Shown here one piece after another: positions 1 to 64,000 of a stretch of DNA of 64,000 bases. The notes under the pieces were generated by a model that was not told the DNA's origin, did not search any database, and saw nothing but the letters and a program-made list of their open reading frames with translations. A program made the position numbers and the translations under genes. Source of the DNA: Pseudomonadota bacterium (GTDB lineage Bacteria > Pseudomonadota > Alphaproteobacteria > UBA8366); the NCBI GenBank assembly GCA_036339585.1, contig JAYZAS010000019.1, positions 1 through 64,000 of the forward strand. Direction: 5' to 3'. How positions within the stretch are numbered: position 1 is the stretch's first letter; every line of letters starts with the position of its first letter.

Positions 1-234
1 AATTTTGTTAATAATTTGTTTTAATTTATGTTCAATTTCTACTTTTAAAAACTCTGAAACTTCAGAGGCACATTTATGAACTGCGGCATTATTCATTGTT
101 CCAAAATCTTTTATGCATTCTGAATACTTGCTTGATTTATCTTTAGCAAATGCCGTAGTAAAAATTATATTTAATGGTATTAAGCAAACAAAAACAAAAT
201 ATATTTTTTCAAATAAGTTACTGTTTTTAAACAA
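1..234 (-). CDS. LprI-like (DUF1311) secreted protein, C-terminus cut by window edge
   Basis: An open minus-strand frame runs from a TTG at 234 off the left edge, just downstream of guaA. It begins after an in-frame TAA at 238-240, and no earlier start exists. The product opens with a basic n-region, a hydrophobic stretch and a TTAFA-K cleavage-like site at about residues 24-29, so it should be exported. The mature part has two cysteines (SECIKDF and HKCASEV) spaced as in the DUF1311/LprI lysozyme-inhibitor-like family. Family members are small periplasmic or lipoprotein domains. Only 78 codons are visible. The TTG start and family call are inferences; the open frame and signal peptide are seen directly. 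Confidence 0.5.
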   Translation of the reverse strand, partial: MFKNSNLFEKIYFVFVCLIPLNIIFTTAFAKDKSSKYSECIKDFGTMNNAAVHKCASEVSEFLKVEIEHKLKQIINKI

Positions 235-241
235 TTTTTAT

Positions 242-1795
242 TCACTCCCACTCAATAGTGCCTGGAGGCTTGGATGTGGAATCGTAAGTTACTCGATTGA
301 TACCTTTCACCTCATTTATAATTCTGGTCGAAACGTGAGACAGAAAATCAGGTTCAAAGGGATAAAAATCGGCTGTCATCCCATCAGTTGATGTAACAGC
401 TCGGAGCGCACAAGCGTAATCGTAACTGCGAGCATCACCCATCACACCAACTGTTCTGACAGGAAGCAAGACGGCAAAAGCCTGCCAAATTTTATCATAA
501 AGTCCTGCCTTGCGGATTTCATCAAGGTATACGGCATCAGCTTGCCGTAACGTATCTAACTTTTCTTTGGTTATGGATTGACCTGGGATACGTATAGCGA
601 GGCCTGGCCCTGGAAATGGGTGCCTTGCAATAGCGGGCTCCGGCATACCGAGCTCGCGCCCTAAAGCACGGACTTCGTCCTTGAAGAGATCGCGTAAGGG
701 CTCCACTAATTCCATATTCATACGATCGGGGAGCCCACCTACATTGTGGTGCGACTTAATTGTTACGCTTGGTCCACCATCAAATGAGACAGACTCAATC
801 ACGTCAGGGTAAAGTGTGCCTTGGGCAAGAAATGCGGCTCCTCCGAGTTTTTTTGCCTCCTCTTCGAATACATCAACAAAAAGACCGCCAATGATTTTCC
901 GTTTAATTTCCGGATCAGTCACATCTTCTAATTGCCTCAGGAAAAGATCGCTAGCATCACGATGCACAAGTGAAATACTGAAGTGATCACGAAACATCGA
1001 AACTACATCGTTAGCTTCATTCAAACGCATAAATCCGTGGTCAACAAAAATGCAGGTAAGTTGTTCTCCAATCGCCTCATTTAGAAGTACGGCTACGACC
1101 GACGAGTCGACACCACCAGAAAGGCCGCAAATAACTCGTCCATCGCCTACTTGATTCTTAATTCGTGTCGTTACCTCTGACCTGAAGGATGCCATTGACC
1201 AACAACCGCTGCATCCTGCAATTTTGTGCGTAAAATTTTTTAAAAGTGCGGCTCCGCCGGGCGTGTGAACAACCTCTGGATGGAATTGAACACCGTAGTA
1301 CTTCCGTTTATCATCGGCAACAATCGCATAGGGAGCCCCCTCGCTAATACCAACAGCTCTAAATCCAGGAGGCAAGTGCGTAACCCGATCACCATGGCTC
1401 ATCCAAACCTGGTTAGAGCTACCCACATCCCATGTGCCATCGAGTAAACTACATTCTTCTGAGACTTCAACCATGGCTTTTCCAAATTCGCGATGGTCAT
1501 GTGGCTCAACAACACCCCCCAATTGATTACACATTATTTGCTGGCCGTAACAAATACCAAAGATTGGCAAAGCACTCTCAAATACAGCCTCAGGAACCCT
1601 GGGTGCATTATCTTGAACTGCACTAGAGGGACCCCCTGAGAGAATTATACCGTTGGGCTTATAAGACGTGAAAATGTTATGATCGATACGGTTGTAGGGA
1701 TGGATTTCGCAATAAACACCACTCTCGCGAACCCGCCGCGCTATTAACTGTGTAACTTGACTGCCGAAATCAATAATTAAGATATTATCTGTCAT
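242..1795 (-). CDS. guaA: GMP synthase (glutamine-hydrolysing)
   Basis: Converts XMP to GMP using glutamine and ATP, the last step of guanylate synthesis, in the cytosol. The 517-residue product has the class I glutamine amidotransferase domain first (nucleophile C82 in GICYGQQ, H172 and E174 in FHPEV), then the ATP-pyrophosphatase P-loop SGGVDSS at 226-232 and the GMP synthase C-terminal domain ending IEWE. I chose the ATG at 1795 because homologues start [11 protein letters not shown]; the open frame extends 82 codons further upstream but that part is unlike the family. It lies downstream of the methyltransferase and guaB on the same strand, so both dedicated GMP-branch enzymes are close together. 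Confidence 0.97.
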
Positions 1796-1859
1796 GATTA
1801 CCGTTGATAGCTGACAAAAGTCAGACTCTACAAGTTCGGAACCAAGAAGAGACTCCTTA

Positions 1860-3158
1860 TCACTTGATGCGCTTAAGAACAGCAGCAAAAAAACCATCAA
1901 CTCCATGATGATAGGGGGTAAGTCGCATGTAATCGCCGCTAAACGGAGAGGAGTTACCAAAAGCAGATCTCCACACGTCTCTGATTGGAATGACAGTAAA
2001 ACTGCCCGACTCCAATAAGAATTTTTCGATTTGTTCCTCATTCTCTTTTGCGAGAAAAGAACAAGTGGCGTATATCAACTGCCCATGAAGCGCCACCAGA
2101 CGTGAAGCACTTTTCAGTAATTTTCCCTGCAAAAGGGTCAGTTCACTATATCGGGTTTGAGTTAGCGTGAAGCGTCCTTCTGGGTGTCTCCGCCAGACCC
2201 CAGATCCCGTGCAGGGCGCGTCTAGCAACACTCTATCAAAGTCGCCCATCGAAGATAGTTCTGAGGGGCTGCGATCCGGGTCTATTGTTTTTAATGTATA
2301 ATTATTCGCGCCTGCACGTCTAAGTCGAATCAATGCACGATTTAGGCGTTTTTGATCAATATCACAAAGCGTTATGTTACCTTTATTTTGCATTATTGCT
2401 GCTAAAGCAAGGCTTTTCCCTCCCGCGCCTGCACAAAAATCAAGAACATTCATGCACTCTTGAGCCGAGCACAGATGTGCAATAATCTGAGAGCCTTCAT
2501 CCTGTATCTCAATACAACCATTTTTGAACAATGGCAGCCGCTCAATTGATTGCGGCAACATGAGGCGCAAACCACTAGGTGCATATTTTGTTTTTAAAAC
2601 TTTAATACCCGAGGCCCCAAGAGTGTCTTCGGCGCGGCCTCGGCTCATTTTGAGTTCATTAACGCGAAGATCTAAGGGGGCTATCGTATTAAGCGCAGCA
2701 AGTTCCTGCTCCACGTTACCATTAAAAACTCGTACCGCCTCATCATACAACCATCGAGGCAAATTACACCTGACTGCATCCGGCTGAATTGGGGAGAGAT
2801 AGCCCCCACCACTCTTGAGCTTTCTTAAATTTTGAATCTCGCCAGATGTAAGAGGCCTAGGTCTATATTTTTGCCCGTCACACCATCCAACAAGATCTTC
2901 CATATTTGCGTTTCCTGAAAGTATGCTAGCAGCCAGCGTCAGTGATCGGGCCGATGCGTCTCCACCCGTCCACCAAGCAAGTCGATGAAAGTTACGCAGT
3001 ACCGCATACATAAGATTTTTTATGAAAGCTCTATCCTTTGAGCCCGCATATCTTCTTTTGCGAAACCAACGCGCAAACAATCGATCTGCCGAATGATTGC
3101 CAGACATCAGCTCGTCAATTAGTTCAATAGTTTCTTGTATTCGCGCGCCAGGCGTCAT
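1860..3158 (-). CDS. rsmB: RsmB-family rRNA (cytosine-C5) methyltransferase
   Basis: A 432-residue SAM-dependent methyltransferase of the RsmB/NOL1/NOP2/Sun class, expected to make m5C in 16S rRNA (position 967 in E. coli). The N-terminal third resembles the NusB/RsmB helical RNA-binding domain. The catalytic domain shows the SAM motif [11 protein letters not shown] near residue 240, [15 protein letters not shown] with the release cysteine near 318, and [14 protein letters not shown] with the nucleophile cysteine near 370. It sits between guaB and guaA on the same strand with short gaps. The exact target cytosine cannot be told from sequence alone; the family call is firm. Confidence 0.88.
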
Positions 3159-3185
3159 AACTCAACTGAAAAATCGGAAGAGATA

Positions 3186-4649
3186 TCAACCACCAGAACT
3201 GCGGTAGTTTGGAGCCTCATGTGTAACAGTTATGTCATGGACATGACTTTCTCGCAGCCCGGCATTCGTAATTTTCACAAACGTTGCGTCATTTTGGAGA
3301 TCGCTGATTGTTTGACAACCCGTGTATCCCATAGCCGCTTTTAAACCACCGACAAGTTGATGAATAACGTTACCCACAGGACCTTTGTAGGGCACACGCC
3401 CCTCCACTCCCTCGGGCACGTATTTTAAAGTTTCTTCAACCTCTTGCTGAAAATAACGGTCAGCTGATCCTCGGGCCATAGCACCCAAAGATCCCATGCC
3501 ACGATAGGTTTTGTAAGAGCGGCCTTGAAATAGGGTAACCTCCCCCGGTGCTTCATCAGTACCGGCAAATAAAGATCCGAGCATGGCGCAGTCAGCTCCC
3601 GCTGCAATAGCTTTTGGCAGGTCACCAGAGAATTTTATCCCCCCGTCCGCCACGACTGGGATATTCTGTTTACGCGCCTCTTCGGCAGCGGTCATAATTG
3701 CGGTAAGTTGCGGCACCCCGACGCCCGCGACGATACGTGTTGTGCAGATTGAGCCGGGCCCAATACCAATCTTTATTGCATCAGCACCCGAGTCAATCAG
3801 TGCCTTGGCACCATCACCTGTTGCAACATTACCAGCAAGCACCTGAGCAGAATTACTAATCTGTTTAACCTTTTCAACTGCCCGTAGCACCCCTACACTA
3901 TGGCCATGCGCGGTATCGATTACGACCACATCGCAACCGGCGTCTAACAATGCCTCAGCTCGCGCAAGGCCATCATCACCTGTCCCGATTGCACCTGCAA
4001 CCCTAAGACGACCGTGTTCGTCCTTGCACGCATCTGGATATTGTTGTGCCTTTTCAATATCTTTAACGGTTATCAACCCGACACAACATCCGTGACGATC
4101 AATAACCAGCAATTTCTCAATTCGATGTTCGTGTAAAAGTTTTTTGGCCTGAAGATGATCGACACCCTCGCTAACAGTGACTAGTTTTTCAGTCATCAGC
4201 TCTGCCACTGGCTGTTCCGGATCACTAGCAAAACGTACGTCGCGATGAGTCAATATACCCACAAGTTTTCCGTTTTTATTTTCAGTCACCGGGATACCAG
4301 AAATCTTGTGGTAATCCATCAGTTCATGCGCGTCGGCGAGTGTTTGATCAGGACGAATGGTGATTGGATTTACAACCATCCCAGCCTCAAACCTTTTTAC
4401 GCGGCGCACTTCTTCCGCCTGGCGATTTATGTCGAGATTTTTGTGGATAACACCAAGCCCGCCAGCTTGAGCCATAGAAATGGCAAGTGCATGCTCTGTA
4501 ACCGTGTCCATCGCAGATGATATTAGAGGAATGCCCAAATCAATTGTCGCTGTGAGACGTGTACTAGTATTTGTTTCAGATGGTAGAAAAACGGATTCGG
4601 CGGGCTGTAAAAGAACGTCGTCGAATGTCAACCCTTCCAAAATTTTCAT
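3186..4649 (-). CDS. guaB: IMP dehydrogenase
   Basis: Oxidises IMP to XMP with NAD+, the committed step to GMP. The 487-residue protein is full length: TIM barrel with two CBS domains inserted at about residues 95-205 ([20 protein letters not shown] marks the first), the catalytic loop GPGSICTTR with C302, and the flap RGMGSLGAM. It starts [14 protein letters not shown], as expected of the family. It is separated from the rsmB-like gene by 27 bases and is probably co-transcribed with it and guaA. Upstream, 4650-4772 is a non-coding stretch suitable for a promoter. Confidence 0.97.
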
Positions 4650-4772
4650 GCAAACCCCTTATGAGCGATTTACAAGGCATCATACACAATGGATTTTTCC
4701 AGCCAAGCCTAATTCCACATTTGATCAGAGTTTTTTAGCCTATTGAAAAAGCCACTCCAAAAAGTTCTTTTT

Positions 4773-5468
4773 TTATTCCTTGATTTGCAAACCCATCGCC
4801 ACCATGTACATTTCTGCAGATTCAACCCTACTTGATTTGGGTTTTGCGTGCCGCACTTTAGCAAAGTCGCGTTTCAATTTTTCAAGTAAGTCACGATCCG
4901 TACCACCTTGGAAAACCTTCGTTACAAACGTGCCCCCCTTAACCAAACGAGGCCTTGCAAAATCATAAGCCGCTTCAGCCAATGACATAATTCTGAGATG
5001 ATCTGTAGAAGCATGCCCTGTACTGGGAGCAGCCATGTCGCTCAATACAACATCCACCTGAGTACCAATCTTTAAGTCTAGCAATGATACCGACTGTTCA
5101 CTAAAGAAGTCAGCCTCTACCATATCTACGCCAACCAAAGGCTCGATCGATACCAGATCGAGCGCTACAACTGATCCGCTGTTTCCTACACGGTCTTTTG
5201 CAATCTGGCTCCACCCTCCCGGCGCTGCTCCCAAGTCAACAACTCGAGCACCCTTTTTCAAGAATTCATATCTGTCATCAAGCTCTAACAATTTAAATGC
5301 GGCCCTACTGCGGTAACCAAGCCGCTGTGCTTCCCTTACAAAAGGATCATTAAATTGCCGGTGTAACCAACGAGTGGATGACGTTTTGCGGCCGCGAGCG
5401 GTCTTTACGCGCACGTGTTTGCCACGACCATAACCACGGGCACCTTTTCCTTGTCCCTTAGACACCAT
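4773..5468 (-). CDS. rlmE: 23S rRNA 2'-O-ribose methyltransferase RlmE (FtsJ/RrmJ)
   Basis: Methylates the 2'-OH of U2552 in the 23S rRNA A-loop in the assembled 50S subunit. The 231-residue product has the SAM motif VDLGAAPGGW (77-86) and the K-D-K-E tetrad: K59 in AAFKLLEL, D144 in VLSDMAAP, K184 in FVTKVFQGG and E219 in SAEMYMVA. It carries an extra N-terminal tail of about 30 residues rich in Lys, Arg and Gly, common in alphaproteobacterial members and likely to bind RNA. Its start overlaps the end of the ppx/gppA gene by 11 bases, so the two are probably translationally coupled. Confidence 0.95.
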   Translation of the reverse strand: MVSKGQGKGARGYGRGKHVRVKTARGRKTSSTRWLHRQFNDPFVREAQRLGYRSRAAFKLLELDDRYEFLKKGARVVDLGAAPGGWSQIAKDRVGNSGSVVALDLVSIEPLVGVDMVEADFFSEQSVSLLDLKIGTQVDVVLSDMAAPSTGHASTDHLRIMSLAEAAYDFARPRLVKGGTFVTKVFQGGTDRDLLEKLKRDFAKVRHAKPKSSRVESAEMYMVAMGLQIKE

Positions 5469-6537
5469 AAATACCCCGTAGCTTATTGCCCGCTTTGTCC
5501 AATGGACCGCAATGTCCTTCGCGATCCGCCTCAGCCATCAATTCTCGCAGTATCCCCTCGCGAATACCTCGGTCAGCCACTCGAAGTTTTCCAACTGGCC
5601 AACGCCTACACATTGCTTCTAGAACGGCACAGCCAACAATCACCAAGTCGGCTCTATTTTTACCGATACAGGGTACTTTTGCTCGTGTGCTGATGTCCAT
5701 GCGACACAGGTCATTGCAGAGTTTACGAATTGCTGCGAAGGTAAGAGTTGAACCATCAACTTGTTTGCGATCATAGTACACTAACCTTTTTTCAATACCA
5801 GCAAGCGTCGTAACTGTTCCGGAGGTGCCAATCATTTGCACCTGCCCAGCGACACAGCGCTCGGCAATCTTATGACAGGCGCAAAATGCAGCAAGCTTTT
5901 CGCCAACCTCATCTATAATCTGTTGGTATAGTTTTGGGTGAAGGCTCCCAGAACCATATTTTTCACACAATGTAACCACTCCAAACGGCACAGAAATTGT
6001 TCCATGTAGTAAATCTTTTTGACTATCGAGCGAAAGCCATGCCACCTGGGTACTACCGCCCCCAATATCGAAAACCACGGCGAAGGGCTCGGGCCCATTA
6101 AGTAGCGAACGACAACCAGAAACGGCAAGCCTAGCCTCTTCTCTCCGATTTATGACTTCGATGGTTATTCCGGTTCGCTCCAAAGCATCATCAAGGAATT
6201 TTTGTGCATTTTTAGCGCGCCTACAGGCTTCAGTCGCGACACTACGAAAGCGACTGACACCATGCCGCCTCATTTTTTTTGCACATATTTCCAGAGCATA
6301 CAAAGTACGTTCTATCGCTCTTTGGTTGAGCTCATTTCCTGACTCAAGTCCTTCACCAAGCCTAACCGGCTTTGAAAAGGAGTCAATCACATGGAACCCA
6401 TTTTGAGTGGGCCTCGCCACCAACAATCGACAATTATTGGTTCCGAGGTCTAGCGCAGCAAAAGTTTGACCCCTTCGACCATACTGCGATTTTAGATACC
6501 CTTCACGCGGTTTTCGCATTGGAGCGTATCTTGCCAT
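5458..6537 (-). CDS. Ppx/GppA family exopolyphosphatase / guanosine pentaphosphatase
   Basis: A cytosolic phosphatase of the actin-like ASKHA fold that trims polyphosphate or (p)ppGpp. Visible motifs are the phosphate-1 loop ALDLGTNNCRLLVA near residue 30 and the second nucleotide loop VFDIGGGSTQVAW near 150. At 359 residues it is the short single-core form, without the HD-type C-terminal extension of E. coli Ppx, so polyphosphatase and pentaphosphatase roles cannot be separated. I chose the ATG at 6537: a purine-rich GGGGGGA lies about five bases upstream, better than the GTG at 6549. It precedes rlmE, with overlapping ends. Confidence 0.9.
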   Translation of the reverse strand: MARYAPMRKPREGYLKSQYGRRGQTFAALDLGTNNCRLLVARPTQNGFHVIDSFSKPVRLGEGLESGNELNQRAIERTLYALEICAKKMRRHGVSRFRSVATEACRRAKNAQKFLDDALERTGITIEVINRREEARLAVSGCRSLLNGPEPFAVVFDIGGGSTQVAWLSLDSQKDLLHGTISVPFGVVTLCEKYGSGSLHPKLYQQIIDEVGEKLAAFCACHKIAERCVAGQVQMIGTSGTVTTLAGIEKRLVYYDRKQVDGSTLTFAAIRKLCNDLCRMDISTRAKVPCIGKNRADLVIVGCAVLEAMCRRWPVGKLRVADRGIREGILRELMAEADREGHCGPLDKAGNKLRGIYGV

Positions 6538-6792
6538 AAATCCCCCCACCGAGATATTAACGTCTGGTAGTACTTAAAACATTTGCTGTTATTTTATCTT
6601 AAATGATTTGCATTTCCCTAAAACTTTGTGAAACCAAAAGTTTCCCTTGAGCAATCAATATCGGATTTCGTACTGATTAACATTCCATGTTTTTTGATTT
6701 CACTAATTTATTATTGTTGTCGCGCTAGTTGGTTTTAACGCTTTTGAAAAACCCATAATTTCCAATTTTTTCGACGCATTAAGAAAAATAGA

Positions 6793-7483
6793 ATAACTGA
6801 GCCACCCGTCTTTGACGATAACTTTCGATGGCGTTCACATGAATTGTTAACTTATCGGCGAGACGGCAAGGAATTCAGCATCTAACCCCTACGACTTTGA
6901 ATAGCTGAAAATTAATTTCTGCAGCTTGTCTTGCCCCGTCGGTCGGTTTGAGTGAATCATGGCAGTTGGTGATTGTCGCAGATCCCGACCGAAGGTCAGG
7001 GTTGCGCCGTAATTTTGAGGAAGATAATAACGACTCGCTAAATAGTTATGCCGGTGATAAGGCAAAACTATGTGCTAAGCTGAAACTTTCAGGCATGAGC
7101 ACAGCGCCTCTCCAAATAGCAGTATTCGCAAATCAGCATACAAGACTAGGGCATGGCCTTGAGCCCAGGCGACGCCATTAACAGTGGCATACTCTTTTGC
7201 CACTGTTAATCAAACTATTTAGATCACTGCGAGGTCTGAAGGACTTGGTTTGGGTTGGGTGTCGATCCTTGACAAGGCTCTCGTTAATAAGGATTTGGAG
7301 GTTTCAGAAGATGGTCGTTCATTGCCTATCTGTGCATTGGCTTGCCGATGGCGGGCTCATCTCCTCCATCGCTGGAATATTCTAAAGCGGACGAAGGAGA
7401 AAGGTACCAAGCTTTATTTTTCGGGGATAGCTTTAATGAAGGAATAAGAAAGAACATGGTTATCGGCCTAGCATTTTTAACTT
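6793..7483 (+). pseudogene. bluB: Decayed bluB (5,6-dimethylbenzimidazole synthase)
   Basis: BluB makes dimethylbenzimidazole, the lower ligand of vitamin B12, from FMNH2. Here its homology runs collinearly through three frames. Frame one, from an ATA at 6793 (probably a lost ATG), reads EPPVFDDNF then LLTYRRDGKEF, followed by in-frame stops. Frame two, around 6910-7181, reads APSVGLSESWQLVIV, RRNFEEDN and APLQIAVFA then TRLGHGL. Frame three, from 7187, reads AYSFATVNQTI, a stop where Trp is expected, then EGLGLGWVSILD. Frame one resumes near 7315 with SFIAYLCIGLPM. At least three frameshifts and several stops rule out a functional enzyme. The tail after about 7400 is unrecognisable. The flanking stretches 6550-6792 and 7484-7710 hold no gene I can see. 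Confidence 0.88.
7177..7210. repeat. 13-bp perfect inverted repeat inside the bluB pseudogene
   Basis: ATTAACAGTGGCA (7177-7189) and its exact reverse complement (7198-7210) flank an 8-base spacer. The right arm fits the surviving bluB reading (SFATVNQ), while the left arm replaces sequence expected to encode the conserved MPETLRY region. No run of T follows, so it does not look like a terminator, and no IS sequence accompanies it. Confidence 0.75.
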
Positions 7484-7710
7484 AACAAGAGCCAATGATT
7501 TTCCAGTGATATTCAACACCACGCCTTATTTAATGCTCGCTGGGCATTAAAATTCTTCCCCAAAGTGCGTCACAAGTAGTAACTACCCCTTACCGTATCA
7601 GTCGGCGGAGATAAAGATTGAATGTCTTAAACCGATCGCCCATGGAAAATACAAGATTAAAGATTTTATAAAATGTTAAAGGTAAGTCACTAACAATTAA
7701 AGAGAGTCAA

Positions 7711-8688
7711 ATGGCAATTGATACACACGCCCATTTTATACCGCAGGCAATGCTTGAGGACCTTCGTAATCGGATTTCTGATTTCCCTAATATAGATATG
7801 ATCGAACAAGAAGGCAGTTTCCGGCTCGCTTTCGCCGGCGGGAGCCCAAGCCGCCCAATAATGGCGCGACTGCGCGAGATTGAAAACCGCAATACCTGGA
7901 TGAAACAAAATGGAATAGATCTTCAAATTTCTGGGGGTTGGGTCGATGCGTTTGGTAACCAATTACCTGCTGATGAAGGAGCAGAGTGGGCTCGATATTG
8001 TAACAAATGGCTGATCAAGGCATGCGCAGATGATTCTGGTGTCATACCGCTAGGTATCCTACCAACGCAAAGTGGTAAACACTCGGCAGAAGTAATGCAA
8101 GAGGCATTAAATGATGGGTTTAAGGGATTCATGATTGGGGCTCAAACGAGGGGTGTTGGGGGTACCCTGGATGATCCTGATCTCGATCCTTTTTGGGCAA
8201 AAGCCCATGAAACAAGTACCACTATCTTGGTGCATCCCGTTTTTGACGCTTCGGACCCTCGAGTTCGAGATTTCGATATGGTTAATGCCGTGTCAAGAAT
8301 CAATGATCAGACAACTGCCCTAGCACGAATTCTATTTACTGGTCATTTAACACGGTATTCTGGGGCAAAAGTCATCGCTTCAACAGGCGGTGCGGCATTG
8401 CCGTATGCACTTGGTAGGTTGATTCGAAATTTTAAAGCTCACCCAGGTAAATATTCAGATCCAAGGGAGGGATTTTCGCAACTTTATTTTGACAGCATAG
8501 TTTTCGAGCCAGAAGTTTTAGATTTTCTTGTTGCTCGGGTCGGGGCTGAGAGAGTGCTACTTGGCTCGGATTGGCCATTTCCCATTGGAGATTTAGAGCC
8601 ATGTGAAGTTGTAAAAAAATCATCATTGAGCTCAAACAACAAAGCACGGATTCTAGAAACAAATGCACAAGCTTTATTCGGACTTTAA
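7711..8688 (+). CDS. Amidohydrolase 2 family (ACMSD-like) metal-dependent hydrolase/decarboxylase
   Basis: A 325-residue TIM-barrel protein of the amidohydrolase-2 family, which includes aminocarboxymuconate semialdehyde decarboxylase (ACMSD) and related benzoate decarboxylases. The metal ligands H6 and H8 (DTHAHF), H175 (LVHPVF) and D287 (LGSDWPFP) are present. The position of the ACMSD catalytic histidine (usual motif AHGGG) reads STGGA, with T225, so the enzyme may use altered chemistry or be impaired. A purine-rich AAAGAGAG precedes the ATG. It is the first intact gene of a plus-strand group with an enolase-like enzyme, a dioxygenase and a dehydrogenase, which suggests breakdown of an acidic or aromatic compound. 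The substrate is unknown. Confidence 0.83.
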   Translation: MAIDTHAHFIPQAMLEDLRNRISDFPNIDMIEQEGSFRLAFAGGSPSRPIMARLREIENRNTWMKQNGIDLQISGGWVDAFGNQLPADEGAEWARYCNKWLIKACADDSGVIPLGILPTQSGKHSAEVMQEALNDGFKGFMIGAQTRGVGGTLDDPDLDPFWAKAHETSTTILVHPVFDASDPRVRDFDMVNAVSRINDQTTALARILFTGHLTRYSGAKVIASTGGAALPYALGRLIRNFKAHPGKYSDPREGFSQLYFDSIVFEPEVLDFLVARVGAERVLLGSDWPFPIGDLEPCEVVKKSSLSSNNKARILETNAQALFGL

Positions 8689-8916
8689 CATTCTCGGAAA
8701 ACTACTTGTCAGATTTTTCTTAGACACAAGTGCTTACTCGGGTGCCATATCAACAATCTCAAAATCCTTATTTACTAAAATGCGCCGCAAACAGATTGAG
8801 ATAAAGGCCCGCGATAGTAATTACCATCCAGTGATAAAACTTTTTCAGCATTACAAAGTTCGGTGCGCTCAGCGCCACCACGGTCTTATTCAATTCAGTG
8901 CGCCTCGAGATGTTCA

Positions 8917-10017
8917 ATGTTGAAGGTGACCAGTGCCCGAGTTCATATCATACCCGTAAATCACCGCGGCAATTGGGTGCTAGTAGAGATCGAGAGCGCC
9001 AATCACCACAGGGGCTGGGGGGAAGCATCGGATAGCAAAAATGACAGAGCTTGCATTGAAGAAATTAAGCGCTACATCGAAAATTTAAAAGATAAAGATA
9101 TCGATCCCATTGCTGCGGCTGATTCATTAATACATGGCGTGCCAAATAAGCGCTTTTTGCGAACAGCACCGAGCGCAGTGGCACAAGCTCTATATGATCT
9201 TTCTTGTCGCAACGAAGGGATCTCTGTAGCCGATAAGCTTTCGCAAGGGCATAAGGTGCCAAACACTGTTAAATTCTACTGTAACATTAATCGAAAAAGT
9301 GCCAGTCGGGCACCTGCCAGTATCGCGGCTGCAGGTTGTGAAGCATTAAAGGCAGGTTGCACCAACATAAAAATAGCACCATTCGACGAAGTCTCTCCAC
9401 AAAATAATCCAACTGAGGTGAAAAATCTTCTAGGACCCGGCGTTGCGAGATTACGGGCCCTTCGCGATGCCGTTGGACCCCAAACACAACTGATGATTGA
9501 TTGTCATTGGCGTTTTACAAAAGAAACAGCACCAATGCTTGCCGCAATTTGTAATGATCTAGAAATTACATGGATCGAAGATCCTCTCGACATCTGGGAT
9601 AAGTCTACATGTGATGAGCTGCGAAACATTACAGGCGGACGCATTTGTGGCGGCGAGAATTTTTATACTTTCAACGAATTAGAAAACCTAGCAAGATCAG
9701 GTTGCATTGATGTTCTGATTGCTGACGTAAAATTTACCGGGGGCCCCGGGAAATTGGATGAGGTTTGCAAAATGGCTGCCACTCATGGCCTCACATTTGC
9801 TCCACACAATCCATCTGGCCCTATTTGTACTGCGGCAAGTGCCCAAGTCACCGCCGCCAACCACAATGCTGAAATACTTGAATATGCCTTTGGCGAAGTT
9901 CCTTGGCGACTGGCATTCGCAAAAGGAGAGTATCTGTTGGGTACTGAAATTGCTGTAAAGGGACCTGGGCTAGGAATCGACATCGATTTTTATTCTCAGG
10001 GGAAACCGGCAGACTAG
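8917..10017 (+). CDS. Enolase superfamily enzyme (mandelate racemase group, acid-sugar dehydratase-like)
   Basis: A 366-residue member of the enolase superfamily, whose members abstract the proton next to a carboxylate. Metal ligands are D195 (MIDCHW), E221 (WIEDPLD) and E247 (GGENFY). The Asp-His dyad is D270 (IADVKF) and H297 in FAPHNPSGP, a loop of the H-x-P-x-GP type seen in acid-sugar dehydratases such as galactonate dehydratase. With the ATG at 8917 these positions carry the same numbers as in Pseudomonas putida mandelate racemase, supporting that start over the one at 8863. The usual KxK motif reads K152-I-A, so the second lysine is lost; His-dependent dehydration is more likely than racemisation. 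The substrate is unknown. Confidence 0.85.
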   Translation: MLKVTSARVHIIPVNHRGNWVLVEIESANHHRGWGEASDSKNDRACIEEIKRYIENLKDKDIDPIAAADSLIHGVPNKRFLRTAPSAVAQALYDLSCRNEGISVADKLSQGHKVPNTVKFYCNINRKSASRAPASIAAAGCEALKAGCTNIKIAPFDEVSPQNNPTEVKNLLGPGVARLRALRDAVGPQTQLMIDCHWRFTKETAPMLAAICNDLEITWIEDPLDIWDKSTCDELRNITGGRICGGENFYTFNELENLARSGCIDVLIADVKFTGGPGKLDEVCKMAATHGLTFAPHNPSGPICTAASAQVTAANHNAEILEYAFGEVPWRLAFAKGEYLLGTEIAVKGPGLGIDIDFYSQGKPAD

Positions 10018-10044
10018 ACGATTCCTGATATTCTTTGCTAGACA

Positions 10045-10057
10045 ATAACCTGAGGTT
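10045..10057. promoter_or_regulatory. Palindrome upstream of the dioxygenase gene, possible operator
   Basis: TAACCTGAGGTTA has six-base arms around one central base. It lies in the 157-base gap between the enolase-like gene and the TauD-type gene, 118 bases before the latter's start. The shape suits a dimeric regulator, but no regulator gene lies nearby and no second copy was noticed. Confidence 0.25.
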
Positions 10058-10174
10058 AATAGTGCAAGTTTTGGCGATAAGAAAAGTTCTTATTCCAAAA
10101 AAACGTCAAAGTTACTTTAGGGGCTTGTGCTGTTTTGCATTTACTCACTCTAATATTTATAGGGGCAAAAGTTT

Positions 10175-11032
10175 ATGACTATGTCAATCAAACCTCTTCG
10201 CAACGGATTTGCGTCAGAAGTTACCGGACTAGATCTGCGTGTTAACCAAGAAGAAGAAATAAGAGCCGCTCTTTACCAAGCCTTCGCGGAACGCTCCGTC
10301 TTGGTAATAAGGAACCAAAAATTGGAACCCCCGGAGTTTCTAGATTGTTCGCGCATATTTGGTAATCCGATGATGCAAACCTTAGAACAGTTCCGCATTC
10401 CGGACTGCCCACTTGTTGGTTTCATCTCGAGTCGGGACAAAGGTTCAAATGGTAAAGTAATAACGAGGGGCAGCAACTGGCACACCGATCATTCGCATAC
10501 AATCCAGCCTCCAAAAGCTACTATGCTCCATGCCATTACCCTACCTAACCACGGAGGCGATACCCAATTTTGCTCTATGCACCTCATGTATGACGCGCTA
10601 TCCGAAAAATTGAAAAAGCAAATTGATAGGATACACTGTCTACACATATGGATGAGTCGTCGGTGTCCACGCCCTATGGCTCCAGCGGAGGAGGGCTTTG
10701 ATCCACGTGTTTGGCACCCGTTAGTTCGAGTGAACCCAGATACAAATCGAAAAGCAATCTACATCAACACGGCTAGAATAGATGACTTCCAAGGCATTGA
10801 TATGGAGGATGGATTTGAACTTCTCGATGAATTCATGAAAATGGCCGATCAAGCAGAGTTTGAATATCGGCATAAATGGGAAGACGGTGATATCGTTATT
10901 TGGGATAATCGTTCAGTCTTACACCAGGCCAATGGCGATTATGGTGACGAATATCGTCACCTGTATCGTATCATAATCGAAGGAGAGCCGGTGTTAAATG
11001 CAAATGGCGAACAGATGGAATCAGCGGCATGA
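10175..11032 (+). CDS. TauD/TfdA-family Fe(II)/2-oxoglutarate dioxygenase
   Basis: A 285-residue non-haem iron dioxygenase coupling 2-oxoglutarate decarboxylation to substrate hydroxylation. The iron triad is H103-x-D105 (NWHTDHS) and H250 (SVLHQANGDY); R261 and R265 fit the 2-oxoglutarate carboxylate site, and T130 in GGDTQF is the conserved co-substrate contact. Length and order match TauD and TfdA. The last bases overlap the next gene's start in ATGA, so the two are translationally coupled and probably act in one pathway. The substrate (taurine, an aryloxyacetate or another acid) cannot be told; no sulfonate transport genes are adjacent. Confidence 0.9.
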   Translation: MTMSIKPLRNGFASEVTGLDLRVNQEEEIRAALYQAFAERSVLVIRNQKLEPPEFLDCSRIFGNPMMQTLEQFRIPDCPLVGFISSRDKGSNGKVITRGSNWHTDHSHTIQPPKATMLHAITLPNHGGDTQFCSMHLMYDALSEKLKKQIDRIHCLHIWMSRRCPRPMAPAEEGFDPRVWHPLVRVNPDTNRKAIYINTARIDDFQGIDMEDGFELLDEFMKMADQAEFEYRHKWEDGDIVIWDNRSVLHQANGDYGDEYRHLYRIIIEGEPVLNANGEQMESAA

Positions 11033-12015
11033 CCCGGCACAAGATTGCCATTTTAGACGTATGGGCCGAAGCTGTACGAGATCAAACTCGCGCTGTTGCA
11101 CCAGAAAATTTCGAGTTACACTTCGCCGAAAGCTACGATGAAGATCATCAAATTGAGATAGCTCAAATATGCGATTTCATTGTTTGTGGAACTGCACCGA
11201 TTTCCCGACGTTTGTTGGATGCGGCACCCAACGTTAAATTTATCCAGAAATGGGGCATAGGTTTTGATAAAGTGGACCTTGACGCCATACGTGACCACGG
11301 TCTTGGCCTTTGCAATACAGCCGGAGCGAATAGTTCAGTTGTCGCAGAACATACAGTCTTATTGATTCTGGCGGTTTATCGCCACCTCCTTGAAATTGAC
11401 GCAAGATTAAGGAATGGGGAATGGTTAGATATCAAAATCATGCTAAGAAATAATGCGTTGCAGATGCGCGGGAAAACCATCGGAATTTTGGGGTTCGGGA
11501 ATATTGGGCGGTCAGTAGCACAACGATTGATCGGTTTTGAAACAAATGTAATCTACAATGACATAACACGAGCAACCGAGGAAATAGAACGTAAATTTCA
11601 AGCAAGCTATGTCAGCTTGGAACACCTTTTTAAGAAATCTGACATATTAACAATACATACGCCTTTGGATGAATCGACGCGCAACATAGTTGACGCCAAC
11701 GCTATCAACCAAATGAAAGATACAGCAATTATCATTAATTGTGCTCGAGGTGGTGTATTGAATGAAAAGGCACTTTTTAACGCGATTAAGGCAGGACGTA
11801 TTCGCGGGGCCGGAATTGACGTTTGGGAGCCTGAACCTACCGAGCCTGAAAACCCACTCTTTTCATTAGATAAGGTTGTTGTTACGCCGCATGCAGCCGG
11901 ATCAGCATTCGATAACGTCGGCAATGTTTCCAAACACTGTTTTAAAAATATTCAGCTATTTTTGGATGGTAAAGCATTGCCGGAGGCCGACGTCATCATT
12001 CCGATACCAGCGTGA
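11029..12015 (+). CDS. D-isomer-specific 2-hydroxyacid dehydrogenase
   Basis: A 328-residue NAD(P)-dependent dehydrogenase that interconverts a 2-hydroxy acid and a 2-oxo acid. The Rossmann motif GILGFGNIG ends at residue 160; the substrate arginine R240 (NCARGGVLNE), E267 (GIDVWEPEP) and catalytic H288 (TPHAAGS) form the usual triad. It resembles phosphoglycerate dehydrogenase-like enzymes without the C-terminal ACT domain, so a catabolic or glyoxylate/hydroxypyruvate reductase role is more likely than serine synthesis. It overlaps the dioxygenase gene by four bases. Its downstream neighbour, a CoA-transferase, is a pseudogene. Confidence 0.9.
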   Translation: MTRHKIAILDVWAEAVRDQTRAVAPENFELHFAESYDEDHQIEIAQICDFIVCGTAPISRRLLDAAPNVKFIQKWGIGFDKVDLDAIRDHGLGLCNTAGANSSVVAEHTVLLILAVYRHLLEIDARLRNGEWLDIKIMLRNNALQMRGKTIGILGFGNIGRSVAQRLIGFETNVIYNDITRATEEIERKFQASYVSLEHLFKKSDILTIHTPLDESTRNIVDANAINQMKDTAIIINCARGGVLNEKALFNAIKAGRIRGAGIDVWEPEPTEPENPLFSLDKVVVTPHAAGSAFDNVGNVSKHCFKNIQLFLDGKALPEADVIIPIPA

Positions 12016-12120
12016 ATCCCTTGTGCTCCTTAAGGGGCCAAAGAATGAGCAACAACAGCAAAAAATAGGCAAATTAAATAAATACTCGTTGAAACGCAAT
12101 CGGGGGGCGCTTAATCTACG

Positions 12121-12549
12121 TTCGAACGGATGTGTGATGCACTAGAGGTTCCCGACCTTGTTAAAGACCCACGTTTTTTAGACAATATGAAAAGAATTTA
12201 GCACGCCATAGAGTTAGACGAGGCATTGCAGACTGCAATCTCAAAATTCGACCGAGACCGATTAATCCAACTCTTCGGCCAGTCTGATGCAGCCGCCGCG
12301 CCTTGTCATAATATCGCAGAATTTTTTTAAAGTCCTCATTTTGCTGCTCGCGAGAAAATTATATCAATCCAAGATGCCGAACTAGGAGGACCAATAAGAA
12401 TGCAAAATGTAGTCGGAAAACTATCCAAGAATCCAGGTGCAGTACGGCATGCGGGGCCCAAGCTTGGATCGAGTAATGCCGATATATTGATTAACCGGTT
12501 AGGCTTTAATAGAGAGGACCTCGAACGAGAGGGATATAATTTTGATTGA
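12121..12549 (+). pseudogene. C-terminal remnant of a CaiB/BaiF (class III) CoA-transferase
   Basis: One frame of 143 codons, with stops at TAG (after DNMKRI) and TAA (after NIAEFF), reads like the end of a CaiB/BaiF CoA-transferase: FERMCDALEVPDLVKDPRF, then AAAAPCHNIAEF, LGGPIRMQNVV, GAVRHAGPKLG and a helix ending in TGA. Class III transferases move CoA between carboxylic acids. A possible relic of the original start lies at 12045 (ATG after AAGGGG, reading MSNNSKK then stop), with a trace similar to the family's NRxxxLxLD segment just before 12121. This suggests a large internal deletion. That upstream part is weak; the C-terminal match is strong. The gene follows the dehydrogenase and was probably once part of that operon. 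Confidence 0.85.
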
Positions 12550-12562
12550 AGGCGCGCTTACT

Positions 12563-13414
12563 TTATCCAGTCGTTGTTTTGATATCGTGTTCGACTTTCG
12601 TGTCATCGGAATTTAGAAAACCATCACATGCCTGTATCCGCGCTGCCTCAGCCTCCAAACGCCTACGAGTAAAAACTGCAAATGGAATTGTTGTGACATA
12701 AATACCAGCAACAATGCTAAGTGTAAGCCAAGGTTTTATAATGAGAGCAGCTACAACCAGTCCGCCACAAGCCAGCACTGGCAAAACGAAGCCATGTGGC
12801 ACTTTGAAACTTTTGAATGAATAAGTCGGCAAATGACTTACCATACAAATCCCTACTGTAACAATCCACACACCAACTATCCACTGTTCACCAACAAAAC
12901 TGTTGCCAAACTGAAATGTGAGTACCATGGGCAGTATGCACATGCATGCGCCCGCTGGGGCGGGCATTCCAATAAAATAGTTGTATGCATATGGGGGTAG
13001 TTCGGTGATGTTGAATCGTGCTAATCGTAAGGCACAACAGATCGTAAAAAATAAGCCTGCGACCCAGCCATAGTCGCCAATATCCTGCAATGCCCATAAG
13101 TAAACAACAAATGCTGGCGCCACCCCAAAGGCAATCACGTCTGATAATGAATCTAATTCAGCGCCAAACTTGCTTGCAGCTTTCAGAAGTCGAGCCATCC
13201 GTCCATCCAAAGCATCTAAGACAGCAGCAACTAATATAGCGGCAACTGCGTGCATCCACTCACTCATGATTGCAAAGCGCACCGCTGTTAACCCCGCTGC
13301 AAGCGCACAAACCGTAATAAAATTCGGCACCATCCTATTTATAGTTTGACCTTTTAGGCGAGGTATCCGACGAAAATGTCGTCGCCGGACCACCTTCTTA
13401 TGTTTTCGTGTCAT
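12563..13414 (-). CDS. pssA: CDP-diacylglycerol-serine O-phosphatidyltransferase
   Basis: Makes phosphatidylserine from CDP-diacylglycerol and serine in the inner membrane. The 283-residue protein has an Arg/Lys-rich N-terminus, several hydrophobic helices and the CDP-alcohol phosphotransferase signature D70-G71-x2-A74-R75-x8-G84-x3-D88-x3-D92, all key residues intact. It belongs to the integral-membrane type II PssA class. Its ATG shares one base with the stop of psd (TAATG-type junction), so the two steps of phosphatidylethanolamine synthesis are coupled. Confidence 0.95.
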   Translation of the reverse strand: MTRKHKKVVRRRHFRRIPRLKGQTINRMVPNFITVCALAAGLTAVRFAIMSEWMHAVAAILVAAVLDALDGRMARLLKAASKFGAELDSLSDVIAFGVAPAFVVYLWALQDIGDYGWVAGLFFTICCALRLARFNITELPPYAYNYFIGMPAPAGACMCILPMVLTFQFGNSFVGEQWIVGVWIVTVGICMVSHLPTYSFKSFKVPHGFVLPVLACGGLVVAALIIKPWLTLSIVAGIYVTTIPFAVFTRRRLEAEAARIQACDGFLNSDDTKVEHDIKTTTG

Positions 13415-14118
13415 TAATGTATTTTCCCTTCCCGGGCAGCTTCCGTATCTTGAAGGTCAGCTATTACGGTCTCCCCCGCAACAGCCCTTTGGCCCTCAAT
13501 AACAAGGATCCTTGACTTAGCCGGCACAAAGATATCAACACGACTTCCAAACCGAATCATACCTATTCGTTCACCAGGACTCATCGCTTGGCCCTCAGCT
13601 ACTTCGCAAAGGATGCGACGTGCAATAAGGCCGGCGATCTGAACGCACCCGATCTCCGTTCCATCAGCTGTTTTGAATAAGAGGCCGTGCCGTTCATTGT
13701 GCTCACTGGCCTTATCGAGACTGGCATCAAAAAATTTTCCTGGACGGTAACTCGAGCGTTCAATCGTTCCTGCAACGGGGGCTCGGTTCACATGAACATC
13801 AAATACATTCATAAAAATACTAATTCTGGTCCAAGGTCCTTCACCCATTGCTAACTCGGGCGGCGGTTTTATATCGACTATAGCCTGTACGACACCATCG
13901 GCAGGCGCGATCACCAGTCCGGCACCTAGCGGTGTTACTCGCTTAGGATCTCTAAAGAAAAAAACACACCATGTTGTCAGAATTATTCCAACAAATAAAA
14001 GCGGTGTCCAAAGCCACGTCATAAGTAGCGTCAGAATTGCGAATATTGCTACAAAAACCCGGCCTGCCTTATGGATGGGAAATAACACCGATTTTATAGT
14101 AGCCAGGTGTATACTCAT
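13414..14118 (-). CDS. psd: Phosphatidylserine decarboxylase proenzyme
   Basis: Decarboxylates phosphatidylserine to phosphatidylethanolamine. The 234-residue proenzyme has two hydrophobic N-terminal segments (about residues 20-55) and the motif RFGSRVDIF, where self-cleavage between G191 and S192 creates the pyruvoyl group. Conserved FMNVFDVHVNR lies at about 102-112. Length and motif place it in the short Psd class common in alphaproteobacteria. It lies directly upstream of pssA with a one-base overlap. Confidence 0.95.
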   Translation of the reverse strand: MSIHLATIKSVLFPIHKAGRVFVAIFAILTLLMTWLWTPLLFVGIILTTWCVFFFRDPKRVTPLGAGLVIAPADGVVQAIVDIKPPPELAMGEGPWTRISIFMNVFDVHVNRAPVAGTIERSSYRPGKFFDASLDKASEHNERHGLLFKTADGTEIGCVQIAGLIARRILCEVAEGQAMSPGERIGMIRFGSRVDIFVPAKSRILVIEGQRAVAGETVIADLQDTEAAREGKIH

Positions 14119-14250
14119 GGCTTAATCAAATCCTTCTATACAGCTCCCCAGAAAGGACGTCCCCGACGCCTGCTCTGATGCTGTGTAGTCATACCATCAA
14201 CGATGTTTTTGCAAAAACAGTAATAATAAAAAAAAGTACCAATTGGACAC

Positions 14251-15273
14251 CTAATTAACCTTGGGAATTTCCAAAATTTGACCCGGGAAAATTAGGTTTG
14301 GATCTAAAACCTTTTGCTTATTAGCCTTATAGATAATCGTGTACCGCGTGCCACCCCCCAGCTCACGCCGAGCTATACGCCAAAGGGAATTCCCCGGCTG
14401 TACTATCACGAACTCCTTTGTCGTGTTTTTTATCGGTTTTTCTACTTTTACAAACGGTACTTCGATACGCATTTTAACATCGTTTCCATAACATTGGTCA
14501 ACTCGAAGGTTGTGGGTACCTGGGGACAGCTTATCTTTAAGCCGAACTATCCACTCACCAGCATTGTTTACCTTACCCTCTCCCAAATTTTGGTTATCAG
14601 CGTAAATTTTAATCACGTGACCGATTTCGCCCGTACCAGCCATAATGGTATTTCCTTGATCATCATAATCAACTGATTTGAATATTAATTTTCTGTTTTG
14701 AACTGCTAACTCAGGTGCGTGTTTTTGTAAAATTCTCGCAGTGCCTTGCGGTTTACGCGGCAGAAGCACTACCAAGGGCTGTACTTTGCTATCTCTTTCT
14801 GGAACTTTCAAAACTACTACATGATCCGCGCTGACTTTTGCTCTACCATGCTGCTCGCTTTCAACTCTGAGCTCAGTATCACCCGGTGTTAGAGGCCGAT
14901 TAGGAACGAGCACCCATTCACCCTGCCTATTAGCAGTAACAATGCCAATCACCTGGCTGCTATTTGAAACAGTAACTTTTGCTCCTGGTAAGGCACGGCC
15001 AGCCAATACTGCAGATCCATCCTTTGCAATTCTTACTACATCAAATTGCGGCAGCACTACTTCTGCATTCATGGGATTTTCTTGTGGATCCGTTGCCACT
15101 AACTCCTTTATTGGAAGATTGACTGCAACCTTTTCATGCGAAGCATTATTCTCGACGTTCTCAACGGTGCTACCCGCCATAAAGCGAGAAAATGTATAGA
15201 TACTGCAAATCACCACAAAGATTATAACTGCGCCTGACCGTAATATGCCAAAATTAGAGAGAGGGCGTGTCAA
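14251..15273 (-). CDS. Membrane-anchored LysM protein with Ig-like repeats
   Basis: A 340-residue envelope protein. A single hydrophobic segment at about residues 12-32 anchors it, with the rest in the periplasm. Two beta-rich segments (about 75-155 and 200-275) contain GxxVTVSN and WxVxxxxPLxPGxxxL-type patterns of bacterial Ig-like or carboxypeptidase-regulatory domains. The C-terminus is one LysM domain (about 288-338; PGNSLWRIARRELG and LIFPGQILEIPK), which binds peptidoglycan. This architecture is widespread in alphaproteobacteria and its role is not well defined. It diverges from the LOG-family gene. Confidence 0.8.
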   Translation of the reverse strand: MTRPLSNFGILRSGAVIIFVVICSIYTFSRFMAGSTVENVENNASHEKVAVNLPIKELVATDPQENPMNAEVVLPQFDVVRIAKDGSAVLAGRALPGAKVTVSNSSQVIGIVTANRQGEWVLVPNRPLTPGDTELRVESEQHGRAKVSADHVVVLKVPERDSKVQPLVVLLPRKPQGTARILQKHAPELAVQNRKLIFKSVDYDDQGNTIMAGTGEIGHVIKIYADNQNLGEGKVNNAGEWIVRLKDKLSPGTHNLRVDQCYGNDVKMRIEVPFVKVEKPIKNTTKEFVIVQPGNSLWRIARRELGGGTRYTIIYKANKQKVLDPNLIFPGQILEIPKVN

Positions 15274-15416
15274 TTTATTACCTTTTCCAATAAATTATTA
15301 GTAACTCTTTGTGGTAATTTGTTTGTCTGCATATGTCCATGTATCCGATTTCTAGCAGGCAGATCGACTACCACTTGTTGGTAGCGAATAAAATAAAGGG
15401 GCAAGGGGAGTATAGC

Positions 15417-15974
15417 ATGATTGCAGTGGCAAATATTTGCATATTTTGTGGATCATCCAACGCAGTATCACAAGATTATCTTGATTATGCATCTAAGATG
15501 GGTCGCCTTTGCGCAAACGCCCGCATAACCGTCATTTATGGGGGTGGAAGCATTGGCCTGATGGGGGCTCTTGCTGATGGTGCAATGGGTGCTGGTGGCA
15601 CCGTAATTGGGGTGATACCAGATTTCCTCAACAAGAAGGACGTCGCCCACCCTGGCATCTCGGAAATGGTAATAACCTCAGACATACATCAACGAAAGGC
15701 AAAAATGGCAGAATTTGCCGATGCTTTCGTAGTATTACCAGGTAGCATTGGCACGCTCGAGGAAATGTTTGAAGTCATTGCATGGAAGCAACTAAAATGC
15801 TTTGACAAGCCTATAATATTAGCAAACGTAAATGATTATTGGGCTCCCGCCCTTGCTCTCCTGGACCATATGGTATGCGAGTCTTTCTTAAGCCAACAAC
15901 ACCGTAATTTGATACATGTTGTTGACCACATAGATGCTGTTTTACCCGCCCTTGGCGTTCGACCTGTCTCATAA
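15417..15974 (+). CDS. LOG-family protein (putative nucleoside 5'-monophosphate phosphoribohydrolase)
   Basis: A 185-residue Rossmann-like protein of the LOG/YvdD family, which releases a base from an AMP- or cytokinin-type nucleotide. The YGGGSIGLMG loop is present and the second motif reads PGSIGTLEE; most members have PGGxGTxEE, so one glycine is a serine. I chose the ATG at 15417 because AGGGGAG lies just upstream; an in-frame extension to 15333 has no such site. It is the only gene between two divergently or separately transcribed units. Confidence 0.88.
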   Translation: MIAVANICIFCGSSNAVSQDYLDYASKMGRLCANARITVIYGGGSIGLMGALADGAMGAGGTVIGVIPDFLNKKDVAHPGISEMVITSDIHQRKAKMAEFADAFVVLPGSIGTLEEMFEVIAWKQLKCFDKPIILANVNDYWAPALALLDHMVCESFLSQQHRNLIHVVDHIDAVLPALGVRPVS

Positions 15975-16088
15975 TGATAAATGGACTTTCAGCGCAACAC
16001 GGTGCTTGTCGAAAATAACTAGCCTGCTATTGTGCGAGCAAAATCATTCTAATGAGCTCTTATTTATACAATCACGGGGAATTTCGAC

Positions 16089-18329
16089 ATGGTGGACAAT
16101 AGTTCCGAACCAAATATAGTCTACACGAAAGTAGACGAAGCGCCAGAATTAGCGAGCGCGTCCTTTTTACCAATAATAAAGTCGTTTACGAAACCGGCAG
16201 GTATCACAGTAGGGCGACGTGATATTTCCCTCGCCGGCCGTATTCTCGCGAATTTTCCTGAAAATCTTACGGATGAACAAAAACAATCAGACGATTTGGG
16301 CATGCTGGGAGAAATGGTTGAAAATGCGGGAGCCAATGTCATTAAGCTACCTAATATTAGCGCCTCTATTCCACAATTACAGGCAGCCATACTCGAATTA
16401 CAGGAAAAAGGCTACGAGATACCCGATTATCCAGAAGATCCTAAGTCTACGGAACAGAGGGTAATCCAAGCGAAATACAACGTGGTGTTAGGTAGTGCTG
16501 TAAATCCTGTTTTGCGGCAAGGTAATTCCGATCGTCGCGCACCAAACGCAGTTAAAGCTTATGCAAAGAACAACCCTCACTCCATGGGCACTTGGGATAA
16601 GACGTCAAATACCGAAGTAACCTCGATGCCCGACGATGATTTTTTTGCAAATGAGGTTTCTACAACACTTGATTCAACACAAACAGGTATGGGCCGTATC
16701 GAATTTCAATCTACTGATGGCAATGTATCGATACTTAAAAGCGAAATCGTCTTTGAGCTCGGCGATGTTATAGATGCTACCGTTATGCGAGCCGCAAAGT
16801 TACGTTCGTTTCTTGAGCATGAAATTGCGGACGCAAAGAAGAAGGGCGTTTTGTTCTCGATGCATGTTAAAGCGACAATGATGAAAGTGTCTGACCCGAT
16901 AATATTCGGACACACCGTCGCTGCTTATTTCAAAGAAGCGTATGAAAAGCATTCTGATATTTTCCAAGAACTCGGGATTGATCCAAATAATGGCGTAGGC
17001 GACATAGCTTCGAAAATAAAAACACTTCCAATCGAAAAACAGAGAGAAATTGAGGAAGACCTGACGTCGTGTTACGAACAAAAAGCTGATTTGTATATGG
17101 TTAATTCTGATCGTGGGATTACGAATCTACATGTACCTAGCGATGTAATTATCGATGCCTCTATGCCGGCTTTGATACGTGCCGGGGGCAAAGGCTGGGA
17201 CGCAAATGGAAAACCAGTGGATACGAAGTGTGTTATACCAGACAGGAGCTATGCGGTCGTATACGACGAAACCATTAGTTTCTGTAAGGCAAATGGTGCC
17301 TTTGATCCAAAAACAATGGGTGCTATATCAAATGTCGGCTTAATGGCACAAAAGGCAGAGGAATATGGTTCGCATCCATTTACCTTTGAGGCGCCGGGAA
17401 AAGGCACCATCCGCATTTTGGATGGTAATAATAACGAACTACATTGCCACTCTGTTAGTACTGGCGATATTTGGCGCATGTGCCAAACCAAAGACGCTCC
17501 GATACGTGATTGGGTGAGCTTGGGTGTTAGACGTGCGCGCGCAACTGGAGTACCCGCAGTATTTTGGCTCAATCAAAACCGCGCTCATGACAACCAACTT
17601 ATCAAAAAAGTCGAACGTTATCTTTATGATCATGACACCACCGATCTTGATATCCTTATCAAATCACCACGAGAGGCGACTCGCTACTCTCTCGAACGCA
17701 TGAAAAATGGAGTTGATACAATTTCGGTGACCGGCAATGTATTACGAGACTATTTAACCGATTTGTTCCCAATCCTAGAACTCGGTACCAGTGCAAAAAT
17801 GCTATCAATAGTGCCACTAATGAACGGCGGTGGTTTATTCGAGACAGGCGCCGGTGGATCAGCTCCAAAACATGTTCAGCAACTTGCTGAGGAAGGTCAT
17901 TTGCGTTGGGATTCACTCGGTGAATTCGCAGCATTAGGAGCGTCCCTGGAACATTATGCTGGCTATGCAGAAAACCACGAAGCTAAAGTCTTGGCCGATT
18001 GCTTAGATAAGGCAATTGAACAGGTTTTAATAAATGGTAAATCGCCTGGTCGCAAGGTTGGTGAGCTTGATACCAGAGGAAGTCATTTTTATTTGGCTCT
18101 CTATTGGGCAAAAGCATTGGCAGCACAAAATGATAATTTAAACCTCAAGGAACACTTCAAAAATATCGCCGCTTCTCTCACCGCAAAAGAAAGCAAAATT
18201 TTAGAGGAACTGAACTCCGTCCAAGGGACAAAAGTGGATTTGGGGGGTTATTTTCTCACAGACCCGGCTAAAACTGCAGCTGCAATGCGCCCGAGCCATA
18301 CATTCAATGATATAATTGACGGTATGTAG
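16089..18329 (+). CDS. icd: NADP-dependent isocitrate dehydrogenase, monomeric type
   Basis: Converts isocitrate and NADP+ to 2-oxoglutarate, CO2 and NADPH in the TCA cycle. At 746 residues this is the monomeric class, unrelated in length to the dimeric Icd of E. coli. Recognisable blocks include [36 protein letters not shown] and [12 protein letters not shown]-like segments typical of the family. It stands alone, with its own upstream gap. The nearby alaS-recA pair recalls the recA-alaS-icd neighbourhood known in rhizobia, though there the icd type may differ. Confidence 0.95.
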
Positions 18330-18391
18330 GAAGGTTACTACAGCATCGGAAGTTGTATTACCGTGCGCTACGATCTTGAAAGCTGTCTCAA

Positions 18392-18718
18392 TCAGGGTGT
18401 TGGCGCGATGCATAAAAATGTCACGCGTGCTTTGGAAACCACTGGACATTCATTTAATACAAGGTCGTGCGAAAAAATCCTCACGTTCGCACCGGGAAGG
18501 AGACAATTCTTTTGTGCGAGTTTTTTTATTGTGCCCTCGTCCGTGTTATCTGCATTATAGCATATAGATACATATTTTTGGTCTTGCGCACGAGGGAGAT
18601 ATTGTGGGTCTTCAGTAACAAACGGCTGTCCTCCGACGTTCATTGTAGGTGTGCAACTAGTCAGCATGAGACAACTTCCGACTACCAAAATCAGCGCAAA
18701 TAACAGTTTAAAATGCAT
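18392..18718 (-). CDS. Small putative lipoprotein
   Basis: A 108-residue product whose signal peptide ends in a lipobox-like LTSC at about residues 19-22, so it is likely to be lipidated. I start it at the ATG at 18718; the frame extends seven codons further without support. The mature part has four further cysteines (SICYN, KNCLL, NECPV, FLCIA), an even number that could form two disulphides in the periplasm. I do not recognise a family. It follows the VWA gene by 17 bases and is probably the last gene of the alaS-moxR-VWA unit. Confidence 0.7.
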   Translation of the reverse strand: MHFKLLFALILVVGSCLMLTSCTPTMNVGGQPFVTEDPQYLPRAQDQKYVSICYNADNTDEGTIKKLAQKNCLLPGANVRIFSHDLVLNECPVVSKARVTFLCIAPTP

Positions 18719-18735
18719 AACAATGGGGCTCCCCA

Positions 18736-19911
18736 TCAACTTATCGCGCGCATAGCTTCATCCAAACCCTCAATAGTGAGGGGATACATTCTGTCTCCCA
18801 TAATCTCACGCATAATTCTAATTGAGTCATAATAATCCCATGTTCTTTGTCCTTGTGGGTTTAACCATACAGCGCTTGGGTATGCCGATAGCAAACGTTG
18901 CATCCATACCCCGCCCGGTTCTTCATTCCAATGCTCCACACTCCCACCAGGGTAAGTTATCTCATAGGGGCTCATGGTTGCGTCCCCTACGATTATAACT
19001 TTGTAGTCCGACGAGTAGGACCGCAGTAATTCTAATGTAGATAGAACTTCAGAATGACGGCGCCTATTGTCGCGCCACACCCTCTCATATAAGCAATTAT
19101 GAAAATAAAAAAATTCTAAATTTTTAAATTCGCTACGAGCAGCCGAAAACAGCTCCTCGCAAACTTTAACATGATCATCCATAGACCCGCCAGCATCCAA
19201 AAATAGTAAAACCTTGACCGCATTCCGGCGTTCCGGAACCATTTGTATATCAAGGTAACCGCCGTTGTGCGCCGTTGACTTAATGGTGTTGGGCAAATCA
19301 AGCTCAATCGCCGCCCCATCGCGGGTGAGTCTCCTCAACCGCCTCAGAGCAACCTTTATATTGCGAGTGCCGATTTCAATAGTGTCATCTAGATTTCTAT
19401 ACTCTCGTCTATCCCAGACCTTGATCGCACGGCGATGACGTGATTTGTCTTGGCCAATACGAACTCCCTCTGGATTATACCCATAAGCACCATATGGTGA
19501 TGTTCCAGCAGTACCAATCCACTTACTTCCCCCCTGATGGCGGCTTTTTTGTTGTTCGAGCCGTTTTTTTAAGGTCTCCATTAGCTTTTCAAAGCCGCCC
19601 ATCCGTTCGACTTCGGCTTTTTCTTCCTCGGTAAGGTGAAGTTCTGTTATTTTTGCCAGCCATTCCTCTGGCAATGCCGTCTCCATATCTTCACCTCCAC
19701 CCTCCAAACCCTGAAAACATTGACTAAAAACTCGGTCAAAACGATCGAGGTACCGTTCATCCTTTACTAATGTCGAACGACTAAGATAGTAAAATTTATT
19801 TACTTCATAACACGCTAAATTGTGGGTCATGGCCTCTAAAAGGGTCAGGTGTTCTCTAAGTGAAACCGGAATCCCGGCGTTCTTGAGCTCAAAGAAAAAC
19901 CTTATAAACAC
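18736..19911 (-). CDS. CoxE-like VWA-domain protein
   Basis: A 391-residue protein of the CoxE-like VWA family (DUF58/VWA containing), partner of MoxR-type ATPases in metal- or complex-maturation systems. The C-terminal VWA domain shows a MIDAS motif as LFLDAGGSMDD, with Gly in place of the usual Ser after D-x. The centre has a Gly-rich segment (GTSPYGAYGYNPEG). I choose the GTG at 19911: AGAGG lies six bases upstream, whereas the TTG at 19917 has none at proper spacing. It follows the MoxR gene, separated by about 100 bases. Confidence 0.85.
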   Translation of the reverse strand: MFIRFFFELKNAGIPVSLREHLTLLEAMTHNLACYEVNKFYYLSRSTLVKDERYLDRFDRVFSQCFQGLEGGGEDMETALPEEWLAKITELHLTEEEKAEVERMGGFEKLMETLKKRLEQQKSRHQGGSKWIGTAGTSPYGAYGYNPEGVRIGQDKSRHRRAIKVWDRREYRNLDDTIEIGTRNIKVALRRLRRLTRDGAAIELDLPNTIKSTAHNGGYLDIQMVPERRNAVKVLLFLDAGGSMDDHVKVCEELFSAARSEFKNLEFFYFHNCLYERVWRDNRRRHSEVLSTLELLRSYSSDYKVIIVGDATMSPYEITYPGGSVEHWNEEPGGVWMQRLLSAYPSAVWLNPQGQRTWDYYDSIRIMREIMGDRMYPLTIEGLDEAMRAIS

Positions 19912-20013
19912 CAGCAACCTCTACAATATTTACAATTGCAAATTTCAACCTGCCATTGAATAAACCGCCTCGGCAGTAGATTTTTAAGTACGCTCGGGGA
20001 CGAGCCCTCTCTT

Positions 20014-20877
20014 TTATGTCTTGCTTTTATCACGTCGTGCAATGAAAGCGAGTTGTTCAAATAGCTGCACATCCTGTTCATTTTTCAATAGTGCACCATG
20101 TAAAGGTGGAATTAACTTTTTTGTATTGCTGTCCCTAAGCGCATCTGCAGGTAAATCCTCTGCCAAGAGTAATTTAAGCCAGTCAAGAAACTCGGAAGTT
20201 GACGGTGGTTTTTTTATACCGGGAGTATCCCGAAGTTCGTAGAAAGTTTTTAATGCGTCTCGGACCAAAAATCCTGTCAAATCCGGAAAATGAACATCGA
20301 CAATAGCACGCATCGTATTCTCATCCGGAAAAGATATGTAATGAAAAAAACATCTCCGTAGAAATGCATCTGGTAATTCCTTCTCATTATTTGATGTAAT
20401 AATCACGATCGGTCTTTGTTTGGCTACAATACGTTCCTGCGTCTCATATACAAAAAATTCCATGCGATCGAGTTCCAGAAGAAGATCATTCGGGAATTCG
20501 ATATCTGCTTTATCAATTTCATCTATCAAAAGTACCGGACGAGCCGTCGCAGTAAATGCATCCCACAGCTTTCCCCGTACTATGTAATTACCAATCTCAT
20601 GCACTCGCTCGTCACCGAGCTGACTATCGCGGAGGCGCTTGACAGCATCATATTCATACAAGCCATGTTGGGCCTTAGTAGTCGATTTGATATGCCATTC
20701 AATCAGTGGGGCTCCAATAGCCCCGGCCACTTCATGAGCAAGAACTGTTTTCCCTGTGCCGGGTTCTCCCTTTATAAGCAGGGGTCTTTCCAGAGTAACA
20801 GCCGCATTAACTGCCACCATAAGATCTTCCGTTGCAACATATGTGTCTGTTCCTTGAAACTTCGTTTGTTTCTTCAT
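20014..20877 (-). CDS. MoxR-family AAA+ ATPase
   Basis: A 287-residue AAA+ ATPase with Walker A GEPGTGKT (37-44), Walker [12 protein letters not shown] near residue 115, sensor-1 [14 protein letters not shown] and an arginine-finger-type [11 protein letters not shown]. MoxR ATPases act with VWA proteins as chaperones that insert metals or assemble complexes. The next gene is such a VWA protein, so the pair should work together; the client is unknown. Its ATG overlaps the end of alaS, implying coupled translation. Confidence 0.9.
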
Positions 20878-23540
20878 TTTTCTTCTGCCTTACATAATGC
20901 GCTTTCAATATCGACAAGGGCTTGCGCTGCCCCAGCACTAATTGGGCCACCCGTCTGTGCCATGTCAGGTCGACCACCACCTGCTTTCCCTCCGATTGCG
21001 GGTGCGCCTACACGGACCAAATCTACCGCGTCTATCCGATCAACTAGGTCTTTGGTCACCCCTACTACCAATGATGCCTTTGAGGAATTCACTCCAGCGA
21101 TAGCAATGATGCCAGAGCCCACTTGCTTTTTAAATGTATCAACCAAAGATTTTAATTCTTTAGCAGGAATTCCCTCGATTACTTTTGCTACGAATTCCAT
21201 TCCGCCAATATTTTTGCTATCCGAAGTACCTCCTTTTGCCTTCCCATCACCCACGGCTAATTTTTGACGAAGTTGTGATACTTGCTTTTCTAAGCTGCGT
21301 CGTTCCTCTAACAACCCTGAGACGCGTTCTGGAATTTCACTAGAAGACGCTTTAAGCACCATTGAGGTCTCCATAAGCAGATGTTCCTGATTTGCCACAT
21401 ATTTTAAAGCCGCAGCACCTGTGCAGGCCTCGATCCTGCGAACCCCTGCAGCAACCGCACTCTCTCCCAAAATCTTAAAGAGGCCAATGTCTCCTAACCT
21501 TTGTACGTGCGTCCCGCCACATAGTTCTCTGGAAAATATCCGGCCCTCTGAGTCAGTATCGCCCATTGAAACAACACGAACCTCGCTTCCATATTTTTCC
21601 CCGAATAGCGCTAAAGCACCAGCCTCCACAGCATCATCTGGCGTCATCAGAAGTGTACTTACAGATCCATTACCACGTATTTGCTCATTAACCGACTCCT
21701 CGACTTGGGTAAGCTCCTCACGTTCCATTGGTTTCTGATGACTAAAGTCAAATCGAAGGTACTCTGTTGAAACCAAGGAACCTTTTTGGGTAACGTGCAC
21801 TCCCAGTGTTGCCCGGAGTGCACTGTGCATCAAGTGTGTAACCGAGTGGTTAGCGCTTAGTTTTTTACGACAACCTTGGTCAACTTTCAGATCAAGTACA
21901 CCACCAACATTTATTTCACCATGCACTACTTTGGCGCTGTGTAAGTACATGTCATCAAGTTTTTTCTTAGTATCAGTCACCTCCAATCTTGCGCCAACCG
22001 CCCCTACAGCAAGGCCGCGATCACCCTTTTGACCGCCTGATTCAGCGTAAAAAGGTGTCTGATTCATAATAAGTGTTATTTCATCACCCTCTTTGGCATT
22101 ATCGGTTGTTTCGCCATCGACAATGATCGCAGAGATAATTCCCTCTGTACGCTCTGCGTCGTAGCCTAAAAACTCGGTTGGACCGATTTGCTCACGAAGA
22201 TCAAACCAAAATGTTTCTGTTAACACCTCCCCGGAACCCATCCATGCTTTTCGGGCAGTTTCGCGTTGATTGGCCATGGCAATGTCAAATCCGGTAATAT
22301 CTAGTTTTTGGTTCTGTCCCCGAAGGATATCTTCCGTGAGATCACGCGGAAATCCGTATGTATCATAGAGTTTAAAAGCTACGTCACCCGGCAGTTGGCC
22401 ACCTGGGGGTATGTGGGCTGATTCCTGATCAAGCAATCTCAAACCTCTAGCCAACATTTCCTTAAACCGCTCTTCCTCGAGTTTTAATGTTTCGCCAATT
22501 AATGGCTCAGCACGAATTAATTCGGGATATTGTTGCCCCATAGCCAAAACTAGGTTTGGGACTAACTTACTCATCAACGGATCTTTACAGTTAAGTAAAT
22601 GAGCGTGCCGCATTGCACGTCTCATAATTCTTCGTAGAACGTAGCCTCTACCCTCGTTCGACGGTAACACTCCATCAGCAATTAAAAAGCTGCAAGCCCG
22701 AAGGTGATCAGCGATTACCCGGTGTGAAGTTGCCGCCACTCCGTCAGGATCTGTACCACTAGCTTTTGCGGAGGCTTCTATCAAATCGCGCAATAAATCG
22801 ATGTTGTAATTGTCATGTGTACCCTGAAGGACAGCAGCTATGCGTTCAAGTCCCATACCCGTGTCAATAGAAGGTCGAGGTAAGTTAATTCTCTTATTTT
22901 CCGACACTTGGTCGTATTGCATAAAAACGAGATTCCAAATTTCTACAAATCGGTCTCCGTCCTCATCTGCTGTTCCGGGCGGCCCGCCCGCTATATGTTC
23001 GCCGTGATCATAAAATATTTCTGAACACGGCCCACATGGGCCCGTATTCCCCATTGCCCAAAAATTGTCTGAACTTGATATTGGAATTATTCTACTATCG
23101 GGAAGGCCGGTTATTTTGCGCCAAAGATCGTACGCCTCTTCGTCCTCATTAAATACCGTTACCAGTAGGCGTTTCTTCTCAATCCCATAACCTTTTGTTA
23201 TCAACGACCACGCACAATCAATTGCATGTTCCTTGAAATAATCTCCAAATGAAAAATTGCCAAGCATTTCAAAAAAAGTATGGTGGCGAGCAGTATGTCC
23301 AACATTCTCTAAATCGTTGTGCTTACCACCAGCGCGAACACATTTCTGCGACGTTGTGACTCTAGAGAATATTAGTGGCTCGACACCTGTGAATACGTTT
23401 TTGAATTGCACCATTCCTGCATTAGTAAACATCAATGTAGGATCGTTCCGCGGAACTAATGGTGAGGAATTTATGACCTCGTGACCATCTTTACGGAAAA
23501 ATTCTAGAAATGCAGTTCTTATTTCGTTTGTGCTGGTCAT
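20874..23540 (-). CDS. alaS: Alanyl-tRNA synthetase
   Basis: Charges tRNA-Ala. The 888-residue protein is full length: class II core with motif-like [10 protein letters not shown]-type segment and [22 protein letters not shown] near residue 70-90, the editing domain with [12 protein letters not shown] and the CGGTHV zinc motif, and the C-Ala domain ending in a Gly-rich segment ([16 protein letters not shown]). I start at the ATG at 23540 (MTSTNEIR), which matches the family; the frame continues five codons upstream. It lies downstream of recA, the usual alphaproteobacterial order. Confidence 0.97.
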
Positions 23541-23765
23541 CTCTCTCATTAACAAAAGATTCGGCGTAAAAACACTTATTTTGCCAAAGTCGCGTTTTAA
23601 CTTGAGAAAAGCAGCCTGTCCAGCTTATCCGACCATCACTTGGAGTAACCGCGATAAAATCCATTAGCAATGGTCAAATAAAGTAGGCATTTGAATTATT
23701 TATTTATTTTGCAGTATTTATGCATTATTTTTAAATTACTTTTATTTTTTACTTTTACATAAAAA

Positions 23766-24893
23766 CTATTTATTGTCTCTTGTTTCTATTTCAGGAAGAA
23801 CTAATCCATTTTTTTCTTGTTCTGGACTAGTTTCAGCATCATTTTTATTACCCTCGAGCATCACTTCCTTTAAAATACCCGCGCTTTCTCTAACCTGGCG
23901 CTCAATATCACATGCAATATCAATATTTTCTGACAAAAAGGCCTTTGCATTCTCACGGCCTTGCCCAATACGTTGGTCCCCATATGAAAACCATGAACCA
24001 GACTTTTCAACAATACCTGCATTGACACCAAGATCGAGCAGTTCGCCAGTTTTTGAAATGCCTTCACCGTACATAATATCAAACTCAACAACCTTAAAAG
24101 GCGGCGCAACTTTATTTTTCACAACTTTCACACGTGTTTGATTTCCAACAATATCGTCTTTATCTTTAATTGCACCAATACGCCTAATGTCTAGGCGCAC
24201 GCTAGAATAAAACTTTAGCGCATTTCCTCCTGTTGTTGTTTCGGGACTACCAAACATCACGCCGATCTTCATGCGAATTTGATTTATAAAAATTACCATG
24301 GTTTGAGAACGTGAAATTGAGCCTGTTAGCTTACGAAGAGCTTGACTCATTAGCCGCGCCTGAAGCCCAACATGAGTATCTCCCATTTCTCCCTCTAACT
24401 CTGCCCGCGGCACCAAAGCAGCAACTGAGTCCACAACTAAAACATCAATTGCACCGGAACGTACTAACGTATCGGCAATTTCAAGTGCCTGTTCGCCTGC
24501 ATCCGGTTGAGAAATAAGAAGGTCATCAAGGTTCACTCCCAACTTTTTCGCGTAAGATGGATCAAGAGCATGCTCTGCATCGACGAATGCACACGTACCA
24601 CCGTCTTTCTGAGCTTCCGCAAGTACATGTAATGCCAACGTTGTCTTACCAGAACTTTCGGGCCCGTAGATCTCAATAATTCTACCTTTGGGTAATCCAC
24701 CGATACCGAGAGCAATATCAAGCCCAAGTGAACCTGTTGAGACTTCCTCAATATCTACTGCCTGATTCTGTTGACCAAGCTTCATGATCGAACCTTTCCC
24801 ATAGGAACGTTCAATCTGGCCTAACGCCGCTTCAAGAGCTTTTTGCTTATCCATGGTGTCCTTTTCAACAAGACGCAATGCCGATTGCGACAT
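23766..24893 (-). CDS. recA: Recombinase A
   Basis: Strand-exchange ATPase and LexA co-protease of the SOS response. The 375-residue product has Walker [10 protein letters not shown] near residue 80, the L1/L2 DNA-binding loops ([31 protein letters not shown]) and an acidic C-terminal tail ([10 protein letters not shown]). I start at the ATG at 24893 (MSQSALRL), behind a purine-rich AAGGGAAAGGAAAA; the frame extends 19 codons further without support. A LexA-type box is upstream. Regulation by SOS is therefore likely. Confidence 0.97.
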
Positions 24894-25026
24894 ACTAATT
24901 TTCCTTTCCCTTATTTCACAGCAAACTCTGCCTGGCAACCTAAGTACCAACGAGTGCCTAGCCCCTCCGCAAAGTTGAACAAACCAATATTGCTACAATA
25001 TGTACCTGTTTTGTTCTTTATTGCAA

Positions 25027-25041
25027 GTTCTTTTTTTGTTC
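25027..25041. promoter_or_regulatory. Putative LexA (SOS) box of the alphaproteobacterial type
   Basis: GTTC-N7-GTTC, an exact match to the direct-repeat LexA box known from alphaproteobacteria such as Rhodobacter and Caulobacter. It lies 134 bases upstream of the recA start codon. Its spacer is seven T residues, so the tract is low in complexity, but the position before recA supports it. Confidence 0.7.
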
Positions 25042-25366
25042 TTTTTGAAAAAATTTATCCAATAAGAACAGTGATTTATTAGAATCACTTTCCAGCGCAT
25101 ATTTTCGGTGTAGATTTAAAAACAATAAATATGGTTTATAATTTTTTTCCTAAAAATATGAACAAGTGGAATATTTAATTAGAATTCAAAATCTAATCAT
25201 AGTCGGCCATTTTCTGTTCCCGATTCTCTGAAAAGTAGCCATCACAAATTAAAGTTAGGATTGTTGCCGTTCCCATTTTTAAAAAGATTTACTTACGCAA
25301 TATCAATCAGCTCATCACTAAAAGGTGTGGCAAACTTCAAGTTGGAGTTTTGTAACAAGCGGTCTA
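25042..25366. other. AT-rich intergenic stretch between recA promoter region and flhB end
   Basis: No open frame with protein-like composition, no tRNA and no strong hairpin was found here. Part of it may hold further recA promoter elements or the 3' end of the flgB-flhB transcript. Confidence 0.5.
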
Positions 25367-26455
25367 TTAGGCCAAGCCTTCAGTTTCCGTCTTCCCTCTT
25401 CGAAGTCCCCAAACATAGCTGATTACCTCTGCAACCGCCTGATAGTGTTCAGGGGGAACCTCATCATCCAGATCAACACTTGCAAAAAGAGCTCTGGCCA
25501 ATGGCGGGTTTTCGACAATTGTAATGGAATTTTCTTCCGCTATCTCGCGAATGCGTTGTGCAATTAAGTCTTGTCCCTTTGCAACTACCTTAGGAGCTTC
25601 CATTTCATCTGAGTCATATTTAAGTGCCACTGCAAAGTGAGTTGGGTTTGTAATTACCACATCTGCATCAGGAACTGCTGCCATCATGCGCTGACGAGCA
25701 CGATCCTGGCGAATCTGGCGTAATCGCTGCTTAGCAGTTGGATCACCTTCAGCTTGTTTGTGTTCTTCCTTTACTTCCTGTTTTGTCATTCTCAGTTGTT
25801 TTTTGTGCCGATGACGCTGAAAGATAAAATCAGCTATTGCTATCGCTGCAAGAACAGTCAACACCGCCACTAGCATCTTTAAAAGAGTATCATGCAAAAT
25901 ACTCAAAAAATCTTGCGTCGAGTAGGAAGTGAGCGAATCAAGCCCCGGGATTAGAGGCAGAACTGGAAGTGCCCCAATGATCGCTACTATGCATATTTTT
26001 AAAACTCCTTTTGCAAACTCATTAAGTTGGTTGCCAGAAAAAAGCCGCTTCGCACCTTTTGATGGGCTGATTTTTTCAAACTTAAATCCTACTGCTTTTG
26101 GAGAGAACACGGGTCCATTTTGGATCAACGGGCCTGCAATTGCCACCAATACGATAATCAATAAAACCCAAGCCAATGCACTTCCCACATTTAAAAGTGT
26201 GTTAGCAAACACTGCAAACACATCACCCGGTTGCATTATGAACAGATGAGGAGCCTCCACAAATGGAATCAATGCGACCTTTACACTATGCAGCGCAGAG
26301 GGAAATGCAAAAGTGATTAGAAGCCCCCCTGCAAACAGCATCAACCACGTATTGATCTCTCGGCTGACCGCTATGTTACCTCGTTCACGGGCTTCATTCA
26401 GCTTTTTCGGTGTCGGTTCTTCTGTTTTTTGAGACTCATCAGCCTGTTCGGACAT
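25367..26455 (-). CDS. flhB: Flagellar export apparatus protein FlhB
   Basis: Inner-membrane component and substrate-specificity switch of the flagellar type III exporter. The 362-residue protein has four membrane segments at about 35-55, 85-110, 150-170 and 190-210, then the cytoplasmic domain with the autocleavage site N270-PTH, intact. The N-terminus EEPTPKKLNEARERGNIAVS is typical. It is the last gene of the flgB-flgC-fliE-fliQ-fliR-flhB unit. Confidence 0.96.
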   Translation of the reverse strand: MSEQADESQKTEEPTPKKLNEARERGNIAVSREINTWLMLFAGGLLITFAFPSALHSVKVALIPFVEAPHLFIMQPGDVFAVFANTLLNVGSALAWVLLIIVLVAIAGPLIQNGPVFSPKAVGFKFEKISPSKGAKRLFSGNQLNEFAKGVLKICIVAIIGALPVLPLIPGLDSLTSYSTQDFLSILHDTLLKMLVAVLTVLAAIAIADFIFQRHRHKKQLRMTKQEVKEEHKQAEGDPTAKQRLRQIRQDRARQRMMAAVPDADVVITNPTHFAVALKYDSDEMEAPKVVAKGQDLIAQRIREIAEENSITIVENPPLARALFASVDLDDEVPPEHYQAVAEVISYVWGLRRGKTETEGLA

Positions 26456-26485
26456 CGAACTTTCCTTTTGCGACAGGTTCTTGCG

Positions 26486-27256
26486 CTAAGGCGCTAAAAA
26501 ACGGCCCATATTAAATTGAAAATAATCAAGAAACCACATTAAGGCAGCTGGAAATGCTACCATCATCACAAATAATCCGATCCAAATTTGTACTGGAAGC
26601 GCCACGAAAAAAACTGGCAGCTGTGGGTTCAATCGAGCAAGTAGACCAAGTCCGGTATAAAAAAGAATTCCAACAAACAGAAATGGGGTAGCGATTTGGA
26701 AGCCGAGGACAAAACTGCGAGCCACAAACTTAACGAATGTTTCAGCTAGGTCTCCAAACTGCGGCACCATTCCGGGCACAAATAAACTGTAACTATCCAC
26801 CACTCCCATCAACATGAGGTGATGGGTATCCGTTATAAAAATTAGTAGCAGTCCCAGTATCGACAAAAAAACCGCTGGTAAACCGCCAGTATCGGAAAGC
26901 AGTGGATTAAAAAGTAAAGCATTTGCGAAACCCGCATAAAACCCAAGAATTGTGCCGGCTGTAGCTAACCCCGAAATCAAAACTCTTGCGATACCACCGA
27001 TAAAGAAACCGATCAGCATCTCACCAACAACAAGTATAATCAAAGAAATCGGATCAGTCGGAGCCGGAGGGAGATTAGGCTCTAAAACAGGAGCCAAAAC
27101 GGCAGTTATCATCAATGCTGCCAGCAGCCTAATGCGAGCAGATATATAGACTTCGCTGAATCCTGGCATGACAGCCAGAGCTGCCCCTACTCGGGTAAAA
27201 ATCAAAAAAAACGCGAAGGTCTCGGCTGGAAGAAATTCCTGCAGATAAGAATCCAT
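26486..27256 (-). CDS. fliR: Flagellar export protein FliR
   Basis: A 256-residue polytopic inner-membrane protein of the export gate (FliP5Q4R1). Several hydrophobic helices span almost the whole length, with family-like RVGAALAVMPGFSE near residue 22 and FYAGFANALLFNP near 105. It lies between fliQ and flhB, with a three-base gap to fliQ. Confidence 0.94.
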   Translation of the reverse strand: MDSYLQEFLPAETFAFFLIFTRVGAALAVMPGFSEVYISARIRLLAALMITAVLAPVLEPNLPPAPTDPISLIILVVGEMLIGFFIGGIARVLISGLATAGTILGFYAGFANALLFNPLLSDTGGLPAVFLSILGLLLIFITDTHHLMLMGVVDSYSLFVPGMVPQFGDLAETFVKFVARSFVLGFQIATPFLFVGILFYTGLGLLARLNPQLPVFFVALPVQIWIGLFVMMVAFPAALMWFLDYFQFNMGRFLAP

Positions 27257-27259
27257 GTG

Positions 27260-27526
27260 TTATGAAATGCCTACTATTCGATCGACAATTCCTTCCATAT
27301 ATTTAGTCATAGTTTCAAACATGAAAGGTAACAAAACGATCAAAGATACAAAAACAGCAAGAATTTTAGGGACAAATGTGAGTGACATTTCCTGTATTGA
27401 CGTTAACGCTTGAAATATTGCCACTGCTAACCCAACAACTAACCCAATAAGCATCACCGGCGATGCCACGGTCAACATAACCAAAACCGACTCTCTAGAG
27501 AATTGAAGAAATTGCGTTTCGTCCAT
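27260..27526 (-). CDS. fliQ: Flagellar export protein FliQ
   Basis: An 88-residue export-gate subunit with two membrane helices (about 15-40 and 50-75) and the family pattern VGLAVAIFQALTSIQEMSLTF. It follows fliE and precedes fliR by three bases. Confidence 0.94.
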   Translation of the reverse strand: MDETQFLQFSRESVLVMLTVASPVMLIGLVVGLAVAIFQALTSIQEMSLTFVPKILAVFVSLIVLLPFMFETMTKYMEGIVDRIVGIS

Positions 27527-27553
27527 ACACCAAAAACCATATAGTCTGTGCCA

Positions 27554-27862
27554 TTAAATTGGCATTCGGAGAATTTCCTGATAGGCGGTAAGCACTCTAT
27601 CTCTTACTGCAACGACAGTCTGCAAAGTGGTTTGAGCATTGTTGAGCGCCATAACTACATCGGTCAAATCAGCTTTACCAGCAACTGCATCAACGGTCAC
27701 TTTTTCTGCTTCACGACTACTCTTCACCATCTGCTTGGTTGCCGAACCAACCATATCTGCAAAGGTACCAGATTTTGGGGTATCAGGCGCTGGCATACCC
27801 GAACCGCTGAGGTTTTGAGCTCGTTTAAAAGCATTTATTGCATCTGTCGGGTTAATTGCCAT
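27554..27862 (-). CDS. fliE: Flagellar hook-basal body protein FliE
   Basis: A 102-residue rod-adaptor protein that joins the MS-ring and export gate to the rod. The C-terminal half carries the conserved TDVVMALNNAQTTLQTVVAV-like helix and a RVLTAYQEILRMPI end, matching FliE. It lies between flgC and fliQ. Confidence 0.93.
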   Translation of the reverse strand: MAINPTDAINAFKRAQNLSGSGMPAPDTPKSGTFADMVGSATKQMVKSSREAEKVTVDAVAGKADLTDVVMALNNAQTTLQTVVAVRDRVLTAYQEILRMPI

Positions 27863-27905
27863 TTTAATTCCTTTTCAAACTTTTACGTAGGCGCAACTTT
27901 AAAAG

Positions 27906-28319
27906 CTAACGCAACAAATCTATAGTTCGTTGAATCATGCGTTTGGACGAATCAATCATACTTAAATTCGCTTGATAGGAACGCTGCGCCTCACGCATAT
28001 CAACCATCTCTATCAGAGTATTCACATTGGGCATCTTAATGTAACCATCCTTATCGGCAGCCGGATGATTTGGGTCAAATTGAAGCCTGAATGGACTTTT
28101 ATCTTTAAATGGGCCTCTCATTTTGACTAAATCTGCCTCAAGAGTTCGATCAAAAACATTCTTAAAGGTTACAACCCGACGGCGATATGGATCATCGCCC
28201 ACCTTCTCTGGGCCCGAATTGGCATTTGCTAAATTCTCCGATATGGTGCGCAAACGTGCGCCCTGTGCGCGCATGCCAGAAGCCGATACAAACATCGAGG
28301 TTTTAAGATCGGAAGGCAT
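27906..28319 (-). CDS. flgC: Flagellar proximal rod protein FlgC
   Basis: A 137-residue rod protein. It has the rod/hook N-terminal helix (SGMRAQGARLRTISENLANA), the Dc-loop VVTFKNVF and the C-terminal helix with VNTLIEMVDMREAQRSYQAN. It sits 24 bases downstream of flgB and shares its promoter. Confidence 0.95.
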   Translation of the reverse strand: MPSDLKTSMFVSASGMRAQGARLRTISENLANANSGPEKVGDDPYRRRVVTFKNVFDRTLEADLVKMRGPFKDKSPFRLQFDPNHPAADKDGYIKMPNVNTLIEMVDMREAQRSYQANLSMIDSSKRMIQRTIDLLR

Positions 28320-28343
28320 TAAACTTCTCCTTGAGCTTTTTCA

Positions 28344-28754
28344 CTATCGGCCTGCACCGCGGCCAAGCGCGATACGAAACAACGATATATGCTTACGATA
28401 TAAACTAGTAACTAGCTGGTGATCACCCGCATTTTGAGTAGATTTCAACATCTGCTCTTCAAGCACAACACTATTACCTGATGGGTTTATCTCGTAATCT
28501 GCATTTTCACGAGTGATGCGAAAAGACTGGGCAGTACCAGAGCCTTTTATGTGTCCTTCGTGTGTTCTAGTCAACGCGTTACTAAATACCTTGTTGGTAG
28601 GCACCTTTCTAAAATCGATCTGCTTCAAATCTTGAGCTCGATAATTAGGCGTATCAGCATTTGCGATATTCTCTGCTATCACCCTCTGCCGCTGGTTCAA
28701 CCAACCCAACTTTTGTTTCATCATACGAAAAACAGGAAAATCACCTAAATCCAT
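28344..28754 (-). CDS. flgB: Flagellar proximal rod protein FlgB
   Basis: A 136-residue rod protein, beginning MDLGDFPVFRMMKQKLGWL and containing VIAENIANADTPNYRAQD, the flg_bb_rod signature. I start at the ATG at 28754, since the frame continues 64 codons upstream into the promoter region, with no family similarity. It heads the flgB-to-flhB unit, 57 bases downstream of a sigma-54-type promoter. Confidence 0.95.
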   Translation of the reverse strand: MDLGDFPVFRMMKQKLGWLNQRQRVIAENIANADTPNYRAQDLKQIDFRKVPTNKVFSNALTRTHEGHIKGSGTAQSFRITRENADYEINPSGNSVVLEEQMLKSTQNAGDHQLVTSLYRKHISLFRIALGRGAGR

Positions 28755-28810
28755 TTCTGCCTCTTTTTGCTCAATACCGCCAAACATACACCAGTATGGA
28801 TTTAACGAGC

Positions 28811-28826
28811 TGCACGACCCGTGCCA
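28811..28826 (-). promoter_or_regulatory. Putative sigma-54 promoter of the flgB operon
   Basis: On the minus strand it reads TGGCAC-GGGTC-GTGCA: exact -24 box, correct five-base spacer and one mismatch in the -12 box (TTGCA expected). It lies 57 bases before flgB. Confidence 0.65.
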
Positions 28827-29301
28827 GACCCAAACGTACAATTTGAAACACTGCCTAGTAAAAAAAATACTGTACTTAAAAAATCCTATGCAGTGTTTGT
28901 AAACATCTATGCTGTTATTATAGTAATTTTTTAAGTAAAAGGTCAAAGTTATTATTTGGTTTTATTTAGTATGTCTTTACTAATATCAAACGAACTACGT
29001 TGATTTCACATTGTCTTTTCCGCATGTTCGCCCAAAAACGTAAACAGCGTTTTTACGATTCTATGTTTTTGAGAGACTTCTCCTCGTTCGCAGCAATGTG
29101 TAGTTTATTTTACAGATGCAAATGCCCTATCGGCGGAATGAGTAGGCAAACGAGATAATAATAAGTAATTGATTTTACAATTTTATTTATTTATTTCAGC
29201 AGTAAGTTTAAATTACACCCAAATATTTAAGTTTTTTAAATGTAGGAGAGAAAATCTTTGTGAAGACCGCGAGCACAGGGTAGGTTACTACTACTCCACC
29301 C
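28827..29301. other. Non-coding stretch between the divergent flgB and FlhB-like units
   Basis: AT-rich. It holds an imperfectly placed hairpin (AAAAACG and CGTTTTT around 29034-29055). At its end, AGGAG (29244-29248) precedes a GTG at 29260 that opens a seven-codon frame closed by TAG at 29281-29283, in phase with the downstream FlhB-like gene. No clear promoter for that gene was found. Confidence 0.5.
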
Positions 29302-29715
29302 TTGGCCATCGCAGGCAAACCGAGGAATATTTTGCGTCACAAACCATCCGAGAGAAGTAAGTCTAATATCAGACCGGCAAGAAAACGCCCCGGTGTAACA
29401 AATACTTTAAATAGGGCAAAATCTGCCGTCGATGAGAAAGTAGCAGTTGCTCTCTCATACGATCCAAGGGATGAATACAGTGCTCCAGAAGTTGTAGCGA
29501 CCGGTCGTGGACATATCGCAGAGCAACTTCTTAAACTAGCTCTCGAATACGGAGTTAAAATACACGAAGACGCCGATTTAGCAGAAATACTTCATGCACT
29601 TGATATAGGCGACGAAATACCCGTCGAAGCTTTCGTCGCTGTAGCTGAAATATTACGCTACATTTACGATAATGAGGGCGTCCAACCACCGGAGATTGCC
29701 GCCAATGCCAAGTAA
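29302..29715 (+). CDS. Stand-alone FlhB C-terminal-like protein (FlhX type)
   Basis: A 137-residue soluble protein similar to the cytoplasmic domain of FlhB and its YscU/HrcU relatives: EKVAVALSYDPRD, APEVVATGRGHIAEQLLKLA and GDEIPVEAFVAVAEILRYIY align with the same blocks of the full FlhB at 25367. The NPTH cleavage motif is missing (the equivalent region is VDEKVAVAL). FlhX of Helicobacter, such a domain, can stand in for part of FlhB; in alphaproteobacteria it often neighbours fliK, which is not seen here. The first 40 residues are Arg/Lys-rich. The TTG start at 29302 is uncertain. Confidence 0.85.
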   Translation: MAIAGKPRNILRHKPSERSKSNIRPARKRPGVTNTLNRAKSAVDEKVAVALSYDPRDEYSAPEVVATGRGHIAEQLLKLALEYGVKIHEDADLAEILHALDIGDEIPVEAFVAVAEILRYIYDNEGVQPPEIAANAK

Positions 29716-30064
29716 ATCAGACCTTCTAAATGATATAAACGCCATGGCTACGGAAGTAGGCACAGCGATGGAAAAACTTCAAACTAATGAGATGGTGACT
29801 CTCGATGAGATCGAACCAAGGATCCGTGAAGTTATGGAGGCTGTTGCCGACTTGCCGCCTGATGACGCAGTAGAGATGCGGCCAGCGCTCGTATCACTCC
29901 TCGAAAAAATGGAAACTTTTTCAAGTTCATTACAAGAAAAAATAGATCAGCTGAGAATTATAGAAGCAGATACATCTCAAAATCCGCCTACTTCAAATAC
30001 GGATTCCACCGACATAACAGAAGACAACAAAAATCTGGATGAAGATATAAATGCGAAAGATTGA
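29705..30064 (+). CDS. Unknown flagellar-cluster protein, helical and acidic
   Basis: A 119-residue product I do not recognise. It starts at an ATG overlapping the end of the FlhB-like gene by 11 bases. Residues 1-85 look helical (DLLNDINAMATEVGTAMEKL, then a LVSLLEKMETFSSSLQEKI heptad-like stretch); the last 30 are acidic and polar, low in complexity. The size and helical make-up recall flagellar export chaperones of the FlgN/FliT kind, but this is only a resemblance. It lies between the FlhB-like gene and fliO, so a role in export or assembly is reasonable. Confidence 0.7.
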   Translation: MPSKSDLLNDINAMATEVGTAMEKLQTNEMVTLDEIEPRIREVMEAVADLPPDDAVEMRPALVSLLEKMETFSSSLQEKIDQLRIIEADTSQNPPTSNTDSTDITEDNKNLDEDINAKD

Positions 30065-30119
30065 AAGCCAAACACACTGCAAATAAATCGGTTCCAGCTT
30101 TATCTCGAGAACAGCCTAA

Positions 30120-30476
30120 ATGATAGAATTAGACTACTCCCGGTTCGTTTTGGCACTCATGATTGTCGTGGGGCTTATCGGCCTATTCGCTTTCGTGCTC
30201 CGTAGAATCGGATTCGGCGGTATAAGAACAAGTTCGAGTTCCGGACAGCAACGGCGCTTGAAAATACAAGAAGTAGCATCCATTGACGCGCGTCGGAAGT
30301 TAGTTTTAGTCCGCAGAGACGACACTGAACACCTCGTTTTGCTTGGCCTATCACAAGACTTGCTTATCGAGAGTGGCATCCCCGTTTCTGACAGCGACGA
30401 AACTTTTACAAAAGGCATAAAGGAAGAAAGCTCATTCAAACGGGCAATAACAGATGTGCTGAGTAAAACAAAATGA
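30120..30476 (+). CDS. fliO: Flagellar biosynthetic protein FliO
   Basis: A 118-residue protein with one N-terminal membrane helix (about residues 8-30) and a small cytoplasmic FliO/MopB domain (RLKIQEVASIDARRKLVLVRRDD, EHLVLLG). It aids stable assembly of FliP. Its stop overlaps fliP's start in ATGA, supporting the call. Confidence 0.88.
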   Translation: MIELDYSRFVLALMIVVGLIGLFAFVLRRIGFGGIRTSSSSGQQRRLKIQEVASIDARRKLVLVRRDDTEHLVLLGLSQDLLIESGIPVSDSDETFTKGIKEESSFKRAITDVLSKTK

Positions 30477-31261
30477 CTATACACTCACGCTTACCCCTTG
30501 ATGGCCATTTAGTAAGCAAAGGCGTCGTGCTTGTCATAATCGTGGGTGTGCTGATCCTATCCTGTAAGACGTCATTTGCACAAAACGTTACAATGGATTT
30601 TGGGCAAGGCGGTGCAGCCGCGGGTCGTATTGTGCAACTCATAGCTTTATTAACAGTGATTACGCTGGCACCTTCTATATTGGTGATGGTTACATCCTTT
30701 GTTCGTATTGTTGTAGTGCTGTCACTTCTTCGCACTGCTCTTGGCACCCAGGGCACACCGCCTAACACGGTCATCATTAGCCTCGCACTATTCATGACCT
30801 TTTTCATAATGCAACCCACACTTGAGAAAGTCTACGATGATGGAATATCACCCCTTATTTCCGAAAGTATTACTGAAGAGCAAGCCTTCGAAAGATCTGT
30901 AGCACCGCTGCATGCATTTATGATTAGGCATGTCCGCGACAAAGATTTGGCACTTTTTTTAGAAATGGCAAACGTGCCAAAAGTAGAGGAAGTAAAGAAT
31001 ACGCCACTACGAGCTCTTATCCCGGCTTACATGATATCAGAATTACGGCGTGCCTTCGAGATTGGCTTTTTAGTGTTCGTTCCCTTCTTGATCATAGATA
31101 TGGTGGTAGCCTCGGTGCTCATGTCCATGGGCATGATGATGCTACCTCCGGTAATGATCTCCTTACCCTTTAAACTGATATTCTTTGTGCTAGTTGACGG
31201 CTGGTACTTGATCACCGGAAGCCTAGTAAAAAGCTTTAATATTGGCGCGCCCATTGGTTAA
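30473..31261 (+). CDS. fliP: Flagellar export protein FliP
   Basis: A 262-residue export-gate protein with a cleavable-looking signal sequence (about residues 14-36, ending SFAQ) and the FliP family blocks SILVMVTSFVRIVVVLSLLR, ALGTQGTPPN, ISLALFMTFFIM and PAYMISELRRAFEIGF. It follows fliO with a four-base overlap. No gene follows on the plus strand until 40260. Confidence 0.96.
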   Translation: MTIHSRLPLDGHLVSKGVVLVIIVGVLILSCKTSFAQNVTMDFGQGGAAAGRIVQLIALLTVITLAPSILVMVTSFVRIVVVLSLLRTALGTQGTPPNTVIISLALFMTFFIMQPTLEKVYDDGISPLISESITEEQAFERSVAPLHAFMIRHVRDKDLALFLEMANVPKVEEVKNTPLRALIPAYMISELRRAFEIGFLVFVPFLIIDMVVASVLMSMGMMMLPPVMISLPFKLIFFVLVDGWYLITGSLVKSFNIGAPIG

Positions 31262-31381
31262 CCGTGGCATGCCAAGCTTATTTTTCATGTGAGGTATTTC
31301 ATTTTGTCCCACTTTAACACCAAGGGTGGTATTTAAATTTCGACTATCCGTATTTTGACTATTTACTTGATACGTCCTAAA

Positions 31382-34300
31382 TCATTTCTCTTTCGACTCA
31401 CTTTTCAAAAGTCGCTTTCGGTAATTGTCCAAAAATGCTTCAAAGTTGTCGATTTCAGTTATTTTTTTGGATATGCCTTCCATGTCACCCGTCACTGTCT
31501 GACGTGGACTGGCTATGTACGAAAAAGAATCACCCAATGGACTATTTTTCATTGCCGGGCCGTATAGCTCCCGAGCCAGTTTAAGTCCTTGTTCGTCCTC
31601 ATCAAGACGCATCGCTACGGCCCAATTAAGGACCCTCTGCGCACCTTTAAGATCGTATCGATCTTTCGTTAAAGGCTCACCCGCTAACCGCTGCAACACC
31701 TTACCTGCCTCGCGATAATTCTTGCCTCTCCAATAAATATCTGCACGCAACTGATCAGCAGCAATACTCACATCGCCAGCAAGAAGTGCTATTGCCTCGT
31801 CATCTTTGCCAAGCTCGAACATGGCTTTAGCACGGATCCGTCGCCTATCATCTTGGGTATTTTGTGATAACCCGGGACTAAAAGTAGCCCTAAGTGTCTG
31901 AAGAGCCTCACGTGGCTTCCGGTTCATCAGGTGGACGAGTGCTAATCTAGTGCCTGCTTGTGACTTCTTGACGCCTTTGAGCCTAAAGCGGATATGATGT
32001 GCCAGCAAATCTGTCGCACGATCTAAAAGATCTACATCAACCAACCTGTCGGCAAGACGTCCAATCATAAAATCTCCATCCGGCCCGGCGGGCGTGAGCT
32101 CCCGATATTCGTCAAATATAGCCAATGACGTAAGTGGTTGTAACTTATCCGCTTCCCCGTCTAAAAAAAGTTTCCTAAAAGTTTTTGTCATCCGCTTGGC
32201 TATATCAACAGTACGTTTACTTTTGGGGAAATTGCTCATCGCAACACGCAAGCGTAGCAAACCCTTACTATATTCGCCTTTATCAAGATAATGATTTCCA
32301 AGTGTCTCTAAGACGTTCAATTCAAGCTCGTCACCACGCCAACGATAGCGAAGCCGCTCTAGACGCTCTATGGCCTGATCTCTAGTCACTATTTCTTGTT
32401 TTATACCCAATTTGATTAAGGCTAATTCGCTTCGCGCTCCGCTAAACGGATCCCCACTGTCCTTAGACTGCTGCCAAAATGTCTCTGCACTATCTAAGTC
32501 GCCGTTTGCCCTTGCAAGAAGTCCCAAACTATATTTAAGCCGTGCCCGATGATCACGCCGCATATTCTTTTCGTTTGGTTTGATAAGGTCCACCCAATCT
32601 TTTGCTGATTCTGAATTGAATGAACGAAGCGCCGCCTCAATTCTCTCCAGACCAATTATGGTTTTCAATGGCTCGGGATAAGTTCTGAGTACCGTATCAC
32701 TATTGCGAAAATCAGACGATGCCTGTTTCCACTCGCCACGTCTTGCATTTAAAAAGCCACGCCAGAGTTTGGCTTCACGGAATTTGTTTAAACGCGGATC
32801 ATCAAGATCCTCTCTTGCTAGAACTAAACGATTAGAGAGCACCCGAGATGCGCCCCGCAATGCGATAAATTCTGTTCGCATCTTCATTTTTGGATTAACT
32901 CGCTCGAGAACGCGAAGAATTCCCAAAGCTTCAGGTCCAAGACCTCGAGCAAAATAGAAGCGTGCAAGGTTCAGTCGAGCTTGCTCTCGCTGCGCCTCAG
33001 GCACTTCAACTACACTCAGTAAAGCTGCCTGCCGTTCAGGTATAAAATCAGCATCTCCGCCGTTTTTCCAAACCTGCGGCTCAAACAGTCTCTCGCCAAG
33101 CAATGGATCATTCCGTATTTTATTTTCCTCAGGGGAAATGGCTGATACAAATAACCCTCCATCAGTAGCCACAAGCATTCCCCTGCCACCCGAATTTCCG
33201 AGGCTTAATTGGTCCGACAGAGGAATCAGTGCTACTCCTTGGCTTGATGCCAACACCTGAAATTCAGGATAGACGTGCTTTTCCCCTATACCCCTTCCAG
33301 GCACCGCCATGGGCGCAACCTTTATCGAATCACCAATATCAGGATCCTTGATTGTAACTATGCTGTCAGCTGCAACACCAGCAAAAAGGAGCTGAGCCCC
33401 CCCTCCTTCATCAGCTGTAAAATCAATTGGTATCGGAATGTCGGGGGTGATAGGCCAACTACCAAAACTAACTTCCCAATTTGTGCCTATTTGGCTCACT
33501 TTTGGGTTTATTCCTGCCTTGGTTTTGAGGCGTAATACCGTGGCTTCATTAGCAGGAAGCTGTACAATATTACTTACCAGCGTTTGGCCAGCGGCCCTGA
33601 GTGAGTCCAGCTTGAGCGGCTTTGCACGGTCGAAAACCACCCAAATAAAATCCCCTCGCCGAAACACCGCAGCACCGACAGATTCTGGCCAACCAAAGAC
33701 AAAGCTGACAGATTTTGACAAAGCTTCATTGTCGACACCATTCGCGTTGTTATTAGATTTTGCAGACGATCTTAGAGATCGGTCGGCCTTATTCTGCACA
33801 AAGAGTTTAGATAGGGTTTTTTGAGCGGTTTCCTTGTCTACCTTCAGGTTCACCGAAGGTGGTGATTTGGAAGCTGCTTTAACCGATGGAGCCGGTAATA
33901 ATTTTGGTGATATTTCAACCTTTGGCGTTGGAGCCGCCTGCGGCGTTACATTAGGCACCACTTCAGCTTTTTCCTCGCTAACTGCACCTGGCAATACTAC
34001 TGAAGAAACTTTGTCATTGGCTGTGGCAGCTATAGAAGAGTTTTGAATAATCTTGCTTTTATTTGCAGTATGCTCTCGCTGTTTTTTAGTCCCGGCGAGT
34101 GACTTTAAACCAACAGCCTTTTTGATACTTTTTCTATCAACTGATTTAGGTTTTGATAACGCCAACCCTCTCGAATTCCCTGACTTTTTCTGTTTGCCCC
34201 CCCCCGAGATATTTACCGATTCTGTGTTTGTTGTTTCCGATGGTACATTTGAACTTTTTGCTTTCTTACGTGGCTCAACACGACTTATTTTTGACGGGAT

Positions 34301-35053
34301 AATCCGCTTAGCATTCTTTTCTGCTGCAGGTTTGGGATCATAGATATCCAATACAATACGATTACCAGCACGAAAACTGCGCGATGCTCGGTTAGGGGTT
34401 TTTTCAACAGAGAATTCTAATCGCCCAGCGAGATTTAAAGCGATCGGATTGGTTATACCTGATGGCAAACGTTTTTTTAGCTTAGGTAGATCAAGTTTAG
34501 CCTCTTGATCAAAACTAAGCGAAACCTTTGTGGGCGAACTGCGAACACGATAGTTAATTCTGCGTTTCCAATCGAACACCAAGCGTGTGAATCCCTTATT
34601 ACTGCCTACCCTAACGTTAATGCTAGTTGGCGCCTCGGCTTTAGGAAGAGCCAGCCTCTTCCCCTCTATTTCATTTACTCCTAAACGTCTCAGATCTAAA
34701 ATAATTGAATTACCCCGGGGGTATGTTCGAAGCTGAAAGTTACCTTTCAAACCGAACGTCACCACCCGTCCTTGGCCGGAGACTGTACCTTCAACAAGGT
34801 AGTCTTTCAGAGTTATTGGTAACTGTTTCAAATCAGAATTAAACTGACGTTCAAAACTAACAATTAGTTTGCTGCCGTTTATCACCGCCTGATATTTTAC
34901 CGGGCGTGGCCAATCGAAAACAATTCTTCCGAAACTTTCGCGCGCCCACCCTTGAACTGCTACTTTTTCCTGGGCTGACAACGGAGCGATCAAAGTTGTT
35001 CCGTAGATAGCCGCTGCATATGCCACAATCCTGAAAATGAGTGTGAGCCTCAT
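31382..35053 (-). CDS. Giant secreted TPR protein of the motB operon
   Basis: A 1223-residue exported protein (signal peptide about 1-27). N-terminal repeats with GRIVFDWPRPVKYQ and TRLVFDWKRRINYR resemble AMIN-type beta domains. Residues about 245-440 form a low-complexity Ser/Lys/Ala-rich linker. A beta-rich part follows (about 450-640), then a long helical array of TPR-like repeats (about 680-1195) with an interspersed REAKLWRGFLNARRGEWKQA segment. Its ATG overlaps the motB-like stop, so it belongs to the motor operon. AMIN domains bind peptidoglycan; a periplasmic scaffold around the stator is a reasonable inference, not shown. Confidence 0.75.
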   Translation of the reverse strand: MRLTLIFRIVAYAAAIYGTTLIAPLSAQEKVAVQGWARESFGRIVFDWPRPVKYQAVINGSKLIVSFERQFNSDLKQLPITLKDYLVEGTVSGQGRVVTFGLKGNFQLRTYPRGNSIILDLRRLGVNEIEGKRLALPKAEAPTSINVRVGSNKGFTRLVFDWKRRINYRVRSSPTKVSLSFDQEAKLDLPKLKKRLPSGITNPIALNLAGRLEFSVEKTPNRASRSFRAGNRIVLDIYDPKPAAEKNAKRIIPSKISRVEPRKKAKSSNVPSETTNTESVNISGGGKQKKSGNSRGLALSKPKSVDRKSIKKAVGLKSLAGTKKQREHTANKSKIIQNSSIAATANDKVSSVVLPGAVSEEKAEVVPNVTPQAAPTPKVEISPKLLPAPSVKAASKSPPSVNLKVDKETAQKTLSKLFVQNKADRSLRSSAKSNNNANGVDNEALSKSVSFVFGWPESVGAAVFRRGDFIWVVFDRAKPLKLDSLRAAGQTLVSNIVQLPANEATVLRLKTKAGINPKVSQIGTNWEVSFGSWPITPDIPIPIDFTADEGGGAQLLFAGVAADSIVTIKDPDIGDSIKVAPMAVPGRGIGEKHVYPEFQVLASSQGVALIPLSDQLSLGNSGGRGMLVATDGGLFVSAISPEENKIRNDPLLGERLFEPQVWKNGGDADFIPERQAALLSVVEVPEAQREQARLNLARFYFARGLGPEALGILRVLERVNPKMKMRTEFIALRGASRVLSNRLVLAREDLDDPRLNKFREAKLWRGFLNARRGEWKQASSDFRNSDTVLRTYPEPLKTIIGLERIEAALRSFNSESAKDWVDLIKPNEKNMRRDHRARLKYSLGLLARANGDLDSAETFWQQSKDSGDPFSGARSELALIKLGIKQEIVTRDQAIERLERLRYRWRGDELELNVLETLGNHYLDKGEYSKGLLRLRVAMSNFPKSKRTVDIAKRMTKTFRKLFLDGEADKLQPLTSLAIFDEYRELTPAGPDGDFMIGRLADRLVDVDLLDRATDLLAHHIRFRLKGVKKSQAGTRLALVHLMNRKPREALQTLRATFSPGLSQNTQDDRRRIRAKAMFELGKDDEAIALLAGDVSIAADQLRADIYWRGKNYREAGKVLQRLAGEPLTKDRYDLKGAQRVLNWAVAMRLDEDEQGLKLARELYGPAMKNSPLGDSFSYIASPRQTVTGDMEGISKKITEIDNFEAFLDNYRKRLLKSESKEK

Positions 35054-35772
35054 CTGAAATCGCCTTTTTCAGGATGAATTATTATATCAACACGTCTCGC
35101 CAATTTATCTGGCCAACCAGAGGCGAAGCGTTCATCGAGCAACTGAGACTGCGACGCACCATGCCCGAGAACTACAAGCATTTTGTTATAGCCACTTTTT
35201 TCAAGTTCAGTTGAAACTGCCAATGCTCGAGCCAATGACAGCTTCCAATCAGACGCTAAAATCTCATTGTGATCTTCATTCGGTGCACTGTGCCCCTCAA
35301 TATCAATTCGATTTCCAAGTGTCGAAATTACACCGCCTAGGTTGAATAGTATTTTCTTGGCTTGGTCGGATAAATCTGCTTCACCAGCACTGAAAAGAGC
35401 TTCATCGGGTAAAGTCACAATTAAGGAATTCTGCACTTGGTAAACACCTGTTGTTTTTAATATTGGATCTGCCTTAAATGTCTCCTTTAATACTTCACTG
35501 AGATAGCCGAGCGGTAATGCAGGTGCACGCTCTCTAAAAGTTGGTGCAGCATTCTTGCCTGGAATTGGCTCCTCCCTCTCAAGACCGGATTTGGATGAAG
35601 CCAGCCCGGGAACTAATTCTTGCCATTTCTCTGATTGCAGTGTTGACATGGAAAACAGCAGGACAAAAAACGTTGTCAATATTGCGGTGAGGTCTCCGAA
35701 ACTTAAGAGCCATGAAGGAGCCGCTCCTTTTTCCGTTTTGCTTCGAACTTCGAAGTTGTTGAAGTTGACCAT
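35050..35772 (-). CDS. motB: MotB-like stator/peptidoglycan-binding protein
   Basis: A 240-residue protein with one membrane helix (about 20-42) containing the proton-accepting Asp, D27, in SFGDLTAILTTFF, and a C-terminal OmpA/MotB domain with IDIEGHSAPNEDHN, SLARALAVSTEL and KLARRVDIII that binds peptidoglycan. The order of elements matches MotB. No motA is in the window, so it must be elsewhere or the protein serves another complex. It is preceded by a related OmpA-like gene and followed, with overlap, by the giant TPR gene. Confidence 0.8.
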   Translation of the reverse strand: MVNFNNFEVRSKTEKGAAPSWLLSFGDLTAILTTFFVLLFSMSTLQSEKWQELVPGLASSKSGLEREEPIPGKNAAPTFRERAPALPLGYLSEVLKETFKADPILKTTGVYQVQNSLIVTLPDEALFSAGEADLSDQAKKILFNLGGVISTLGNRIDIEGHSAPNEDHNEILASDWKLSLARALAVSTELEKSGYNKMLVVLGHGASQSQLLDERFASGWPDKLARRVDIIIHPEKGDFR

Positions 35773-36453
35773 CTACCGCACCAGTCTTTGTAATTTGTAT
35801 TTCAGCTGACTGATATTATTTATTCCAAATTTTACCAGCACCGAATTTTCTTTGCCTTCATACAACCCTAACGAAACTCTGGATGCCGGAGCACCAAAAT
35901 CTATAATTTTCTGAGCGAGCACTTCCGCACGTTTAATAGCTAATTCTGTGTCATGCTGCATTCGTCTGCTAGGTTCATTTTTACAGCTAAAAATTAGTTG
36001 AATGTAGCTGACAAAGCCTGGCGTCTCAGCACTCAATGCAGTTGCTGTCCGATTAAGCAAATCGTGACGGTCACGTCTCAATTGTGCCTCGCCGCCAAGA
36101 AAAAGTTCATTCGCTGATAAAATGATCTGTACATTGTTTGGCATATGCGAGGTTATGAGATTTTCTCTTTCGACAAAACTAACCCACAAATACTTTATCT
36201 TTGACAGAAATGCTTCTGGTGAAAGCATTTTCCCGAAGACGGGCAAAATAGACCGATCAGGACCATCAGAAAAATTGTTTGTTTGAAAGGTCTCTGCGAG
36301 CGAAATCAACACACCCCTTACTTTACTCGCTTCAAATTTTGCGGTGGCGTTCAGAAGTATGAAAAAAGCGAGCAGCAACAGAAAAAGGCATATCAACAAG
36401 TAAGGGTTCTTGTTTTCTGACAGGAGTAATTTCTGTTTATCATATCGATTCAT
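35773..36453 (-). CDS. MotB/OmpA-like membrane protein without the stator aspartate
   Basis: A 226-residue protein with a cytoplasmic N-terminus, one membrane helix (about 17-40, LLICLFLLLLAFFILLNAT) lacking an acidic residue, and a C-terminal domain distantly like OmpA (KRAEVLAQKIIDFGAP, RVSLGLYEG). It ends right where the MotB-like gene begins. It is plausibly a divergent MotB paralogue acting as a structural partner, but the similarity is weak and could be only topological. Confidence 0.65.
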   Translation of the reverse strand: MNRYDKQKLLLSENKNPYLLICLFLLLLAFFILLNATAKFEASKVRGVLISLAETFQTNNFSDGPDRSILPVFGKMLSPEAFLSKIKYLWVSFVERENLITSHMPNNVQIILSANELFLGGEAQLRRDRHDLLNRTATALSAETPGFVSYIQLIFSCKNEPSRRMQHDTELAIKRAEVLAQKIIDFGAPASRVSLGLYEGKENSVLVKFGINNISQLKYKLQRLVR

Positions 36454-36498
36454 CTGAAAACCATAGCTCCGTTACGCAAAAAACAGCCTGACATAAAG

Positions 36499-36885
36499 TT
36501 AAAAATTACCTACTAAGGTTGTTAATTTAGATTTCAATTCTGCCACATTGAAGGGTGTTTGAATGTAAGTGGAAAATTTAGCAAATGACGGATCAGTTAT
36601 TTCAGACTTCTTGCCTTGGCCAGTCACTAAAAAACAGGGAGTATCTTTAAATTTACGATCCGAACAAATTTTATCTATCACACCCAGTCCCCCCACATGA
36701 ACCATGTTATCATCTGCTATAACCAAGCCGTATTCCTTGCAATGCAGCATTTCCACAGCTATTTTTCCTCCAGGAGATTGATCGATATTCTTAAGCCCCA
36801 GTTGCTTAAGTAAGTTACGGACAATCTGGCGCATTTCCAAATGATCATCGATAATTAGGACGGGCATATTCAGGTCAACATTCAA
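36499..36885 (-). CDS. Single-domain response regulator (CheY-like), atypical
   Basis: A 128-residue receiver domain. Metal and phospho-acceptor residues are kept: D13 and D14 (IIDDH), D58 (VIADDNM) and the switch threonine T88 (FLVTGQG). The invariant lysine of receivers (usually KP before the last helix) is threonine T110 in YIQTPF. That change usually alters phosphorylation-induced switching. It sits within the fliL-motB unit, so it probably acts on the flagellar motor or its assembly; binding to the nearby FliM N-terminus is an inference. Confidence 0.85.
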   Translation of the reverse strand: MNVDLNMPVLIIDDHLEMRQIVRNLLKQLGLKNIDQSPGGKIAVEMLHCKEYGLVIADDNMVHVGGLGVIDKICSDRKFKDTPCFLVTGQGKKSEITDPSFAKFSTYIQTPFNVAELKSKLTTLVGNF

Positions 36886-36980
36886 CTTCGTCGCGCCTCC
36901 TGAAACTAAAAAACTTCTACCTCAAACAGCCTTGAACCCCACCCACGATACCTCGAGCACAAATTCGACAAACTCTCTAT

Positions 36981-37658
36981 TTATTTTGGCAGGGAAAATG
37001 GTTTCTTTTGCTCAGCTAGCTCGCGTGTAACAACACGGGCTTTTTTCACTTCCATAGCTGAAATGATCATTGCCACCTTCCGAACACTCATTTTAGCAAC
37101 AACTCCCATTAAAACATTCATATCAAGTTCATTAAAAATTCGCGCAGCATCTTTTGGTTTCATGCTTTCATAAATTTTTACCAAATTTTGCAACCGAGCC
37201 TTTTCTTTCTCATCGGCCGCACCCAACAATGATTTGATATCCTGACGTATCTTTTTTAATTCGCCCTGCTTGGTGACTAATTTCAATTCTGCAGCTTGCA
37301 ACAAACCCTCTCGACGCGTTATCTGCCGCTCCCGACGATCTAACGCCTTGCGACGCTGAGACAGTTCCTGAAGAATCAAAATTTCGGAACGACTGAACTC
37401 TAAGGGATCGATATTTTCTTCCTGAACTTTATCACCAGGCTGAGTTGAAACAGGCGACTTTCTTGTTTTGTTCGCCTTCTCCTCGTCGGATTTCTTTACC
37501 TGTGGGTCAAGCTGCGGCGTCTCCTGCGCTCGCGCTGTTTGCACTTCAATACCCCCCTCAATATCACCGAACTCAACCCAAATGGAGCCCGCCTTTATAG
37601 TCAGAATTAAACTGGCAACGAAAATAAATACCGGCAACAAACGAACACGGCTAAGCAT
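36981..37658 (-). CDS. motE: MotE-family periplasmic protein (MgtE-N-like domain)
   Basis: A 225-residue protein with an N-terminal membrane or signal segment (about 7-25), a polar linker, a coiled coil (about 90-150, rich in RRERQITRREG-type heptads) and a C-terminal MgtE intracellular-N-like domain with MKPKDAARIFNELDMNVLMG. In rhizobia MotE is a periplasmic chaperone of the motor protein MotC. Four bases separate it from the DUF6468 gene. The call rests on architecture and position. Confidence 0.8.
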   Translation of the reverse strand: MLSRVRLLPVFIFVASLILTIKAGSIWVEFGDIEGGIEVQTARAQETPQLDPQVKKSDEEKANKTRKSPVSTQPGDKVQEENIDPLEFSRSEILILQELSQRRKALDRRERQITRREGLLQAAELKLVTKQGELKKIRQDIKSLLGAADEKEKARLQNLVKIYESMKPKDAARIFNELDMNVLMGVVAKMSVRKVAMIISAMEVKKARVVTRELAEQKKPFSLPK

Positions 37659-37662
37659 TTTT

Positions 37663-38160
37663 TCACCTCATGCCTTCTAGAGCTCTGAGAAGATCCGATT
37701 TTTTTTCTTGGCGCTTGCTCTCGGTATCGATACCGTCATCCTGTTTTAGGCTTAAATCCGAAACACTCTCGTCATCTGAGGCAGCGGCCACGGATTTATC
37801 TTGCGATCTACCAAAACTCTTTGGTTGAGATCGCCGACCAGTATTAATTGCGGCCTCTAACCTGTCAGCCATTTCATTGGCCCGCTCTACCATAAATGAT
37901 AGTTCATCGCGCAACTTAACTGCATTCACTACTTTTTCTTCCAGCACCTCCACCGTTTCACTAGCCTTACTTTTGAGCCTTAAAATACTATCTTCAGCGC
38001 GCTCCGTGGATGTAGCAAATGTCGTCAGCAATTTTTCCAACTCAAACTTATCGTTTCTTAGATCACTAAGTTTCTCGTTAAGGCGCCAAGCATAATAAAT
38101 CATCATTGCCAACATACCCACGAGCAATATCTCGAATAAAATGGAGATTTCGGGGAACAT
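37663..38160 (-). CDS. DUF6468-type flagellar-cluster membrane protein
   Basis: A 165-residue protein with one N-terminal membrane helix (about 5-25), then a long coiled-coil-like stretch (30-105: LSDLRNDKFELEKLLTTFA, VNAVKLRDELSFMVERANEM) and a polar tail. It lies between fliM and motE, a position in which DUF6468 proteins are found in alphaproteobacteria. The biochemical role is unknown. Confidence 0.75.
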   Translation of the reverse strand: MFPEISILFEILLVGMLAMMIYYAWRLNEKLSDLRNDKFELEKLLTTFATSTERAEDSILRLKSKASETVEVLEEKVVNAVKLRDELSFMVERANEMADRLEAAINTGRRSQPKSFGRSQDKSVAAASDDESVSDLSLKQDDGIDTESKRQEKKSDLLRALEGMR

Positions 38161-38163
38161 AAA

Positions 38164-39237
38164 TTAAGTCTCCATATCAGTTTCAACACGCACAGCGATA
38201 TTGCCATCTCTTTGTCCCATTGAACCATGAAACATCAGCAATTCACCACAATGGAGGGCAACTAGAGATTCTGGTGTCGCCTGCAATTGGAGTCGCGAAC
38301 CTACACGCCAGTTTACAACATCGTTGAGTGTAACTGTTACCTCGTCAAGAACCGCTTGCAACCCAACCTCGGTATGCCAGACTTCTGTTGCCAGATGATT
38401 TTCCCAGATGGGATCACGACCAAACTTTTCACCCATAAACATTTGAAGCAAAAGCTCGCGCACTGGCTCTATCGTCGCATACGGGAGTAATAGTTCGAGT
38501 TGCCCTCCACGGTCCTCCATATCAATGCGAAGTTTTGTCACTATTGCTGCATCTGTAGGCCTTGCAATAGTAGCAAAACGAGGATTTGTCTCAAGTCTGT
38601 CGAACTGAAAAGCAATTGAGCTGAGCGGATCAAAAGCCGCTGATAAATCAGAAAGGACGACTGCAAGCATGCGCTCCACTAGACTACGCTCGATAGTGGT
38701 GTAGGGCCGCCCCTCGATCCGCATAGCTGCGGTACCCCGACGCCCGCCCAGCAACACATCAACGATTGAGTAAATCAGCGAACTATCAACCGTGATGAGA
38801 CCAAAATTATCCCACTCCTCCGCTTTGAAAACACCAAGCATAGCAGGTAGAGGCAATGAGTTGAGATACTCGCCAAAGCGGATCGATGTGATACTATCGA
38901 GGCTCACTTCCACATTATCCGAGGTGAAATTGCGCAAACTTGTAGACATCATTCGCACTAAACGGTCAAAAACCACCTCAAGCATGGGGAGCCGTTCATA
39001 CGACACCATCCCACTATCGATAATAGCCTTAATCCCGGTTTTTTGGATTGCGCTGTCGCTTCCCTCATTGATCCCTAGGAGACTATCTATTTCTTTTTGA
39101 TTAAGAACTCGCGATGCAGCATCAGGGCCATCGATTTTCGCGCTTGGCTCTTCTTTCTCCTCGCTACCTTCGTCTTGCGCCGAAGCATCTAGCTCTTGCT
39201 CGACTTCCGTCTCTAGATTTTCGTCTTCATCAGCCAT
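38164..39237 (-). CDS. fliM: Flagellar motor switch protein FliM
   Basis: C-ring protein that binds CheY-P and switches rotation. The 357-residue product has the CheC-like middle domain (FGEYLNSLPLPAMLGV, DVLLGGRRG) and a C-terminal SpoA domain (NDVVNWRVGSRLQLQA). The CheY-binding EIDSLL motif is at about residue 50, behind an acidic tail of some 45 residues (EDENLETEVEQELDAS) that most FliM proteins lack. The tail may affect access to the CheY site. Confidence 0.94.
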   Translation of the reverse strand: MADEDENLETEVEQELDASAQDEGSEEKEEPSAKIDGPDAASRVLNQKEIDSLLGINEGSDSAIQKTGIKAIIDSGMVSYERLPMLEVVFDRLVRMMSTSLRNFTSDNVEVSLDSITSIRFGEYLNSLPLPAMLGVFKAEEWDNFGLITVDSSLIYSIVDVLLGGRRGTAAMRIEGRPYTTIERSLVERMLAVVLSDLSAAFDPLSSIAFQFDRLETNPRFATIARPTDAAIVTKLRIDMEDRGGQLELLLPYATIEPVRELLLQMFMGEKFGRDPIWENHLATEVWHTEVGLQAVLDEVTVTLNDVVNWRVGSRLQLQATPESLVALHCGELLMFHGSMGQRDGNIAVRVETDMET

Positions 39238-39325
39238 GCCATCAACCCTTCAGTTTTTCGGCCATTCCTCAACAGTAACAGCCAAAGCTCATCCGCCACT
39301 TTCTGGACATGTAGAAAGCAGCCCG

Positions 39326-39832
39326 TCACTGAACTAGCATTTCCTTAAATAAAACATCTTTAATTTTTACTGGGTGTGCAGCAGCGTTCACTCGTGCGAG
39401 CAGTTCTTCCTTCACCCTGTATAGCCCATGTGAGCCCTGCAATTCCTCGATCCGAAGTTCGCGCAAAAACACTTGAAAGTTATCTACGATACGCGGCATG
39501 ACCTGCTCTATTCGCCCTTGATCACTAGCCTTTTGCAACTCTAGATTTATTCGCATTTTGAGAAAACTTTGTTTGCGTCCTGGCCCAGCACTAAGTGTCA
39601 CGACCATTTCGTCTAACTCCAAATAACTTCCGGGCTCGTCAGCCTCGGCAGGATCGGTCGCAATTTCTGTCTTCTCAGCTTCCTCGCTTGTTTCAGAACT
39701 AAACATACCAGAAAAATATGCACCGGCCCCCCCACCTATTAACAGTACCAACGGAACCACTACAAAAAGAATGATTTTTTTTCCGCCTTTTTTGCCGTCC
39801 GCGCCGTCAGCTAAATCGTCATCTTCGGCCAT
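39326..39832 (-). CDS. fliL: Flagellar basal body-associated protein FliL
   Basis: A 168-residue stator-associated protein with a basic cytoplasmic N-terminus, one membrane helix (about 17-40) and a stomatin-like periplasmic domain (LDEMVVTLSAGPGRKQSFLK, PRIVDNFQVFLRELRIEELQG). It heads a minus-strand unit running through fliM to the giant TPR gene. Confidence 0.93.
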   Translation of the reverse strand: MAEDDDLADGADGKKGGKKIILFVVVPLVLLIGGGAGAYFSGMFSSETSEEAEKTEIATDPAEADEPGSYLELDEMVVTLSAGPGRKQSFLKMRINLELQKASDQGRIEQVMPRIVDNFQVFLRELRIEELQGSHGLYRVKEELLARVNAAAHPVKIKDVLFKEMLVQ

Positions 39833-40193
39833 TTATTTTTCCCTTACCGATCCTGCGAGTACTTATTTTGATAATTACAAATAAAAACAATAATTACAAA
39901 TAAATTTTTTAAAAAAACATAGTCAATGCAGTCAAATGTAATAATAGCAAATGATGAGAACAGTTAAAAACAAGTCAATGTAAGTGAAAAACAAATTCAA
40001 CAAATTGAATATTTTTACATGATTTTACACGTCTATCTCAAAATCATTCAAACAGCCACAGATACTTTTTAATGTTGGGACAGCCAATGGCACGGCAGAA
40101 AATACCCGGCAAAGCCTGCCAGACAACAACTAATTGCTTGATATAGTGAGGGAAATATAATCTCAAATCATTGAAAAATAACCTTAATTTTTA
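39833..40193. other. Divergent promoter region between fliL and flgF
   Basis: AT-rich, no gene. A sigma-54-like site with wrong spacing (40109-40122, minus) is noted elsewhere as rejected, so the promoter of the fliL operon is not identified. Confidence 0.5.
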
Positions 40194-40209
40194 TGGCACA
40201 AGGCATGCA
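40194..40209 (+). promoter_or_regulatory. Putative sigma-54 promoter of flgF operon
   Basis: TGGCAC-AAGGC-ATGCA: exact -24 box, five-base spacer, one mismatch in the -12 box. It lies about 50 bases before flgF. Confidence 0.6.
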
Positions 40210-40259
40210 CAACGATATTGGGATTGTAGAATGATTTATTAAGGAACAGCAAAAGCAAT

Positions 40260-41006
40260 ATGGAAAATACCATTTACATTGCGCTTTCTAGTCAAATGGT
40301 CTTGCGGCGCCAATTATCCATGGTGGCAAATAATTTAGCCAACGTTAATACGCCCTCATTCAAAGGCGAGGAAATGCTGTTTTCTGAGTATTTAACAGAC
40401 GCAAAAAATACAAGATTTGGTTCTAATGACTCAAAATACCATTTTGTCAAAGCACTCGGCAATATGCGCGATCTTGCCGAAGGGCCAATGACCCGGACAG
40501 GCAACGAGCTCGACGTTGCTATTGATGGTGAGGGCTACTTCGTTGTCAATACGGAAGAAGGCAAACGATACACACGCCATGGTCGATTCCAACTCAACCA
40601 AAATAATGAGCTGATAACGGCGGCGGGCCACGTTGTGCAATCTGAGAACGGCGGACCTATCACGATACCGATCGAAGCAGTAAACATATCCATTTCAACA
40701 GATGGCACCGTGGCAGATGGTGACCAAAACATTGGAAAGTTAGCATTAGTAACTTTTGAGGATCAGCAAAAACTCGAACGAGGCCAAAATAACTTATATC
40801 AAACCGATCAGATTGAGAAACCACCGGAACGAACAAATGTTGTTCAAGGAATGCTTGAGCAATCGAATGTAAATTCAATTATCGAATTGACGCAGATGAT
40901 CGAAATACATCGCAAGCACGACAGCGTCAAACGGGTTATTGATGACGAACATAGGCGTATTGAAAGAATGATTAATCGTCTAGGGCAATCAAGTGGCCAA
41001 TCTTAA
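40260..41006 (+). CDS. flgF: Flagellar proximal rod protein FlgF
   Basis: A 248-residue rod protein. N-terminal VANNLANVNTPSFKGEE, central TRTGNELDVAIDGEGYFVVN and C-terminal VQGMLEQSNVNSIIELTQMI match the FlgF/FlgG family; its shorter length and pairing with flgG mark it as FlgF. It is first in flgF-flgG-flgA-flgH. Confidence 0.94.
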   Translation: MENTIYIALSSQMVLRRQLSMVANNLANVNTPSFKGEEMLFSEYLTDAKNTRFGSNDSKYHFVKALGNMRDLAEGPMTRTGNELDVAIDGEGYFVVNTEEGKRYTRHGRFQLNQNNELITAAGHVVQSENGGPITIPIEAVNISISTDGTVADGDQNIGKLALVTFEDQQKLERGQNNLYQTDQIEKPPERTNVVQGMLEQSNVNSIIELTQMIEIHRKHDSVKRVIDDEHRRIERMINRLGQSSGQS

Positions 41007-41046
41007 CAAAAGTATAATGAACAGTGACCTCTAAAGGAAAATAACG

Positions 41047-41832
41047 ATGCGTTCACTTAATATCGGCGCTACTGGCATGTTAGCTCAACAACTCAATGTT
41101 GAGGTAATTTCCCACAATATCGCTAACATGAATACTACGGCGTACACACGCCGTAGAGTGGAATTCCAAGATCTCTTATACCAAAACTTGCGGCGTGTCG
41201 GTTCGACATCATCCGATACGGGGACGATTGTACCGGCGGGTGTCCAGGTTGGACTAGGCGTTAAGACTGCTGCTGTATACCGTATTACCGAGCAAGGAAA
41301 TTTGACCCTTACCGAAAATTCCCTGGATGTAGCAATTAATGGAGAAGGTTATTTCCAAGTAACATTGCCGAGTGGAGAAACCGCCTATACTCGATCAGGG
41401 GCATTTCAGTTGAGTGAGGACGGAGAGATTGTGACTGTAGATGGCTTTACCATCCAGCCCGGCATCACGGTGCCTAGCGATGCCGTAGATGTCACTATCA
41501 ATTCGAGTGGGCAAGTAGAAGTGAAACTCGACGGAACCGTAACACCAACCGTAGCCGGACAATTAGAACTTGCAGTCTTTGCAAATGAGGCGGGGCTGCT
41601 TGCAATTGGCGATAATTTATTTCTGGAAACCCCAGCTTCCGGCACAGCTACTACGGGCAATCCTGCTGCAACCGGATTTGGGAGTTTGCAACAGGGATTT
41701 CTTGAAACCTCAAATGTAAATGTCGTTGAAGAGATTACCAATCTCATCACCGCACAACGAGCTTATGAAATGAATTCAAAAGTAATTGAGACTTCGGACC
41801 AAATGATGGCGACCATAAGTAACATCAGGTAA
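41047..41832 (+). CDS. flgG: Flagellar distal rod protein FlgG
   Basis: A 261-residue rod protein with MRSLNIGATGMLAQQLNVE at the N-terminus, SLDVAINGEGYFQVTLPSGE in the middle and LETSNVNVVEEITNLITAQR at the end, a near-canonical FlgG. Forty bases separate it from flgF. Confidence 0.96.
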   Translation: MRSLNIGATGMLAQQLNVEVISHNIANMNTTAYTRRRVEFQDLLYQNLRRVGSTSSDTGTIVPAGVQVGLGVKTAAVYRITEQGNLTLTENSLDVAINGEGYFQVTLPSGETAYTRSGAFQLSEDGEIVTVDGFTIQPGITVPSDAVDVTINSSGQVEVKLDGTVTPTVAGQLELAVFANEAGLLAIGDNLFLETPASGTATTGNPAATGFGSLQQGFLETSNVNVVEEITNLITAQRAYEMNSKVIETSDQMMATISNIR

Positions 41833-41838
41833 ATTCAA

Positions 41839-42813
41839 ATGAAAATGATGACGATGTTTCTAACAAAATGCTTTTACCGATCAGTTCTTACATTACTGGT
41901 TCTCGGCATAGGGCTTATAGTTTCATTGCCAGCTTCGGCGGTATCGCTTCATCGGCACATTATGTTGGAGGGAAAAAATCTTACACTCGGAGATGTTTTT
42001 GATGGGGCAGGTAGATATGCTGACCGAATAATTGCCCGCGCTCCGGCACCCGGGAAGCGGGCCACTTTGACACCCGAATGGCTAGCTTATGTTGCGCGCT
42101 CCTATAATTTACAGTGGGCGCCGTCTTCAGCCCAAGACATCGCTATAGTGCAAAGAACAAGTCATATTATCGGAAAAGAGGAAATTGGAGTAAAAATACT
42201 TGCCGCACTTAGGCCCGAATTACCCCGCTCCGAGCTCTACACCGTAAATTTCGACAAACGGAAAATAGAAGCGCATCTCCCAACTAACATACCACCGTCG
42301 CTCAACGTCGAACGCATTACGCGTGATAAAATTAGTAACCGCTTTTTTGCAATTCTCACGGCTGATAGAGGCCGTCACCGCCATACAGTATCTGGCACAT
42401 TACTGCGCATGATAGAAATTCCCGTGGTAACCCGTCGAATACGTAAAGGTGAAATAGTCGATCATGATGATATTCGAGTCATAACGGTGAGCGCTAAGCA
42501 AATCGGTCCAAATGTCTTAGTGGACCAAAATGAGCTCATTGGAAAAGCACCGCGTCGAACGCTGATAGAAAATAGGCCAATACGCGCCAGAGACGTGCGT
42601 CAACCACTGCTGGTTAAGCGCGGCGGGCTTGTCTCAATGATTTATCAAACCAAGTTCATGCGTATCTCAGCGCGAGGTAAAGCTAAGCAAAATGGCTCGC
42701 GAGGCGAAGCTGTGCGAGTAGAAAATATAGGAAGCAAGAAAGTCGTCGAGGGAGTGATCACGGGCCCTGGCGAAATCACGGTAACTTTTGACCATCCGGT
42801 TGCCAGAAAATAG
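41839..42813 (+). CDS. flgA: Flagellar P-ring chaperone FlgA
   Basis: A 324-residue periplasmic protein with a signal peptide (about 1-32, ending in SASA-V) and a C-terminal SAF/FlgA domain (PVVTRRIRKGEIVDHDDIRV, RPIRARDVRQPLLVKRG, GSRGEAVRVENIGSKK). It assists FlgI polymerisation. It is about 100 residues longer than E. coli FlgA, owing to an added N-terminal domain, as in other alphaproteobacteria. It follows flgG by six bases. Confidence 0.9.
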   Translation: MKMMTMFLTKCFYRSVLTLLVLGIGLIVSLPASAVSLHRHIMLEGKNLTLGDVFDGAGRYADRIIARAPAPGKRATLTPEWLAYVARSYNLQWAPSSAQDIAIVQRTSHIIGKEEIGVKILAALRPELPRSELYTVNFDKRKIEAHLPTNIPPSLNVERITRDKISNRFFAILTADRGRHRHTVSGTLLRMIEIPVVTRRIRKGEIVDHDDIRVITVSAKQIGPNVLVDQNELIGKAPRRTLIENRPIRARDVRQPLLVKRGGLVSMIYQTKFMRISARGKAKQNGSRGEAVRVENIGSKKVVEGVITGPGEITVTFDHPVARK

Positions 42814-42825
42814 GAGCTGTGTCTG

Positions 42826-43590
42826 ATGCCACAGATTGTAAAACCTTTTTTTAACAAACGCCTTGCTGCAATGCTGCTTGCTGGCACGATGCTAGTTAGT
42901 TGCAACTCACTTGATAGACTGGCAAACGTTGGAGCAGAACCTTCGATGACAAACATTCAGAACCCTACACACCAAAATGGGTATAAACCAGTCAGCATGC
43001 CAATGCCAAAACCAGTGGTCGCAAATCAAGAAATCAATTCTCTTTGGCGACCAGGCTCAAAAGCCTTTTTCAAAGACCTGCGCGCAAGCGAGATAGGCGA
43101 TATCGTTACTGTTATCGTTAATATAAGCGATAAAGCAGATATTGATAATGAAACAGATCGCACCCGAACCAACACAGAGGATGCAGCAGCCGGTTCCGCA
43201 CTTGGTTACGAGACCCAGCTCAACCAGATTTTGCCTGAAGCAATCTCCCCAACAAGTTTACTTGATTTAGACAGCTCTAATCGTTCGAATGGTAAAGGTA
43301 CCATTGACCGCTCTGAAATTGTTCAAGTGCAGGTCGCTGCTGTCGTAACTCAGGTTCTTCCTAATGGTAACTTGGTAATTCACGGCCGACAAGAGACACG
43401 CGTCAATTTCGAAAATCGTGAACTCCAAATCGCTGGCGTAATAAGACCTCAGGATATAGATAACTCAAACCAAGTTGCATTTGAAAAGATTGCTGAGGCT
43501 CGACTTGCTTACGGTGGACGCGGCCACATTACTGATGTGCAGCAAGCAAGATACGGCCAGCAAATTGTCGATATAATATTCCCATTCTAA
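42826..43590 (+). CDS. flgH: Flagellar L-ring lipoprotein FlgH
   Basis: A 254-residue outer-membrane L-ring protein. The lipobox LVSC is at about residues 22-25; the FlgH domain shows SLWRPGSKAFFKDLRASEIG, VNISDKADIDNET, and the end YGGRGHITDVQQARYGQQIV. It closes the flgF-flgG-flgA-flgH unit, followed by a strong hairpin. Confidence 0.95.
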   Translation: MPQIVKPFFNKRLAAMLLAGTMLVSCNSLDRLANVGAEPSMTNIQNPTHQNGYKPVSMPMPKPVVANQEINSLWRPGSKAFFKDLRASEIGDIVTVIVNISDKADIDNETDRTRTNTEDAAAGSALGYETQLNQILPEAISPTSLLDLDSSNRSNGKGTIDRSEIVQVQVAAVVTQVLPNGNLVIHGRQETRVNFENRELQIAGVIRPQDIDNSNQVAFEKIAEARLAYGGRGHITDVQQARYGQQIVDIIFPF

Positions 43591-43696
43591 TGACATTGTT
43601 GAATCCATATTTAGAGATCTAAAGTCATCCCATCAAAGTAAAATGCGTCGATCCTAAGCTCTCTTTACCCCTCCCAAGCAAGATCTACGCATTAGT

Positions 43697-43727
43697 CGAG
43701 GCTGGCATCTAAAAGATGCCGGCCTCG
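43697..43727. terminator. Hairpin between convergent flgH and fliX
   Basis: A 13-base-pair stem with one T-G wobble (CGAGGCTGGCATC with GATGCCGGCCTCG) around a TAAAA loop, between two convergent genes. No long T tract follows (TTATTAG on the plus strand), so termination may be partly factor-dependent, but the location suits both transcripts. Confidence 0.6.
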
Positions 43728-43862
43728 TTATTAGTGAGGTGGCGCGAGCAGTCTACAACCCTCTCCCTTTTTACAATTACCAGATATTATTTTGTGATTG
43801 ATACGGCATTGCACCTTGCGGAGCATAGATCCATTAATTGTGAGAGGATCGCTTCTGTTGTC

Positions 43863-44282
43863 TCAACGACGAAATTTTGCAATTTCTACTCTAGCCCTGA
43901 GCTCAATTTCATCTAACACCTCGTTCAACTCTGGATCTTCCACTTCGCCGCGACCTTCCCTCAACATTTGAGTAATAGCCTCAAGGTCATTTGGGGGAAT
44001 CACCCCACCAATAAGACCTATCCGCAGCTCCTCAAGCTTATCAAGAATGCTTTCGCCCCACCGCTGTCCCTTGCGAGACCGACCATCAACGGCATCGTCC
44101 ACCTCCTGTATGGCTAGTAGCGCATCCACCGCCTGAGCCGGAGCCGCCCCACTAACACCTCCCACCCCTCCGCCTACTTGATCAAGGGCCTCACTAAATT
44201 TAGCATCGCCAGACTTACCTGTTTTCCCAGTACGTTTCACTGGCGTAGAAGGTCTGACTGATCCTGTTCGTTGTATTTTCAT
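43863..44282 (-). CDS. fliX: Flagellar regulator FliX
   Basis: A 139-residue homologue of Caulobacter FliX, a trans-acting factor that couples early flagellar assembly to activity of the sigma-54 activator FlbD. Basic N-terminus (MKIQRTGSVRP), an Ala/Gly-rich middle and helical C-terminus (WGESILDKLEELRIGLIGG, PELNEVLDEIELRARVEIAK) match the family. I start at the ATG at 44282. It is divergent from flgI. Its presence supports a sigma-54-dependent flagellar hierarchy; flbD itself is outside the window. Confidence 0.88.
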   Translation of the reverse strand: MKIQRTGSVRPSTPVKRTGKTGKSGDAKFSEALDQVGGGVGGVSGAAPAQAVDALLAIQEVDDAVDGRSRKGQRWGESILDKLEELRIGLIGGVIPPNDLEAITQMLREGRGEVEDPELNEVLDEIELRARVEIAKFRR

Positions 44283-44481
44283 ATGAATAGCATAGCCCTT
44301 TTTTAAGAAATACAAAACGCCTTAACTTTTTAATTTTAAGTCTCAGATGTTTCAAGCCACGAAGGGCAATCTTTGCCGGCCAATCGGCAGCCCTTGCCCC
44401 AGAACGTCTAGCACAAAAGCGAGAGAAACTCTCTGCCGTATTTTATATAGCAAATTCAGTTATTTAGGAATCTACAAAACT

Positions 44482-44497
44482 GGCACGAGCTTCGCTT
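44482..44497 (+). promoter_or_regulatory. Putative sigma-54 promoter of flgI operon
   Basis: TGGCAC-GAGCT-TCGCT: exact -24 box, correct spacing, one mismatch in the -12 box. The expected start of transcription (about 44509) lies just after the ATG at 44507, which helps place flgI's start downstream at 44540. Confidence 0.6.
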
Positions 44498-44539
44498 CTG
44501 TATACGATGGATAAACATGCCCGAAGAAAGGCTAATGAA

Positions 44540-45709
44540 ATGCGGTATGTGGCAGAACAGAATGTTGCCTTTAATTTTTTGCTGGTTTGGCAAAATTTTC
44601 ATCGCAAAATGATTTCTGTAGTTTTGGGCATCATAATCTTAGTTGGATCCACCCAAAATATCGCTGCCCAGTCACGTATTAAGGATATTGTAGACTTTGA
44701 GGGTGTCCGGGAAAATCTGCTCGTCGGTTATGGCTTGGTCGTCGGATTGAATGGAACAGGCGACAGCCTTGGTAGCGCAATATTTACTAAAGAAAGTCTT
44801 ATCGGCATGCTTGAACGTCTCGGCATAAATGCACGTGATACAAGCCTTGATACAAAAAATGTCGCAGCTGTGATGGTCACAGCAAAACTACCGCCATTTT
44901 CTCGCCAGGGCACTAACATAGATATTACAGTCTCATCGTTAGGTTCTGCATCGAATCTACTAGGGGGCACGTTGTTGGTGACACCTCTGCTTGCAGCCGA
45001 CGGAGAAGTATATGCTGTGGGCCAAGGAAATTTGCAAGTCGGCGGATTCGCAGCCGCTGGCAATGCTGACCAGGTGGTTAAAGGCGTGCCAACGAGCGCC
45101 CGTATTCCGAACGGGGCAATTATTGAACGAGAAATACCATTTCAACTTGCAACCTTAAAAAAAGTACGTCTATCACTCCGCAATCCTGACTTTACAACTG
45201 CTCGGCGGGTCGCACGCGCAGTAAATGCTTTTGTTGGTAGGCCAGCGTCACGGGTAATCGACCCAGCGACGGTCCAACTTACAGTGCCAGATAATTATCA
45301 AAATCAAGTAATTGAGCTTTTAACAGATATCGAGCAGCTCCGTGTAGAACCTGACCAAATTGCTAAGATTGTAATAGACGAACAATCGGGAATAATAGTA
45401 ATGGGCGAAAATGTTCGTATCTCTAGTGTTGCCATAGCGCAGGGTAATTTGACAATACGCATCACTGAAACGCCTCAAGTCTCCCAGCCCGCGCCATTTT
45501 CAAATACAGGCGAAACAAAAGAGGTAAACCGCACCAAAATAGAGGTTGAAGAAGGTAAAAGTAAACTTACCGTTCTTGGAAGTAGCGTGACCCTTCAGGA
45601 ATTAGTGAATGGCATAAATGCGTTAGGCATAGGGCCACGAGACATGATCAGTATTTTACAAGCGATCAAAGCTGCCGGCGCAATGCAAGCAGAAATTGAG
45701 GTGCTGTAA
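44540..45709 (+). CDS. flgI: Flagellar P-ring protein FlgI
   Basis: A 389-residue periplasmic P-ring subunit. Signal segment with cleavage near AAQS, then DFEGVRENLLVGYGLVVGLNGTGDS, DITVSSLGSASNLLGGTLLVTPL and the end MQAEIEVL are canonical. I choose the ATG at 44540, with AAAGG eight to nine bases upstream; the ATG at 44507 lies before the likely transcription start. An ATG at 44609 would give a more standard signal peptide. Its stop overlaps the next gene's start (TAATG). Confidence 0.93.
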   Translation: MRYVAEQNVAFNFLLVWQNFHRKMISVVLGIIILVGSTQNIAAQSRIKDIVDFEGVRENLLVGYGLVVGLNGTGDSLGSAIFTKESLIGMLERLGINARDTSLDTKNVAAVMVTAKLPPFSRQGTNIDITVSSLGSASNLLGGTLLVTPLLAADGEVYAVGQGNLQVGGFAAAGNADQVVKGVPTSARIPNGAIIEREIPFQLATLKKVRLSLRNPDFTTARRVARAVNAFVGRPASRVIDPATVQLTVPDNYQNQVIELLTDIEQLRVEPDQIAKIVIDEQSGIIVMGENVRISSVAIAQGNLTIRITETPQVSQPAPFSNTGETKEVNRTKIEVEEGKSKLTVLGSSVTLQELVNGINALGIGPRDMISILQAIKAAGAMQAEIEVL

Positions 45710-46035
45710 TGGATATATCATCAAGCCTTGCTAAGGCCCAATTCAGTAACGTGCAAAAACCGAATGAGATTTCGGCTTCAAAAGTAAAAACATTTAGCGA
45801 AGCTCAAGCTCGAAAAGCCGCCGAGGATGTAGAAGCTTTTTTTCTTTCCCAAGTATTTGAAACAATGTTCGCCGGCGTAAAGACAGACGGCCCTTTTGGC
45901 GGCGGCCAAGGCGAGAAAGTATTCCGTTCTATGTTAGTCCAAGAATATGGAAAAGCCGCAGCCAAAGCAGGCGGGTTTGGATTAGCAGATGAAGTGCGGC
46001 GTGAAATCTTAAGTTTACAGGAGGCCCAGAAATGA
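45709..46035 (+). CDS. flgJ: Rod-binding protein, FlgJ N-terminal type (CheL)
   Basis: A 108-residue protein equal to the N-terminal rod-binding domain of FlgJ, with AAEDVEAFFLSQVFETMFAG and GGGQGEKVFRSMLVQEYGK. The peptidoglycan hydrolase domain of enterobacterial FlgJ is absent, as usual in alphaproteobacteria, where this form is called CheL in Caulobacter. It overlaps flgI at its start and the FlgN-like gene at its end. Confidence 0.9.
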   Translation: MDISSSLAKAQFSNVQKPNEISASKVKTFSEAQARKAAEDVEAFFLSQVFETMFAGVKTDGPFGGGQGEKVFRSMLVQEYGKAAAKAGGFGLADEVRREILSLQEAQK

Positions 46036-46481
46036 ACCCGAATGCACTTGCCAGCGAACTTTTAGATGCGACAGAGTCGATTATAACAATAATTGAACAA
46101 GAAAATTCTTTGCTCAAGGAAGCGCGTGTAGATGCAATAGAGCCATTAATTGAGGCTAAAAAATCGCTTGTGGAAGTATATGAGCATCGATTGCATGACG
46201 CTGCCCAGAATAAAGCGTTTCTTGATGACGTTGACAGAGAACTGCGTGAAAAACTTCATAAATCTAATTCGCGGTTTCAGGATGCGGTTCGCAGTAATGT
46301 GCATGCGCTCCGCGCTGCGATGACAGTAAATCACCAAGTTGTGGAGACCATTGCCCACTCTATTGAGAACCAACAAATAGCACCTGCGGGATATTCCGCC
46401 ACCGGCCAAGGTAAAAGGGCACAAGCAGACAAACAAAAAATGGCGGGTAAGATCGCATTTACATTAAACGAAGAATTTTAA
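46032..46481 (+). CDS. FlgN-like flagellar chaperone
   Basis: A 149-residue helical protein (IITIIEQENSLLKEARVDAI; a coiled-coil-like middle; MTVNHQVVETIAHSIENQQ) placed right before flgK and flgL, as expected for FlgN, the chaperone of these hook-filament junction proteins. Sequence similarity within this family is low, so the call rests on length, helical pattern and position. Confidence 0.78.
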   Translation: MNPNALASELLDATESIITIIEQENSLLKEARVDAIEPLIEAKKSLVEVYEHRLHDAAQNKAFLDDVDRELREKLHKSNSRFQDAVRSNVHALRAAMTVNHQVVETIAHSIENQQIAPAGYSATGQGKRAQADKQKMAGKIAFTLNEEF

Positions 46482-46514
46482 ACTCATAATTGGCAGCCCA
46501 CAGGGAATAAAAAA

Positions 46515-48626
46515 ATGAGCCTAACGCTCGCAATCCAATCAGCAGTAAGCGGTCTTCAGTCAACTCAGAGAGCGCTGCAGGTCACCTCTGAAAATATCGC
46601 TAACGTCAATACCGATGGTTACTCGCGTAAAGATGTTTCGTTCTCTCAAACAACGCTTGCCGGGGTTGGGGTTGGGGTTGAAATAGCTGCAATTACACGC
46701 ACTGTAGACGAATTTCTATTGCGACAGATTCGAGAAACTCAAACCATAACCAATAATTATGAAGTGCGCGATAAATTCATGTCTGAAATTCAGGCATTGT
46801 TTGGCACCCCATCAGACGATAATTCTGTCGCGACTTCCCTAGTCGCCTTAAAAAATGCTTTCGAAGCGCTAGCACTAACACCGGAAAATCAGGCTTTTCA
46901 GTTTGAAGCCATTGCCGAGGCGCGTGAGCTAGCGCTCAGGATTCGTACTCTTGGAGAAAATATCCAGCGTCTCCGCACCGAGGCAGATGAAGAAATTGCG
47001 CGCCTTGTAAGCCTTACCGATGCCAGCATCGAGAATGTCTCTGCACTCAATGTGCAAATTCAGAGGGGAGAATTAATTGGTGAAGATACCAGTTCACTCA
47101 GAGATGGCCGTGACCGTGAGCTGGAAGCACTATCGGAAATGATTGACATTCAGGCAATAGAGAATTCAGACGGCCGGATCGATCTTTTTACAAAAGGTGG
47201 AAGAACACTTTTAACTGGTAGCATTGCGATTGCTATGGATCATAGTGCAGCAGGAGGATTGAATGCCGTCACACAATATCTTGACCCAGACGATCCCGCT
47301 TATCCAGGTGGTATTACGGGTATTTTTCTTAATGGCTCGACAGCCGCAGCGGATGATATCACCTCAGAAATAAGTGGTGGACAACTTCAGGCACTCATTG
47401 CCTTGCGGGATAGGGTCTTACCAGATTTACAGTCTGAGTTGGACCAACTGACTAAAACCATTGTGCATGAAGTAAACAATCAACATAACAAAGGTACGGC
47501 GACACCGCCTCCGACCAGCCTAACGAGCACACACAGCTTTGCGACAACCGACGACATACAAGGCACTGGTGCCGTGCGAATATCGGTAATTGACCGTACA
47601 ACCGGTGCGGTCGTTGAAAATCTTGATATCGCTGATCTTAGTACCATTGGCGATGCCGGATCCATGGTGAACTCAATAGATCTTATGACCAACGCATCTG
47701 CATCAATTAATTCTAATGGCAACATTGTGATCAGTTCCGATGATGCAGCAAACGGTATCGCAATTAATGTGAGTACAAGCGCATACACTACAATCGGAGG
47801 GAATACCCGAAATTTCGCACACTACTTTGGGTTTAATGACATGTTCCAAACGGTTACCGATAATTCCGATTACAATTCTTTTGTGTCTTCTCAACAGGCT
47901 GATAGTACTACTGCTTTAGGAATAGCTGGAACGCTTACTTTTGATATCGACCAAAGTACCGCCGCAACCGTAAACTATGCCGCAGGAGACGATCTTGAGG
48001 CCATAGCGAATAATATAGATACAACGGCCGCGATATCGAGCGCCAATATTACTGCTTTCGTGGCTAATGATGCAAGCGGCAGGCGACTTGTTATAATGAG
48101 CGACGACAACAGTAACTTTATTGTTACCGATAGCGGCACCCTTCTATCGGGCATCAACATGGATATCGATGAACGCAGATTTTCCAATGTGTTAGAGGTT
48201 CGCTCCGAGATTGCCGACGACCCAACGCTGGTCGCGCGCGGCACACTTAGCTTAACAGCCGCAGCGACAGAAGATGGAATCGTCTCTGGGGATGGCACCG
48301 CGGCAAATAACATTGCTGGACGTTTTGATGCCCAGTTAGACTTTGCAACATATGGGGGCATAGCGGGCACAAGCACAACCATATCTGGGTATGCATCACA
48401 AATGTTATCGTTACAGGCCTCACTTGCTGCAGAGGCAAAGAATCAATTTGAATTTAATGGTGCCTACCTTGAGTCCCTTAAGTTCCGAAGTGATGGAGAA
48501 AAGGGCGTCAACTTAGATGAAGAACTTTCTGAACTCGTTATTCTCGAACAAGCATTCAATGCTGCAGCAAGAATAGTCTCGGTTGTTGATGCGATGTTTG
48601 ATGAACTCTTTAACTCCGTCACATAG
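46515..48626 (+). CDS. flgK: Flagellar hook-associated protein 1, FlgK
   Basis: A 703-residue junction protein. N-terminal helix LQVTSENIANVNTDGYSRKD, the coiled-coil part with VALKNAFEALALTPENQAF, and a C-terminal DEELSELVILEQAFNAAARI. The 330-560 region is beta-rich, Ser/Thr/Asn/Asp-heavy and longer than in E. coli (547 residues), as often in surface-exposed variable domains. It is secreted by the type III exporter. Confidence 0.95.
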   Translation: MSLTLAIQSAVSGLQSTQRALQVTSENIANVNTDGYSRKDVSFSQTTLAGVGVGVEIAAITRTVDEFLLRQIRETQTITNNYEVRDKFMSEIQALFGTPSDDNSVATSLVALKNAFEALALTPENQAFQFEAIAEARELALRIRTLGENIQRLRTEADEEIARLVSLTDASIENVSALNVQIQRGELIGEDTSSLRDGRDRELEALSEMIDIQAIENSDGRIDLFTKGGRTLLTGSIAIAMDHSAAGGLNAVTQYLDPDDPAYPGGITGIFLNGSTAAADDITSEISGGQLQALIALRDRVLPDLQSELDQLTKTIVHEVNNQHNKGTATPPPTSLTSTHSFATTDDIQGTGAVRISVIDRTTGAVVENLDIADLSTIGDAGSMVNSIDLMTNASASINSNGNIVISSDDAANGIAINVSTSAYTTIGGNTRNFAHYFGFNDMFQTVTDNSDYNSFVSSQQADSTTALGIAGTLTFDIDQSTAATVNYAAGDDLEAIANNIDTTAAISSANITAFVANDASGRRLVIMSDDNSNFIVTDSGTLLSGINMDIDERRFSNVLEVRSEIADDPTLVARGTLSLTAAATEDGIVSGDGTAANNIAGRFDAQLDFATYGGIAGTSTTISGYASQMLSLQASLAAEAKNQFEFNGAYLESLKFRSDGEKGVNLDEELSELVILEQAFNAAARIVSVVDAMFDELFNSVT

Positions 48627-48637
48627 AGGCTGTTAAA

Positions 48638-49591
48638 ATGGTTACCAGGATAGGATCCCATGCTCAAAGCCAAATAGTTCTGCAAGCCACACTTCGTACA
48701 CAAGCAAGATTATTTGATAGCCAAACTCAAGTAGCAACAGGTAAAAAGACGCAGACTTTTTCTGGACTTGCGGGTGATGCACAACGCCTTCTGAATGCTA
48801 AAGCTGATCTTGCCAAAACCGATCAATTTCTTGAAAATATAGAAATCGCTGAGCAGCGCCTCGATATGATGTTATTCTCAGTAGATCGGGTTGATGAGGT
48901 TGCTCGAGAGATGCGTTCACTTTTCCAGAGTGCTCGTAATGGTGACACCGCAAATGTTCTCGACGTTCCCAATATGGCCGAACAGTTTCGTGACCTGGTT
49001 GTCGATCTGCTAAATTCAAAAGACAACGAACGCTTTTTATTTTCTGGGGGAAAGACCGATACAAAACCCGTCGATCTTGGCAACGGCGTTTATACAGCCC
49101 CTGCTCCACCGCCATATGATGACGGCCCGGACACTGGCTATTATGAAGGGGATGACACTGTTAATTCGGTGAGAATCGATAATAGTTTTGTTGTCTCCTA
49201 CGGTGTTTTAGCCAATGCTGACCCTTTCGAGAAAGTAATAAGGGCGTTGGATAATATAGCGCAAATGTCTTTTACTGAGCCTCCTACTGCGGACGAACTC
49301 GCAGTCGTAGAAGCAGCTATCACAGAACTAAATGAGGCAATAGAGGACAATGGCGTCAATCCAACCCTTCAGAATATTGCATCGGGAATCGCGCTCGATC
49401 AAAACCTGATTGCAGAACAACGCAGCAAGCATAGAAGTGTCAAAGTTTTCCTTGAAACTAAAATTGGTGATATTGAAAACGTGAATACAGCTGAAGCAGT
49501 TGCTAAACTAAACTTTGAGCAAGTACAATTAGAAGCATCGTTTCAGGTCATCTCGCGCATACAACGCCTCACCTTAAACACCTTTTTTTAA
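48638..49591 (+). CDS. flgL: Flagellar hook-associated protein 3, FlgL
   Basis: A 317-residue junction protein. N-terminal QVATGKKTQTFSGLAGDAQR and the LNSKDNERFLFSGGKTDTKP block, plus a flagellin-like C-terminal helix (NFEQVQLEASFQVISRIQ), identify FlgL. It follows flgK by 11 bases. Confidence 0.93.
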   Translation: MVTRIGSHAQSQIVLQATLRTQARLFDSQTQVATGKKTQTFSGLAGDAQRLLNAKADLAKTDQFLENIEIAEQRLDMMLFSVDRVDEVAREMRSLFQSARNGDTANVLDVPNMAEQFRDLVVDLLNSKDNERFLFSGGKTDTKPVDLGNGVYTAPAPPPYDDGPDTGYYEGDDTVNSVRIDNSFVVSYGVLANADPFEKVIRALDNIAQMSFTEPPTADELAVVEAAITELNEAIEDNGVNPTLQNIASGIALDQNLIAEQRSKHRSVKVFLETKIGDIENVNTAEAVAKLNFEQVQLEASFQVISRIQRLTLNTFF

Positions 49592-49699
49592 ATGTCTGAT
49601 AAAAAGTAGACTGCTGAGGTATGCATATTTTAGATAACGTAAGAACCTATGTTTCTTGCTTTGCGCAGTGCAGGGTCTCCGATTATGGATTCGACATAA

Positions 49700-51769
49700 A
49701 TGGCATCACGGTCCGAGGATAAATCACCTGACGGTTTTTTTGTTGGGTCTGCAAATCAAGTACTTGATCAAATCCTATTACGCATTGATGATGGCCAGCA
49801 CGAGAGCGCGGAAAATATCCTACGCCAATTGATTAAAAATCGCCCCGGCCACGCTGAATCTTGGAACCTGCGAGGAGTGAATGCAATCAAAGGAGGTGGT
49901 ATTGAGTTAGCGATTGAGTGCTTCACAAAAGCATCCAATATAAACAGCAATAACGCTGTCTATGCTGCAAACCTCGGCAACGCTCTGGGGCTGGATAAAA
50001 GGTGGGGGCAGGCGGCAGGGGCTTGGTCACGTGCAATATTACTAGCACCAAAAAATCCGGAGCATCAGCTAGGGCTCGCAATCTGCATGATGCATCAAGG
50101 TAAGATAACGGAGGCTTTAGAACAAGGAGACCATGCTCTGCAGATGCACCCGCCACCGGAGGTAATATTTACGTTTGCTAAATCACTTTCCAAACACGGC
50201 CAACTTAAGCCTGCAATCAATGCTTACACGGCTGGTCTTTCTCAACAACCAGAGAATACCGAAGCTAAATTCCAACTCGGTGCGTTATTTCAAAAGTTGG
50301 GCGATCTTAAAAATGCCGCAGATTGCTTTCGGGCAATTCATTTGCGTGATCCTAATAACGTAGAAGTACTCTGCCGCCTCTCTGCAATAGCCCGTGAACT
50401 AGGGCAAACAGAAGAAGCAATTCAAGCCGGGGAGCGAACTCTTTCCCTAGACCCCGATTCCGCCGAGGCTCACAATAATCTCGGGCTGGCGCTTTGTGAT
50501 TTAAGCAAATATTCAGAGGCGGTTGAGCATTTTGAGGCAGCACTTACAACCACCAGCGCCCGCTATGAAACATTGAATAACCTTGGGGTTGCTCATCAGG
50601 CTCTCGGGAATTTGGATAAAGCGGAACATGTCTTGCGCCGTGCCCTCATGATTAGCAGCTCATTGCCCGCGGCTGAACGTAACCTTGGGAACGTATTGCG
50701 GCAAGCCGAAAGGTTTGATGAGGCACTGTCATGCTATCAGCGTGCGCTCAAAAAAAACCCGTTAGATTTTACGACTTATGCAAACATTGGGCTATTACTT
50801 ATCAATCTTAATCGGCCAGCCGATGCAATTACAATTTATGAGAAAGCACTATCACTCAAACCTAATCATTTGGGTATTCGTAAAAGTCTAGGCATAGCTC
50901 AATTGCAGTGTGGCAATTTACAAGAGGGCTTTCGTAATTACGAAGCGAGGCTCCCAAAAAAAGACTGCTTCTCAAAAATTCCAAGATGGTTTCCTGATTG
51001 CAACGCTCACTCTGTGCTTGTTACAGCTGAACAAGGCTTCGGTGATACGTTGCAGTTTTGCCGGTACCTCAATCGACTTGTAGAAATGGGATTAAAAGTA
51101 ACCTTTGCCTGTCAACCTACCTTGGTCCGTCTGATGAGAACTGTAAATGCTGCAATTACTGTGATTTCAAAAAATGATAAATTACCTGAAACTGACGCGC
51201 ACATTCCGTTACTTAGCCTGCCATTCGCTCTTAAGAGTACTTTAGAAACGATCCCAGCAGATTGCCCGTATCTTTCGGCGGATGCGGCTCTCACTCCAAA
51301 ATGGCGTAAAATTACCGACAAGGCGGTTAAAAGCGTCGGTCTCGTTTGGTCAGGAAATCCGCACCGCCAGGATGATCGCATGCGCTCATGTCCACCAGAA
51401 TTATTACGCAAGTTGTTATGCATGAAAGAAATTGACTTCTATTCATTGCAAAAGGAAGGAACCCCAACCGACCTTGAAGGAATTATGGATTTGGGCTCTC
51501 ATCTTACAGACTTCGCTGAAACAGCGGCCCTAATCAACTCGTTAGATATTGTTGTTACGGTTGACACAGCAATGGCCCATTTAGCCGGCGCTCTCGGCAA
51601 GCCTGTGTGGGTGATGTTGGGTAATACGGCGGATTGGCGATATTTTTTAGAGCGCAATGATAGCCCGTGGTATCCTCAGATGCGGTTATTCCGACAAAAA
51701 AGGCCCGGTGCTTGGGCCGATCTGATAAGTGATGTTGCAAAGGCATTGAGAGTTTGGGCTGCTGCTTGA
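49700..51769 (+). CDS. TPR protein with glycosyltransferase-9-like C-terminal domain (FlmG-like)
   Basis: A 689-residue protein with about ten TPR repeats (roughly residues 25-390; AEAHNNLGLALCDLSKYSEA is typical) and a C-terminal GT-B-like domain (about 425-689) with TAEQGFGDTLQFCRYLN and VTVDTAMAHLAGALGKPVW, similar to heptosyltransferase-type GT9. Caulobacter FlmG, a TPR-GT, glycosylates flagellins; this architecture is comparable. It directly follows flgL and faces flaF-flbT and the flagellins. A role in flagellin or hook-protein glycosylation is inferred from this context. Confidence 0.82.
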   Translation: MASRSEDKSPDGFFVGSANQVLDQILLRIDDGQHESAENILRQLIKNRPGHAESWNLRGVNAIKGGGIELAIECFTKASNINSNNAVYAANLGNALGLDKRWGQAAGAWSRAILLAPKNPEHQLGLAICMMHQGKITEALEQGDHALQMHPPPEVIFTFAKSLSKHGQLKPAINAYTAGLSQQPENTEAKFQLGALFQKLGDLKNAADCFRAIHLRDPNNVEVLCRLSAIARELGQTEEAIQAGERTLSLDPDSAEAHNNLGLALCDLSKYSEAVEHFEAALTTTSARYETLNNLGVAHQALGNLDKAEHVLRRALMISSSLPAAERNLGNVLRQAERFDEALSCYQRALKKNPLDFTTYANIGLLLINLNRPADAITIYEKALSLKPNHLGIRKSLGIAQLQCGNLQEGFRNYEARLPKKDCFSKIPRWFPDCNAHSVLVTAEQGFGDTLQFCRYLNRLVEMGLKVTFACQPTLVRLMRTVNAAITVISKNDKLPETDAHIPLLSLPFALKSTLETIPADCPYLSADAALTPKWRKITDKAVKSVGLVWSGNPHRQDDRMRSCPPELLRKLLCMKEIDFYSLQKEGTPTDLEGIMDLGSHLTDFAETAALINSLDIVVTVDTAMAHLAGALGKPVWVMLGNTADWRYFLERNDSPWYPQMRLFRQKRPGAWADLISDVAKALRVWAAA

Positions 51770-51917
51770 AACGAGCCCCCCAAATAAACCATAAGCCTTT
51801 AACTGGCTGTTAGGCATCTACAAATAATAATAATCCTTCCTTCTTGAAACCAAGCAACTGCCATTTGACAACTCCACCATCGCTGCCATTTTTAAGACAG
51901 ACACCGCACAGTTCAGG

Positions 51918-52364
51918 CTATGCGACAATTTCCTCATTCCTGAGGTTTGTTCTAACTTCAGCTGGCGGCTCATCGCCCGATACAGATACATCGATATCAT
52001 CTTCATCTGGCGTAGTTAAAAGCCCGGAAGCAATGTTTTTATTAATATCAATCAATACATTCAGTTTCTGAGTATCTGGTTCCGCCAAAGCGTTCACCGT
52101 GTGCTTATCTATGAATACACTCAAGCTCAAAACATTTTGTTTGATATTTTGGGGTAATGGATTTTCATCGGATGATATATCCGCCTGAAATATTGTCCAT
52201 AACCGCCAATTTAACCTTAGAGCAGCTTTATATGAGTCAATATCCCCTGGGTTGGAAAGACAGTCATCAAGCATTCGAGCTGCCTCTAAAAGAGCTTTCG
52301 CTTCGTTTTGAGAAGTGTTTGTGCCAAATTTTTCATAAGATTGATAGGCGCTAGGCTGTGACAT
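51918..52364 (-). CDS. flaF: Flagellin regulator FlaF
   Basis: A 148-residue FlaF-family protein. The first 115 residues match the family (YQSYEKFGTNTSQNEAKALL, ALRLNWRLWTIFQADI, INKNIASGLL); an acidic tail of about 30 follows. In Caulobacter FlaF acts with FlbT and a flagellin to control flagellin translation and secretion. It overlaps flbT by 14 bases. Confidence 0.9.
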   Translation of the reverse strand: MSQPSAYQSYEKFGTNTSQNEAKALLEAARMLDDCLSNPGDIDSYKAALRLNWRLWTIFQADISSDENPLPQNIKQNVLSLSVFIDKHTVNALAEPDTQKLNVLIDINKNIASGLLTTPDEDDIDVSVSGDEPPAEVRTNLRNEEIVA

Positions 52365-52743
52365 GCTTCAACACCTCTTGTTCATATTTCATTAATTTAC
52401 GGCATTTTTTTAAAGCACCGTATACATCGCCGGTAATAACGTCTTTTCCAATCTCAAATACAATAGAAGTTGAACTCGGAACGGCTTTTATGAATTGTTT
52501 AACCAACTGATTAAATTTCTGCTGATAATAACGATCTTTTTCTGGGAACATGTAAAGCATCTGGACCATAAAATATATCCGTTTGGCAGGTGTATCTGCC
52601 TCCTCTTCTGACATAATATCACGCTCCCGCAAAATACTGGCTTTGTTCTCAAGTACGAGTTCTGACTTTTCCCCGCCATTTAAGATAACAGCCTGATTGA
52701 TAGCCACTTTTTCTCCAGGCTTTAGGACTATTTTTAATGGCAT
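52351..52743 (-). CDS. flbT: Flagellin post-transcriptional regulator FlbT
   Basis: A 130-residue homologue of Caulobacter FlbT, which binds flagellin mRNA leader and represses it until the hook is done. The N-terminus MPLKIVLKPGEKVAINQAVI and RIYFMVQMLYMFPEKD are family hallmarks. It lies downstream of the first flagellin, beyond a terminator, so read-through or its own promoter must express it. Confidence 0.92.
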   Translation of the reverse strand: MPLKIVLKPGEKVAINQAVILNGGEKSELVLENKASILRERDIMSEEEADTPAKRIYFMVQMLYMFPEKDRYYQQKFNQLVKQFIKAVPSSTSIVFEIGKDVITGDVYGALKKCRKLMKYEQEVLKHVTA

Positions 52744-52884
52744 TACAGAGAAGCCTCAAGAATTATAACAATTGTACTTTACCGAAACAAAAATGCTTAC
52801 TGCGAAAAGGGTATTCAATTTCCGTACCAAAATAGCATTTTTCAAAGTTTTATGATCTTTGATCCCCAGAATAAGGTAAAAAAA

Positions 52885-52909
52885 GGGGGCCCAAGTTAGA
52901 CGGGCCCCC
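52885..52909 (-). terminator. Rho-independent terminator of flagellin gene 1
   Basis: Minus strand: GGGGGCCC, nine-base loop, GGGCCCCC, then T7 (52878-52884). It lies 26 bases past the flagellin stop, a textbook intrinsic terminator for a highly expressed gene. Confidence 0.9.
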
Positions 52910-52935
52910 GAATTAAGCTTAGTTTTTTATTATTT

Positions 52936-53763
52936 TTAACCGAAGAGAGCCAGAATTGACCGCTCACTCTGGGCGGCCAGAGCCAAAGAGTTGATGCCGA
53001 GTTGCTGACGTGTTTGTAGGGCCAGCAGATTAGCACTCTCCTTATTCAGGTCTGCAAGGGTCAATTTGCCCGCGCCGTCCTGAAGCGTGCCAATTAAATT
53101 ATCACCAAAATCTAATCGCGTCTGCAATATCGATGCGCTAGAACCTAGAGTTGACGCATTTGAGCGTAACTCGGTGATAGCACTATTCACTGCCGTGATT
53201 GCAGTATCGATTGCAGTGGTGTCGGCAAAGTTATTGGTAGCATTGGCAATATTTAAGCCCGTAGATGCTGTCGTCGAATCGAGACCCGAAATCGTTAAGG
53301 TACTCGAAGCATCCTCGTTAAAGTCAATGATTAGGTTATCAGCCGAAGCCTTAACCAAATTTGTGCCATTAAAACTCGCATCGTTCGCCAAATCATCAAT
53401 CTGACTTAAAATGTCGTTAAATTGCACTGCTAAAGTAGACTGCTCCGAGGTATCACCGGTTGCCTTAGCGTTGTTCGCAAGGCCCTTGGCCTGCTCAACT
53501 AGTTCTGTAATGGCGTCAAGACCGTCGATCGCAGCTGCAACTGACGAAATCCCCAAGTCAACATCATTGCGTAAAGCCGCAAAGTCATCCGCGCGGTTGT
53601 TTAGAGCCCCCGCGGTGAAAAATGCACTGGCTCCGTCTATCGGTGAACCAACTGCTAGTCCAGAGGCAAGACGATCTTGGGTCTTGCTAACAAGTGTAGA
53701 AGTGCGTTGCAGTGTCAAAAGGTTTGAACGCACAGCTGTCGTAAGCGTAATTTCATTACCCAT
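52936..53763 (-). CDS. Flagellin 1
   Basis: A 275-residue filament subunit with N-terminal D0/D1 (ITLTTAVRSNLLTLQRTSTL, VNNRADDFA-type helices) and C-terminal D1/D0 (LNKESANLLALQTRQQLGIN, ending ERSILALFG). There is only a short central region (about 130-170), so no large D2/D3 domain, as in alphaproteobacterial flagellins. It is closely similar to flagellin 2, mainly differing in residues 1-70. It has a sigma-54-type promoter at 53883-53897 and a strong terminator. Confidence 0.95.
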   Translation of the reverse strand: MGNEITLTTAVRSNLLTLQRTSTLVSKTQDRLASGLAVGSPIDGASAFFTAGALNNRADDFAALRNDVDLGISSVAAAIDGLDAITELVEQAKGLANNAKATGDTSEQSTLAVQFNDILSQIDDLANDASFNGTNLVKASADNLIIDFNEDASSTLTISGLDSTTASTGLNIANATNNFADTTAIDTAITAVNSAITELRSNASTLGSSASILQTRLDFGDNLIGTLQDGAGKLTLADLNKESANLLALQTRQQLGINSLALAAQSERSILALFG

Positions 53764-53882
53764 TTTTAGCTCCTTTTCTAGGACATATCAGCCGCTTTCT
53801 GCGACCGCTGAACACCCCAAGCCGGTTTCTCCATTTTAGGGCACCACTCACAAATCGAATGATAAAGTTCGACTGTTGTCAC

Positions 53883-53897
53883 GCAACAGATGTGCCA
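53883..53897 (-). promoter_or_regulatory. Putative sigma-54 promoter of flagellin 1
   Basis: Minus strand TGGCAC-ATCTG-TTGC: exact -24 and -12 core elements with the required spacing. It lies 120 bases before the flagellin start, leaving a leader of about 105 bases that could carry FlbT regulation. Confidence 0.8.
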
Positions 53898-54018
53898 CAG
53901 TATTGACCCACAAGTGACTGGGCATAAGCCTATGATTTTGAACCGGATTTTCTGACAGCTGCTTTTAAAAATTAGGAGAAGCGGCAAAATTTTCCTAAAA
54001 AACGGCAAAATGTGCCCA

Positions 54019-54040
54019 CCGGGCGGAATATTCTGCCCGG
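54019..54040 (-). terminator. Probable terminator of flagellin gene 2
   Basis: CCGGGC and GCCCGG flank an AT-rich GGAATATTCT that can pair further (near-perfect palindrome). It lies 47 bases past the flagellin 2 stop. A T-run (TTTTTT) follows only about 20 bases later on the minus strand, so strength is uncertain. Confidence 0.5.
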
Positions 54041-54086
54041 CAGTTTAATTCCCGAGGTGTTACCGCAGGTCAGTTGGACTTAATAA

Positions 54087-54914
54087 CTAACCGAACAAGG
54101 CTAACACGGCTCTCTCGCTTTGCGAGGCCAATGCCAGAGAATTGAGCCCAAGTTGTTGTCGCGTTTGAAGCGATAAGAGATTAGCACCTTCCTCATTCAG
54201 ATCTGCTAAAGTTAATGTGCCAGAACCCTCCAGCAGAGTGTTTGCCAGGTCCTCGGTAAAACTTAACCTTGTCTGCAAAATGGAGTTATTCGACCCAAGT
54301 GTTGCTGCGTTCCCTCTTAATTCGACAAGAGCACTATTAATTGCTGTCAAAGCAGTATCGATCGCAGCGCTATCAGCAAAGTTATTGGTAGCATTAGCAA
54401 TGTTTAACCCAGTTGTTGCAGTTGTTGAGTCAAGCCCGCTAACCGTGATGGTGTTGCTACTATCTTCATTGAAATCGATAATTAAGTTGTCTGGCGTTCC
54501 CTTGATGAGGTTGATACCATTGAAGCTGGCATCATTTGTCAAATCATCGAGCTGAGTAAGAATATCATTGAACTGCACCGCGAGAGTTGATCGTTCGTTG
54601 GTATCACCAGTAGCAGCGGCGTTATTGGCCAAACCCTTAGCTGTGCCCACAAGTTCGGTAATTGCCTCGATGCCTTGTAACCCGGCCGTAACTGTGCTTA
54701 TACCAAGCTCAATATTATCTTTTATCCGCGACAAATCATCTGCACGAAAATTTAATGATCTCGAGATAAAAAAAGCGGTAGCATCATCTTGTGCGCTATT
54801 AACCTTCAAACCAGTAGCTAAGCGCTCTTGAGTTATATCGGTTAGGCCAGCGGTTCGTTGAAGTGTCAGTAGGTTAGACCTTACTGCCACGGATAGGTTG
54901 ATCTTATCTACCAT
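54087..54914 (-). CDS. Flagellin 2
   Basis: A 275-residue flagellin and close paralogue of flagellin 1: the same length, and the shared core (LANNAxATGDTxExSTLA, DDLxNDASFNGxNLxK, LNIANATNNFAD) continues to the C-terminus LALFG. N-terminus INLSVAVRSNLLTLQR. Paired flagellins often form distinct filament zones. It has its own sigma-54-type promoter (55012-55026). Confidence 0.95.
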   Translation of the reverse strand: MVDKINLSVAVRSNLLTLQRTAGLTDITQERLATGLKVNSAQDDATAFFISRSLNFRADDLSRIKDNIELGISTVTAGLQGIEAITELVGTAKGLANNAAATGDTNERSTLAVQFNDILTQLDDLTNDASFNGINLIKGTPDNLIIDFNEDSSNTITVSGLDSTTATTGLNIANATNNFADSAAIDTALTAINSALVELRGNAATLGSNNSILQTRLSFTEDLANTLLEGSGTLTLADLNEEGANLLSLQTRQQLGLNSLALASQSERAVLALFG

Positions 54915-55011
54915 CTGTCATGTCCTTTCTGACTTTGACAATGGCGCTATGTGTGGCGGTTATACCTTTGGTGCGGATTTCCACTGAAGCGCCAAACCTA
55001 TTCCGAAAAGC

Positions 55012-55026
55012 GCAACGGACATGCCA
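55012..55026 (-). promoter_or_regulatory. Putative sigma-54 promoter of flagellin 2
   Basis: Minus strand TGGCAT-GTCCG-TTGC: one mismatch in the -24 box (TGGCAC expected), correct spacing and exact -12 core. It lies 98 bases before the flagellin 2 start. Confidence 0.6.
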
Positions 55027-55139
55027 ACAATTACTAAGCCCTAAGCATATGTTTTATATGAATATTTAATGCCAATTCCGATCCCAAAAAAGTTGGCGGC
55101 CGATTTCTACCGGGCATTTCTTACCACTAATGGAATATA

Positions 55140-56249
55140 TTACCCAGCTCGGGTATTTTCTATGAATTCAACTAATTTGCGCTTTATCCTAGCTATGTCC
55201 TGCGCATTCAAATCTATCGAAAATGGCAACCCAAGTACTCGATCTGCTAAGTCGTTTGTGACCGACAACTCTGCTTTGGGCGCATTCGCAAAGGCAGGCT
55301 CTCGATGACATCCACGGCTCCACCACTGTCGAACCTCAATCCGCTGAGTTTGCATAAACACTTTTGCTGCCTCTACAGACGTCTCCCGCAAAATTACGTT
55401 AAAGGTAGATTTAGCAAAATCTGTTTCCGATCCTGGCGCTAGTGTAATGCCGTCCACATTAGACAATGCACGCCTAAGCTGCACGGCACGCTCCCGTAAA
55501 CGGCACCGTAAATCCGGCCATGCGTCTAATGCCGCATGGCCTACAGCTGCTGAATATTCACTCATCTTCCCATTAAAACCGGCACCCTCTGCCAGCCGTT
55601 TCTTATGAAACCCAAAGTTACCATGCTGAAATAAAGCCTCGGCTCTATTGCTATCTCGACACATAATAAGACCACCCTCGCCGATACCAAGCGGTTTGGT
55701 GGCATGTAGACTAATCACAACAGGGCTCTGGCCAGCTTGGGCACTATCTATCCCTGCTGCAGAGTCAATCACAACAGGAATTCCTGTTTTAGCAGCTAGC
55801 TCATCCCATATATCAATATCAAGTGGAGCGCCAAACGGGGCCACAGCTAAGATAGCCCTCACCGGCTGGTTCAAATCTTCAAGAGCTTCGAGCACTAAAT
55901 TCCGATCTAGGGCCCAGCTATCCGGATCAACGTCCAGAAAAAATGGCGTAAGGCCCGCAGCTATAGCTGCGTGCGCACTAGCAACGAAAGTAAAAGACGG
56001 CATTAAGCATAGCCCGCTTTCGCCCGCCGACGCCTCACGCAAGGCCATAGCCAATCCGAGTGTTCCGCTCGAGGTCATTACGATATTCTGATAGTCGACC
56101 GAGAACATATCGGCGAAACGTGAGCGCAATCTTTGCTCCAATGGGCCATAATTGCTGTACCAACGATTGCTGTCGATTTCTGCCAAATATGGCATGATCA
56201 CTTCCGCCTGTGGCAAAGTTGGCCGCATCAAGGGAATATCATAATCCAT
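55140..56249 (-). CDS. DegT/DnrJ/EryC1/StrS-family sugar aminotransferase
   Basis: A 369-residue PLP-dependent enzyme of the nucleotide-sugar aminotransferase family. The Schiff-base lysine is K185 in SLHATKPLGIGEGG; D162 in VVIDSAAG and the TSSGTLGLAMAL block (60-70) fit PLP binding. Such enzymes make amino sugars such as pseudaminic or legionaminic acid precursors, which decorate flagellins. The closest enzyme is not known, and alternatives such as an unrelated amino-sugar pathway remain. It lies 31 bases downstream of the TPR-GT at 56281. Confidence 0.88.
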   Translation of the reverse strand: MDYDIPLMRPTLPQAEVIMPYLAEIDSNRWYSNYGPLEQRLRSRFADMFSVDYQNIVMTSSGTLGLAMALREASAGESGLCLMPSFTFVASAHAAIAAGLTPFFLDVDPDSWALDRNLVLEALEDLNQPVRAILAVAPFGAPLDIDIWDELAAKTGIPVVIDSAAGIDSAQAGQSPVVISLHATKPLGIGEGGLIMCRDSNRAEALFQHGNFGFHKKRLAEGAGFNGKMSEYSAAVGHAALDAWPDLRCRLRERAVQLRRALSNVDGITLAPGSETDFAKSTFNVILRETSVEAAKVFMQTQRIEVRQWWSRGCHREPAFANAPKAELSVTNDLADRVLGLPFSIDLNAQDIARIKRKLVEFIENTRAG

Positions 56250-56280
56250 TTTGATAGGTTCCCACTTTTTGTTGCATTTA

Positions 56281-58023
56281 TTATTTGTCTCGTTGCAAGT
56301 GTGCTGCCAGCGCTTTATGTACCCTACAAATCACGGGACCCCAATCACTCCTCGAGTTTTGACGGAAAATCCTTGCTGTTGGATACCACGGACTGTCTTC
56401 TCGCTCTAGAAGCCAACGCCAATCAGGGCCATGAGGTACCAGTATCCACACCGGTTTACCCATGCCGCCGACAAGGTGCGCAAGAGCCGTATCCACCGTA
56501 ATAACTAAGTCAACGCTGGAGACAATCGCAGCAGTGTCTAGGAAATTTTTGAACCCACTCCCAAATTCCTTCACACCAAGTTTTTTGAGAGCTCTCCGGT
56601 CCTCATCATCCAGCTCTGTCTGCAGGCTTATAAACTCCACTGCTTCCTGATGAAATAATATTTCAAAATTAGACAACGAACATGATCGATGTCGCCCTTT
56701 TCTGTTTGTTTTGCTCCCACGCCACACAAATCCGATTGTAAATTTCCCAAAGTCAACCCGTGGCTTAGGAAGCGGCAAATAGGGTACTGCAGCTGGCACC
56801 GTTTCAAGTGTTGTACCAAATTTATTAGGAAGGCTCATTAGGGCAACATGCAAATCAACCGAAGGCAGACTATTACCGAGAGGAACAACCGTATTGAGCC
56901 AAGATATTTTCGCAAACAATGGAACCAAAGAAGAGGGACATTCGAGAACTACGCGCGCACCTGCCTCCGCGAGCAGTGCGCCATAACGCACAAATTGTAA
57001 TCCATCTCCAAGACCCTGCTCGTGATGAATTAGAACGGTTTTACCCGCGACTGGCTCACCATTCCACTCAGCTCCATCAAATTGGCGTTTTTCTAAAAAT
57101 GGAACTGCGGCCCAACGCCATTCATATTCTGCCCAACCACGTTTATAGTCACCATCCAACAGAAGCGCTAAAGAACGGGTCCAAGCTGCTTCCGCCATCG
57201 CTGGTTCAAGAGCAAGCGCCCTTTCGGCAGCCTTCAGAGCAAGCGCAATGTTCTCAAACGCTAATTCTACTGTTGCAAGATTGGCATGAGCGTCTGCATA
57301 ATATGGATCAATTTCTATCGCTCGCTTGTAGCAAAGGCGCGCGTCACCGGGCCGATCAAGCGCGCAATATGCATTTCCCAGATTATATTGGGCTTCTTTG
57401 CAAGTTTGGTCCAATGATGTAGCTCTCTCTCCATCTTGGACAGCTCCTTTTGGGTCATCAAAATCTAATCGAAGGCTACACCGATTAGCTCTAAAAACTG
57501 AGTTTCCTGGTTCCAACCGACATGCTTCCCAATTGGCTTTCAATGCTTCCTCAATGCGGCCCAACTGTTGCAAGGCTATTGCATAATCATTTTGCGCAAC
57601 CGCGTGAGATGGCGATATTTTTACGGCCCTACTCAACATATCACGTGCTTCAATGGCACGCCCCACACTGAGGAATACTCTACCCGCATTATAATAGCCA
57701 TCGGGCGAGTGTGGGGCTAAAGTAATTGCTTCTTCTAACTCAGCTAGAGCATCCCTAACTTGATCACAAGCAGCTAAAGCAATCCCATAATTTATTTTTA
57801 CCGGGGCAAATCCCGGGTTAAGCTGTACGGCCTTTTTTAATAGCAAACATGCAGCTTTGGCATCCCCGCGGTCAAGAACAAGGGCACCTGCTAATTGAAG
57901 CGCTTCGGGATTTTCGGGGCTCTCATCGAGGATAGCATTATATATCTCGTAAGCCTCGTCGAGATGACCTTTAAGGTGACACAAAAGCCCTTTTTTTAGT
58001 CTTTCATCAAAACTATCATCCAT
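56281..58023 (-). CDS. TPR protein with glycosyltransferase-9-like C-terminal domain
   Basis: A 580-residue protein: TPR repeats at about 1-300 (ADAHANLATVELAFENIALA) and a C-terminal domain at about 325-580 with HHEQGLGDGLQFVRYGALL and ITVDTALAHLVGGMGKPVW, the same two motifs as the TPR-GT at 49700. The two are paralogues of the FlmG-like type. Next to DegT and WbqC genes, it is probably a flagellin or surface-protein glycosyltransferase; the donor and target are inferred only. Confidence 0.82.
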   Translation of the reverse strand: MDDSFDERLKKGLLCHLKGHLDEAYEIYNAILDESPENPEALQLAGALVLDRGDAKAACLLLKKAVQLNPGFAPVKINYGIALAACDQVRDALAELEEAITLAPHSPDGYYNAGRVFLSVGRAIEARDMLSRAVKISPSHAVAQNDYAIALQQLGRIEEALKANWEACRLEPGNSVFRANRCSLRLDFDDPKGAVQDGERATSLDQTCKEAQYNLGNAYCALDRPGDARLCYKRAIEIDPYYADAHANLATVELAFENIALALKAAERALALEPAMAEAAWTRSLALLLDGDYKRGWAEYEWRWAAVPFLEKRQFDGAEWNGEPVAGKTVLIHHEQGLGDGLQFVRYGALLAEAGARVVLECPSSLVPLFAKISWLNTVVPLGNSLPSVDLHVALMSLPNKFGTTLETVPAAVPYLPLPKPRVDFGKFTIGFVWRGSKTNRKGRHRSCSLSNFEILFHQEAVEFISLQTELDDEDRRALKKLGVKEFGSGFKNFLDTAAIVSSVDLVITVDTALAHLVGGMGKPVWILVPHGPDWRWLLEREDSPWYPTARIFRQNSRSDWGPVICRVHKALAAHLQRDK

Positions 58024-58099
58024 GAGCTCATTGTAGTGATCAAATGCAGAGAGTGATACAAGCTTTGCAACATACCGGTGTATTGTCTAGTATCTAAAT

Positions 58100-58750
58100 A
58101 TGACCTGCATAGCAGTAATTCAGCCATATTTCGTGCCTTATGCCGGATATTTCCGGCTCTTTGCAGCCGCCGACAAAGTGGTTTTGTATGATTGTGTTCA
58201 ATTTCCACGTCGAGGACGGGTGCACCGCAATGTACTGCCAGATTCGAACTCAAATCGACAATGGCTGACGCTGCCACTCCAAAAAGCTAACGTAAAGGTA
58301 AAAATACGAGACCTTAGTTTTGCCGAAGATGCAAAAGAAGCAATGATACAACGCACTTCTCGGTTCCCATCCCTGTCGACCGCTCCATGCGAATTAATGT
58401 CTCTGATACATCGCCCGGTAGGAAGTGTCGTAGATTATCTGGAATCTACATTGAAGGTGACTTGTAAACTATTAGGTTTGCCATGCAACACAACACGTTC
58501 CTCTTTGCTAGAATTACCCCCTCAGCTGAGTGGCACACAGCGGATTATAGCCGTCGCCAATTCATTGGGCGCGGATACATACGTCAATCTCTCCGGTGGA
58601 CGAAACCTTTACAATAAATCCACATTCCTAAAACAGGGCATCAAGTTAAAATTTTTAAACGAATGGCAAGGCTCAAAATGGAGCATTTTGCAGCACTTGG
58701 CATTAGAAGAAAGAGCCCTCATAGCGAAAGACATTTGGGCTCAATGCTAG
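58100..58750 (+). CDS. WbqC-family protein
   Basis: A 216-residue protein starting MTCIAVIQPYFVPYAGYFRL, with DCVQFPRRGRVHRN and VNLSGGRNLYNKSTFLKQGI, the two blocks of the WbqC family found in O-antigen and glycan clusters. Its enzymatic role is poorly known; several members are proposed to act on nucleotide-sugar intermediates. It diverges from the TPR-GT at 56281. Its TAG overlaps the TAG of the opposite gene in a CTAG palindrome. Confidence 0.88.
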   Translation: MTCIAVIQPYFVPYAGYFRLFAAADKVVLYDCVQFPRRGRVHRNVLPDSNSNRQWLTLPLQKANVKVKIRDLSFAEDAKEAMIQRTSRFPSLSTAPCELMSLIHRPVGSVVDYLESTLKVTCKLLGLPCNTTRSSLLELPPQLSGTQRIIAVANSLGADTYVNLSGGRNLYNKSTFLKQGIKLKFLNEWQGSKWSILQHLALEERALIAKDIWAQC

Positions 58751-60915
58751 CCCCGCGCTACCCTAAGGATGAATTCACTCAGTGCATTTATGTGACACAT
58801 GTCACCAAATATGGAGTCAGAACGTTCTACTACTCGCTCGCGGACATGCCTGTGAAAGTCATAATCCTTCGCAAACCGCACCGCACGGCTGACGTATTCT
58901 TCACCGCTATCAACGACTGGCTCTCTAATATCCATTAATTGATAGAGTGCCGCGGTATAGCGCCCTCGAAGGAAACGACCCGGCCACGTTAACATTGGTG
59001 TTCCAGCGCCAATTGCCTGCCAACTTGTATTTCCACCACCGAATGGGCGGGTATCAAGAGAAACATCGGATATAGAAAGTACATTCATAAAGTCCATGTG
59101 GCTCATCGCCGGTAAAAATTTAACACGATCTACGACGTCGGGAATACTGCATTCAAAGCGAGCCTGCAGCCTGTCTGAGAGACCAGGGGTAAACCCGGCA
59201 GGTATTAGTATATAGCCTTCTGGGTCTGCTCGAAGGATTTCGCCTAACAAAATATCCATCTCTGGGTGAATTTTAAACAGAGTTTGCGCACAGAAATAAA
59301 GCGATCGTTTTTGAGGCAAGCCAATTTCTGCCCGCGTCTTCAGGTTCTTCGGGAGTTCGGGTCGATCGTAATAGGTTGGAGCACCAGGAAGCCGAACTAA
59401 GCATTCTGCATAATGGTTATCTGCATTATTTGGCTCTTGTAAATCACTGCTCAAATAATAGTCTATGTTGGGCACCCCAACGGTATCTGGGTGTCCACCA
59501 AGCACACACTGCACCGGCGCTAGCCGTGCAAAACTCAGGAAATAGGTCAGCGGTTCCATTCCTATATCGGTATAAATTAAAACATCAAGACCGGTCTTCG
59601 CTATTTTTTTACGAGCTTCCCCTAACCGTGGCGGCAAGACAATAGCTTGATCAACATCGTGTGCAATTGCCGACCAAAGTGGATCCGACCCTTTTGAGAA
59701 GGTAAATGCTGTCACATGAATGTTCTCCCGCGGCATAAATCGGATTATTCCGTGGAAGCATCGACCCACAGAGTTTAACTGCAACTGGCGCGAGATAAAT
59801 CCAACGCGTACCCTTGAATCTTTATAACGCTGTTCACAATGAACCTTTCCCAGACCTGGACAAGCATTAAGATAAAGTTCAGCCAGATGCTTTTGGGTGT
59901 TTTTATTATTAGTGTCGTGATATGAAATTAAAAAATTGCTGGCTCCAACCTCAATATATGGGTCGTCCAGATGGCAATCCAACCTGGCTATGTTCTGAAG
60001 ACTGTTGTCTAATTCTATGCGAGCTGCGTTCATCTCTTCAAGCGAAGACGCCACGACCGGTAGCAACGTTGAGAGACGAAATAGCAACCCATCGTCGTTG
60101 CCTAATTCCAGAGCTCTTCGCCAATTAGCTCGCGCAGCTGTTATATTTCCAACCTTCGCATCCAAATTACCGATATTTTTTAGAATTTGTTTATTACTAG
60201 GTTCTAAGCGAACGGCTTCCTCTAAATTTTCACCCGCTTCAACGAGATTTCCAGTTTCAACCAAGGCAAGTCCTAAATTGTTAAGGGTCTCAGCTGAGCT
60301 GGGTGTTAACTTTACCGCTTGGCGAAGTATTTTCAGGGCTGCTTCCGGCTCACCCTGTTCGAGTAAAATTACACCAAGACTATTTGATGCCCCCGCATGC
60401 TTCGGTGCTAGCCTTATAACCTCAGAAAACACCCTAGCAGCTGCCTCTACGCGCCCGAGCTCTCGTAGAGCTACCCCCTTGTTGTGAAGCAGATTTGGAT
60501 TATCGGGAGATAAGGAAAGTGCTTCTTCATAAGAATCAAGTGCCGCCTGAAATTCCCCGGTCTCTCTATATAAATTTCCCAAGTTAAAATGACCCATCGA
60601 TTGCTTTGGGTCGAGGGCAAGGGCTCTCAGGAGATAAACTTTGGCTGCCTCCGTATCCCCCATTTCGCGAGTGACAACACCTAGATTTATCAGGAGTGCG
60701 GGGTTTTTCGGGTCTTCACTTTCAGCCCGTTTGAGCAAATCTAGTGCTGCTGAAGTTTCTCCAGATTTATGAGCTAAGATACCTAGCATCTGCAAGGCAC
60801 CCGCGTGACGTGGATTGATAATGATAATTTGCCTGTATATTTCTCCAGCCATATCAGACCTTCCGGCCTCATAATGCCAACGCGCAGAGTTGTAGAGTGT
60901 ATCTGTCTTAGTCAC
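58747..60915 (-). CDS. TPR-O-GlcNAc-transferase-like (SPINDLY type) glycosyltransferase
   Basis: A 722-residue protein: TPR array at about 5-265 (AAKVYLLRALALDPKQSMGH) and a C-terminal GT41/SPINDLY-like domain at about 350-720, with LIYTDIGMEPLTYFLSFARL, VQCVLGGHPDTVGV, LYFCAQTLFKIHP and DTRPFGGGNTSWQA. This class adds sugars to Ser/Thr of proteins in bacteria and plants. Starts at GTG (60915), overlapping the upstream paralogue by eight bases. In this flagellar locus, flagellin is the likely target. Confidence 0.85.
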   Translation of the reverse strand: MTKTDTLYNSARWHYEAGRSDMAGEIYRQIIIINPRHAGALQMLGILAHKSGETSAALDLLKRAESEDPKNPALLINLGVVTREMGDTEAAKVYLLRALALDPKQSMGHFNLGNLYRETGEFQAALDSYEEALSLSPDNPNLLHNKGVALRELGRVEAAARVFSEVIRLAPKHAGASNSLGVILLEQGEPEAALKILRQAVKLTPSSAETLNNLGLALVETGNLVEAGENLEEAVRLEPSNKQILKNIGNLDAKVGNITAARANWRRALELGNDDGLLFRLSTLLPVVASSLEEMNAARIELDNSLQNIARLDCHLDDPYIEVGASNFLISYHDTNNKNTQKHLAELYLNACPGLGKVHCEQRYKDSRVRVGFISRQLQLNSVGRCFHGIIRFMPRENIHVTAFTFSKGSDPLWSAIAHDVDQAIVLPPRLGEARKKIAKTGLDVLIYTDIGMEPLTYFLSFARLAPVQCVLGGHPDTVGVPNIDYYLSSDLQEPNNADNHYAECLVRLPGAPTYYDRPELPKNLKTRAEIGLPQKRSLYFCAQTLFKIHPEMDILLGEILRADPEGYILIPAGFTPGLSDRLQARFECSIPDVVDRVKFLPAMSHMDFMNVLSISDVSLDTRPFGGGNTSWQAIGAGTPMLTWPGRFLRGRYTAALYQLMDIREPVVDSGEEYVSRAVRFAKDYDFHRHVRERVVERSDSIFGDMCHINALSEFILRVARG

Positions 60916-63016
60916 TGATTGATACCGACCGCAGAAATTTTATTAAATCTTCAATAACGTCCGTATCATTAAAAATTAGTTCCGATCGCTCAAGAATTTT
61001 TGACGATATCATTGAGCGTAATTTCTTATTTTGTCCAAGCTTTAAGGCAATATTGAGATAATCTTCCGGTGAAGCTGCAATACAATCGAATATTCCCATA
61101 TGCTTATACAAAGCTTTTGCGCCAAGACCACGAATAAACTCACCGGGTAGAGTTACAACTGGAAGACCAAATCCAAAAGCTTGGTAATTGGTATTTCCTC
61201 CCCCAAAGGGCCAAGTGTCTAAGATAACATCGCCGAGGCTTAGTATGGCTAAAAACCCATCCCAATCTGTTCGTTTCAAAACTATCACTCGGTCGAGTGC
61301 ATTGCCAAAAATCGGTCGCCAGCGAGAAATGAGTTTACTGGTCAAGGTTGGCGGATCCCCCTCAAAAATTACAAGTCGACCATTAGTGTCGGCTTTGATG
61401 AGCCTCGCAAGCCACTGATCCATATCCGGATGAATTTTGAACAAGCTCTGAGGGCACATGTATAAAATACGGTTTTCGGGCAAATTAGCATCACGCCGTG
61501 TGAGATTATCGGCCGTTATAGGCCGTTGGTAGCATGTCTGCACACCTCCAAGCCGGATTAATTTCTCAGTGTAATGATCCTGCGCCTTGCAGGGTTCTGC
61601 CTTGTCGCTAGATAGATAATAATCGACAGTACTGACACCACTTGTGACCGGGTGCCCCCAAAGCATGCATTGGACGGGAGCTAATCGTGCAAAACTGAGG
61701 TAGTAGCTAAAAGGGTCCATGCCAATGTCCGCGTAAATCAAAATATCAAGATGCAATTCGGAGATAACTTTACGAGCGGATATTAAATCGTGCGGCAGTG
61801 CAACCGAATGTGAAACTCTAAGCTTTAGGCTTTCCCATCCTTTATCTTCTTCATCGGCAAGAGAAACAAGTACCACCTCAATTTCATTGCCTGCCTTATC
61901 GACTAATCCTTCAAGTAGACCCTTTAGAGTATATCCCACTGCGTGACTTTTTAGGTAACGGGAGAAAAATCCAACACGGCGTCTGGAAGAATGCGGCGCA
62001 ATAGCATCAGAAACATAATTCAGTGATGGACATGCTTGACGCCAGAATTCGGATAGCTTTTCCATGAGAGGGCGATCATTGTTTCCATGGTACGCTAAAT
62101 AGAAATTCATAACCGGGACGCTTAACGGATCACCGCTGTATTTTAAGCGCTTTGCATGCAGCACGTCGAACCCCTCCTCAAAGCGCTGCCGCCACAGTCC
62201 GATATCCTCCGATGAGGATGGTATTGCTTGCATAAGCCCAGCTCGGGCTATAAAAAAATGCGGCTGCGGCCGCTCGTCTATTAACCGAGCAAGAATATCA
62301 TCTGCTTCGTCAACCCTACCTGCGCCAGCCAATGAGAGTGCCCAATTATAGCGTGCGTCTAAAAAACCTGGCCGTGCAGTCAAAGCAGCTTCAAATGCAG
62401 TCGCGGCCTCATCGTAGCGCTTTTGACGTTTTAGCAGGTTACCAAGATTATTATGTGCTTCTGCAATGCTAGAATTAAGTTCTATCGCAGCTCGATAACT
62501 TGCCTCGGCCTCCACACTACGGCCTAACTTGACCAAAACCTTTCCACGATTTACCAAGATATTAACTGACTGTTCATCTTGGGCAAGACCCTGATTTAGT
62601 ACAACTAGTGCCTCCTCACACTGTCCAGACAAGTCCAATAAAACTCCAAAGTTTGAGTATGCATCGACATATTCCGGATCACACTCAATAGCAGTTTGGT
62701 AATGCTTCATTCCAGAACCGAAGTCTCCCAATGCAACTGCCACAACCCCAGCATGTGTGTGAAACATCGCCTGACCCGGTAAAAGTCTTATGGCCGAAGC
62801 AATTTTTTCTGCCGCCTCTTTCAATCTCCCCTGAGCATGCAATGATAGACCGAAGAGATGCAAAGCATCGGGATCATTCGGAGCTTTTTGGAGCGTCACC
62901 TTAAATGCTTTCTCAGCACCTTTGTGATCTCCCATCTTTTGTAAAGCTAAAGCTTTCTGCAAATAGTCGTCAACCATTACCAAACAGTCTACCATTGGGA
63001 TGTTATCTTTTGGCAA
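60908..63016 (-). CDS. TPR-O-GlcNAc-transferase-like (SPINDLY type) glycosyltransferase, paralogue
   Basis: A 702-residue paralogue of the next gene. TPR repeats lie at about 15-255 (SIAEAHNNLGNLLKRQKRYD); the GT41-like domain at about 330-695 carries LIYADIGMDPFSYYLSFARL, VQCMLWGHPVTSGV, LYMCPQSLFKIHP and DTWPFGGGNTNYQAFG. Tandem copies may have different substrates or work as a complex. The start is unsure: TTG at 63016 has no ribosome-binding sequence, and ATG codons at 62995 and 62977 are alternatives. It diverges from the acetyltransferase at 63062. Confidence 0.82.
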   Translation of the reverse strand: MPKDNIPMVDCLVMVDDYLQKALALQKMGDHKGAEKAFKVTLQKAPNDPDALHLFGLSLHAQGRLKEAAEKIASAIRLLPGQAMFHTHAGVVAVALGDFGSGMKHYQTAIECDPEYVDAYSNFGVLLDLSGQCEEALVVLNQGLAQDEQSVNILVNRGKVLVKLGRSVEAEASYRAAIELNSSIAEAHNNLGNLLKRQKRYDEAATAFEAALTARPGFLDARYNWALSLAGAGRVDEADDILARLIDERPQPHFFIARAGLMQAIPSSSEDIGLWRQRFEEGFDVLHAKRLKYSGDPLSVPVMNFYLAYHGNNDRPLMEKLSEFWRQACPSLNYVSDAIAPHSSRRRVGFFSRYLKSHAVGYTLKGLLEGLVDKAGNEIEVVLVSLADEEDKGWESLKLRVSHSVALPHDLISARKVISELHLDILIYADIGMDPFSYYLSFARLAPVQCMLWGHPVTSGVSTVDYYLSSDKAEPCKAQDHYTEKLIRLGGVQTCYQRPITADNLTRRDANLPENRILYMCPQSLFKIHPDMDQWLARLIKADTNGRLVIFEGDPPTLTSKLISRWRPIFGNALDRVIVLKRTDWDGFLAILSLGDVILDTWPFGGGNTNYQAFGFGLPVVTLPGEFIRGLGAKALYKHMGIFDCIAASPEDYLNIALKLGQNKKLRSMISSKILERSELIFNDTDVIEDLIKFLRSVSISD

Positions 63017-63061
63017 GAAGAGGATTTGCGTAATAATAACCCAATGCTTTAGGTATAAAGA

Positions 63062-63724
63062 ATGAAAAAGCTAATCATCTTTGGAATCGGCCAGATTTCT
63101 GAAGTAGCGCACTACTTCTTTACAGAGGACAGTGAGTACGAGGTTGCAGCGTTTACAGCAAATAGCAATTTCATCGACCGAGACTTACATTTAGGTTTGC
63201 CAACAATTCCTTTTGAAGACATTCATGAGAAATGTCCGCCGGATGAATTTACTATGTTTATCGCGGTGGGGTATGAAAAAATGAACTTGCTACGGCGCAA
63301 CAAGCTCGAGGCCGCGCGAACTTTAGGTTATGACATAGCACATTACGTTTCAAGCCGTGCTTTCGTACCAAATAATTTTAAAGCACGGGATAACTTATTC
63401 CTACTCGAAAATAATAATGTTCAGCCATATGCAATTATCGGAGAGAACGTAACGCTATGGAGCGGCAATCACATCGGTCACCACTCCGTGATAGAGAATG
63501 ATGTGTTCGTTTCAAGTCAAGTCGTAATTTCTGGATCTGTAAGGGTAGGTCGGGCGAGTTTTCTCGGAGTAAACTCAACTATAGGCGACAATATTTCGGT
63601 AGGTGTTGAAAATATTATAGGTGCAGGATCATTAATAATGACAAATACTGACGATAAGGCAATTTTCAAGGCAAACCCAACTTACAAATCTCGAATCACA
63701 AGCGACCGCCTGAGATCATTCTAA
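63062..63724 (+). CDS. NeuD/PglD-like sugar acetyltransferase
   Basis: A 220-residue protein with an N-terminal Rossmann-like PglD_N fold (LIIFGIGQISEVAHYFF) and a left-handed beta-helix of hexapeptide repeats (about 110-200: LLENNNVQPYAIIGENVTLW, NHIGHHSVIENDVFVSS). Such proteins O- or N-acetylate sialic-acid-like sugars. With DegT it suggests acetamido-sugar synthesis for glycosylation. Its TAA overlaps the next gene's ATG (TAATG), so they are coupled. Confidence 0.85.
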   Translation: MKKLIIFGIGQISEVAHYFFTEDSEYEVAAFTANSNFIDRDLHLGLPTIPFEDIHEKCPPDEFTMFIAVGYEKMNLLRRNKLEAARTLGYDIAHYVSSRAFVPNNFKARDNLFLLENNNVQPYAIIGENVTLWSGNHIGHHSVIENDVFVSSQVVISGSVRVGRASFLGVNSTIGDNISVGVENIIGAGSLIMTNTDDKAIFKANPTYKSRITSDRLRSF

Positions 63725-64000
63725 TGCTATGGCGTGGCTTGGGACATATTTTTACTGCAAAGGGCCAGCGTTCCTGGATGCAAAGCCACTGCTCAATGCC
63801 TTTTGCTGAACCTCTTACCGGCACGCGCTGTCGGATTTGGTTTACGGCCAGGAATAAAAATAATCACTCGCACGTGGCGTGGCTTGAAATTGACCTACAA
63901 GAGCCCAAAAAAATTCTGGCACTGTCCCAACGTCCATCACTCGCGCCAGGTTTCCCACGGACATTTGACGAATTTGGAGTAATGAATTCATGGGTTGTCA
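63724..64000 (+). CDS. Partial beta-propeller-like (glycoside-hydrolase-43-like) protein
   Basis: An open frame of 92 codons from an ATG at 63724 to the window end, coupled to the acetyltransferase stop. It reads MLWRGLGHIFTAKGQRSWM, then QSHCSMPFAEPLTGT, RIWFTARNKNNHSHVAWLEI and FPRTFDEFGVMNSWVV. This pattern of HSH(C/A)xxP, YFxxRD-like and SHVxxxxI blocks is seen in proteins annotated as GH43-like or glucosamine-inositolphosphorylceramide transferase-like in bacterial glycan clusters. The function is unknown, and the C-terminus is missing. Confidence 0.65.
   Translation, partial: MLWRGLGHIFTAKGQRSWMQSHCSMPFAEPLTGTRCRIWFTARNKNNHSHVAWLEIDLQEPKKILALSQRPSLAPGFPRTFDEFGVMNSWVV

Follow-up and report, generated by a model that had tools for sequence, protein, structure and literature searches.

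The window, by which we mean the whole stretch of 64,000 nucleotides analysed, carries a true bluB pseudogene that cannot encode an enzyme. BluB is the aerobic, flavin-destroying enzyme that makes 5,6-dimethylbenzimidazole (DMB), the lower ligand of vitamin B12. We propose, with a probability of roughly 0.7, that the bacterium is a lower-ligand auxotroph, which would have lost DMB synthesis, would still make the corrin ring and would attach to it DMB taken from the environment. In what follows, G000 is the genome of the window, G001 and G002 belong to the same genus (g1), G003 and G004 to a sister genus (g2), and G005 and G006 (g3) to the same family.

The bluB pseudogene

Two segments of the window, each in a different frame, match the BluB model TIGR02476: 6906-7163 (64.8 bits) and 7166-7318 (36.3 bits). 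A tblastn search with the intact G002 BluB returned four collinear pieces in three frames, covering residues 1-202 with a combined E of 5e-61. Both searches bear out the sequence-only reading, which had described collinear BluB homology over three frames. No single open frame at this site exceeds the curated TIGR02476 cut-off of 150 bits, and the two matching pieces contain stops. Lesions were positioned by a codon-by-codon alignment of the window to the G002 bluB (Table 1) and amount to a lost start codon, three in-frame stops and four single-base frameshifts; the earlier description of a lost start, several stops and at least three frameshifts was therefore correct. The extent first given to the relic, 6793-7483, holds for its start, but the codon alignment ends some 50 bases before the proposed end. 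No ORF-free gap in the window is larger than the one that holds the relic (6550-7710), and ORFs of at least 100 amino acids cover 89% of the whole. Reading through the lesions recovers the motifs RRDGKEF and GWVSIL, in separate frames, with the Asp of RRDVR and the Ser of GWVS retained; we take these conserved BluB residues to be D32 and S167 of S. meliloti. In the BluB tree, the relic groups with the G002 protein with a support of 100/99.

Table 1. Features of the bluB locus in the window (positions are those of the window)
Feature	Position	Strand	Evidence
Presumed Ppx/GppA exopolyphosphatase-like gene, upstream syntenic marker	5458..6549	-	orthologues flank the site in G001 and G002
bluB pseudogene (5,6-dimethylbenzimidazole synthase remnant)	6793..7430	+	tblastn pieces, codon map
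Former start codon, reads ATA	6793..6795	+	codon map; ATG in G002 and in the G001 remnant
Stretch absent from the G001 locus, ends approximate	6838..7499	+	
In-frame stop TAA	6883..6885	+	codon map
In-frame stop TGA	6898..6900	+	codon map
Single-base frameshift	6908..6909	+	codon map
Single-base frameshift	7164..7165	+	codon map
In-frame stop TAG	7220..7222	+	tblastn and codon map
Single-base frameshift	7311..7312	+	codon map
Single-base frameshift	7386..7387	+	codon map
Amidohydro_2 amidohydrolase, downstream syntenic marker	7711..8688	+	

Staged loss within the genus

The sequence-only reading had suggested a comparison with close relatives, and this yielded an intact copy at the same locus. 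In G002 (contig CAJWLM010000006.1, from an uncultured Rhodospirillaceae MAG), bluB is intact between the same two neighbours, in the order ppx–bluB–amidohydrolase; its product scores 252 bits on TIGR02476, above the equivalog cut-off, and has the S. meliloti BluB (PDB 2isj) as its nearest solved structure. The upstream neighbour is presumably exopolyphosphatase-like, a name that comes from recognising its sequence rather than from a family search. In G001 (PBCW01000045.1, Rhodospirillaceae MAG SP3966), the deletion is nearly complete: the flanks are directly joined inside one contig, and only the first 15 or so codons of bluB are left. These include the start codon, so that the loss of the start is private to G000. 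Since the G001 deletion removed the informative sites, the locus is compatible with either one or two inactivations in G000 and G001. Within one genus and at one locus, bluB is thus found intact, decaying and deleted. Beyond the amidohydrolase, the window carries what is probably a small catabolic cluster (8863-12015), with genes for enolase-superfamily, TauD-type dioxygenase and 2-hydroxyacid dehydrogenase proteins.

The mode of sequence change was followed by polarising the bluB differences with the gene of G009; since this outgroup is distant, the comparison lends support but does not date the loss. On the G000 branch, changes are spread evenly over the codon positions (17/21/21; 43 nonsynonymous and 16 synonymous), as expected for a dead gene, compared with 5/7/16 on the G002 branch (13 nonsynonymous and 15 synonymous). 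The two branches differ (Fisher p = 0.03).

Loss in the sister genus

In G003 and G004, bluB survives at a different locus as relics interrupted by several stops. Both relics show a common frame disruption near codon 40 (10 versus 13 bases, instead of a multiple of three), each also has private lesions, and the differences between them are neutral with respect to codon position (26/28/31). The BluB tree sets them apart on a branch of their own, with weak support for its placement. Because the sister genus has its own relics, at a different locus and on a separate branch, bluB was lost at least twice in this family. The bluB of G008 (C332, next to cobS) is also frameshifted, but a run of 334 N (L049:3564-3897) lies inside the locus and it was not counted as a loss. 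As regards gene order, the cob cluster of G009 (C77, L050:9322-11823) has bluB at its head, adjoining cobS and cobT; the gene stands beside ppx in g1 and beside other genes in g2, and has thus moved out of the cluster in those genera where it was subsequently lost.

A retained and constrained cobamide pathway

NCBIfam models identified in G000 CobT, CbiB, CobB, CobQ, CobU, CobD (threonine-phosphate decarboxylase), CobO, CobS and CobN, together with CobM, CobJ, CobI, CbiE/CbiT (CobL), CbiD, CobK and a SUMT; CobH matches the precorrin-8X methylmutase models slightly below their curated cut-offs. These corrin-ring genes and the nucleotide-loop genes cobU, cobT, cobS, cbiB and cobD are all intact, and one cobalamin riboswitch heads the cobU-cobW-cobN-cobO-cobQ cluster. 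The pathway is of the aerobic (CobN) type, with CbiD and a CbiG-CobJ fusion, and no CobF was identified in the cluster at L173:6362-14152. The demand for a cobamide probably persists: an intact MetH is present (2085 bits), no match to MetE was found in G000, G001, G003 or G004, and methionine synthesis therefore appears to need a cobamide, which makes the latter probably essential to the cell. The genome thus holds intact cobU and cobT and a B12-dependent enzyme, all of which the sequence-only reading had named as checks.

Selection on these genes was estimated between genomes that both lack bluB. For G000 and G001, dN/dS is 0.145 for cobT, 0.23 for cobS, 0.176 for cobU, 0.17 for cbiB and 0.20 for cobB, and it ranges from 0.12 to 0.40 for the ring methyltransferases. 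For G003 and G004, cobT gives 0.146 over the same interval as the neutral drift of bluB. We regard this constraint as the clearest evidence that the pathway is still used without BluB. CobT is needed for the activation of a free base, and not if alpha-ribazole itself is imported; that CobT is still constrained would therefore point to free DMB, or to another base, rather than alpha-ribazole as the molecule likely to be traded.

Origin of the lower ligand

With bluB dead, this marine bacterium would be left without DMB synthesis of its own. The corrin ring would still be built, CobT and CobS would activate and attach the lower ligand, and cobalamin, the presumed product, would most likely be completed with DMB taken up from the environment, probably supplied by neighbours. 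The earlier suggestion that the lineage no longer makes its own ligand is supported by the dead gene, by the lack of any other protein above the BluB cut-off in the genome and by the nitroreductases described below. Of the three outcomes then envisaged (salvage of the ligand, use of another base, or loss of B12 synthesis), salvage is the most likely, and the last is contradicted by the intact ring and loop genes and by the purifying selection on them among bluB-less genomes. Complete cobamide import could provide an alternative to DMB salvage.

The ability of CobT to activate other bases counts against DMB salvage, and the attachment of adenine or of another benzimidazole, giving a different cobamide such as pseudocobalamin, is the least improbable of the other explanations, although we consider it unlikely. 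It predicts equally well the loss of bluB with the retention of cobT, and cyanobacteria of the same habitat make pseudocobalamin (PMC9296465). The G000 CobT, however, is 89% identical to that of the bluB-bearing G002, with a dN/dS of 0.11 and no sign of a change in constraint, and it passes the equivalog cut-off of the DMB-type cobT model; a wide preference for DMB is moreover reported for CobT homologues, going by the title of a work among the references of PMC6461909.

It is more doubtful still that the whole pathway is dying, with bluB first to go, the other cob genes to follow and complete B12 imported. Such an outcome can be imagined from G005 and G006, which lack bluB, show no more than a weak cobT-like match and carry riboswitches that do not adjoin cob genes, but every tested cob gene of G000 has an open frame, dN/dS between bluB-less genomes is about 0.12-0.4, and the sister-genus cobT stayed constrained while bluB drifted. 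In g3, the cobalamin riboswitches in question (L178, L179, L180 and L181) adjoin no recognisable cob genes, and a full-length MetE gene lies near one of those of G006.

We give a still lower probability to a non-orthologous enzyme now making DMB, for example the NADPH nitro/flavin-reductase (NfsA)-type nitroreductase encoded behind cobQ. If true, such a replacement would explain repeated losses of bluB alongside continued selection on cobT. A nitroreductase-fold protein is indeed encoded directly after cobQ in both genera with decaying bluB, g1 and g2, and is missing from the cob operon of G009, which itself contains bluB. On the other hand, the same gene occurs in G002 beside an intact bluB, its product scores 35 bits to BluB versus 141 to NfsA, and its nearest solved relatives, YcnD and NfrA, are NADPH nitro/flavin reductases. 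In the TIGR02476 search of the G000 genome, which addressed the possibility of a second bluB raised by the sequence-only reading, no other protein exceeded the BluB cut-off. In an alignment of five BluBs and three G000 nitroreductases (C25, C5 and the protein encoded behind cobQ), none of the three had the Asp of RRDVR; C25 and C5 are weak matches to the BluB model, also present in G002, and were rejected as substitutes. The gene set that directly follows cobQ in g1 and g2 (L104:3283-8780 on C1 of G000; L106, L111 and L177) comprises the NfsA/FRP-type nitroreductase, an SDR, a carboxyltransferase and an ADP-forming acyl-CoA synthetase; it overlaps or nearly overlaps cobQ and is absent from the G009 cob cluster.

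Finally, it is very unlikely that the gene is intact and that its lesions are sequencing or assembly errors, for although every frameshift involves a single base, the three stops and the lost start arose by substitution, seven separate lesions accompany the lost start, the substitutions are evenly and neutrally spread across codon positions, G001 is deleted at the same place and the neighbouring ORFs are intact.

Prevalence and comparison with known systems

Among 385 evenly sampled Alphaproteobacteria, 78 genomes had bluB (E <= 1e-30), 179 had cobT (E <= 1e-50) and 76 had both. More than half of the cobT-bearing genomes (103 of 179) gave no bluB match, so that cobT without bluB is a common, ordinary state in this class. 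Internal stops were seen in none of the sampled bluB genes at E <= 1e-30, a threshold at which a relic as worn as that of the window would escape listing. Ligand-only gaps are usually inferred from the absence of a gene, which an assembly gap can mimic; here the loss is seen directly. A constrained cobT combined with a staged and repeated loss of bluB would make ligand dependence an evolved, stable state and not a gap in annotation. Among the literature titles and abstracts listed, we found no report of a bluB pseudogene or of bluB loss in this lineage.

DMB and alpha-ribazole are known to be exchanged in marine settings (PMC9296465), and nitrifiers release DMB (PMC11428151). The relic is a clear descendant of BluB as known from S. 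meliloti (TIGR02476; PDB 2isj), but it differs from it in being unable to encode the enzyme. The precursor salvagers of Shelton et al. (PMC6461909) resemble G000 in having an incomplete cobamide pathway and a presumed salvage of precursors; their classes are those of tetrapyrrole precursor and cobinamide salvagers, however, and the ligand-only gap of G000 falls outside both. In that survey, bluB serves chiefly to mark the production of cobalamin (PMC6461909).

A close parallel to G000 is a marine Roseovarius, likewise an alphaproteobacterium with corrin-ring synthesis, without lower-ligand synthesis and with an expected dependence on the ligand of others. Wienhausen et al. (Nature, 2024, doi 10.1038/s41586-024-07396-y, cited in PMC11428151) reportedly showed in culture that this ligand auxotroph takes part in cross-feeding of the lower ligand with Colwellia. 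G000 differs from it in belonging to another order-level group and in being known from its genome alone rather than from culture physiology, and also in that the dead gene is still visible and its loss is staged among relatives. The kind of dependency is already known in the ocean; G000 adds a new, well-staged instance of it, whose interest lies in showing repeated loss directly while constraint is retained.

Follow-up and report, generated by a model that had tools for sequence, protein, structure and literature searches.

Results

Organization of the flagellar locus

The window analyzed in this study, a stretch of 64,000 nucleotides from a bacterium described as a marine Rhodospirillaceae-type organism, contains an island of about a dozen genes that adjoins both flagellin genes. 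Profile searches and structure comparison placed four TPR-glycosyltransferases, two of the GT9 type and two of the GT41/OGT type, within 13.3 kb, in the company of two flagellins, FlbT, FlaF, and flgK-flgL, with DegT, WbqC, and NeuD-like genes interspersed. The genes of FlgK and FlgL (46515..49591, + strand) are located 5′ of the first transferase, GT9a (49700..51769), which directly follows flgN-flgK-flgL on the same strand and combines many TPR with a GT9-type domain (PF01075, 29.3 bits, cut-off 22). Next come, all on the − strand, the flagellin secretion/assembly factor FlaF (51918..52364; PF07309, 96.7 bits), the flagellin regulator FlbT (52351..52743; PF07378, 146.7 bits), flagellin 1 (52936..53763; 275 aa; PF00669 above cut-off), flagellin 2 (54087..54914; 275 aa; PF00669, 71.6 bits), a DegT/DnrJ sugar aminotransferase (55140..56249; PF01041, 202 bits), and GT9b (56281..58023), a TPR protein with a GT9-type domain recognized by its fold. 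A WbqC-family protein (58100..58750, + strand; PF08889, 116.5 bits, cut-off 21.3) is followed by GT41a (58747..60915, − strand) and GT41b (60908..63016, − strand), each consisting of TPR and a domain of the GT41 (OGT/SPINDLY) family (PF13844, ~71 bits, cut-off 25), and by a NeuD/PglB/VioB-like sugar acyltransferase with hexapeptide repeats (63062..63724, + strand; PF00132).

The first-pass annotation had named two GT9-like and two SPINDLY/OGT-like TPR proteins beside two flagellins, and every gene that it named is present. However, its partial GH43-like gene (63724..64000 of the window, + strand) is the first part of a gene that the contig contains in full (63724-64632, 302 aa) and whose product weakly matches GH130 1,2-β-mannan phosphorylases. 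Past the window, the island continues to ~66.1 kb with PhyH and methyltransferase genes, 3′ of which are FlaG, FliK, FlgD, FlgE, and FliF. No structured RNAs were detected at Rfam gathering scores from 38 to 64 kb. The genome encodes about 11 TPR-glycosyltransferases of these kinds (six GT41 and five GT9-type). As only ~0.05 would be expected by chance per 13.3 kb of 2.79 Mb, compared with the four observed, and as most members of the family show the same layout, their clustering is not a product of chance.

Sigma-54-type promoter sites with a motif score of 15/15 are present on the − strand 5′ of flagellin 1 (TGGCACATCTGTTGC, 53883..53897) and flagellin 2 (TGGCATGTCCGTTGC, 55012..55026). The former is found in most relatives examined but is absent in the genomes G003 and G007, whereas the latter is found in 12/12 loci examined. 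The glycosyltransferase genes have weak sites only (best score 12.5), and a common sigma-54 control of these genes and the flagellins was consequently rejected; the lack of the flagellin-type sites counts against a role of the transferases in flagellar glycosylation. A single 14/15 site upstream of degT is present in G000 and G002 and absent in g2 and g3.

Conservation of the island

Synteny of the island extends to two congeners and to most of the bacterial family. Its gene order is kept in G001-G004 and G007 and, apart from gene losses or contig ends, in G005 and G008-G010, and it invariably lies between flgL and flaG. The NeuD-like gene is present in G003 as well, though unannotated there. 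One genus lacks PhyH, GT41a, and GT9b, all three together, and GT41b occurs without GT41a in G005 and G009. In the sister family, the genome G011 (100% complete) possesses GT9a and lacks both the sugar island and NeuB, while G019 and, like it, the relatives L103 and L104 carry a different cassette at the equivalent spot. This cassette, with DegT, acyltransferases, PhyH, a methyltransferase, and GT41, implies like chemistry, although the acyltransferase families differ. A comparable cluster (L130) is carried by the cultured Trichlorobacter thiogenes.

The GC content of the island (42.8-49.5%, with a contig mean of 44.9%) and its rate of divergence, judged from identities to relatives and close to that of the adjoining flagellar genes, lend no support to a recent horizontal acquisition. 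The island appears instead to be vertically inherited, which forms part of the explanation favored below.

Members of the DegT, WbqC, and NeuD families often occur in O-antigen clusters, and such enzymes also function in LPS or capsule pathways, a second use that they may have here despite their neighborhood. The island might therefore direct the synthesis of a surface polysaccharide and have come to lie in the flagellar cluster by accident. We regard this as highly improbable, as inspection of the interval revealed no polymerase, flippase, ABC exporter, or initiating phosphotransferase, the location between flgL and flaG is a family-wide feature, and characterized soluble TPR-glycosyltransferases of such a type act on proteins.

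The GT9-type enzymes

GT9b gave no Pfam glycosyltransferase match, and a PDB sequence search with its catalytic domain returned nothing meaningful. In its predicted model (pLDDT 90.8), the C-terminal domain (residues 322-579) fits the solved GT9 enzyme 3tov (Z 18.7, rmsd 2.8, 243 aligned). The GxGD and nucleotide-loop DTAxAHL motifs are conserved, with G339-D340, D511-T512, and A515-H516-L517 invariant; their roles in GT9 enzymes are presumed by analogy with heptosyltransferases.

Wherever the region is on the contig, in the family and the sister family alike, GT9a adjoins flgL on the same strand, and among the four transferases it seems to be the oldest and the most widely kept. Its constant position after flgN-flgK-flgL, which holds even in the island-less G011, is suggestive of a division of labor by acceptor, in which GT9a would glycosylate FlgK and FlgL and the other three enzymes would serve the flagellins. 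Such a division is rather unlikely, however, as GT9a also adjoins flaF-flbT-flagellin and as a single FlmG enzyme modifies all six flagellins of Caulobacter (PMC7591256). The first-pass annotation had suggested either several sugars or a separate treatment of the two flagellins, hook-associated proteins, or others; the former is plausible in view of the survival of GT9a without sugar genes in G011 and the joint absence of PhyH, GT41a, and GT9b from one genus.

The GT41 pair

The genes of GT41a and GT41b overlap by 8 nt, and the overlap is kept in the congeners and in G003 and G007. Both proteins resemble human OGT, plant SPINDLY (SPY), Thermobaculum TtOGT (5djs), and XcOGT in having TPR, a GT41 catalytic domain, and the donor-phosphate Lys (hOGT K842, SPY K665), which is kept in all orthologues as FKIHP/IKLHP. 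In contrast to those enzymes, they fall into a ‘GHP’ subclade, are encoded beside flagellin genes, and contain Gln in place of the donor-site Asp/Glu at the position of hOGT D925.

The two differ at the position of the active-site His (SPY H495, hOGT H558), where the alignment has His in 9/9 copies of GT41b and Asn in 7/7 family copies of GT41a. The Asn corresponds to hOGT H558 rather than H498 (PMC9715652). As the H495A and H495F mutants of SPINDLY are dead (PMC9715652), GT41a, a putative enzyme placed in GT41 by fold and profile, may be a pseudo-glycosyltransferase that binds flagellin or regulates GT41b. The conserved gene overlap and the tree, in which the His-to-Asn change postdates the split from His-bearing sister-family homologues, are in line with this possibility. 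Yet the Lys and the GGGNT donor loop of GT41a are intact, its rate of evolution does not exceed that of GT41b, and H495 may be structural rather than catalytic according to the authors of the SPINDLY study (PMC9715652). Loss of activity is thus worth considering but doubtful. In G005 and G009, moreover, GT41b cannot need such a partner, as it occurs there without GT41a.

The sugar pathway and WbqC

The nearest solved relatives of the DegT protein are 3ju7 and then DesI (2po3); DesI is also its best NCBIfam match, at 177.8 bits and below the cut-off of 650. The NeuD-like protein likewise remains below the cut-off of its NeuD/PglB/VioB model (TIGR03570, 137.3 bits, cut-off 160.8), and because neither reaches its curated family threshold, the identity of the island sugar is a guess. 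A gene for RmlB, the dTDP-glucose 4,6-dehydratase, is present elsewhere in the genome (475.8 bits, cut-off 365.1), and the sequences suggest that the island probably makes an N-acylated, dTDP-viosamine-like amino sugar. In Pseudomonas syringae, a viosamine island with a sugar aminotransferase, a VioB-type acyltransferase, and a methyltransferase makes a modified amino sugar for flagellin (PMC3927599). That system, however, employs the VioT transferase on a rhamnose-primed glycan and obtains its acyl group through vioS/vioR/acp genes (PMC3927599), whereas the present island has WbqC, PhyH, a GH130-like protein, and TPR-glycosyltransferases instead.

A PDB sequence search with WbqC returned nothing meaningful, and a search of the available literature for its function found no functional paper. 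Its model (pLDDT 91.8) is predicted to adopt a HUP fold that best matches the bacillithiol synthase BshC, an amino-sugar ligase (4wbd; Z 13.4, 209/216 residues aligned, 10% identity); class I LysRS gave a Z of 11.6. Foldseek reached only E 0.02. The HIGH-like motif is YAGY in WbqC.

Nonulosonic acid genes, which the first-pass annotation had proposed to seek beyond position 64000, are found on another contig (C2). The genome encodes two NeuB and a PseB, the latter above its cut-off; no Maf/MptE-like domain (PF01973) was matched in the genome. Given these genes and the use of pseudaminic acid as donor by FlmG (PMC7591256), all four transferases might transfer nonulosonic acid as in an ordinary FlmG system, with the island merely modifying it. 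This is improbable, since the NeuB genes are unlinked to the island and G011 has GT9a in a genome devoid of NeuB. Moreover, the GT41 enzymes with characterized donors take UDP- or GDP-sugars and are not known to use CMP-sugars.

Discussion

We consider it likely that the island directs flagellar glycosylation, with TPR domains that bind flagellin and glycosyltransferase domains that attach O-linked sugars to it, in part an N-acylated amino sugar. This part of the first-pass interpretation, the glycosylation of flagellin or other flagellar proteins, is well supported by the family-wide synteny within a flagellar cluster and by the FlmG-like design of the transferases. In the proposed pathway, DegT would aminate a nucleotide keto-sugar, most likely dTDP-4-keto-6-deoxyglucose from RmlB, and the NeuD-like protein, WbqC, PhyH, and the methyltransferase would acylate, hydroxylate, and methylate the product to furnish a viosamine-like N-acyl amino sugar nucleotide. 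In the cytoplasm, flagellin awaiting export would be bound by the TPR superhelices of all four transferases, whose catalytic domains would add sugars to Ser/Thr in the exposed part of the protein. GT41b, GT41a, and GT9b may attach the sugar or sugars of the island, and GT9a probably uses a donor made elsewhere.

FlmG of Caulobacter crescentus, in which the TPR domain binds flagellin and a soluble glycosyltransferase acts before export, is the closest parallel (PMC7591256). The two systems share an N-terminal TPR and a C-terminal GT-B domain in one predicted soluble chain, a flagellar gene context, an alphaproteobacterial host, and nonulosonic acid genes in the genome, a comparison made at the level of architecture and gene content. 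In contrast to the single FlmG, four enzymes from two families are found here, with dedicated amino-sugar genes in the cluster.

A more specific proposal, which we offer only as a speculation, is that the GT41 pair, one member with a conserved, altered active site, was recruited specifically for flagellin with an unusual N-acyl amino-sugar nucleotide as donor, and that WbqC is a BshC-like ligase through which the amino sugar acquires a carboxylic or amino acid. The unusual donor would then account for the Gln at the Asp/Glu position. If flagellar glycosylation by the island is correct, cytoplasmic flagellin O-glycosylation would extend from a single FlmG-type enzyme to a modular set of four, some of which belong with human OGT and plant SPINDLY, and GT41 enzymes would have a natural acceptor that is abundant and can be purified. 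The pairing of a conserved His-to-Asn copy with one that has His provides a natural test of the His requirement in GT41 catalysis, and a BshC-like role, if true, would be a lead to the function of WbqC, a family widespread in sugar clusters.

Results and Discussion

The flagellar genes form a large cluster at about 25 kb to 84 kb of contig C19 (86,216 bases, part of a 2.79 Mb draft genome), and within it the glycosylation genes occupy an island between the end of flgL at 49591 and the start of flaG at 66486. Its gene order is GT9a, flaF, flbT, flagellin 1, flagellin 2, degT, GT9b, wbqC, GT41a, GT41b, neuD-like, GH130-like, phyH, and a methyltransferase gene. The association of four TPR-glycosyltransferases with flagellins, DegT, WbqC and a NeuD-like protein, noticed in the first-pass annotation, was borne out, as all of them lie in the flgL-flaG interval. 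The genome encodes six GT41 proteins and five others that combine TPR with a GT9-type end; because four of these 11 fall within 13.3 kb beside the flagellins, against a random expectation of about 0.05, and because the order recurs in relatives, this clustering is not a matter of chance.

Sequence comparison identified close relatives among marine metagenome genomes, which carry the label Rhodospirillaceae or Alphaproteobacteria. Two congeners share the island order, and so does genus g2. In genus g3, an extra TPR-GT41 adjoins GT9a; G008 is without GT9b, and the contig of G010 stops inside the island. Genus g4 lacks GT41a and PhyH, has GT9b reduced to about 60 C-terminal residues, and keeps degT, wbqC, GT41b, neuD, GH130-like, and the methyltransferase. 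Since PhyH, GT41a and GT9b are thus absent together, there is a weak suggestion that they serve one common extra modification. Within the sister family, G011 has GT9a alone, without sugar genes, while G019, L103 and L104 carry, within contig reach, different acyltransferases, a PhyH or TauD-type dioxygenase, a methyltransferase, and one GT41, with degT present in G019 and L103. Island proteins diverge at a rate similar to that of neighbouring flagellar proteins, and the GC content of their genes is normal. Individual islands also contain an inserted PAS histidine kinase (L102:5048-7645) and, in the region where no methyltransferase homologue turned up, a HAD hydrolase gene (L102:2239-2961), both in the g3 genome G004, or an enolase-superfamily (mandelate racemase-like) gene between GT9a and flaF in g4 (L107:17685-18809, L108:17819-18946).

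The model of GT9b (56281-58023, minus strand; pLDDT 90.8) begins with a TPR superhelix and ends in a GT-B unit. As a whole chain it resembles SPINDLY and OGT; its catalytic part superposes on the solved GT9 enzyme 3tov (Z 18.7), and residues typical of working GT9 enzymes are invariant. GT41a (58747-60915) and GT41b (60908-63016), both on the minus strand, match GT41 in sequence and retain the donor-phosphate Lys. At position D925 of human OGT, all GT41a and GT41b proteins (17/17) have Gln, the equivalent being Asp in XcOGT, Glu in TtOGT, and Asp or Glu in the remaining four GT41 proteins of this genome. This Asp contacts the ribose of UDP, and the Gln may reflect another donor nucleotide. In plant SPINDLY, Ala and Phe mutants of H495 (H558 in human OGT) are dead (PMC9715652). 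This position is His in GT41b (9/9 genomes), Asn in GT41a (7/7 family members), and His in GT41a-like proteins of the sister family. As the latter group with GT41a in the tree (support 92/91), the His-to-Asn change arose on the GT41a stem of the family. Pelosinus GT41-like proteins (L139, L140, L143, L144) have Gln there, and are another lineage with a changed active-site His.

By analogy with FlmG of Caulobacter (PMC7591256), the TPR domains would grip flagellin in the cytoplasm and the GT domains would attach sugar to its exposed Ser/Thr residues. Flagellins 1 (52936-53763) and 2 (54087-54914), both on the minus strand, each contain a Ser/Thr-rich hairpin (GLDSTTASTG/GLDSTTATTG; window 53240-53400 and 54390-54560). 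Within this central hairpin, a pair of residues is invariably Thr or Ser/Thr (GLDSTTA here); both positions are conserved as Ser/Thr in 19 homologues and are candidate glycosylation sites. Sigma-54-type promoters lie upstream of both flagellins in most relatives and were not found for the GT genes. The earlier reading of a flagellin glycosylation locus is probably right in outline, but its details, namely acceptor and sugars, are inferred.

DegT is nearest to 3ju7 and DesI-type dTDP-4-keto-6-deoxyglucose aminotransferases, and RmlB is encoded in the genome. The NeuD-like protein falls in the NeuD/PglB/VioB family with a score under the family cut-off. The enzyme set parallels that of the Pseudomonas syringae viosamine island for flagellin (PMC3927599). 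For the WbqC model (pLDDT 91.8), Foldseek matched class I tRNA synthetases weakly; VIA-align placed Bacillus subtilis BshC first (Z 13.4, 209/216 residues), with class I LysRS at Z 11.6. BshC attaches cysteine to an amino sugar. Very tentatively, the DegT-made amino group could be where WbqC attaches a carboxylic or amino acid. A second wbqC gene lies at C2:125.6 kb.

A check for pseudaminic or legionaminic acid genes beyond position 64000 had been suggested; a nonulosonic-acid cluster does exist in the genome, but on contig C2 (about 95-135 kb; L016, L017). Because it encodes two NeuB, PseB (517 bits, cut-off 408), and the N-acetyl sugar amidotransferase WbuX with HisH/HisF-like genes, beside a LegC-like aminotransferase, the bacterium may also make one of these acids. 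NeuB was not found in G011, a genome carrying GT9a (49700-51769, plus strand, in the window).

In Trichlorobacter thiogenes (Thermodesulfobacteriota), genes for three TPR-GT41 proteins and one GT4-TPR-GT9-type protein lie immediately upstream of flagellin (L130:9971-20176), and FlbT and FlaF are encoded close by; therefore, multi-TPR-GT clusters of both classes are not restricted to this family. As this organism is cultured, the idea is testable there. In family f3, which belongs to the same order, a single TPR protein whose end is weakly GT41-like is encoded near the flagellins, with NeuB nearby; in G012 (L089) a Maf protein directly follows this TPR protein. A non-flagellar, dense TPR-protein cluster on contig C16 (L021, 5-20 kb), with radical-SAM-like proteins, TPR-GT41 and TPR-GT9, may be a further locus for the modification of proteins or peptides.
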